From positions 1 through 29,981 of the forward strand of contig JAMDBZ010000022.1 in assembly GCA_023488945.1 (NCBI GenBank): 29,981 bases of DNA, written 5' to 3'. Source of the DNA: Deltaproteobacteria bacterium (lineage in GTDB: Bacteria; Desulfobacterota_E; Deferrimicrobia; Deferrimicrobiales; Deferrimicrobiaceae). Below, in pieces: positions 1 through 29,981 of the stretch; positions within the stretch are counted from its first letter, which is position 1, and the number at the start of each line of letters is the position of its first letter. A program made the translations under genes and the position numbers. Below the pieces are notes generated by a model. It was not told the origin of the DNA. It was given only the letters and a program-made list of their open reading frames with translations, and made no database searches.

Positions 1-127
1 CGCGTCCATCGCCGCGTTGGCGCCGTCGCAGTACGCCCTCACGATCTCGCGGCTCCGCTTCGGCCAGGAGGCGAACAGCGCCGGCGCGCGCGCGGCGAAC
101 CCGAGGTGGCGGAAGAGCCGGTCGGCC
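1..127. repeat. Exact 127-bp direct repeat, copy 1, at the contig end
   Basis: These 127 bases are identical to 635-761 and diverge at the next base (c at 128, g at 762). The offset is 634 bases, not a multiple of three, so this copy is out of frame with the acylase gene that contains the other copy. The junction falls right after the acylase SNAWVVSG motif, where unique downstream sequence is expected. A repeat of exactly 127 bases at a contig tip suggests a de Bruijn k-mer overlap; a real frameshifting tandem duplication is the alternative. Confidence 0.9.
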
Positions 128-1060
128 CGACACGACCCACGCGTTCGAGCCGCCGGAGCGCGGGAGATCTCCCAGCACGGCCCGCAGGGACGCAAGCCCC
201 TCGCGCAGGAGGACCGGATCCGTGGCCTTGGTGCTCCAGTTCATAAATACGGTGTCGCACCGAGAGCGTCGATGCGCCGCGCCTTGCTTCGGCGCGCGAC
301 TGAGCCGTACCGTTGAGTACGGCGCAAGGAGCGCGTACTTCGCTGGAGCGGATGCAGCGGCGCTCGAATGCAACCGTATTTGTGAATTGAAGCACCTCGC
401 GGCAGCCGCCGGCCCTGTCCCCGGAACGACGACCGGGGAATCCGGCGGGACGCGCGGCATCAGCTCCTCGACCTTCTCCCGGGGAAGCCGCCCGGCGATC
501 CGGTAGAGCGTCACCTCCTCCGCCCACTGGGCCAGCCCGAACGATTTCAGGAGGGAGACGGCCGCCACGTCCTCCGGCGTGAACCGGCGCGGGGCGTAGC
601 GCGCGATCCGGAACTCCGCCGGCCAGTTCGAGAGCGCGTCCATCGCCGCGTTGGCGCCGTCGCAGTACGCCCTCACGATCTCGCGGCTCCGCTTCGGCCA
701 GGAGGCGAACAGCGCCGGCGCGCGCGCGGCGAACCCGAGGTGGCGGAAGAGCCGGTCGGCCGGAAGAGCGGATGGACCGAAGGCTTCGGCGAGCTCCCCC
801 CGCGCCACCCGCCGCTCCGTGTCCATCTGGAAAAGGCGATCCTGGGCGTGGACGAACCCCTGCGCGAAGAAGAGGTCGTGATCGCTGCGCGCGCTGATGT
901 GGGGGATGCCGTAGCCGTCCCGGACGATCTCGACGGGGGCTGCGAGTCCCGGGACCTCGAGCGTCCCGTTCCGTTGCGGAGCGCTCCCCTGGAAGACGGC
1001 GGAGCAGGAGCCGAGGGACAGGGCGACCGCGGCGATGAGGAGCGCCGCCGGCCGCCTCAT
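128..1060 (-). CDS. Penicillin acylase family lipoprotein (Ntn hydrolase), 3' end missing
   Basis: Secreted Ntn-hydrolase of the penicillin G acylase / acyl-homoserine-lactone acylase family, which cuts amide bonds after self-processing into alpha and beta chains. The N-terminus is a lipoprotein signal with lipobox LGSC, so the protein should be membrane-anchored. Family landmarks include DGYGIPHI near residue 40, FFAQGFVHAQDRLFQMD, and GGSNAWVVSG, where Ser305 would be the N-terminal nucleophile of the beta chain. The ATG at 1060 overlaps the previous stop as ATGA, implying translational coupling. Residues about 223-277, just ahead of the cleavage serine, are encoded by a palindromic element (230-396) and do not resemble the family. 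True sequence is trusted to about 128; the frame stays open through 1-127 but that stretch is a shifted repeat. Most of the beta chain is absent. Whether it acts on beta-lactams, acyl-homoserine lactones or another amide cannot be told. Confidence 0.88.
230..396. repeat. 167-bp imperfect palindrome (MITE- or REP-like element)
   Basis: The two arms mirror each other around position 313.5. The outer 24 bases (230-253 against 373-396) match with three mismatches and share the core AAATACGGT. The centre is a perfect hairpin, GCCGTAC (304-310), six-base loop, GTACGGC (317-323). The intervening arm sequence is only partly complementary. No transposase is present. It is read through in the acylase frame without stops and supplies about 55 residues. 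No second copy is visible in this window. A non-autonomous inverted-repeat element is the best reading; length and ends are judged by eye. Confidence 0.75.
635..761. repeat. Exact 127-bp direct repeat, copy 2, inside the acylase gene
   Basis: This is the copy that is in frame with the penicillin acylase gene. It encodes the stretch from ADRLFRHLGF to NAAMDA in the alpha-chain region. The partner copy is at 1-127. Confidence 0.9.
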
Positions 1061-2121
1061 CGCTTCCCGAGCACCCGGGCCTTGACCTGGGACAGGATCG
1101 ACTCGAAGACGTTGTCCGAGTAGGCCCGGATGTGGCGGCGCATCTCGATCAGGTACCGTTCGATCTCCGGCCACTCCCTGGCCAGGACCTTCCCCTGGTC
1201 CTTGTACGCCTTCTCGTAGACCGCTTCCAGCCGGTCGTGGAGCGCCTCCCGCTTCCTCCGGTCGTCCGGATGGACCCGCTTCGGAAGGAATTCGTAGATC
1301 GGCTCGAAGATCCGGACATCGGTCTCGTCGAGGTGGAACAGCTCGATGTTGTCGATCATCACGACCTTGCGGTCGGGGGTCGCCACGTAGTGCCCGTAGC
1401 GCAGCGCCGTCCCGATGCAATCGCCGAGGGCATCCTGGCGCGCCGCCCCCTCGACCCACCACTCCCCGTCCCTCTGGACACGGGCCGCCGTGACCCCCTC
1501 GTCCAGGAAGATGTTGACTCCCTCCTCCTTCGGCTTGACGAGGACCTCCTCCCCCTGGGGCGTGACCAGGTAGACGATCGGGAGGGCCGGCAGCCCGGCC
1601 AGCCCGGGGAGGCCGCCGTAGATGTACTCCCCGAGGCATCCGAAGCGGGAGAGGTAGACGTGGTGGTCGCGGCCGTTGCCGTCCCTGACCGTGAAGAGGG
1701 TGTCCTTGTGGACCTTCTCGACGAGGTCGACGGAGGTCACCGTGAAGTCGCCGGGGGCCTCCTTCGAGACTTTATGGAGGAGGTCGAGGATCGCTTTTTT
1801 AAGACCCGTGGGCTTGAGCTTGGAGGTGAAGATCCTGACGCGCGCCTCCACCGGAATGAGCCGGATCGCCCCGCGGACCCAGTTCACGTAAGAGTGGGAG
1901 ATGCTGATCGGGAGCATGTCCGTGCTGGTGGGGTCGAGGAGCTCGTCGACCTTGGCTTCCCAGAGCGGGATGTGCATCCCCAGGAACTCCTGGGGGTTGT
2001 CGACGCCGACGGACCTGAGGATCTTCTCCCGGTCCCTGGTCTTCCGGTCGCCCGCGGGGATCTGGAAATACCTGTGCAGGGCCCGTTCGTACTTCGCCTG
2101 GTCGGAAGGAACGCGGCTCAT
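1057..2121 (-). CDS. Conserved-looking cytoplasmic protein of unknown function, possibly kinase-like
   Basis: 354 residues with no signal peptide and no membrane segment, rich in charged residues. I do not recognise the family. Residues about 155-260 hold a hydrophobic core with a beta-rich look. This is followed by a stretch around 235-270 (ALGDCIGTALRYGHYVATPD, then KVVMIDNIELF) whose pattern, a putative loop ending in hydrophobics-I-D-N, recalls the catalytic and metal-binding segment of protein-kinase-like folds. A canonical HxD motif is not visible, so this is a weak inference. The C-terminal 90 residues are predicted helical and highly charged. The ATG at 2121 has only a G-rich, poor ribosome site. 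The stop overlaps the start of the acylase gene, so the two are probably co-translated. Confidence 0.6.
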   Translation of the reverse strand: MSRVPSDQAKYERALHRYFQIPAGDRKTRDREKILRSVGVDNPQEFLGMHIPLWEAKVDELLDPTSTDMLPISISHSYVNWVRGAIRLIPVEARVRIFTSKLKPTGLKKAILDLLHKVSKEAPGDFTVTSVDLVEKVHKDTLFTVRDGNGRDHHVYLSRFGCLGEYIYGGLPGLAGLPALPIVYLVTPQGEEVLVKPKEEGVNIFLDEGVTAARVQRDGEWWVEGAARQDALGDCIGTALRYGHYVATPDRKVVMIDNIELFHLDETDVRIFEPIYEFLPKRVHPDDRRKREALHDRLEAVYEKAYKDQGKVLAREWPEIERYLIEMRRHIRAYSDNVFESILSQVKARVLGKR

Positions 2122-2189
2122 CGGGAACCCCCGGGGCGGAATGGGTGCTCGCTTCGATAGTATCCCACGGGGGAAACGGCATCAAGGAG

Positions 2190-2216
2190 GGGCGGGCCGG
2201 CGGGGGAGAACCGCCC
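2190..2216 (-). terminator. Weak GC-rich hairpin downstream of the antiporter gene
   Basis: GGGCGG (2190-2195) pairs with CCGCCC (2211-2216) in the 107-bp gap after the antiporter stop. An alternative inner stem, GGCGG/CCGCC, is also possible. There is no U-tract, so this is at best a weak or factor-dependent terminator. Confidence 0.25.
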
Positions 2217-2228
2217 GCGGAGAGAGGA

Positions 2229-4253
2229 TCAGGCGCGCCCGACCCCTTCTCCGGCGGGAGGGGATGGGCGCATGAGCGCCGTCAGCGCCGCGGCCAGCGG
2301 GGCATGGCCGCCGAAGAGGACCAGCTTGTCTCCCACCGCGAGGATCTCCTCGCCGTCCGGCTGGATGAGGGCCCGGTCCCCCCGCAGAATGGAGAGAAGC
2401 ACGATCCCCGTCTCTCCGCCGACCGGCAGCTCCTCGACGCGCCTCCCGGCCCAGCCCGAATCGGGTGAAACATAAAAGACTTCGATCACCTTCTTCCGGA
2501 GGAATTCCTCGAACTCGGCGAGGACCTCCCCCGAGCTCGGCGCCGTCCGCTCCCGCAGGATCTTGTAGGCGCCGCTCCGGATGAGCCCCTCCTGCTGCCG
2601 GACGATGTGCTCGGGAACATGGTACTCCGCGAGGACACGCGCGAAGATCTCGACCGAGGTCTCGAACTCCTCCGGGATCACGGCGCTCGCGCCCAGGGAC
2701 AACAGGTCGTCGACGTCGGCGACGTACCGCGTCCTCACGAGGATGAACAGCTCGGGGTTGGTGTGCCGGGCGACGGCCACCGCGCGGCGCGTCGCCATCG
2801 GGTCGGAGATCGCCAGGACGAGCATCCGGGCGCGCCGGATCCCGACCCGTTCCAGGATCCCGGGGCTGTTGACGTCGCCGAAGAACATCGGCTCCCCCGC
2901 CTCCTTCCCCTCCCGCACGAGGACGTTGTTCAGGTCCACGACGACGTACGGAAGCCGCGTCGCGCGCAGGACGCGGGCAAGGTTCTTCCCGTTCATCCCG
3001 TACCCGGAGATGATGACGTGGTTCTCCAGCGGCGGCGCGGCGGGAGAGTCGTCTTCCGGCTCCTCCCGGACACCGCGCCACCGGCTCATCCATCGCTCGA
3101 CGCGCCACCCGGCCCCCGGCGCCGCCCCCATCAGGAACGGCGTCGCCGTCATCGTGAGGATCGTCGCGGCGAGCAGCGTCTGGTACTGCGCGGGACCGAT
3201 GAGCCCTTCCCGGTATCCCTCCGAGAGAAGCAGGAAGGAGAACTCGCCGATCTGCGCGATGCCGATGCCTGCAATCGCCGCCACGCGCCAGGAGAAGCCG
3301 AGCGCGCGGATCGCCGCCCCGGAGGCGAGCGCCTTGAGCAGGGCGACCCCCGCGAGGACCGCGAGGACCAGGGGGATGTGCCGCCCGACGAACGGCAGGT
3401 CGAGGAGCATCCCGAAGGCGATGAAGGCGACGCCGATCAGGACGTCCCGGAACGGCATGATCTGGGCCGCGATCTCGTGGACGTAGTCCGACTCGGAGAT
3501 CACCATTCCCGCGAGGAACGCCCCCATGCCGATGGAGAGCCCGATCTGCCGCGCGACGAACGCCGTCCCGAGGCACACGAGCAGCACGGTCATCGCGAGG
3601 ACGTCGCGGCTGTTCAGCTTGACGACCTCGCGCAAGAGCCGGGGGATGGCGAACCGGGCGAGCAAGAGCAGCCCCCCGACGGCGGCCGCGGCCTTGAGAA
3701 GCGTCGGGAGGACGGCGGACGCCTGCGCCGCCTCCCACTGGCGCAGCGGGAGGACGAGGAGCATCATCGGGATCGCCGCCAGGTCCTGGAAGACGAGGAC
3801 CCCGAGCGAGATCCGGCCCTGGGAGGTGTCCATCTCCATCCGGTCGGTGTAGACCTTGAGGACGATCGCCGTGCTGGAGAGGGAGAGGACGAACCCGATG
3901 AAAAGCGCCTCCGGAACGGGCACCCGCGCGATCAGCAGGACGACCAGGATGCACAGAACCGTGGCAGACACCTGGGCGGCGCCGGCCCACAGGATCTTCC
4001 GCGGCATCTTCCCGAGGCGCGAAACCGACAGGTCGAGCCCGATCGTGAACAGGAACATGGCCACGCCGATCTCGGCCAGGACATCCACCATCGCCGGCTC
4101 CGAGACGAGCCCGGCCGCCGTGGGCCCCAGGATCGCCCCGGCGATCAGGAAGGCGGGGATCACCGAGATGCGGAGCTTGCCGAACAGGATCGCGACGCCC
4201 GTGGCGATGGCCAGGACGACCGTCAGGTCCCGCAGGATGGCGGAGATCTCCAC
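2229..4253 (-). CDS. CPA2-family K+(Na+)/H+ antiporter with TrkA-N and TrkA-C domains (KefB/KefC-like)
   Basis: Inner-membrane cation/proton exchanger for potassium efflux and pH control. Residues 1-375 carry about twelve membrane segments with CPA2 hallmarks: a GxxLGP-type first re-entrant region near 39-44 and the VFQDLAAIP motif with Gln156-Asp157. A basic linker leads to a TrkA-N/RCK domain starting near 410 with nucleotide-binding GYGMNG (417-422). A TrkA-C domain occupies the last 80 residues or so. The 674-residue length fits the YbaL/KefB group. The start is GTG at 4253, with GGGGAGG seven bases upstream. The regulatory Kef ancillary flavoprotein (KefF/KefG type) is not next to it. 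Gating by NAD(H) or a similar ligand is inferred from the RCK domain. Confidence 0.93.
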   Translation of the reverse strand: MEISAILRDLTVVLAIATGVAILFGKLRISVIPAFLIAGAILGPTAAGLVSEPAMVDVLAEIGVAMFLFTIGLDLSVSRLGKMPRKILWAGAAQVSATVLCILVVLLIARVPVPEALFIGFVLSLSSTAIVLKVYTDRMEMDTSQGRISLGVLVFQDLAAIPMMLLVLPLRQWEAAQASAVLPTLLKAAAAVGGLLLLARFAIPRLLREVVKLNSRDVLAMTVLLVCLGTAFVARQIGLSIGMGAFLAGMVISESDYVHEIAAQIMPFRDVLIGVAFIAFGMLLDLPFVGRHIPLVLAVLAGVALLKALASGAAIRALGFSWRVAAIAGIGIAQIGEFSFLLLSEGYREGLIGPAQYQTLLAATILTMTATPFLMGAAPGAGWRVERWMSRWRGVREEPEDDSPAAPPLENHVIISGYGMNGKNLARVLRATRLPYVVVDLNNVLVREGKEAGEPMFFGDVNSPGILERVGIRRARMLVLAISDPMATRRAVAVARHTNPELFILVRTRYVADVDDLLSLGASAVIPEEFETSVEIFARVLAEYHVPEHIVRQQEGLIRSGAYKILRERTAPSSGEVLAEFEEFLRKKVIEVFYVSPDSGWAGRRVEELPVGGETGIVLLSILRGDRALIQPDGEEILAVGDKLVLFGGHAPLAAALTALMRPSPPAGEGVGRA

Positions 4254-4369
4254 GAATCCTCCCCGTTCGGCCGGAAGGCGCGTTCTGAGTCTACCAGTTT
4301 TTCCCTAAAGTTTTTCTTCGGGAGACCGATAAAAAGGGCAGAAGGCTCGTCGGTCGTCAACAGCGGATG

Positions 4370-4390
4370 GCCTCTTCTCCCCGAAGAGGC
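4370..4390. other. Perfect 8-bp stem-loop between operons
   Basis: GCCTCTTC (4370-4377) and GAAGAGGC (4383-4390) form a perfect stem with a five-base loop. Neither strand has a T-run after it. It may help end the operon transcript or protect its 3' end. Confidence 0.4.
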
Positions 4391-4437
4391 GCGCGACGCC
4401 CGCATGTCCCGCCAACGTCTTCGCGGGCGGCCGGAAG

Positions 4438-4470
4438 ATCCCCCCGGGACCCCACCTCGCCCGGGGGGAT
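4438..4470 (-). terminator. Strong hairpin just after the CoA-transferase operon stop
   Basis: An 11-bp perfect stem, ATCCCCCCGGG (4438-4448) with CCCGGGGGGAT (4460-4470), around an 11-base loop. It starts 7 bases past the TAA of the last operon gene. The transcript from that gene has no U-tract after the hairpin; the T-run lies on the other strand, at 4474-4478. It therefore acts as a 3' end stabiliser, a Rho-assisted stop or a terminator for antisense transcription. Confidence 0.5.
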
Positions 4471-4476
4471 TGGTTT

Positions 4477-5745
4477 TTACGGGAGCGTCCCGAAGACCTC
4501 GTCGTTGTCGGCCCCGGGGGAACGGCAGATCGACTTGATCCGGGCCGGCGTGCCGCTCATCTTCCAGGGCGGGGCGGCCAGCAGCAGCGGACCGTAGACC
4601 GGATCCGTAGCCCGTACGAAGCAGCCCCGCTGCCACCAGTTCTCCTCGGCGAGCGTCTCGAGCGGACGGTTGACCCGCCCCGTCACGACCGCCGCGCCGG
4701 GACCGCTCTTCTTCGATGTGTGCTCCTCGATCGCCCGGAGGATCTCGTCCGCCGTGAGGTTCCGCGACCATTCTTCGAGGATCGCCTGGAGCGCCCGCTC
4801 GTTCTCCATCCGGACGCGGGCGGCGGGGGCGTTGAAGCGGGGGTCCTTCGCAAGCTCGGGCCGGCCGATGATCGTCATGAGCGACTCGAACGCCTCGTCG
4901 TTGTAGGCCGCCATGAAGGCGTAGCCGTCCCTGCACCGGATGTAGGTGTAGGGGAAGACGGCGGGATCGTAGTTCCCGATCCGCGTCCTGGCCTTCCCGG
5001 CGGTGTGCATCCAGGTGATGTTGTAGTCCGCGAACTTCATCAGCCCCTCGGCTCCCGAGACGTCCACGAGCTGCCCCTTCCCGGTCTCCGCGCGGAAGTT
5101 GAGCGCGGCGAGGATCCCGAAGGCGCCCCACAACCCTACGACGAACCAGGCGTGCCAGTTCCCGAGGCGCGTCGGGACCTGGTGGGGAAGCGGCGGGCCG
5201 CCGCCTTCCGGCTCCCCGATGATGTTGGGCGCCCCCGAGAGCGCCTGGCACAGGATGTCGCTGTCCTTGACGGGACGGCCGGCGTCGGGGCCGAAGGAGC
5301 CGTACGTCGACAGGAGGAGATAGACGAGCCCGGGCCGATCGGCGGAGAGGCGCGGGTAGTCGATCCCGAGCTCCTCGAGGCGCTCCGGCGGCTCCGTCGC
5401 GACCAGGACGTCGCTGCGGCGCGCCAGTTCTCGGAGGCGGGCGCGCCCCTCCGGACGGGCCAGGTCGAGCGTGACGAATTTCCGGTTCCGCGCCTCGGAG
5501 AGGAACGGCAGCCCCGTCCCGGCGACCGTGATCCCTTCCGGGGCGTACGCGCGCGCCGGGTCGCCCCCCGGCGGCTCCACCTTGATCACCTCCGCGCCGA
5601 ACTCCCCCAGGATCGAGGCGGCCACCATCCCGCCGAAGTGGCCCGGGCAGAATTCAAGCACGCGGATCCCGGCAAGCGCCTCCGGCTTCCCCGCCGCGCG
5701 CCCCGGATCGGTCGCCTCTTTCGCCCAGGCCGCGAAATCGGTCAT
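4477..5745 (-). CDS. Class III CoA-transferase (CaiB/BaiF) subunit lacking the catalytic aspartate
   Basis: 422 residues of the formyl-CoA-transferase/carnitine CoA-transferase fold: N-terminal LAGIRVLEFCPGHFGGM, then LGEFGAEVIKVEPPGGDPAR (typical CoA-binding region), then the linker ILAALNFRAETGKGQLVDVS. In the active family an Asp sits 16 residues upstream of the end of ILAAL (Asp169 of formyl-CoA transferase, Asp191 in the neighbouring gene). Here that place is Trp200, in HAWFVVGLWGAFGILAAL, and no nearby Asp can substitute. The ATG at 5745 overlaps the stop of the paralogous upstream gene as ATGA. I infer a structural or substrate-binding partner in a heteromeric enzyme, similar in layout to the BbsE/BbsF pair of benzylsuccinate metabolism. 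The alternative is a divergent or inactive enzyme. Last gene of the sigma-54 operon. Confidence 0.88.
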   Translation of the reverse strand: MTDFAAWAKEATDPGRAAGKPEALAGIRVLEFCPGHFGGMVAASILGEFGAEVIKVEPPGGDPARAYAPEGITVAGTGLPFLSEARNRKFVTLDLARPEGRARLRELARRSDVLVATEPPERLEELGIDYPRLSADRPGLVYLLLSTYGSFGPDAGRPVKDSDILCQALSGAPNIIGEPEGGGPPLPHQVPTRLGNWHAWFVVGLWGAFGILAALNFRAETGKGQLVDVSGAEGLMKFADYNITWMHTAGKARTRIGNYDPAVFPYTYIRCRDGYAFMAAYNDEAFESLMTIIGRPELAKDPRFNAPAARVRMENERALQAILEEWSRNLTADEILRAIEEHTSKKSGPGAAVVTGRVNRPLETLAEENWWQRGCFVRATDPVYGPLLLAAPPWKMSGTPARIKSICRSPGADNDEVFGTLP

Positions 5746-7028
5746 CGGGACCTTCCCTCCCCGGCGGCGGGGGCGGCGCCGCCGGACGCCGCTCTTCCCG
5801 GCGGGCGCGCGCCCGGGACATCGGCCCACGTCCCGATCACCTTCCTTCGCGCCAGGTCCTCCATCTCCTCCCTCGACAGCCCGAGGATCTCCCCGAAGAC
5901 CTTCTCGTTGTGGTACCCGACCGGCTTCGCGGTCCACTTGAGCCGGCCGGGGCTCTCCGAGAGCTTGGGGACGGGACCGTACTCGTCGATCCGCCCGTAG
6001 AGCGGGTCGTCGAGTTCCCACACCGTCCCGCGCGCCCGGAGGTGCGGGTCCCGGTAATGGTCCGCCCCGCCGGCGACGGGGGCGGCCGAGAAACCCGACT
6101 CCTCCGCGATCCGGAGGATCTCGTCGCGGCCGCGGGACGCAGCGAACGCCTCGACCGCCTCCGGCGCCGCCCCGCCGGCGACCGCGGCGATCGCGGCGGC
6201 TTCCGCCTCGTCGCGGGCCGAGATGGCCGCAAACCCGTCCGCGCAGCGATAGATCCCCGAAGGGGGGAGCGCGACGTCGCGGTTGCCGGCCCGCTGCCGA
6301 TCCTTCCCCGCAAGACCCGCGTAGGCCCACGTCCAGTCGAGCGTCCGGATCACCGCCTCGGCCTGCGAGAGGTCGATGAGCTGCCCCTCCCCGGTCCGTC
6401 GGCGCGCGTAGAGCGCCGCCAGGACGGCGATCGTGGAGAAGAGCGATCCCGTGTAGTCGCCGACCCAGAAGCCGGCCTTGAGCGGTGAGCGGTCCGGGAA
6501 GCCGGTGATCGCCGACATCCCCGAGACGGCCTGGGCCGTGGCATCGTATGAAGCGCGCCCCTTCGAGCAGGGACCCCACTGGCCGAACCCCGAGTTGGCC
6601 GCGTAGACGATCCGCGGGTTGCGCGCCGAGATCTGCCGGTAGCCGATCTCCCATTCGTCCATCGTCCCGGCGCGCAGGTTCTCCACGACGACGTCCGATT
6701 TTTCCGCGAGACGGAGGAACAGTTCCTTCCCCTCGGGGTAGTGCACGTCGATCCCCACGTGGAGCTTGTTCCGGTTGAGGGGGAGAAAGGCGGGCGAGAC
6801 GTCCTGCCAGAAGAACCCCTCCGGCGCGACGTACCGCATGAGGTCCCCGCGCCCCGGCAGCTCGACCTTGATGACCTCGCAGCCGAACTCGCCCAGGTAA
6901 TCGGCGGCCGCCGGGCCGAAGATCCGCGTGGCGAGCTCCAGGACCCGGACGCCGGAGAGTGCCTCGGGCTTGAACGGGACGGACGCGAGGGACAACGCCT
7001 CCTCCGCGAACGCCCGGAAACCGCTCAT
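5742..7028 (-). CDS. Class III CoA-transferase (CaiB/BaiF), catalytic subunit
   Basis: 428 residues. It transfers CoA between acyl groups by forming an aspartyl-CoA anhydride/thioester intermediate. Visible landmarks are LSGVRVLELATRIFGP, LGEFGCEVIKVELPGRGD, NRNKLHVGIDVHYPEG, and GDYTGSLFSTIAVLAAL with Asp191 at the position of the catalytic aspartate, then RTGEGQLIDLS. The C-terminal 30 residues are Ala/Gly/Pro-rich and probably disordered. The ATG at 7028 is preceded by a strong GGAGGAAGG site that overlaps the end of livF. Its stop overlaps the start of the paralogue lacking the aspartate, so equal co-translation of two subunits is likely. The acid substrate is not known; co-transcription with a LIV importer and a MaoC hydratase suggests an imported organic acid. 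Confidence 0.92.
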   Translation of the reverse strand: MSGFRAFAEEALSLASVPFKPEALSGVRVLELATRIFGPAAADYLGEFGCEVIKVELPGRGDLMRYVAPEGFFWQDVSPAFLPLNRNKLHVGIDVHYPEGKELFLRLAEKSDVVVENLRAGTMDEWEIGYRQISARNPRIVYAANSGFGQWGPCSKGRASYDATAQAVSGMSAITGFPDRSPLKAGFWVGDYTGSLFSTIAVLAALYARRRTGEGQLIDLSQAEAVIRTLDWTWAYAGLAGKDRQRAGNRDVALPPSGIYRCADGFAAISARDEAEAAAIAAVAGGAAPEAVEAFAASRGRDEILRIAEESGFSAAPVAGGADHYRDPHLRARGTVWELDDPLYGRIDEYGPVPKLSESPGRLKWTAKPVGYHNEKVFGEILGLSREEMEDLARRKVIGTWADVPGARPPGRAASGGAAPAAGEGRSR

Positions 7029-7043
7029 CGGACCCCTTCCTCC

Positions 7044-7751
7044 TCAGACGGCAAGGTACTTCCGCTTGACGTCCTCGTCCGCCAGGAGATCGGACATCGT
7101 CCCCTCGTACCGGATCGATCCCTTGTCGATCACGTAGCCGCGGTCCGACACCTTGGCGCAGAAATGGAGGTTCTGCTCGGCGAGGAGCACCGTCACCCCC
7201 TCCTTCCGGATCTCGAGGATCATCTGCGCCAGGAGCGCCACGACGAGGGGGGCAAGCCCCTCGGACGGCTCGTCGAGGAGGAGCACCTCCGGGTTGGTCA
7301 TCAGCGTCCGGGCGATCGTGAGCATCTGCTGCTCGCCGCCCGAGAGCTGGCTCCCCAGGTTCCTCTCCCGCTCCTCGAGGCGCGGGAAGAGGGCGAAGAG
7401 CTTCTCCACCGTCCAGGGGTTCCGCACCTCCTTCCCGCGCCGCGCCGCGACTTCGAGGTTCTCGCGAACGGTGAGGTCCGGGAAGCAGCGCCGGTCCTCC
7501 GGGACGAAGCCGATCCCCTTCCGGCAGATCCGGTAAGCGCGCAGGCCGTCGATCCTCTCCTCCCGGAACAGGATCTCGCCGCTCCGGGGAGGCGTCAGAC
7601 CGATGATCGACCGGAAAGTCGTGCTCTTCCCCGCCCCGTTGCGGCCCAGGAGCGCCACGACCTCTCCCTTCCCGACGGCCAGCGACACGTCGAACAGGAT
7701 GTGGCTGCGGCCGTAGAAGGTGTTGACCGCGCGGAGATCGAGAATCGCCAT
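7044..7751 (-). CDS. Branched-chain amino acid/organic acid ABC transporter ATP-binding protein LivF
   Basis: Cytoplasmic ATPase of a LIV-type (HAAT) importer. Walker A is GRNGAGKST, the signature is LSGGEQQM and Walker B is VLLLDEPSEG; the switch His lies in the segment after TVLLAEQN. The ending, with DKGSIRYEGT then LLADEDVKRKYLAV, is typical of LivF. I use ATG at 7751 (MAILDL...), which has GAGGGG six bases upstream and matches the family N-terminus, giving 235 residues. A GTG at 7766 that overlaps the livG stop as GTGA would add five residues. Fifteen bases separate it from the CoA-transferase pair. Confidence 0.93.
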   Translation of the reverse strand: MAILDLRAVNTFYGRSHILFDVSLAVGKGEVVALLGRNGAGKSTTFRSIIGLTPPRSGEILFREERIDGLRAYRICRKGIGFVPEDRRCFPDLTVRENLEVAARRGKEVRNPWTVEKLFALFPRLEERERNLGSQLSGGEQQMLTIARTLMTNPEVLLLDEPSEGLAPLVVALLAQMILEIRKEGVTVLLAEQNLHFCAKVSDRGYVIDKGSIRYEGTMSDLLADEDVKRKYLAV

Positions 7752-7762
7752 CGGCCCCTCTT

Positions 7763-8518
7763 TCACGCCACGATTTCCTCGCCGAGGTACGCCTTGCGCA
7801 CCTGCGGGTCCGCCTTGATCTCCGCCGGGACGCCGTCGGCGATCACCGCCCCCTGGTGGAGCACCGTGATCCTCTCCGAGATGCCGAAGACGATGTCCAT
7901 GTCGTGCTCGGTGAAGACGAGCGTCAGGCCCTGCTCCTTCGCGATCCGCTGGAGGAGGGCGACCGTCTCCCGGCTCTCGAAGCGCGACATCCCGGCGGTC
8001 GGCTCGTCGAGCATCAGGAGCCGGGGCCGGGAGGCGAGCGAGATGGCGATCTCGAGCCGCTTCTGGTCCCCGTGGGACAGGACGGAGGCCGACGACTCCA
8101 TCTGGCCGAGCAGGCCCACCTGATCGAGGAGGGCGATCGCTTCCTCCCCGACGTCCCGATGGTTCCGGGCGAGCGCCAGCGGGTTGCGGCTCGTCCCGCG
8201 GTGGGCAAAGAGGGCCACCTGGACGTTCTCGAAGACCGACATCCGCGGGAAGATGTTGGTGATCTGGAACGACCGGCCGATTCCCTTCCGGATGATCCGG
8301 TGCGGGGGAAGGCCGGTGATCCGCTCCCCGTCGAAGACAACCTCTCCGGAATCGGGAGCGAACAGTCCCGTCATCACGTTGAACAGCGTCGACTTCCCGG
8401 CGCCGTTCGGCCCGATGATCGCGCGGATCTCCCCTTCCTCCACGGCGAGCGACACGTCCTGGAGGGCGCGCAGCCCCCCGAACGACTTCACGACGCCGCG
8501 GACTTCGAGAATGCCCAT
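7763..8518 (-). CDS. ABC transporter ATP-binding protein LivG
   Basis: 251 residues, the second ATPase of the LIV-type importer. Walker A is GPNGAGKST, the signature LSHGDQKRLEIA and Walker B LLMLDEPTAGMS, with the LivG-specific insertion around FPRMSVFENVQVALF. It ends in VRKAYLGEEIVA, as LivG proteins do. The ATG at 8518 lies inside the end of livHM, a 31-bp overlap longer than the usual four bases, so termination and restart must occur within the permease coding end. An AAGAG sequence just upstream is a modest ribosome site. Confidence 0.93.
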   Translation of the reverse strand: MGILEVRGVVKSFGGLRALQDVSLAVEEGEIRAIIGPNGAGKSTLFNVMTGLFAPDSGEVVFDGERITGLPPHRIIRKGIGRSFQITNIFPRMSVFENVQVALFAHRGTSRNPLALARNHRDVGEEAIALLDQVGLLGQMESSASVLSHGDQKRLEIAISLASRPRLLMLDEPTAGMSRFESRETVALLQRIAKEQGLTLVFTEHDMDIVFGISERITVLHQGAVIADGVPAEIKADPQVRKAYLGEEIVA

Positions 8519-10428
8519 CTCTTGATCCACCCGCCCCGGGTGAGCGCCCCCCGGGCCTTTTCGTTGAAGAAGCCGGTCACCCCGCCGGGGAGCAGCAGGA
8601 CCAGCAGGAGCAGGACGAGCCCCAGGACGAGCGCCCAGTACTCGGTCCATGCCACGATGTAGGAGTTGAGGACGATGAGAACCATCGCGCCGATCGCGGG
8701 CCCCGCGAAGGTGTAGATCCCCCCGATGATGGTCATCAGCACCGGGTCGGCCGACTTGGTCCAGTGGATGATGTCGGGGGAGATCGACTTCTCGGCGACG
8801 GCGTAGAGCCCGCCGGCCAGTCCCGTGAAGGCCCCCGCGACGACAAAGGCCAGCAGCTGGTACAGCTTGACGTTGACGCCGAGGTAGGCCGCCCGCTGTC
8901 CGTTCTCCCGGATCGCCTTGAGGGCCGCGCCGAACGGAGAGGAGCGGACGCGCCGCAGGAGCGCGATCGACAGCGCCGCGACGGCGAGGGCGAAGTAGTA
9001 CATCCCCCCCGTCGAGCCGATGTCGAGGGACATCCCCGCGAGGGAGATCTCCCGGACGGGGATCCCCTGGATCCCGTTGTCCCCGCCGGTGAAGCCGTAC
9101 CACTTGAAGGCGACCGTGTAGACGAGCTGGCCGAAGGCGAGGGTGAGCATCGCGAAGTGGACGCCCGCCAGACGGACGCAGAAGAAGCCGATGACGGCCG
9201 CGACGACCGCGGATGCCGCGATCGATGCCAGGAGGGCGGAAAGCGTGCCGACGCCCGTCTTGGTCAGCAGGAGCGCCACGGTGTAGGCGCCCACGCCGTA
9301 GAAAGCGGCCTGCCCGAACGAAAGGAGCCCCGTGGTCCCGAGGAGCAGGTTGAAGGCGATCGCCATGAGCGCCGCCACGAAGACCTGGGTCATGAGGTAC
9401 TGGTAGAACCGGCCTGCGAAGAGCGGCACTAGGAGCAGGACGGCGAGGGGGACGATCCACAGGAACGGGCGCGCCGAGAAGTGGACCGGCGAGATCTCCT
9501 GCGCCTCCATCCCCAGGTTCTTCTCGGAGAGCGGCTTGACCTTGAGCGGCCGGCCGAAGAGCCCCCACGGGCGGACGATGAGAACGACGACCATCAGGAG
9601 GTAGATGAACGCCATCTCGAACTCGGGGAAGACGATGATCCCGATCGTCTCGAGCGCCCCAATGAGCAGCGACCCGACGAGCGCCCCCCACAGGTTCCCC
9701 AGCCCCCCGATGACCACGACGACGAAGCACTCGATGATGATCTCGGTGCCCACCCCGGGGAACACCGTCCGGACGGGCGCGGCAAGCGCCCCGCCGAACC
9801 CGGCGAGGACCGCCCCGAAGGCGAAGACAAGAGTGAAGAGCGCCTTCATATTGATCCCGAGCGCGTCGGCCATCTCCCGGTCGGAGGCGGTGGCCCGCAC
9901 GATCTTGCCGGTCCGGGTCTTGTACAGGAGGTACCAGAGGATCACGGCCACGGCGGGCGCCGCAGCGAGGACCAGGATCGTGTAGATCGGGACGGTCCCG
10001 CCCAGGATCGTCACCGAGCCGTCGAGGGACGCCGGCATGGCGATCGACTTGAACTCCCCGCCGAAGACGTACCTGGCGAGGTCGTCGATCATGAGAACGA
10101 GGGCGAAGGTCAAAAGGAGCTGGTAGATCTCCTCCTGGATGTAGATCCGGCGCAGCAGGCCCATCTCGATCAGGACGCCGATGAGCGCCACGCCGAGCGG
10201 CGCCGCGACGAGCGCCAGGACGAAGCCGCCGGGCCCCGCGAGCTGGAGCGTGATCCAGTAGATGAAATAGGCCCCCAGCATGTAGAGCGAGCCGTGGGCG
10301 AAGTTGAGGATGTTGAGGACCCCGAACACCAGGGTCAGCCCCGACGAGATGAGGAAGAGGAACGCCGCCAGCCGCAGGGCGCTGGTGACCTGCACGACGA
10401 GGAAGGAGATGTCGAGGAATCCGGTCAT
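8488..10428 (-). CDS. Fused LivH-LivM permease of a LIV-type ABC transporter
   Basis: 646 residues combining both inner-membrane permeases in one chain. Residues 1-290 are LivH-like (LTLVFGVLNILNFAHGSLYMLGA region, then GGLGNLWGALVGSLLIGALE). After a hydrophilic linker around 295-315 (PLSEKNLGMEAQEISPVHFS), the rest is LivM-like (LLLGTTGLLSFGQAAFYGVGAY, GFTGGDNGIQGI, SPFGAALKAIRENGQRAAYLG). About eight membrane segments are expected in each half. LivH and LivM are usually separate proteins, and fusion fixes their 1:1 ratio. The ribosome site before ATG 10428 is weak (GGAAC), in contrast to the strong one of livK, and a 17-bp hairpin lies just upstream; both would lower permease output relative to binding protein. 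Confidence 0.93.
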   Translation of the reverse strand: MTGFLDISFLVVQVTSALRLAAFLFLISSGLTLVFGVLNILNFAHGSLYMLGAYFIYWITLQLAGPGGFVLALVAAPLGVALIGVLIEMGLLRRIYIQEEIYQLLLTFALVLMIDDLARYVFGGEFKSIAMPASLDGSVTILGGTVPIYTILVLAAAPAVAVILWYLLYKTRTGKIVRATASDREMADALGINMKALFTLVFAFGAVLAGFGGALAAPVRTVFPGVGTEIIIECFVVVVIGGLGNLWGALVGSLLIGALETIGIIVFPEFEMAFIYLLMVVVLIVRPWGLFGRPLKVKPLSEKNLGMEAQEISPVHFSARPFLWIVPLAVLLLVPLFAGRFYQYLMTQVFVAALMAIAFNLLLGTTGLLSFGQAAFYGVGAYTVALLLTKTGVGTLSALLASIAASAVVAAVIGFFCVRLAGVHFAMLTLAFGQLVYTVAFKWYGFTGGDNGIQGIPVREISLAGMSLDIGSTGGMYYFALAVAALSIALLRRVRSSPFGAALKAIRENGQRAAYLGVNVKLYQLLAFVVAGAFTGLAGGLYAVAEKSISPDIIHWTKSADPVLMTIIGGIYTFAGPAIGAMVLIVLNSYIVAWTEYWALVLGLVLLLLVLLLPGGVTGFFNEKARGALTRGGWIKRWAFSKSAAS

Positions 10429-10464
10429 TTTCGTTCCGTCACGCGGTGTGTCCGGGCGTCCATG

Positions 10465-10502
10465 CGCAGGGGGGCCGCTCCCCGTGGAGCGGCCCCCCTG
10501 CG
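10465..10502 (-). other. Very stable 17-bp hairpin between livK and livHM
   Basis: Left arm 10465-10481 and right arm 10486-10502 are perfectly complementary, GC-rich (CGCAGGGGGGCC...), with loop CCGT. There is no U-tract on the operon strand. Its place between the binding-protein gene and the permease gene matches the known pattern of 3'-stabilising or attenuating hairpins that raise binding-protein levels above the membrane components. Confidence 0.8.
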
Positions 10503-10512
10503 GCCGAAGATC

Positions 10513-11721
10513 CTACTTGTTTGCCGCCTGCGCCTTCTTCCATTCCGCGATCGAGTAGAGGACCTTGCTGGCGGGGAAGACCTGGGTCTTCCCGACGATC
10601 GCGAACGGGTACTGCTTCACGAAGGTCGTCTCCCCGACCATGAAGTCGCACGAGAGCTGGTGATCCTCCTTCCGCAGCGTCGCCGTGCCGCGCGGCAGGT
10701 CGAGCGTCAGCCCCTCGAGGGCGTGGATGACCTTCTCCGTGTCCGTCGACCCGGCCTTCTTGATCGCCTCGGCCAGGAAGTGGATCCCGTCATACCCTTC
10801 CGCCGCCCAGGCGCTCGGGTACTCCTTGTACCTGGCCAGGTACGCCTTCACGAATTCCCGGTTCCTCGCGGTGTTCGGCCAAAAGAAGTAGTACCGCTGG
10901 TCGGCGATGATTCCTTTGGGCATGTCCTTCCCGAGCTGCCTGACCACGGTGATGTCCGCCCCGGTGGCGATGATCCACTTCATCTTCTTGAAGAGGCCGT
11001 ACGGCTCGGCCTGCTTGATGAAGGCCACGAGGTCGCCGCCCCAGAGGGTGCAGAAGACCGCGTCGGGCTTGGCGGCCAGGATGGCGTTGATGTACGGAGT
11101 GTAGTCCGGGATGAAGAGCTTGGGCCACTGCTCCCCGATGAACTCGGCCTTCGGGTTCTGTTCCTTGGTCTTCGCCTTGAAGATCTCCCACATCGTCCGG
11201 CCGTACTCGTAGTCGGGGCCGATGTTGTAGAACTTGACGAGCTTCTTGTTCTTCGCCGCGTACAGCGCCAGCGAGTTGGCTTCCTGGGAGTTGCACGTGC
11301 CGGACCGGAAGGTGTAGCGGTTCCACTTCTCCTTCGTCAGCGTGTCGGTCGAGCCCACCGTGTCCATGAAGACGATCTTCTCCTGCCTGGCGATCTCCCC
11401 GATGGCGAGCGACACCGCCGAGCTCACCACGCCGAACAGCATGTTCACCCGGTCCTTCTGGATGTACCGCTTGGCGATGGAGGTCGCTTCCTGGACGTTC
11501 GCCTTGGAGTCCGTCACGAGGAGATCGATCTTCTTCCCGAGGACGCCCCCCTTCGCGTTGATCTCCTCGACGGCGAGCTCCGCCCCCTGTCTGCATGTGA
11601 TGCCCAGGTCCGCCGCCCGCCCCGACAACGGGAACAGGCCGCCCAGCTTGATCGTGTCCGCGGCGACCGCCGGGACGGCGAGCGCCAGCACCAGTGCCAC
11701 TGCCCAGAACGCCTTCTTCAT
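10513..11721 (-). CDS. Periplasmic substrate-binding protein of the LIV-type transporter (LivK-like)
   Basis: 402 residues. The N-terminus MKKAFWAVALVLALAVPAVA is a Sec signal peptide cleaved near Ala20/Ala21. The mature start DTIKLGGLFPLSGRAADLG, then GAELAVEEINAKGGVLGKKI, is the type I periplasmic-binding-fold signature of the leucine/amide-urea/aromatic-acid group. It has an aromatic-rich binding half (YNIGPDYEYGRTMWE, YYFFWP) and lacks the clear amino-acid-binding pattern of leucine-specific proteins. This suits an organic acid ligand, though only as inference. The ATG at 11721 has the strongest ribosome site of the operon, AAGGAGG, and overlaps the stop of the maoC-like gene as ATGA. A strong hairpin follows the stop. 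Confidence 0.93.
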   Translation of the reverse strand: MKKAFWAVALVLALAVPAVAADTIKLGGLFPLSGRAADLGITCRQGAELAVEEINAKGGVLGKKIDLLVTDSKANVQEATSIAKRYIQKDRVNMLFGVVSSAVSLAIGEIARQEKIVFMDTVGSTDTLTKEKWNRYTFRSGTCNSQEANSLALYAAKNKKLVKFYNIGPDYEYGRTMWEIFKAKTKEQNPKAEFIGEQWPKLFIPDYTPYINAILAAKPDAVFCTLWGGDLVAFIKQAEPYGLFKKMKWIIATGADITVVRQLGKDMPKGIIADQRYYFFWPNTARNREFVKAYLARYKEYPSAWAAEGYDGIHFLAEAIKKAGSTDTEKVIHALEGLTLDLPRGTATLRKEDHQLSCDFMVGETTFVKQYPFAIVGKTQVFPASKVLYSIAEWKKAQAANK

Positions 11722-12152
11722 TGCCCCTCCTCCTTTTTGGTCTCTTCTCCGGCTCCCCGCCTCCGCGGGGGGACGATGACCGCCTCCCCGTCGAGGACCA
11801 TCTCCTTCCTCTGGTTGAAACATTGCGTCCGCAGCCTGAGCCGCCTTTCCGAAACGACCTCGGCGACTTCGATACGCGCGGTGACCTCGTCGCCGATCTT
11901 CACGGGCCGCAGGAAACTGAGCGTCTGCGAAACGTAGAGGCATCCCGGGCCCGGCAGCTTCATCCCGATGACGGCGGAGAGCAGGCCGGCGGTCAGGATC
12001 CCGTGGGCGATCCGCTCCCCGAACCGGGTCTTCGCCGCGTACTCCTTGGAGATGTGGATCGGGTTGCGGTCCCCCGTGATCCCGGCGAAGAGGAAGACGT
12101 CCTCCTCGTTGATCACCTTGGTCATCTCCGCCGCGTCGCCGACTTTGTACAT
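11718..12152 (-). CDS. MaoC-family (R)-specific enoyl-CoA hydratase/dehydratase
   Basis: 144 residues with a single hot-dog fold, as in PhaJ. The hydratase-2 motif is present: GDRNPIHISKEYAAKTRFGERIAHG, with Asp28 and His33 matching the catalytic Asp31/His36 pair of PhaJ. Reversible hydration of an enoyl-CoA is the expected reaction. The ATG at 12152 (MYKVGD) is chosen because it follows GAGGG and because the sigma-54 promoter at 12189-12204 places transcription start shortly upstream; longer starts would lie in or before the promoter. First gene of the seven-gene operon. With the two CoA-transferases it suggests that the imported compound becomes an unsaturated or hydroxy acyl-CoA. Confidence 0.9.
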   Translation of the reverse strand: MYKVGDAAEMTKVINEEDVFLFAGITGDRNPIHISKEYAAKTRFGERIAHGILTAGLLSAVIGMKLPGPGCLYVSQTLSFLRPVKIGDEVTARIEVAEVVSERRLRLRTQCFNQRKEMVLDGEAVIVPPRRRGAGEETKKEEGQ

Positions 12153-12188
12153 GCCGCCCTCGGGATGGTCGCGTACCCAGGGGAATCC

Positions 12189-12204
12189 AGCAAGGGGGGT
12201 GCCA
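12189..12204 (-). promoter_or_regulatory. Sigma-54 (-24/-12) promoter for the maoC-liv-CoA-transferase operon
   Basis: On the minus strand the sequence reads TGGCACCCCCCTTGCT. TGGCAC, five bases, TTGCT matches the RpoN consensus TGGCAC-N5-TTGCW at every defined position. The -12 GC lies about 40 bases before the maoC ATG, leaving a short leader. An enhancer-binding activator gene sits immediately upstream on the same strand, which strengthens the call. Confidence 0.88.
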
Positions 12205-12392
12205 GACGAAGAAAACAGGATCTGCTGTTTTATTCTGTCATATAACAATACAGATATATTGCCATTTTTAATACAAATCCAAAAATCGAATGTTTTGGAG
12301 ATTGATGTACCTGAAAAGATACGCTATTTCAGGTGCAGACTCGAAAACCCGGGAAATCCATTTCGCCCTACGGCCTTCGGCAATAATGTATC
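12205..12392. promoter_or_regulatory. AT-rich regulatory island with inverted repeats (candidate activator sites)
   Basis: The stretch is sharply richer in A and T than the rest of the window. It holds three perfect inverted repeats: AAAACAG/CTGTTTT (12212-12218, 12225-12231), CCAAAA/TTTTGG (12279-12284, 12293-12298) and ACCTGAAA/TTTCAGGT (12309-12316, 12327-12334, 10-base spacer). The last lies just over 100 bp upstream of the -24 box, a usual distance for a sigma-54 enhancer. The first, read on the minus strand, ends in UUUU and could also be a weak terminator for the activator gene. A further GTATC/GATAC pair (12406-12421) falls inside the activator's last codons. The AT richness may also ease looping or bind IHF-like proteins. 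Confidence 0.55.
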
Positions 12393-14162
12393 TCAATTGG
12401 TATATGTATCTATTTTGATACGATCGATCGGGATCCCGTGCCGCTTCATTTTCTCGTACAACTTGACCCGGTGGATCCTAAGGAGGCCCGCCGCACGGGA
12501 CTTGTTCCAGCCGGCTGCGGAAAGGGCGGCCAAGATCGCCAGGCGCTCCGCCTCGGCCCGGGCCGAGGCGAGCGATCCCGGCGAAACCTCCTTCCGGGCG
12601 CCGGGCACGGCGCGCAGGAGGTGAGCCGGGAGGTGTTCCGGGAGGATGACGTCGGCGTGCGCCATCGCCACGGCCCGCTCCAGGACGTTCCGGAGCTCGC
12701 GGACGTTCCCCGGCCAGGAGTACGAGCCGAGAATCCCGAGCGCCTCCGGGGAGAGACGCTTGCGCGGCTCGCCCGAATCCGCGGACAGCCTCGAAAGGAC
12801 ATGCTCCGAGATCTCCGGGATGTCCTCCCGCCGCTCGCGCAGCGGCGGGATGCGGAGCGGGATCACGTTGACCCGGTAATAGAGGTCGGCCCGGAACTTC
12901 CCCTTGCCCACGAGCTCCTCGATGTTGCCCCCTGTGGCGGCGATGATCCGGATGTCGACCCGGCGGGGGGAGGTCCCGCCGACCCGCTCCAGCTCCCTCT
13001 CCTGGAGGACGCGAAGCAGCTTCGCCTGCATCGGGAGCGGCATGTCGCCGATCTCGTCGAGGAAGAACGTCCCCCCCTCGGCCATCTCGAACTTGCCCGG
13101 CTTGCCCCCCTTCTTCGCGCCGGTGAACGCCCCCTCCTCGTAGCCGAACAGCTCCGACTCGAGCAGCTCGGCGGGGACGGCGGCGCAGTTGAGCTTGATG
13201 AAGGGGCCGCTCCGCCGCGCCCCCGCCGCGTGGATGGCGTGGGCGAAGAGCTCCTTGCCCGTCCCCGTCTCACCGCGCAGCAGGACGGTGGAATCCGTCC
13301 GGGAGGCCCGGCGCGCCTCCTCCTTGGCGGCGGAGATGGCGGGCCCCGAGCCGACGATGCTCGCGAAGGTGTACCGCGCGCCGCGCAGGTGGGTGAGCTC
13401 ATCCTCGTAGTACCGGACCTTCGACTCGAGAAGGTTCATCTTCGCCGCCAGGTCCCGGAGCTGCTCCATGTCCTTGAAGACGACGCGGCCGTACGCGCCG
13501 ACGACCCGGTTCCCCTCGCGCAGCGGGATCCGGTTGACGATCACCTCCCGGCCGCGGATCGTCTGCGGCTCCCCCATCTCGGCCACGCCGGTCCTCGCCA
13601 CGACGTGCATCCGCGTATTGTCGATGACCTCGGTGACGCGCTTCCCGATCGCCCCCTCGACCGACGTGCCGAGGAACCCGGCGTACCCCTCGCTGATCAT
13701 CGTGATGACGCCGCCCGCGTCGACGACCACCATCCACTCCCCCGAGCCGGCGAGCACCTCCTCGAGCGTCTGCACGAGGACCTTGGTCGAGTCGAGCTCG
13801 CGCGAGATCTTCTCCATCTCCGTGATGTCCTGGAAGATCGAGACGGCGCCGATCAGCGCGCCGCCCCGGAAGATCGGGGAGCGGTTCGTGAGGACCGTGC
13901 GGGCGCCGATCGCCTGCGGGCGCCCGACCTCGGGCTCCCCGGTCCGCAGGACGTTGACGAGGCCGGAGTTGGGGACGATGTCGAGGAGCTTCGCCCCGAG
14001 CGCCCGTTCCTTCGGGACCCCGAGGATTCGGGCGGCGGCGGCGTTGAAGACGATGATCGTCGCGTCCCGGTCGATCGCGAGGACGCCCGATGGAAGGGCG
14101 TCGAGGAGCGTCCCCAGGAGCGGGCCGGCCCCGGCGGGGAACCCGTCGCGCCGGTCAGGCAC
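12393..14162 (-). CDS. PAS-PAS sigma-54-dependent enhancer-binding activator
   Basis: 589 residues. PAS 1 spans about 15-115 ([20 protein letters not shown]) and PAS 2 about 135-230. A short coiled linker ([19 protein letters not shown]) precedes the AAA+ domain, which has Walker A GETGTGKE (297-304), the sigma-54-contacting GAFTGA loop (344-349) and Walker B GGTFFLDE (363-370). A Fis-type helix-turn-helix closes the protein ([20 protein letters not shown]). No receiver domain exists, so it senses a ligand or redox state directly through PAS. It starts at GTG 14162 with GGGAGGGG upstream and overlaps the Fe-S gene by eight bases. It is probably the activator of the adjoining sigma-54 promoter. 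Its last codons run into the AT-rich island. Confidence 0.93.
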
Positions 14163-14595
14163 GGGAGCCCCTCCCGACGGGGCACTCCGCCTGGCAGGCG
14201 AAGCAGTAATAGTAGTTCCCCGTCATGAAGTTCTGCCAGAGCTCCAGGGAAAGCCGGCTCTTGAGCAGCTCCCTCCGATCCTCCGGGGAGGCCTCGACGA
14301 GATCCATGAGGAAGCCCCGCCACGCGCGGAACCCGCCGGCGAAGATCCGGTCGCCGCACTTCTTCTTGTCGATCCGTCCTCCGCCCGACAGCGCCCCGGT
14401 GGGGCACGCCTCGACGCAAGCGCGGCAGTGAATGCACGGCGTCAGCGGGAGCGGGTCCCCCGGGGCGACGTCCGCGTCGGTCACCACGCCGCCCAGCCGC
14501 ACGGCGGGACCGAACGCCGGCGTCACGAGGAGGCCGCTCTCGCCGTACCCGCCCAGGCCCGCCGCGACCGCCGCGACTTCCGCCTGCGCGATCAT
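14155..14595 (-). CDS. Short double-[4Fe-4S] protein, related to the C-terminal half of QueG-type proteins
   Basis: 146 residues from ATG 14595, chosen because GGGGAGG lies just upstream; an in-frame ATG at 14613 has no such site. The start, [28 protein letters not shown], matches the segment before the ferredoxin domain in epoxyqueuosine-reductase-like and related corrinoid/Fe-S proteins. Those proteins have roughly 100 or more residues ahead of it, which are absent here. Eight cysteines are arranged as CxxCxxCxxxCP (54, 57, 60, 64), Cys80, and CxxCxxxCP (131, 134, 138), enough for two [4Fe-4S] clusters. Its stop overlaps the activator's start. Either a degraded remnant or, given the clean start and complete cysteine set, an electron-transfer or redox-sensing partner of the PAS activator. 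Confidence 0.75.
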
Positions 14596-14664
14596 TCCAC
14601 ACCTCCCCATCACGCTTGAAACGTTATTTTATCAGCCTCGCATCCCGGATCATGAAAAATCCCC

Positions 14665-14720
14665 TTGCCCGCGGCTCCTCGGCCGGCATATATATGAAAA
14701 CTGACTTACATATATACATA
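14665..14720 (+). promoter_or_regulatory. Promoter/operator region of the vapBC-like operon
   Basis: A TTGCCC box (14665-14670) is followed after 18 bases by TATATA (14689-14694). The latter sits inside a ten-base palindrome, CATATATATG (14687-14696), and a related ACATATATACATAT follows at 14709-14722. Short palindromes over the promoter suit autoregulation by the ribbon-helix-helix antitoxin. The exact boxes are uncertain. Confidence 0.45.
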
Positions 14721-14733
14721 TCGGAGGAGACCC

Positions 14734-14928
14734 GTGCGCACCGCCGTCAAGATGACCTCGATCCGCCTGGATACCCGCCTGGCCGACGAGGCGACCCGTC
14801 TCCTCGGGGCCAGGAGCAGGACGGAAGCCGTTCACATCGCCCTCAAGGAGATCGTGGCGCTCAAGAAATTCAAGGAGCTGATGAAGAAACACGGGGGGAA
14901 GCACGCGTTCGCGGCCCATGAGGAATAG
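14734..14928 (+). CDS. VapB-like ribbon-helix-helix antitoxin
   Basis: 64 residues starting at GTG 14734, with GGAGGAG ahead of it. MTSIRLDTRLADEATRLLG followed by RTEAVHIALKEIVALKK is the DNA-binding ribbon-helix-helix pattern of the VapB/DUF2191 group. The charged C-terminus (KELMKKHGGKHAFAAHEE) is where the toxin would be bound. It overlaps the toxin gene by 11 bases, the usual arrangement. It should neutralise the PIN toxin and repress its own promoter, probably through the AT-rich palindromes just upstream. Confidence 0.88.
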   Translation: MRTAVKMTSIRLDTRLADEATRLLGARSRTEAVHIALKEIVALKKFKELMKKHGGKHAFAAHEE

Positions 14929-15328
14929 GATCGTCGTCTTCGACACGTCGGTCCTCGTCGATCAATTCAGGACGAACCGCCATGCGGAGCGGATGAGAGA
15001 CCTTGCCGGCATCGTCCGGAGCTCATCCGTCGTCCTGTCCGAGCTGCTGCGGGGCGCCACGACGAAGCAGGACAGGGACCTCGTCGCCGCCCTGGCGAGG
15101 AACCACCCGATCCTGGTCCCTATGGAATCGAACTGGCTGGAGTCGGGCGCCATCCTGTCGAAGATGAGGGAGGATCAGGGGTTCCCTCCCGGCAAGCTGA
15201 GAGACCTTCATTTCGACGTGCTCATCGCCCTGACGGCCAGGAGCCACGGTGCGACGCTCATCACGTCCAATGCGACCGACTTCGGAATGATCCGGAAGTA
15301 CCGGGATTTCCGATTCGAGGCCTGGTAG
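14918..15328 (+). CDS. VapC-like PIN-domain ribonuclease toxin
   Basis: 136 residues. The acidic PIN active site is complete: Asp9 in VVFDTSVLVD, Glu42 in LSELLRG, Asp100 in LHFDVLIALTA and Asp121 in ITSNATDF. Proteins of this family cleave tRNA or rRNA with Mg2+. Translation is coupled to the antitoxin through an 11-base overlap; no separate ribosome site is evident. The cleavage target cannot be predicted from sequence. Confidence 0.92.
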   Translation: MRNRIVVFDTSVLVDQFRTNRHAERMRDLAGIVRSSSVVLSELLRGATTKQDRDLVAALARNHPILVPMESNWLESGAILSKMREDQGFPPGKLRDLHFDVLIALTARSHGATLITSNATDFGMIRKYRDFRFEAW

Positions 15329-15345
15329 GTCGCCGGAGAGCCGTC

Positions 15346-15825
15346 ATGGCCGATCGCGGGGAAAAGGAGGTCCGGGCCTTCTTCGAGGCCCGGGGGCTCG
15401 GCAAGGCGATCCACTCGTTCGAGGAGTCGACGCACAACTCGGAGCTGGCGGCGAAGACGCTCGGCGTTTCGGTCGGCCAGATCGCCAAGACGATCCTGCT
15501 CCTGGTCGACGACGCCCCGGCGGTCGTCGTCATCTCCGGGGACAGGCGGGTCGATTTCAAGAAGGTGAAAGCGCTGCGCGGGGGACGGCGGGTGCGGCTG
15601 GCGGGCCCCGAGGACGTGGTCGCCCACACCGGGTTTGCGGTCGGCGCCGTCTCGCCGGTGGCGCTTCCTCCCGGGATCCCGGTCTACCTGGACCTCTCCC
15701 TGCGCCGGTTCGAAACGATCTACCCGGCCGCCGGCGAAACGAACAACATGTTCGTCACGACCCCCGACGAGCTGCTCGCCCTCACCCGCGCCGAGGAGCG
15801 CGATCTCGCCCGGGCCGAGGGCTGA
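15346..15825 (+). CDS. YbaK/ProX-type aminoacyl-tRNA deacylase
   Basis: 159 residues of the YbaK/EbsC fold, trans-editing enzymes that hydrolyse mischarged tRNA such as Cys-tRNA(Pro). Recognisable parts are HNSELAAKTLGVSVGQIAKT, VVVISGDRRVDFKKVKAL and FAVGAVSPVALPPGIPVYLD. The C-terminal ETIYPAAGETNNMFVTTPDEL is typical of the family. The ATG at 15346 follows GGAGAG and is only 17 bases after vapC, so it may be transcribed with the toxin-antitoxin genes. The gene converges with the response regulator gene, leaving 26 bases between stops that contain a GC-rich palindrome around 15829-15842. Confidence 0.9.
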   Translation: MADRGEKEVRAFFEARGLGKAIHSFEESTHNSELAAKTLGVSVGQIAKTILLLVDDAPAVVVISGDRRVDFKKVKALRGGRRVRLAGPEDVVAHTGFAVGAVSPVALPPGIPVYLDLSLRRFETIYPAAGETNNMFVTTPDELLALTRAEERDLARAEG

Positions 15826-15851
15826 ACACGCCGGGGCCGGCGCATCCCCGC

Positions 15852-17204
15852 CTACGATTCGATCCCCAGGACCCGGATGAGGCGGAACAGGTAGGTGGGG
15901 GTGAGGCCGAGGAGCTCGGCCGCCTTCGTCTTGTTCCCCCCGGCCTTACGGATCGCGCGGCGGATGATCGCCCGCTTGTGCTCCCGGACCGACTCGTGGA
16001 AGGTCGCCTCCTCGGGGGTGGCGGAATCGCCGGGCGCATCCTCGAGCGCCAGGCACAGGTCCGGCGGCGTGATCTCCTCGCCCTCGGAGAGGGCCACGGC
16101 CCGCCCGATCGCGTTCTCCAGCTCCCGGATGTTCCCCGGCCAGCGGTACCGCTCGATGATCGCGATCGACTCGGGCGAGAGCCGCTTCGGGGCCCCGCTT
16201 CGCCCCGGCTCCTCCCGGCTCCGCGCCAGGAAGCACTCGGCGAGGGAGAGGATGTCCTCGCGGCGTTCCCGAAGCGGCGGAAGGTGGATGGGGATCCCAT
16301 TGATCCGGTAGAAGAGATCCTCCCGGAACTTCCCCCGCTCCGTCTCCCTCCGGATGTCCCGGTTCGACGCGCAGATCAGCCGGACGTCGGCCGTCAGCGT
16401 CTTCACGCCGCCGACCCGCTCGAACCGCCGGTCCTGGAGGACGCGGAGCAGCTTCCCCTGCATCGGGAGGGGGACTTCGCCCACCTCGTCGAGGAAGAAG
16501 GTCCCGCCATCCGCGAGCTCGAACCGGCCCGGCTTCGAGGTCGCCGCGCCGGTGAACGCCCCTTTTTCGTACCCGAAGACCTCCGCCTCCCAAAGCGTCG
16601 GCGGGATCGCCGCGCCGTTGATCTTGATGAAGACCCCCTCCCGCCTCCCGCAGAGAAGGTGGATCGCCCGCGCGACGAGCTCCTTCCCCGTCCCGGTCTC
16701 CCCGGTGATCAGGACCGGCATCGCGGAGGCGGCCGCCTTCTCGGCCGTCCGGCGGACTTCCAGCCAGGCCGGCGAGCTCCCCACCATGCCGAACCACTCC
16801 TGCGCCCGCGGCGGGGCGCTCACCTCCTTTTCCGCAGCCAGCCGCGTCCGCGCGGCGTTCCCCACGACCCGCAGCAGCTCCGCCTCGTCGAACGGCTTGG
16901 AGATGTAGTCGAACGCCCCGGAGCGGATCGCCTCGACGGCGTCGCCGATCGTCCCGTACGCGGTGACGAGGATCACCGGCAGGTCGGGGTACCGATCCCG
17001 GCAGCGGCGGAAAAGCATCAGTCCGTCGACCCGGGGCATCCGGATGTCCGTGACGAGGACGTCCGCCGGGCGGACGGCGAGCCGATCGAGCGCGGCGGCC
17101 CCGTCCACCGCCTCCTCGACCTCGTACCCCTCCCGGGACAGCATCGCCCCCAGAACGCGCCGCAGGTTCCGGTCATCCTCCGCGACGAGGACCCTCGCCT
17201 TCAC
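15852..17204 (-). CDS. NtrC-family response regulator, sigma-54 dependent
   Basis: 450 residues. The receiver domain (1-120) has the acidic pair Asp10/Asp11, phospho-acceptor Asp53 in VLVTDIRMPRVDG, and the conserved Lys in ISKPFD. The AAA+ domain has GETGTGKE, the GAFTGA loop in YEKGAFTGA, and Walker [12 protein letters not shown] Fis-type helix-turn-helix ends the protein (GGNKTKAAELLGLTPTYLFR). The start is GTG 17204 with AGGAGGGAA upstream, overlapping the kinase stop as GTGA. It forms a two-component system with the adjoining kinase. No second convincing -24/-12 promoter was seen in the window, so its targets are probably elsewhere. Confidence 0.95.
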   Translation of the reverse strand: MKARVLVAEDDRNLRRVLGAMLSREGYEVEEAVDGAAALDRLAVRPADVLVTDIRMPRVDGLMLFRRCRDRYPDLPVILVTAYGTIGDAVEAIRSGAFDYISKPFDEAELLRVVGNAARTRLAAEKEVSAPPRAQEWFGMVGSSPAWLEVRRTAEKAAASAMPVLITGETGTGKELVARAIHLLCGRREGVFIKINGAAIPPTLWEAEVFGYEKGAFTGAATSKPGRFELADGGTFFLDEVGEVPLPMQGKLLRVLQDRRFERVGGVKTLTADVRLICASNRDIRRETERGKFREDLFYRINGIPIHLPPLRERREDILSLAECFLARSREEPGRSGAPKRLSPESIAIIERYRWPGNIRELENAIGRAVALSEGEEITPPDLCLALEDAPGDSATPEEATFHESVREHKRAIIRRAIRKAGGNKTKAAELLGLTPTYLFRLIRVLGIES

Positions 17205-19159
17205 CCGTTCCCTCCTGCCGGGAGCCGGACCATGAAGCGGCTCCCCCGCCCGGGGACGCTCTCCACGGCGATGCTCCCCCCGTTATCCTCGACGATCCGG
17301 CGGCAGATCGCCAGTCCCATCCCCACCCCGCGCTCCCGCGTCGTGAAGAAGGGGCGGAAGAGCTGCGCCCGGTCCGATTCCGGGATCCCCGTGCCGGTGT
17401 CCTCCACGGACATCGTCGCCTCGCCCCCGGACGTTCCGAGGCGGACCGTCAGCGTTCCTCCGCCCGGCATCGCCTCGACCGCGTTCGACAGGAGGTTGAA
17501 GGTGACCCGCTCGATCTCGGAGGGATCGGCATCGACGCGCGGTCCCGGGTCGTCGCCCAGCAGGCTGACATGGATCCTCTCGAGGGACTCGCCCTTCTCG
17601 CGGCGCAGGCGCGAAAGCGCCCGTTCGGCCGGCTCCCGGAGAAAGACCGGCCGCGGGGCGCGGTTCTCGGGCCGCGCGTACTCGAGAAACTCGGTGACCA
17701 CGCCATTGAGCCGGTCGGCCTCCTCGACGATGATGTCCAGGAATTCCCGCTCGCGGGGGGAGGCGTCCCGGCACAGGTACTGGGCCGCCCCCTTGATCAC
17801 CCCGGCCGGCGTCCGGACCTCGTGCGCGAGGCCCGCCGCCAGCTCGCCCACCGTGGCGAAATGTTCCCGGCGCTGGATCCTCTGCTTCTGCCGGACGTTC
17901 TCGACCGCCAGCCCGATCCCCGACAGGAAGGGGATGAGCAGCTCCATCTCCCGGATCGACGGCGTCTTCTCCTTCCACCGGAACAGGGCGACCCCGGCCA
18001 GCGCCTCCCGGAGGAAGATCGGGAACGAGGCGTCCCACGTGTCGTCCCAGATGGCGACCTGCCCCGCGCGGGATCCGCCGTGCTCCAGGAAGCGGATCGC
18101 CGGGTACCGCTTCGCGAACCGCGCGTGCGCCCGCAGGTACTCCTCGGTCCGGACGGGGAGCGAGCCGATCCCCTCATCCGTCCCCCCTTCCGGGCGGATC
18201 CAGAGAGCCGCCTTCATGACGAACGGGACCTGCGCCAGCCCCTCCTCCACGACCCGGCCGATCTCCGGAAGCGACCCGCACTCGGCGAACCTCTTGGCGC
18301 AGTCGGACAGGAGCGACTGGACCCGGCGCGACTCGCGGACGAAGAGGTCCGAGGAGATCCCTCCCAGCTTCCGCATCAGGTACGGATAGAAGGTCAGGAT
18401 GAAGAAGGAGACGAGGAACGTCCCGGCCAGGGGGAACCAGAACTTCCGGCCGGAGGCGATCTCCAGCACGCCGAAGACGACGGCGAAGGCGAACACCTGG
18501 ATGACGAGGATGATCGCCCGCCCGACGATGTCCGGGAACTCGAAGAAGTGGAGGTGGAGGATCCCCGTCGCCATGAAGTAGAAAAAAAGCAGCAGCGCGA
18601 ACGCCGCCAGGGGCGGGAACGGGATCCCCAGCCCCGGCAGAAAGTTGAGCGGCGCCACGAGGCTCGCGATCCCGCCTCCCACGACCAGGAACTGGTACTT
18701 CTTCCGCTCGACGGACGAAGGGTCCGCCCGGAAGCCGTGCCGGACGATGATGTGGAGCCCCAGCGCCAGGTACGGGTAAACGTAGAGGAGCGCCGCCACG
18801 TTCCACCAGGGCGAGTCCAGGGCACGGCCGTAGAAGATCGTCGCGCCGAACGCCGCGCTGATCCACAGCCCCGCGACGAAGGCGGCGGAGAACCACTTCG
18901 GGCGGGTCCGGACCGCCATCCCGCAATACCGGAGCGCGAACGGGGGGATGAAGATCACACCGACGAGGCTCACCCGGTGCCAGAACGAGGAATCGAGCGT
19001 CTTCCAAAGGTACTCGGGGAAGCACCACAGGAAGATGAGGAACGACAACCAGGCGAAGGCGCACGCCTCCTTGTCGCCCCGGGCCCACACGCGCAGGTAC
19101 ACGGCGATCGCCAGCGCCACGACGGCGGCCACCAGGCTTCCCTGGGCGTAATAGTCCAC
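17201..19159 (-). CDS. Membrane sensor histidine kinase with N-terminal 7-TM module
   Basis: 652 residues. Residues 1-265 hold seven or more membrane helices in the manner of 7TM histidine-kinase sensor domains. A GAF-like cytoplasmic region (about 280-425) with PSIREMELLIPFLSGIGLAVENV follows. The HisKA domain has His446 in GLAHEVRTP. The HATPase domain has an N box (NLLSNAVEAMPGGG), a G1 box (VEDTGTGIP) and a G2 box (GVGMGLAI), and ends GRGSRFMVRLPAGG. It starts at GTG 19159 behind GGGGAGAGGGG. Its stop overlaps the response-regulator start, so kinase and regulator are made together. The stimulus is unknown. Confidence 0.93.
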   Translation of the reverse strand: MDYYAQGSLVAAVVALAIAVYLRVWARGDKEACAFAWLSFLIFLWCFPEYLWKTLDSSFWHRVSLVGVIFIPPFALRYCGMAVRTRPKWFSAAFVAGLWISAAFGATIFYGRALDSPWWNVAALLYVYPYLALGLHIIVRHGFRADPSSVERKKYQFLVVGGGIASLVAPLNFLPGLGIPFPPLAAFALLLFFYFMATGILHLHFFEFPDIVGRAIILVIQVFAFAVVFGVLEIASGRKFWFPLAGTFLVSFFILTFYPYLMRKLGGISSDLFVRESRRVQSLLSDCAKRFAECGSLPEIGRVVEEGLAQVPFVMKAALWIRPEGGTDEGIGSLPVRTEEYLRAHARFAKRYPAIRFLEHGGSRAGQVAIWDDTWDASFPIFLREALAGVALFRWKEKTPSIREMELLIPFLSGIGLAVENVRQKQRIQRREHFATVGELAAGLAHEVRTPAGVIKGAAQYLCRDASPREREFLDIIVEEADRLNGVVTEFLEYARPENRAPRPVFLREPAERALSRLRREKGESLERIHVSLLGDDPGPRVDADPSEIERVTFNLLSNAVEAMPGGGTLTVRLGTSGGEATMSVEDTGTGIPESDRAQLFRPFFTTRERGVGMGLAICRRIVEDNGGSIAVESVPGRGSRFMVRLPAGGNG

Positions 19160-19248
19160 GGATCCCCTCTCCCCGAAACGAAAAGGGCCATTGCCGGCTT
19201 TCCCCCGTCAACAGCCCTTGCGAGACGACACCCGGATGAACGGCGCGA

Positions 19249-19827
19249 TTACTTGAGCCGGGCCTGCGCCGCCTTCCAGTCGACGTTCCTGAAGAACGCG
19301 GCGATGTAGTCCGCCCGCTTCAGCCCGTAATCGGTCATGAACGCGTGCTCGAAGACGTCCATCACGAGGATCGGGGCGCACCCGGCGTAGTTCCCCCCGT
19401 CGTGCTCGTTGATCCACTGGTTGACGAGGCGCTTGCCGATCGGGTCCTGGTAGAGGACGACCCAGCCGATGCCGCGCATCGCGCCGGCGCCGCGGAAATC
19501 CTCCTCCCACTTCCCGACGGTGCCGAACTCCGCGGCGAGGGCCTTCCCCATGGCGCTCCCGGCGTCGAGGCCCCCCTTGCCGCCCAGGTTCTCGAAGTAG
19601 AACTCATGAAGTCTCATCCCGTTGAATTCCCACCCCAGGCGGCGCTTGAGTTCCGCGAACTCCGGCGCGGCGGTCTTTCCCTCCTTGAGCATCGCGCCGA
19701 GAGCGTCGAGGAGCTTGTTGGTGTTCGTGACGTAGCCCTGGTACAGGGTGAAGTGGTTTTTCAGGAGCGTTTCGCTGAACCCCTCCATCCCGATGAGGCG
19801 TCCGAAATCCCTGGCGGCGTACGGCAT
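19249..19827 (-). CDS. Fe/Mn-type superoxide dismutase
   Basis: 192 residues that convert superoxide to oxygen and hydrogen peroxide. The four metal ligands are in place: His25 in LLKNHFTLYQGYV, His74 in NGMRLHEFYFENLGG, Asp157 and His161 in MDVFEHAFMTDYG. The helix region around the first ligand (NHFTLYQGY instead of YHxxHHxxY) is divergent from enterobacterial SodA/SodB, so metal choice cannot be set. No signal peptide, hence cytoplasmic. The ATG at 19827 follows AAAGGAGGG. A perfect 14-bp palindrome sits just before the ribosome site and may be an operator. Confidence 0.93.
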   Translation of the reverse strand: MPYAARDFGRLIGMEGFSETLLKNHFTLYQGYVTNTNKLLDALGAMLKEGKTAAPEFAELKRRLGWEFNGMRLHEFYFENLGGKGGLDAGSAMGKALAAEFGTVGKWEEDFRGAGAMRGIGWVVLYQDPIGKRLVNQWINEHDGGNYAGCAPILVMDVFEHAFMTDYGLKRADYIAAFFRNVDWKAAQARLK

Positions 19828-19846
19828 CGCGTTCCCTCCTTTCGTC

Positions 19847-19860
19847 CGACAACGTTGTCG
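19847..19860. promoter_or_regulatory. 14-bp perfect palindrome upstream of superoxide dismutase
   Basis: CGACAACGTTGTCG reads the same on both strands. It lies immediately before the ribosome site of the superoxide dismutase gene, about 20 bases from its ATG. In that position a bound repressor would block transcription or early elongation. The bound protein is not identified. Confidence 0.5.
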
Positions 19861-19921
19861 TGATGCGAAACGGAATTTGAACGCTCAGATCCTTATTTTG
19901 CCTGAACGATTCGGCGGCCAG

Positions 19922-19935
19922 CGAAAAATTTTTCG
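19922..19935. promoter_or_regulatory. Second 14-bp perfect palindrome, AT-rich
   Basis: CGAAAAATTTTTCG is a perfect palindrome with a T-A-rich core. It lies between the MucR-like gene's terminator and the superoxide dismutase leader. MucR/Ros proteins are known to prefer AT-rich sites, so this is a candidate site for the neighbouring regulator. It could also be a bidirectional part of the terminator. Confidence 0.4.
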
Positions 19936-19937
19936 AC

Positions 19938-19971
19938 AAAAAAGCCCGGGAGGAGCAGCAGTCCCCCGGGC
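19938..19971 (-). terminator. Rho-independent terminator of the MucR/Ros-like gene
   Basis: On the minus strand GCCCGGG (complement of 19965-19971) pairs with CCCGGGC (complement of 19944-19950). An inner GGA/TCC extends the stem past a bulge. The stem is followed directly by six Ts (19938-19943). It begins about 30 bases after the gene's stop and separates it from the superoxide dismutase gene. Confidence 0.9.
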
Positions 19972-19999
19972 CCCGTTTCCGACGGCCTTTACGGGCCGG

Positions 20000-20422
20000 T
20001 CACTTGCCCCGCTTCTTGCGCCCCTCCGCCAGCTTCTGGGCCAGTCCGAGCTTCTGGGCGATCTTCTTCTTCGCCTCCGAGTAGTTCTTCGCCACGAGGG
20101 CGGTCTTGGCGGGAATGTTGAACTTTTTCCGGTAATCCTTCGGAGCCAGGTTGTGGGAGATCGCAAGGTGCTTTTTCAACGTCGTGAACCCTTTCCCGCA
20201 GACCATGCAAAAGACCTTGTCGGCCCTGAAGGCCGCTTTCAGGGAAACCGCCGGCTTTTCTTCCGCCGCCCCTTCCGCCTCGCCTTCCGTTCCGACCAGG
20301 GAATTGAGCTTGGCATACACGGACTGGATCTCATCGAGGAGCGCTTCCTTGTTCATTTCATTGACAGATGCGTGGGCCGAGACGATCTCTGCCGTCAGTT
20401 CCACGAGAATTCTTTTATCCAT
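20000..20422 (-). CDS. MucR/Ros-family zinc-finger transcription regulator
   Basis: 140 residues. The prokaryotic zinc finger is CMVCGKGFTTLKKHLAISH, a C-x2-C-x9-H-x4-H pattern, followed by the family hallmark LAPKDYRKKFNIP. The N-terminal helical part (ILVELTAEIVSAHASVNEMN) resembles the MucR oligomerisation region. The C-terminal tail is very basic (GRKKRGK). I choose ATG 20422: it has GGAGGAG ahead, and a sigma-70 promoter at 20453-20482 would lie inside any longer reading. Expected to bind AT-rich DNA as a global or local regulator. Its nearest neighbour on the strand is superoxide dismutase. Confidence 0.92.
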   Translation of the reverse strand: MDKRILVELTAEIVSAHASVNEMNKEALLDEIQSVYAKLNSLVGTEGEAEGAAEEKPAVSLKAAFRADKVFCMVCGKGFTTLKKHLAISHNLAPKDYRKKFNIPAKTALVAKNYSEAKKKIAQKLGLAQKLAEGRKKRGK

Positions 20423-20452
20423 AAATCTCCTCCAGGATTTATTTAATGGCTC

Positions 20453-20482
20453 ATTATCTTCATGAAAAACGGATCCTGTCAA
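20453..20482 (-). promoter_or_regulatory. Sigma-70 promoter of the MucR/Ros-like gene
   Basis: On the minus strand a perfect -35 box TTGACA (complement of 20477-20482) and a -10 box GATAAT (complement of 20453-20458) are separated by 18 bases. Transcription would start near 20446, giving a leader of about 25 bases. Confidence 0.8.
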
Positions 20483-20847
20483 TAGATCGACAATTCCTGT
20501 CCCTATCAGGGCGATCGATTACCCCGTATTTTCCCCAAGAGAATCGGATCTAATTCCCAGACCGGCGGGCAGTCGCCTGTTCTAACCCGAAAGAGGGGGA
20601 GCCGATTACCGGAACAGGAGCAGTTCCCCGTTTCCCTTGGCCGGAGCCTGCAAACGGACCCCGTTCCATTCCCCCGCCGGCGGGAGCGAGGTAATATAAC
20701 GACCAACTCACCGATTGCGAGGATCGACCGACGCATTCCCCCGCCGAACGGGAAGAACGCCGCCGGGCCGCCGCACGCGGCCTCGGGGCGCCTACGCCCG
20801 TCCTCATCGCCTGCGGGCTCACGCTCGCGCAGTATCTCGCGGCCTAC
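20483..20847. other. Region between the MucR-like gene and the MFS transporter
   Basis: No independent gene is convincing here. The part from about 20795 onward is almost certainly coding for the first membrane helix of the MFS protein (PVLIACGLTLAQYLAAY in frame with the ATG at 20848), and that frame is open back to a TAA at 20692. No ATG, GTG, TTG or CTG exists in that frame. The only start-like codon is a TTG at 20715 in another frame. CCTGTTC and GAACAGG form a distant inverted repeat around 20576-20620. Confidence 0.5.
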
Positions 20848-21954
20848 ATGCGCGTTCCCCTCGTACCCGTCTTCGCCCGCGAGCTGGGTGCCTCCACCGT
20901 CGATGTGGGGATGATCAACGCCGGATTCATGCTCTCCGCGATGCTGTTGGCCATCCCGCTCGGGCTGGTCTCGGACCGCCTCGGACGCCGCAGGCTCATC
21001 ATCGCGGGGATGGCGTTCTCCGGCCTGACGTCGCTCCTGCTCGTCCTGGCCCGGCGGCCGATCGAGGTGGGGGCGATCTACCTCGTCTCGGGGGTCGGGC
21101 TGGCCTGCTTCTCCCCCGCCATGATGTCGTACGTCGGAGACGTCTCTCCCCCGTCGTTTCTGGGACGGGCCTACGGCTGGCTCACCACCGCGCTTTACCT
21201 CGGCATGGCGATCGGCCCCGGCCTCGGGGGGGCGGTGGCCGCCGCCGGATTCCGGACCGCCTTCCTCGTCTCCGCCGCGCTGTCCGCGGTCGCGGTCACC
21301 GCCGCGTTTTCCCGAATGCCCGCGCCTCCGCCGATCGGGCGGTCCGCGTCCTCCGGGTTCGCCGCCGACTTCCGGGAGATCGCGCGGAACCGGGCCGTCG
21401 TCGCCTGCTGGACCGCCACCTTCTTCTCCACCTACGCGTGGGGGGCGCTCTACGCCTTCTTCCCGCTCTACGCCCGTGACGCGGGGATCTCCGTCGTCCA
21501 CACGGGGCTCATCTTCTCCAGCCAGGCGGCCGCCAACGCGATCGCGCGGATCCCGATCGGCCACCTCGCGGACCGCACGAGGCGGCGCGAGCGGTACATC
21601 CTCTTCGGGAACCTCCTCTTCGCCGTCGCCATCGGCCTGGTCGGGCAGGTCCGCCGGGAGATCCCCCTTTACTTCGTATTCCTCGCCATCGGGGGAACAA
21701 TGGCGGTCACCTTCACGGCGATCGGGGCCGTCCTGTCGGAATCGGTCGACACGCGCGTCCGGGGGCTGGCGATGGGCGGCTACAACACCTGCATTTACGG
21801 AGGCTTCGCCGTCTCCGCGGCGACCTTGGGAACCGTGATCGAAAAAAACGGCTACCCGGCGGGCTTCGCCCTGGCAGCGGGGCTGTGCGCCTTTTCGTCA
21901 CTCCTGTTTCACCTTGTGTTCCCCCGCCGGCCGGGCCGCGGGAGCGCTCCCTGA
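20848..21954 (+). CDS. Major facilitator superfamily transporter, 5' end unclear
   Basis: At least 368 residues with about eleven or twelve membrane helices. The loop-2 motif A is LGLVSDRLGRRRLI, and a related loop occurs in the second half (IGHLADRTRRRERYI). It ends in a basic tail. The coordinate given is the first ATG, but it cuts through helix 1; coding character extends upstream to about 20795 without any usual start codon. Either translation starts at a non-standard codon, or one base is missing or extra between about 20700 and 20800, possibly a sequencing error or real frameshift. The substrate is unknown; an exporter role is common in this family. Confidence 0.85.
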   Translation: MRVPLVPVFARELGASTVDVGMINAGFMLSAMLLAIPLGLVSDRLGRRRLIIAGMAFSGLTSLLLVLARRPIEVGAIYLVSGVGLACFSPAMMSYVGDVSPPSFLGRAYGWLTTALYLGMAIGPGLGGAVAAAGFRTAFLVSAALSAVAVTAAFSRMPAPPPIGRSASSGFAADFREIARNRAVVACWTATFFSTYAWGALYAFFPLYARDAGISVVHTGLIFSSQAAANAIARIPIGHLADRTRRRERYILFGNLLFAVAIGLVGQVRREIPLYFVFLAIGGTMAVTFTAIGAVLSESVDTRVRGLAMGGYNTCIYGGFAVSAATLGTVIEKNGYPAGFALAAGLCAFSSLLFHLVFPRRPGRGSAP

Positions 21955-21959
21955 TATCC

Positions 21960-21974
21960 TCCCGCTCCGCGGGA
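21960..21974 (+). other. Small hairpin after the MFS gene
   Basis: TCCCGC (21960-21965) and GCGGGA (21969-21974) form a perfect six-base stem with a three-base loop, five bases past the MFS stop. There is no T-run. A TATACT box at 21982-21987 just after it may be the -10 of the next gene, but no matching -35 is seen. Confidence 0.3.
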
Positions 21975-22055
21975 AATCGTGTATACTCGAATTCGGATTC
22001 ATATGGCGAGTTTCGAAGGCCCCGGGCAAGACTCCTTCACGGGGTTCACCGACCA

Positions 22056-23708
22056 ATGGCCGAATCGCTCTCCGAGTCGCTCGACAAACTCGCCTTCCCC
22101 GATCACGCCGCGCTCTTTCACCGCAATCGCGAGGAGCGGATCGCGGCCGTCGTTCCCTTCCTCCGGATCGGCCTGTCGCGCGGAGAGAAATGCCTTCTCT
22201 GCCTCGACGCCGGCGCGGCCGGAGAGATTCTCTCGGGGCTGCGCACGGCCGGGATCGACGTCGGGAGCGCCCTCTCGCGGGGGTCGGTCCTCTCGGCTCC
22301 GTCGTGGGGGCAAAGCGGGGGGTCGGGACCGTTTCACCCGAATGCCGGCCTGGCCTTCATCCAATCCGTCGCGCGGCAGGCGCAATCGGAACGCTATGCG
22401 GGTCTCCGCCCGGTCCTGGACCTCTCCTCGCGGGCCGGCAAGGCGAAGCGGGAGCAGGTTGCCGGGTTCTGCGGGCGGATCCACCTCCTGCTGACCGAGA
22501 TCCGCGGCGTCGGCCTGTGCCTCCACGGGATCCGGGATTTCCCCCCCGAGTCCCACCTGGAAGCGCTCCGCCACCACCCTTATGCCATCCACTGCGGAAA
22601 GCTTCTCGAGAACGATCTCTTCCTCCCCCCGCATGCCGGCGCCCCGGAGAAGGGGATCGCCGCCGAGTTCGCGAGGATCCTGGCGACCCTCGCGGCCCGT
22701 CATGACATGGTTGGGGACCTTCGCCGCCGGACCATCCGGCTGAAGAGGCTCCAGAAGACCGCCTCCTCGCTTCTTACGCACGCCGAGCTTCCGGCCCTCC
22801 TCAAGGGAATCACCGAAGGAGTCATCTCCCTCGGCTACCGGATGTGCTGGATCGGGATGGCCGACCCCGACGGCGCCGTCATTCCGGCGGCGAGCTGGGG
22901 AGACCGGAAAGGGTATCTGAAGGAGGTCTCCGTGCGGTGGGACGACACCCCGCTCGGCCGGGGGCCCGTGGGAACCGCGATCCGGACGGGGAAGCCCGAC
23001 ATCGTCCGGAACATCTTCCGCTCCCGGCGGTTCGCCCCTTGGCGGGAGATCGCCCTCGCCCAGGGGTACCGTTCCGTCGCGGCATTCCCTCTCCATGCGG
23101 TGGGGAAGGCGATCGGGGCCTTGGCGGTCTACGCCCCCACCCACGACGCCTTCGACGCGGAGGCGACGGAGGAGCTCGAAACGTATGCGCTCCAGGCGTC
23201 CCTCGTCCTGCGGCACGTCGAGGCGAGGCGGGCGCTCGCCGAATCCGAGGAGAAGTTCCGCGCCGTCGTGGAGGATGCCAACGTGCTCGCCGTCGAGCTC
23301 GACCCCGACGGACGGATCCGGCTCTTCAACCGCGCGGCCGAGGCGGTCACGGGTTACAAGAGCGCCGAGGCGGTCGGGAAGGAGGTCTGCGCCCTGCTGG
23401 CCCCGCCCGGCGGTGGCGAGGCGGCCCTCGGCGGGTTCCGGCGGATCTTCGCGGGAACGGGGCTGGAGGGTTTCACCGCCCCGCTCCTCAGCCATGACGG
23501 CGCGGAGCGGCTCGTCCGGTGGAACGCCAAGGCGATCCGCGACCCGCGGGGCGGCGTGCGCGGGATCATCGCCATCGGCGTCGACGTCACGGAGAGCCAG
23601 CGGGCCGAGCGGGAAAAACGGCGGGGCCCGGACACGGCGGGGCCGCGCCCGGACGGAGAGGGCGAAGAAGGGCTTGGAAACGCCGCCGGGGGGAAAAGCA
23701 CCGCCTGA
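22056..23708 (+). CDS. MEDS-GAF-PAS sensory protein without an output domain
   Basis: 550 residues, soluble. Residues about 10-190 match the MEDS (DcmR sensory) fold: DHAALFHRNREERIAAVVPFL, then GEKCLLCL, with later HHPYAIHCGKLLEN. A GAF domain covers about 240-390 (PLGRGPVGTAIRTGKPDIVRN, then SVAAFPLHAVGKAIGALAVY). A PAS domain covers about 398-515 (EKFRAVVEDANVLAVELDPD to RGIIAIGVDVTESQRA). After that only a charged, Gly/Pro-rich tail of about 35 residues follows, where a histidine kinase or diguanylate cyclase would be expected. The start at ATG 22056 has a weak ribosome site. It may act through a partner or be a truncated kinase; the other frames after the PAS show no kinase. Confidence 0.85.
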   Translation: MAESLSESLDKLAFPDHAALFHRNREERIAAVVPFLRIGLSRGEKCLLCLDAGAAGEILSGLRTAGIDVGSALSRGSVLSAPSWGQSGGSGPFHPNAGLAFIQSVARQAQSERYAGLRPVLDLSSRAGKAKREQVAGFCGRIHLLLTEIRGVGLCLHGIRDFPPESHLEALRHHPYAIHCGKLLENDLFLPPHAGAPEKGIAAEFARILATLAARHDMVGDLRRRTIRLKRLQKTASSLLTHAELPALLKGITEGVISLGYRMCWIGMADPDGAVIPAASWGDRKGYLKEVSVRWDDTPLGRGPVGTAIRTGKPDIVRNIFRSRRFAPWREIALAQGYRSVAAFPLHAVGKAIGALAVYAPTHDAFDAEATEELETYALQASLVLRHVEARRALAESEEKFRAVVEDANVLAVELDPDGRIRLFNRAAEAVTGYKSAEAVGKEVCALLAPPGGGEAALGGFRRIFAGTGLEGFTAPLLSHDGAERLVRWNAKAIRDPRGGVRGIIAIGVDVTESQRAEREKRRGPDTAGPRPDGEGEEGLGNAAGGKSTA

Positions 23709-23750
23709 GATCGAGCGACTCGTCCTTCAGCCGGCGCGTGGATCCCGCTG

Positions 23751-23781
23751 GGCGGGATTGTGCGGGCCGGGACATCCCGCC
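23751..23781. terminator. Hairpin between convergent genes
   Basis: GGCGGGAT (23751-23758) and ATCCCGCC (23774-23781) form a perfect eight-base stem with a 15-base loop. It lies between the stop codons of the convergent MEDS and nitronate-monooxygenase genes. No T-run on either side, so a terminator role is tentative. Confidence 0.35.
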
Positions 23782-23881
23782 CTCGCGGACCGGGCGAGAT
23801 CGTTCGCGATCCCGGTGCAGGGACGGGGGTCGGGTTCGAGCCGGGACTGTTCGACGGCTTCCTCGAACTCGTCCGCGCCGA

Positions 23882-24853
23882 TCAGGGCAGCGCGGAGGCG
23901 TAGGCGTCCTCGGCCTGGGCAAGGAGACGCTCGATGAGGTCCCGGACGCTCGGGACGTCCTTGATCTTCCAGACGTTCTCGCCGGAAAACACGAGCCCGT
24001 TCTCCGCGTCGCCCCCCCGCGAGAGGTCGAGCTCGTCGATGATGCAGAAGGTGTGGGAGCATTCCTTGAGGCAGTTCCGCTTGCAGGTCCCGTCGTAGAC
24101 CGGCTCGCCGTCGAGGAACCGCCGCAGGAACCGGTTCATGATCGCCCGGCCGGGAAGCCCGACCGGCGACCTGAAAACGACGATATCCTCCTTCTTCGCG
24201 TCGAGATACGCTTGCTTGAAGGCGTCCGACACGTCGCACTCCTTCGTCAGGACGAACCGCGTCGCCATCTGGACGCCGTCGGCGCCGTACTTCCCCATCA
24301 TCTCGGCGATCTCGTATCCGTCCGTGATCCCCCCCGCCGCGATGAGGGGAACGTTCCGGACCGCCTCGCGCACCTCCGGGAAGAGCTCGCGCAACGGCCT
24401 GTCGGTGCCCAGGTGACCCCCCGCTTCCTTCGCCTCGACCACGATCGCGTCCGCCCCGCACTTCTCGGCGAGCTTCCCGAAGCCGGGCGACGACACGATG
24501 GAGACGATGGGGACCCCGTGCTCCCTGCCGACCTTGAAGACGTCGCGCGAGAAGCCGGCGCCGGTGACGATCATGTCGACCCCCGCCTCGATCGACGCCT
24601 TGACCGTCTCCATGAAGTTGCGGATCGCGTACATGATGTTGACGGCGATGATCCCCCGGGTCATCCGCTTCGCCCGGCGGATGTCCTCCGCAAGCTCCTC
24701 GATCGGGATCCCCGAGCCGCCGATCGTCCCGATCCCGCCGCAGTCCGCCACCGCCGCGGCCAGCGACGAGGTCGACACGCGGACCGACATCCCCCCCTGG
24801 ACGATCGGGATGCGCGCCGTCAGTTTGCCGATCTTCAGTTCCGGAAGCTTCAC
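23882..24853 (-). CDS. Nitronate monooxygenase / 2-nitropropane dioxygenase-like flavoprotein
   Basis: 323 residues with an FMN-binding TIM barrel. Landmarks are IPIVQGGMSVRVS at the start, GIGTIGGSG, VEAKEAGGHLGT with the catalytic-position His147, and the phosphate-binding VPLIAAGGITDG and GADGVQMATRF. A cysteine group, Cys257, Cys261, Cys265 and Cys270 (CKRNCLKECSHTFC), marks the subgroup with a C-terminal Cys-rich insertion and could bind metal or an Fe-S cluster. The start is GTG 24853 behind GGGGAGGGG. Related proteins include enoyl-ACP reductase II (FabK); the substrate is not certain. Confidence 0.9.
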   Translation of the reverse strand: MKLPELKIGKLTARIPIVQGGMSVRVSTSSLAAAVADCGGIGTIGGSGIPIEELAEDIRRAKRMTRGIIAVNIMYAIRNFMETVKASIEAGVDMIVTGAGFSRDVFKVGREHGVPIVSIVSSPGFGKLAEKCGADAIVVEAKEAGGHLGTDRPLRELFPEVREAVRNVPLIAAGGITDGYEIAEMMGKYGADGVQMATRFVLTKECDVSDAFKQAYLDAKKEDIVVFRSPVGLPGRAIMNRFLRRFLDGEPVYDGTCKRNCLKECSHTFCIIDELDLSRGGDAENGLVFSGENVWKIKDVPSVRDLIERLLAQAEDAYASALP

Positions 24854-24920
24854 GATCCCCCCTCCCCAGCGAATCTTTCTATTTTAACCGGGGACAAGCG
24901 GGCCCGTCGCAAATAATTCG

Positions 24921-24948
24921 AAAAAAATGCGGGGAGCTACACCGCGCA
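24921..24948 (-). terminator. Likely terminator of the arn gene cluster
   Basis: On the minus strand TGCGCGG and CCCCGCA form a seven-base stem with one mismatch around TGTAGCT, followed by a run of seven Ts (24921-24927). The stem overlaps the arnD-like stop codon (24937-24939). Confidence 0.6.
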
Positions 24949-25716
24949 GGGGAATGCGCGCCCCTTGAGGAGGGCCGTCCGGAACGGCCTCTCGGGAAGC
25001 GGCTGCTCCCGCAGCCGGGCGGCCAGGCCGGAAAGGGGCACGATCCGATAACCGCGCTCCCGTGCGCCGTCCAGGATTTCGTCGAACGCCTCCCGCCATG
25101 CGCCTCCCTCGACCTCCGCATGCACCGGCAGAACGTGAGTCCCCGGCCCGGAAAGGGCCGCCAGGATCCTGGGGACGCCCGCCGGCCCGCCGACTTCCTC
25201 GAGGCACGGAAGATCGGACGGAATCTCCGGGACCCCCGCGCCGGACAGAAGAAACGGCCCGGAGGCGCGCGTGCAGCTCAGGTAGTCCCAGCGATACGAC
25301 GAGAGGATCTCGACCGCCTTTCCGGTCAGCACCCACCCCGGCGCGCCGAAGGCGCGGGGCGGATGCCCCAGGCACGCCGCGTAGGCGGACAGCCCCCGGT
25401 CGAGCCACTCCCGGATCCAGGAGGCGTCTTTCCGGGGGAGCCGGTCCATCATCGGGGCCGGGAGAATCGTCCCGTAGAGGGCGGTCCGCACGCCGTAGAG
25501 CCCCGGCGCGTTCGTCCGGACCATCTTGAAGAGGAAGCGGGGGTTGCCGAGGAGCCGGTAGACCGCCTGCCCGGAGTTGTCCGGCCCGAAGGAGAGGAAG
25601 AAGGTGCCCCGCACGCCGAACCGCCCGAGCGCGGAAAGGAGCGAGGGGACCCCCTCCTCCATCCCGCGCCGCGTGTCGACGTCGATCTTCAGCGCCAGCA
25701 GCCGCTCGCCATCCAT
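24937..25716 (-). CDS. ArnD-like polysaccharide deacetylase lacking the His-x3-His metal motif
   Basis: 259 residues. ArnD removes the formyl group from undecaprenyl-phosphate-Ara4FN; E. coli ArnD has 296. Clear homologies are LKIDVDTRRGMEEGVPSLL (motif 1, Asp12/Asp14), FFLSFGPDNSGQAVYRLLG, KMVRTNAPGLYGVRTALYGT, FGAPGW and the late LPVHAEVEGGAWREAF. Between LYGTILPAPMM and DRLPRKDASW about 30 residues of the family are absent, including HEVGxHxWDHxxW, which supplies the zinc-binding His-x3-His. The reading frame is intact, so this is an in-frame loss. The protein is therefore either inactive, differently functioning, or wrongly assembled. It starts at ATG 25716, 372 bases after the preceding gene of the cluster. 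Confidence 0.87.
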   Translation of the reverse strand: MDGERLLALKIDVDTRRGMEEGVPSLLSALGRFGVRGTFFLSFGPDNSGQAVYRLLGNPRFLFKMVRTNAPGLYGVRTALYGTILPAPMMDRLPRKDASWIREWLDRGLSAYAACLGHPPRAFGAPGWVLTGKAVEILSSYRWDYLSCTRASGPFLLSGAGVPEIPSDLPCLEEVGGPAGVPRILAALSGPGTHVLPVHAEVEGGAWREAFDEILDGARERGYRIVPLSGLAARLREQPLPERPFRTALLKGRAFPCAV

Positions 25717-26088
25717 GACCCTTCACCAACGCTCCCGAGAGGTGCCGCCATCCGGGTGGACACCTCACGGACCGGCGGACGACAAGCGCGCGAGCCCGGG
25801 TGCGCACGCCGGAGGGGCTCCCCCGCGCGGAAGGCCGGATCGCGGAACCGGCGAAAGCCCCCGCGCTTTTCCCGAGGGATCAGCCTCCGCACAGCAACAG
25901 ACGGTGGCCCGGCCCCTGGGAGAGGAACGCGCCGCACGATTGCTGGGCGAAAGCCGGGAGCGGGAATCCGCCCGCAGTAGACAGGGTAAGAGGGATTCCC
26001 GCTCGGAGCCGGCGGCCTGACCGCGCGGGGGAGGCGCCGGAGGCGAAGCGCCCGGGCAACACCGTCGGGCGGTGCAGCGGGCGCGGGC
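25717..26088. other. 372-bp gap inside the arn cluster
   Basis: No credible gene or known RNA was seen. The gap is GC-rich and open in several frames but without family-like sequence or a good start. It contains one striking perfect inverted repeat at 25958-26004. Such a gap is unusual in a cluster whose other genes overlap or nearly touch. Confidence 0.6.
25958..26004. repeat. Perfect 12-bp inverted repeat with 23-base loop
   Basis: GAGCGGGAATCC (25958-25969) pairs perfectly with GGATTCCCGCTC (25993-26004). It lies about 85 bases after the decarboxylase stop in the direction of transcription. It may be a transcript-processing hairpin, a terminator without U-tract, or the ends of a small element. 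Confidence 0.7.
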
Positions 26089-27111
26089 TCACGCCAGCCC
26101 GGCTTCCGCCAGGAAGGCGTCGAGCGTCTTTTGGAGCGCCTCCGGAAGGGGCACCCGGGGCTCCCAGCCGAGGCACTGTTTCGCCCGCTCGATCCTCGGC
26201 TTCCGCGTCTCGATGTCCTGGTATCCCTCGCCGTAGTAGCGCCCGGAACTGACCTCCTCGATCCCCGGGACCGGGCGCTTCCCCCGGATGGCCGGGTGGG
26301 AGGCGTACAGGTCGCGCAGCGTCGCGGCGAGCTCCCGGATCGAGCAATCGTTGTCGGGATTCCCGATGTTGAAGATCCTGCCCGAGGCGCAGCCGTTCCG
26401 GTCCTCGAGGATTTTCATCAGCCCGTCGATCCCGTCGTCGACGTAGGTGAAGGAGCGGCGCTGCCGTCCGCCGTCCACGAGCTGGATCGGCACTCCCATC
26501 ACGAGGTTCGCGATGAACTGCGTCACGACGCGCGAGCTTCCCTCCTTCGCCGTCTCGATCGAGTCGAGCCGGGGACCGATCCAGTTGAAGGGGCGGAACA
26601 GGGTGAAGGAGAGCCCTTGCCGCCCGTACGCCCAGATGACCCGGTCCAGGAGCTGCTTGCAGCAGGAGTAGATCCACCGCTCCTTCGGGATCGGGCCCAG
26701 GACGAGCGGCGAAGCCTCCTCGTCGAACTCCGCGTCCGGGCACATCCCGTACACTTCCGAGGTGGAGGGGAAGACGATCCGCTTCCGGTACCGGTGCGCC
26801 TGCCGCACGACCCGCAGGTTCTCCTCGAAGTCGAGCTCGAAGACGTCGAGCGGCCTCTCGACGTAGACCTTCGGCGTCGCGATCGCGACGAGCGGCAGGA
26901 CCACGTCGGCCTTCTTGATGTGGTACTCGATCCACTCCTTGTTGATCGAGATGTCCCCCTCCACGAACTCGAACCGGGGATGCCTGACCAGCTCCCCCAG
27001 CCGCTCGTTCGACAGGTCCATCCCGAAGACGGTCCAGTCCGTCGTCGTGAGGATCCGCGCCGTCAGGTGGTGCCCGATGAAGCCGTTGACGCCCAGGATC
27101 AGGACTTTCAT
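26089..27111 (-). CDS. UDP-glucuronate decarboxylase (ArnA C-terminal domain as a separate protein)
   Basis: 340 residues, an NAD-dependent SDR enzyme that oxidises UDP-glucuronate at C4 and decarboxylates it to UDP-Ara4O. The Rossmann motif is GVNGFIGHHL. The catalytic set of ArnA is preserved: Ser118 and Glu119 in FPSTSEVYGMC, Tyr148 and Lys152 in YSCCK, and the RRSFTYVDDGI segment. In enterobacteria this domain is fused behind the formyltransferase. Here it starts at its own ATG 27111 with AGGGAGG ahead and overlaps the formyltransferase stop as ATGA. Confidence 0.92.
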   Translation of the reverse strand: MKVLILGVNGFIGHHLTARILTTTDWTVFGMDLSNERLGELVRHPRFEFVEGDISINKEWIEYHIKKADVVLPLVAIATPKVYVERPLDVFELDFEENLRVVRQAHRYRKRIVFPSTSEVYGMCPDAEFDEEASPLVLGPIPKERWIYSCCKQLLDRVIWAYGRQGLSFTLFRPFNWIGPRLDSIETAKEGSSRVVTQFIANLVMGVPIQLVDGGRQRRSFTYVDDGIDGLMKILEDRNGCASGRIFNIGNPDNDCSIRELAATLRDLYASHPAIRGKRPVPGIEEVSSGRYYGEGYQDIETRKPRIERAKQCLGWEPRVPLPEALQKTLDAFLAEAGLA

Positions 27112-28052
27112 TCGAACCTCCCTTGGATTTCCCGCCCGAGGAGCGCCGCGATCTCCTCCCCCTTTGCGACCCGCCCCCGCCACTCGATCTCCTCGAGCAC
27201 GAGGGCGCCCGAGCCGGTCCCGACCACGACCCGCGGCGCGCCGCCGGGGCCTCGCGGCTCGACGCGCATCCGGCCCGGCGGCAGGGGCGAGTCGTGCGGG
27301 CCGGCATCGAGAGGCTTCGCCCACCAGACGAGGCACCGCTCCCCGCCGAGCGTGGTAAAGGCGCCCGGGTACGGGCGCGCGACCGCCCGGACGAGGTTGT
27401 AGATCTCGGTCGCTCCCTTCGACCAGCCGATCCGGCCGTCCTCGGGCCGGCGGCCGCCGAAGTAGCTCCCCTTCGCGATCTCGTTGGGGCGCCGCGGGAT
27501 CTCCCCGCGGGCGATCCGGGGCAACAGCTCGTCGAGCAGCCGCCCGGCCGCCCTCTCCATCTTCGCATACAGGGTCAGCGCCGTGTCCTCGAAGGCGATC
27601 GGCACGGCGACCTGTCCCACGATGTCCCCCGCGTCCGGCTTCTCCTCCATGACGTGGAGGGACACTCCCGTCTCCGTCTCCCCCTTCACGAGGACCCAGT
27701 TGACCGGGGCGCGGCCCCGGTACTTCGGAAGGAGCGAGCCGTGGAGGTTCATCCCGCACAGCCTGGGGACGGCGAGGATCTCCCGCCCCAGCATGGCGCG
27801 GTAGTAAAACGAAAAGAGGAGGTCGGGGCGCGCGGCCCGGATCGTCTCCGGCCACGACGGGAGGTTCACGTTCTCCGGGAGGTGGACGGGGATCCCCCGG
27901 GCCCGGCAGAGCTCCGCCACGGAGCCGAACCAGCGGTTCTCCTTCGGATCATCCGCGTGGGAAAAGACCATCGGCACGTCGAAGCCGTGCGCGAGAAGGC
28001 TCTCGAGGCCGACGATCCCCATGTTGTGATAGGCGAAGACGACCGCCCGCAA
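27108..28052 (-). CDS. UDP-Ara4N formyltransferase (ArnA N-terminal domain as a separate protein)
   Basis: 314 residues using 10-formyl-tetrahydrofolate to formylate UDP-Ara4N. The active-site triad falls at the same numbers as in E. coli ArnA: Asn102 and His104 in MNLHGSLLPKYRGRAP and Asp140 in EKPDAGDIV. The start is TTG 28052, which restores the family N-terminus (VVFAYHNMG). Its ribosome site AAGGGAG is slightly distant. It is three bases after the arnC stop and overlaps the decarboxylase gene by four bases, so the two halves of ArnA are co-translated as separate polypeptides. Confidence 0.92.
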   Translation of the reverse strand: MRAVVFAYHNMGIVGLESLLAHGFDVPMVFSHADDPKENRWFGSVAELCRARGIPVHLPENVNLPSWPETIRAARPDLLFSFYYRAMLGREILAVPRLCGMNLHGSLLPKYRGRAPVNWVLVKGETETGVSLHVMEEKPDAGDIVGQVAVPIAFEDTALTLYAKMERAAGRLLDELLPRIARGEIPRRPNEIAKGSYFGGRRPEDGRIGWSKGATEIYNLVRAVARPYPGAFTTLGGERCLVWWAKPLDAGPHDSPLPPGRMRVEPRGPGGAPRVVVGTGSGALVLEEIEWRGRVAKGEEIAALLGREIQGRFE

Positions 28053-28055
28053 CCG

Positions 28056-29024
28056 CTACCGCTCCCTTCCGGACGACGGGGACGGGCGCCCCTCCGACAC
28101 CGTCCTCTCGTGGATCCGGCGGATCGTGTAGCTGGGCCTCCGCCGCACCTCGTGGTAGACGCGGCCCAGGTATTGCCCCATGACGCCGAGGCCGAAGAAG
28201 ATCCCCCCCATGAAGAAGAACAGGACGGCGAACAGGGTGAAGACGCCGTATCCCCCCCATTCCGCCCCGTACACGATCCGCAGGACGGCGAGCAGGACGC
28301 CGAAGGAGACGCCTGCGAGCGCCAGGAGCAACCCGAGGTACAGCAGGAGCTTGAGGGGATAGTCGGAAAACGACGTCATCAGGTCGAACTCGAGGTTGAG
28401 CAGCTTCCAGAGGTTGTACTTGGACTGCCCCCCGTGGCGGTCGGCGTGGGCGACGGGGACCTCCCCGACCCGCTTCGCGTAGAGCGTCGCCAGCGCCGGG
28501 ATGTAGGTGGAGTATTCCTGCGCGTCGAGCATGCGGTCGACAACACCCCGCCGGTAGGCGCGCAGCATGCAGCCCCAGTCCTCGAGGGGGACGCGGGTGA
28601 TCCGGCGCGTCATCGCGCTCATCACCCGCGACGCGGCCCGGCGGAACGCCGTGTCGTGCCGCGCCGCCCGGATCGAGCCGACGACTTCGTACTCCCCCTC
28701 CTCCATCGCCCGGACCAGCTTGGGGATCTCCTCGGGCGGGTTCTGCAGGTCGGCGTCGATCGTCACGATGATGTCGCCGCGGGCGACCGAGAACCCGGCG
28801 AAAATCGCGGGGTGCTGCCCGTAGTTCCGCGTCAGCTCCACCACCCGCACTCCCTCGCGACCCACGAAGCCCTTGAGGATCTCGAGCGACCGGTCCCGGC
28901 TCCCGTCGTCCGCGAAGATGATCTCGTACGGCCGTCCCATGCCGCGCATCACCGTCTCGAGCCGGTCCATCAGCAGGGGGAGGTTCTGTTCCTCGTTGTA
29001 AACGGGGACGACGACCGAGATCAC
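28056..29024 (-). CDS. Undecaprenyl-phosphate Ara4FN transferase (ArnC)
   Basis: 322 residues, the length of E. coli ArnC. It moves Ara4FN from UDP to undecaprenyl phosphate at the inner membrane. The GT2 fold begins ISVVVPVYNEEQNLP, with EIIFADDGSRDRS, the metal-binding IDADLQNPPEEIPKL and the acceptor segment EDWGCMLRAYRR. Two membrane helices follow (about 230-260 and 265-300). The tail is basic. The start GTG 29024 overlaps the arnB stop as GTGA and has GGAAGG upstream; longer readings would run into arnB. Confidence 0.93.
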   Translation of the reverse strand: MISVVVPVYNEEQNLPLLMDRLETVMRGMGRPYEIIFADDGSRDRSLEILKGFVGREGVRVVELTRNYGQHPAIFAGFSVARGDIIVTIDADLQNPPEEIPKLVRAMEEGEYEVVGSIRAARHDTAFRRAASRVMSAMTRRITRVPLEDWGCMLRAYRRGVVDRMLDAQEYSTYIPALATLYAKRVGEVPVAHADRHGGQSKYNLWKLLNLEFDLMTSFSDYPLKLLLYLGLLLALAGVSFGVLLAVLRIVYGAEWGGYGVFTLFAVLFFFMGGIFFGLGVMGQYLGRVYHEVRRRPSYTIRRIHERTVSEGRPSPSSGRER

Positions 29025-29981
29025 CGGGGACCTTCCGCGAGGATCTCCCGGACGGCGGCGCAGACGGAATCGACGTCCTCGTCGGCCATGCCGGGGAAGA
29101 GAGGAAGAGAAACGATCCTTTGCCCCGCGAGCTCGCACCGCGGAAGGTCCCCCTCGCGGGGCCCGTACCGCTCGCGGACATAGGAAAGCAGGTGGCAGGG
29201 GGGAAAGTGGAGCCCGGCCCCGATGTTGCGCTTCGCGAGTTCCGCAAGGAAGGCGTCCCGGTCCATCGCCGTCACCTTGACGACGAACAGGTGCCAGGAG
29301 TGGGCGTGCGGGTAGGACGGGACCTCCGGCAGGTCGATCCCGCGGAGGCCGCGCAATCCCTCGAGGTAGCGGGCGGCCAGCGCCGCCCGCCGTTCGTTGA
29401 GCTCGTGAAGGCGCCTCACCTGGACGGTGCCGATGGCGGCCTGGATGTCGGTGAGGTTGTACTTGTACCCCGGCTCCCGGATGTCGTAATGGGGCGTGCC
29501 CCCCTTCCCGTAGCGTTTCCAGGCGTCCCGTTCGATGCCGTGAAACCGGAGAAGTCGCAGACGCGCGGCCAGCGCATCGTCCCGGCAGGTCACCATCCCC
29601 CCCTCGCCGGTCGTAATGTTCTTGATCGGGTGGAAGGAGAAGATGGCGACGTCGCCCAAGGACCCGGCCGGCTTTCCCTTGTAGGTGGTCCCGACGGCAT
29701 GCGCTGCGTCCTCGATGACGGGGATCCCCGTTCCCCGCGCCGCCGCGGCGATCGGGTCGATGTCCGCGGGAGCCCCGGCGAAGTGGACCGGGACAAGCGC
29801 CCGCGTCCGGCCCGTGATCCGGCGGACCATGTCGGCCGGGTCCACCTGGAGCGTGCCGTAATCGCTGTCCGCGAAGACCGGGGTCGCGCCCCGGAGCGCG
29901 ACCTGGTTGACCGTCGAGGCGAAGGTCATCGAGGGCGTCACGACCTCGTCGCCCGGACCAGCTTGGGGATCTCCTCGGGCG
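29021..29981 (-). CDS. UDP-Ara4O aminotransferase (ArnB), 5' end missing
   Basis: PLP-dependent DegT/DnrJ/EryC1 aminotransferase that converts UDP-Ara4O to UDP-Ara4N with glutamate. Visible parts are GPGDEVVTPSMTFASTVNQV, VHFAGAPADIDPI, VIEDAAHAVG, and FSFHPIKNITTGEGGM with the PLP-binding lysine. PGYKYNLTDIQAAIG then HSWHLFVVK follow, and it ends near LPLFPGMADEDVDSV. The gene runs off the contig; roughly the first 40-60 residues are missing. The last 33 bases of the window repeat 28706-28738 and give non-family sequence, so the reading beyond about 29950 is not trustworthy. First visible gene of the arn cluster. Confidence 0.92.
   Translation of the reverse strand, partial: ARGDPQAGPGDEVVTPSMTFASTVNQVALRGATPVFADSDYGTLQVDPADMVRRITGRTRALVPVHFAGAPADIDPIAAAARGTGIPVIEDAAHAVGTTYKGKPAGSLGDVAIFSFHPIKNITTGEGGMVTCRDDALAARLRLLRFHGIERDAWKRYGKGGTPHYDIREPGYKYNLTDIQAAIGTVQVRRLHELNERRAALAARYLEGLRGLRGIDLPEVPSYPHAHSWHLFVVKVTAMDRDAFLAELAKRNIGAGLHFPPCHLLSYVRERYGPREGDLPRCELAGQRIVSLPLFPGMADEDVDSVCAAVREILAEGPR
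29949..29981. repeat. 33-bp exact repeat of arnC sequence at the contig end
   Basis: Identical to 28706-28738, which encodes part of PEEIPKLVRA in arnC. In the arnB frame this stretch gives residues unlike the family, which suggests a misjoined or loop-closing contig end rather than biology. Confidence 0.85.

Follow-up and report, generated by a model that had tools for sequence, protein, structure and literature searches.

A predicted sigma-54-controlled operon for uptake and CoA activation of an organic acid in a Deltaproteobacteria bacterium

The window, i.e., the whole analyzed stretch of 29,981 nucleotides, contains a minus-strand run of seven genes (maoC, livK, livHM, livG, livF, caiB1, and caiB2) behind a −24/−12 box, adjoined by the gene of a sigma-54 enhancer-binding protein. 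Judging from sequence comparison, we consider it rather likely that the run serves sigma-54-induced scavenging of an acid, with CoA transfer and (de)hydration before beta-oxidation. The first-pass annotation had proposed a single sigma-54 unit that couples uptake to CoA transfer and (de)hydration and has its own PAS activator; the conserved gene order, the box, and a motif present three times upstream of it are consistent with that proposal.

Results

Structure of the operon

Pfam bears out the gene identities assigned in the first pass (maoC-like, livK, livHM, livG, livF, and two CoA-transferases), with matches to MaoC, Peripla_BP_6, two stretches of BPD_transp_2 within one 646-aa protein, ABC_tran (twice), and CoA_transf_3 (twice). 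In order from the box, the minus-strand genes encode a predicted MaoC/PhaJ-type (R)-specific enoyl-CoA hydratase of 144 aa (11718–12152; PF01575); the periplasmic binding protein LivK of a HAAT importer (10513–11721); the fused permease-domain pair LivHM (8488–10428); the ATPases LivG (7763–8518; ABC_tran and BCA_ABC_TP_C) and LivF (7044–7751; ABC_tran, with an alternative GTG start at 7766); and two family-III CoA-transferase subunits, CaiB1 (5742–7028) and CaiB2 (4477–5745; 422 aa), both matching PF02515.

The genes had been described as overlapping or nearly touching. This holds for most gaps, which range from −31 to 15 nt: −4 nt for maoC/livK, −31 for livHM/livG, 11 for livG/livF (counted from the ATG), 15 for livF/caiB1, and −4 for caiB1/caiB2. 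It does not hold for livK and livHM, which are separated by 84 nt (10429–10512) with a hairpin. Fold computation places this 17-bp GC-rich hairpin after livK, with a z-score of −4.79 and none of 200 shuffles equally stable. Scans with Rfam and for tRNAs yielded no matches, and those for sigma-70 promoters and terminators gave matches at chance level.

Two minus-strand neighbors flank the system. Downstream, a KefB-type cation/proton antiporter (2229–4253; Na_H_Exchanger/TrkA) is conserved in synteny and is at most a candidate operon member. On the other side, a 4Fe-4S double-cluster protein of 146 aa (14155–14595; Fer4_16), whose gene overlaps the start of the activator gene, has a C-terminal part resembling QueG and reductive dehalogenases, with matches to the respective NCBIfam models (QueG/RDH) below cut-off. 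It is N-terminally shorter than its relatives of 258–267 aa; longer frames are seen in loci L001, L104, L105, and L040.

Promoter, activator, and upstream sites

The box TGGCACCCCCCTTGCT at 12204–12189 (minus strand), whose end is 36 nt upstream of the maoC ATG, is the sole exact match in the window, for which base composition predicts 0.018 such matches. The exact box reported in the first pass is retained. At up to two mismatches, the window contains three matches, no excess over the shuffle mean of 4.33. The box, with at most two mismatches and GG/GC retained, occurs in all eight operons inspected (the window included), being exact in the window, L001, and L003 and having one or two mismatches in the other five. 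A chance box was rejected, given the low expectation and this conservation. Transcription of the seven genes as one unit would start here, as placed from the box motif.

In a scan of 25 loci, a box with at most one mismatch upstream of caiB1 on the same strand was found in 9/9 loci with an activator-like gene and in 0/16 without; after four loci of the operon family were dropped, the association was 5/5. The sigma-54 family itself is present in seven of the eight related genomes, its profile having no match in genome G004.

The adjoining gene (12393–14162, minus strand) encodes a one-component sigma-54 enhancer-binding protein with PAS, Sigma54_activat, and a Fis-type HTH (Pfam); its AAA+ domain carries GAFTGA and Walker A. 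It had been described as a PAS-PAS protein; the first PAS domain is clear, while the second is weakly supported, reaching 19 bits with that part scanned alone against a cut-off of 22.6. In alignment, the protein is 70–82% identical to its copies in L001, L003, L006, L012, L104, and L105, and 53% to that in L009. The activator gene of L004 does not adjoin the operon; it is found on the same strand roughly 5 kb further upstream, at locus L106. In a distant DNA search of plasmids, the matches listed covered at most 30% of the query, all in the activator part.

Three inverted repeats resembling TGTACC-N6-GGTACA lie upstream of the box in all eight operon promoters, with fixed geometry: the distance is exactly 18 bp between sites 1 and 2, 80–84 bp between sites 2 and 3, and 114–120 bp between site 3 and the box. 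In the window, the putative activator sites, all on the minus strand, are CGTATC-N6-GATACA (site 1, 12405–12422), overlapping the activator gene at its 3' end; TATACC-N6-GATACA (site 2, 12387–12404), abutting site 1; and CGTATC-N6-GGTACA (site 3, 12306–12323), 81 bp downstream of site 2 and 119 bp upstream of the box (start to start). With 3, 2, and 2 mismatches, as in L104, they are among the weakest of the set. The trio was seen in none of 4000 shuffled promoters, and no second trio occurs in the eight operon loci outside these promoters. A search of five genomes gave three exact site matches, every one at this promoter; single near-matches genome-wide show no excess over a reversed control pattern. 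The repeats are probably the binding sites of the adjoining activator.

Conservation in related loci

The eight operons compared are those of the window, L001, L003, L004, L006, L012, L104, and L105. The order maoC-livK-livHM-livG-livF-caiB1-caiB2-kefB is kept at 62–85% identity in L001, L003, L004, L006, L104, and L105, and L012 has the same order minus kefB at 53–77%. Thus, gene order, an activator, and a box with 0–2 mismatches recur in seven related loci, by which a chance gene order was rejected; the first pass had made its reading depend on conserved order and promoter in relatives, and both are kept in 8/8 operons. Variation is seen in the gap between maoC and livK (up to 249 nt in L001, measured between match ends) and in L006, where a gap of 1283 nt between livF and caiB1 holds an additional gene for a beta-hydroxyacid dehydrogenase (NAD_binding_2 and NAD_binding_11), a hint, from this one of the eight operons, at hydroxy-acid chemistry. 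L011 has liv and caiB genes and no sites, and its maoC, read by eye, is only a remnant.

Beyond this family, four of another 17 loci have liv genes together with related CaiB pairs (35–45% identical): both lie in a single run in L101 and L102, whereas the liv genes lie alongside the pair in L088 and L090. The livHMGF-caiB1-caiB2-livK run of L101 and L102 shares with the window an importer and a CaiB pair in a single gene run, but its CaiB proteins are 35–37% identical, its permeases are separate, and the 18 kb examined contain no MaoC or activator match. Inspection by eye, from protein starts, places TRAP and GlcD/GlcF-like genes next to related pairs in L010 and L013, 4-hydroxybutyryl-CoA-dehydratase-like genes in L098, and beta-oxidation-like genes in L092. 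The pathways around related pairs are therefore mixed and indicate no single substrate; neither do the other CaiB pairs of the same genomes, about 30–42% identical.

Hydratase, CoA-transferase pair, and importer

The MaoC domain has the Asp/His dyad of PhaJ-type hydratases and the motif GDRNPIH (GDRNPxH in 8/8 operons); the best PDB relative is 5cpg, an (R)-specific enoyl-CoA hydratase. CaiB1 has the catalytic Asp, as do 43/43 aligned sequences. At the corresponding position of CaiB2 (n = 52), Asp is seen in 38 sequences and Glu in 11, with no data for three. The window CaiB2 has Asp, by which its reading as a subunit lacking the catalytic residue was rejected; Glu is present in the CaiB2 of the L012 operon, which is among the eight compared. 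In formyl-CoA transferase, Glu is not known to replace the catalytic Asp. The C-terminus of the window CaiB2 is short (422 aa, as in P0002, against 437–440 aa in most relatives listed).

CaiB1 adjoins CaiB2 at 50/59 loci with a CaiB2 match, six of the nine misses being at contig ends. The two CoA-transferases of the first pass are thus probably the subunits of one family-III enzyme.

The importer has the complete HAAT (Liv-type) part set by Pfam, i.e., a Peripla_BP_6 protein, two BPD_transp_2 domains, and two ATPases. It resembles the LivJ/K-HMGF importer in all parts and in their order, but differs from it by the fused permeases, with the livHM reading frame open in 9/9 loci tested, and by the missing Glu discussed below.

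Alternative readings and the substrate

Both retain an acidic catalytic residue, so CaiB1 and CaiB2 could be two independent homodimeric transferases with different substrates, merely co-expressed. We regard this as unlikely, because the adjacency persists in pairs down to about 35% identity to that of the window, which is more typical of subunits and favors one enzyme. Less likely still is a genuine importer of branched-chain amino acids or urea that shares the promoter with unrelated CoA enzymes: the nearest NCBIfam models of the importer proteins are indeed Urt and Liv, all below cut-off, but the Glu that aligns with 'GPEG' in E. coli LivJ/LivK, which presumably has a role in amine binding, is absent from 7/7 LivK copies aligned, and liv genes recur with other CaiB pairs, as described above. 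The substrate is most likely a carboxylic acid that lacks an alpha-amino group.

Two more specific substrates had been suggested in the first pass, and the results lend support to neither. A mesaconate/itaconate-type module for C5 dicarboxylates, with CoA transfer, MaoC hydration, and cleavage by citramalyl-CoA lyase, would agree with the hydratase encoded in the operon and with succinyl-CoA:mesaconate CoA-transferase as the best NCBIfam match of CaiB1 (173 of 700 bits, far below cut-off). Known mesaconyl-CoA hydratases are, however, longer than the 144-aa PhaJ-like MaoC, and the HpcH/HpaI lyase family (PF03328) is absent from the operon by Pfam and present in 3/8 related genomes. We regard this module as improbable. 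An aryl- or alkyl-succinate, with the CaiB pair acting as a BbsEF-type succinyl-CoA:benzylsuccinate CoA-transferase, is very improbable. BbsE and BbsF are likewise encoded by adjacent genes and form a two-subunit family-III CoA-transferase, and chains of 9fn0, which we take to be BbsEF, succinyl-CoA:(R)-benzylsuccinate CoA-transferase, are among the PDB relatives. Yet among solved chains they are the top relative of neither protein (CaiB1: 10uh, 161 bits; 9br6, 150; 4ed9, 150; 9fn0_B, 144; CaiB2: 4ed9, 147; 10uh, 135; 9fn0_B, 70), and the PFL-like glycyl-radical family (PF02901) has no profile match in any of the eight genomes that carry the operon or the downstream part of it. Completeness is not stated for these genomes, hence such absences of enzyme families are only suggestive.

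For the acid without an alpha-amino group, our preferred guess is a 3-hydroxy acid or an alpha,beta-unsaturated one, which might be aromatic or might resemble 3-hydroxyisobutyrate or methacrylate. Families of 3-hydroxyacyl-CoA dehydrogenase and thiolase are present in 8/8 genomes, but also in 14/14 control genomes.

Discussion

In the mechanism that we propose, the PAS activator would sense the acid or a signal derived from it, bind the three inverted repeats about 114–222 bp upstream of the box, and loop to sigma-54 RNA polymerase, which would then start the seven-gene operon. LivK, the fused LivHM, LivG, and LivF would import the acid at the expense of ATP; CaiB1 and CaiB2, acting as one enzyme, would transfer CoA to it from an acyl-CoA donor; and the MaoC/PhaJ-type hydratase would interconvert (R)-3-hydroxyacyl-CoA and enoyl-CoA, so that, with flow presumably toward degradation, its product could be passed on to beta-oxidation enzymes whose genes lie elsewhere.

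The layout is of a broadly familiar kind, since a sigma-54 regulon with transporter, CaiB, and crt has already been predicted in Clostridioides. In this YctR regulon (crt-gntT-caiB-bcd-etfAB; PMC6615313), a sigma-54 activator is predicted to control transport by a GntT permease, CoA transfer by a single CaiB-type enzyme, and enoyl-CoA hydration by crt, together with bcd-etfAB. The operon in the window likewise combines transport, CoA transfer, and hydration, but with an ABC importer of the HAAT family, a pair of CaiB proteins, a MaoC hydratase, and no dehydrogenase; the two are likened here by gene content, not by activator sites. The sigma-54 regulome of Desulfovibrio vulgaris, in the part of the paper available, includes one-component activators whose binding sites precede co-localized sigma-54 operons, an arrangement shared with the window; no such operon is seen there, the main-text counts being zero for 'branched-chain', zero for 'TRAP', and one for 'CoA' (PMC4641369). 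A description of the exact operon was not found in the open-licence literature searched. New here is the conserved three-repeat architecture upstream of the box.

It is a plausible conjecture, somewhat short of probable, that adjacent CaiB1-CaiB2 genes mark a large uncharacterized two-subunit class of family-III enzymes, radiated in Desulfobacterota-like bacteria (with a Geoglobus record as well) and repeatedly teamed with HAAT or TRAP importers and sigma-54 PAS activators, which would rely on CoA transfer rather than ATP-dependent ligation to scavenge different organic acids. Should the CaiB pair prove to be one enzyme, many neighboring genes annotated as separate CoA transferases would need to be re-read as subunits. 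For uncultured lineages, the operon provides a concrete candidate for acid scavenging, together with its activator, DNA sites, and binding protein.

Operon layout and conservation

On the minus strand of the window, the gene of the PAS-type sigma-54 activator (14162–12393) is followed by maoC, livK, fused livHM, livG, livF, caiB1, and caiB2, ending at 4477. The genes, their order, and the −24/−12 box had been read accurately in the first-pass annotation. The family assignments are borne out by Pfam; NCBIfam gives nothing above the cut-off for the importer and CaiB proteins among the matches listed. The first PAS domain of the activator is clear and the second weak (19 bits scanned alone vs. 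a cut-off of 22.6). The earlier statement that the genes overlap or nearly touch holds for five of six junctions (overlapping or at most 15 nt), but not for livK–livHM, where 84 nt contain a 17-bp GC-rich hairpin. CaiB2 (4477–5745) stops about 16 residues before most listed relatives.

The CaiB2 alignment, scanned against genome contigs, yielded 26 loci. The complete order from maoC to caiB2 is seen in L001, L003, L004, L006, L012, L104, and L105, giving eight operons with the window; incomplete contigs or loci (e.g., L002, L005, L054, L057, L058) show the downstream part alone. L011 retains liv–caiB, with maoC reduced to a C-terminal remnant before livK (approximately 3300–3433, read by eye) and a divergent activator. 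LivHM is fused with an open frame in all nine loci tested. Downstream of caiB2, seven of the operons have a KefB-type antiporter gene, at a distance of 2.3 kb in L003; none was found in L012. Among the matches listed, the closest CaiB2 relatives are mostly named Deltaproteobacteria bacterium; others are Candidatus Deferrimicrobiaceae (P0067, 71%), Candidatus Deferrimicrobium (P0085, 75%, partial), and one Gemmatimonadota (P0077, 71%). Judged by this single gene, the window probably comes from a member of the Deferrimicrobium group. Both gene order and promoter are conserved in relatives, and the proposed sigma-54 import-and-CoA-activation operon withstands this check.

The livK/livHM junction was folded in seven of the eight operons (window, L001, L003, L006, L012, L104, and L105). 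A hairpin 3′ of livK is present in all seven, with unlike sequences. Its folding is well below shuffles (z-scores −2.88 to −4.79) in the window (10429–10512), L003, L006, L104, and L105, and weaker in L001 (−1.02) and L012 (−0.96). A hairpin after a binding-protein gene can hold that protein in excess. In L006, the livK hairpin is followed by a U run, resembling an attenuator.

Upstream of the activator, the window encodes a 4Fe-4S protein (14155–14595) of 146 aa vs. open frames of 258–267 aa in relatives. Just upstream of its shortened end starts, on the plus strand, a toxin–antitoxin-like pair of a divergent small gene and a PIN-domain gene (14616–15328). A second sigma-54 system, an AAA+ response regulator with a histidine kinase, occupies 15852–19159, near a superoxide-dismutase-like gene.

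CaiB1–CaiB2 pair

Pairing was counted in 60 loci, the 26 from the alignment scan and 34 from later searches. CaiB2 is matched in 59; in 50 of these, CaiB1 is its same-strand neighbour, and it precedes CaiB2 in 48. The other nine comprise six loci starting at a contig end, two partial matches in one genome, and one exception (L062). Seven of the 60 are duplicate places by coordinates, so that the distinct count is 43/52. In two heavily overlapping phylum samples, the CaiB2 profile (E ≤ 1e-100) matches at least 25/297 and at least 16/198 genomes; scoring covered the top five or eight candidates per genome, and the matches include a few CaiB1 proteins.

The catalytic Asp of CaiB1 is present in 43/43 aligned sequences (the window among them; L026 aligned poorly). 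At the catalytic position of CaiB2 (n = 52), Asp occurs in 38 and Glu in 11, including L012 and L011; three are lost to truncated sequence. In our reading, CaiB1 and CaiB2 would form one enzyme of two unlike subunits.

Related pairs occur in other contexts: in a Geoglobus (archaeal) record (L023, 8605–11299; 47% and 39% identical); by eye, near TRAP-transporter-, GlcD/GlcF-, and GntR-like genes of Desulfacinum and Desulfosoma (L010 and L013, approximately 0–7000); and, more distant and also by eye, amid 4-hydroxybutyryl-CoA-dehydratase-, iron-alcohol-dehydrogenase-, acyl-CoA-synthetase-, and acetate-transporter-like genes (L098, 3379–14506).

Proposed substrate class and overall function

The nearest solved relative of LivK is 3i45 (188 bits), which we take to bind a small aromatic acid, followed by 8tg1. 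The Glu of the E. coli LivJ/LivK GPEG motif, presumably the amine-binding residue, is missing in all seven aligned LivK (window, L001, L003, L004, L006, L011, L012). MaoC is nearest to the known (R)-specific enoyl-CoA hydratase 5cpg, and the GDRNPxH motif is kept in 8/8 MaoC. One operon of eight, L006, has a beta-hydroxyacid dehydrogenase gene inserted between livF and caiB1 (7729–8640), a possible substrate clue; its best models, tartronate semialdehyde reductase (285/341 bits) and 3-hydroxyisobutyrate dehydrogenase (200/292 bits), are both below cut-off. Together, the MaoC similarity, its motif, and this dehydrogenase suggest an alpha,beta-unsaturated or 3-hydroxy acid.

The substrate had earlier been guessed, by analogy, to be aryl/alkyl-succinate- or mesaconate-like. 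Families were searched in eight genomes of unstated assembly completeness in which the operon, or at least its downstream section, occurs (G001–G005, G167, G112, and G077, where livF to kefB alone is seen) and in 14 controls. The PFL-like family was found in 0/8 operon genomes vs. 3/14 controls, leaving the aryl/alkyl-succinate analogy unsupported, as is the mesaconate one with HpcH_HpaI in 3/8 vs. 10/14. 3HCDH_N and Thiolase_N are each present in 8/8 and also 14/14, Sigma54_DBD in 7/8 vs. 4/14. The mechanism proposed for the operon, judged from sequence, is likely.

Promoter, upstream sites, and activator

A sigma-54 activator over a transporter, CaiB, and a hydratase, as proposed here, is not the first of its kind: for Clostridiales, a published prediction assigns crt-gntT-caiB-bcd-etfAB to YctR and a butyrate operon that includes maoC to CrbR (PMC6615313). 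A literature search of open-licence papers for the combination gave no further match. A paper naming Deferrimicrobium reports 11 liv clusters, its main text lacking the term "CoA transferase" (PMC9386147).

The window, L001, and L003 carry the exact box; it differs at one position in L012, L104, and L105 and at two in L004 and L006, and it starts 52–88 bp upstream of the maoC start codon in the eight promoters. Boxes with at most two mismatches appear in the last 100 bp of 38/4000 dinucleotide shuffles (500 per promoter), and two-mismatch matches in the whole window are no commoner than in shuffles. As far as sequence goes, the weight of the box evidence is carried by conservation.

In a subset of 25 loci with the CaiB pair, an activator-like gene, defined by a tblastn hit to the activator of the window, is present in nine. 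All nine have a box of at most one mismatch on the caiB1 strand, no more than 9 kb upstream of that gene, vs. 0/16 of the remaining loci (5/16 have a two-mismatch match). Four of the nine belong to the operon family (window, L012, L104, L105); the others are L009, L011, L022, L099, and L100. L099 is a weak case, as its activator-like gene and box lie at least 3.3 kb from caiB1.

Each of the eight promoters has three 18-bp inverted repeats, the putative activator sites, upstream of the box (consensus TGTACC-N6-GGTACA, at most three mismatches). The first two sites abut, with a spacing of 18 bp in 8/8; site 3 is 80–84 bp downstream of site 2 and 114–120 bp upstream of the box. This geometry was set after viewing the first six promoters, L104 and L105 being later additions. 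The trio occurs in 0/4000 shuffled promoters, and no second trio is found on either strand of the eight loci, where weaker single matches do occur elsewhere.

Aligned copies of the activator keep the GAFTGA loop and the Walker A motif, and the seven fully aligned ones keep the HTH (the L009 row stopped short of it). No repeats with at most two mismatches are found in L009, L011, and L022, whose activators are 51–53% identical, as expected if protein and sites co-vary. Searched in five whole genomes, the site (at most one mismatch) occurs at 4 to 10 places per genome vs. 3 to 13 for a reversed control pattern, making single near-matches uninformative. The exact site occurs once in each of G001, G003, and G005, always within this operon's promoter; therefore, the activator would most simply be a single-target, local regulator. 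The upstream inverted-repeat trio is a new observation.
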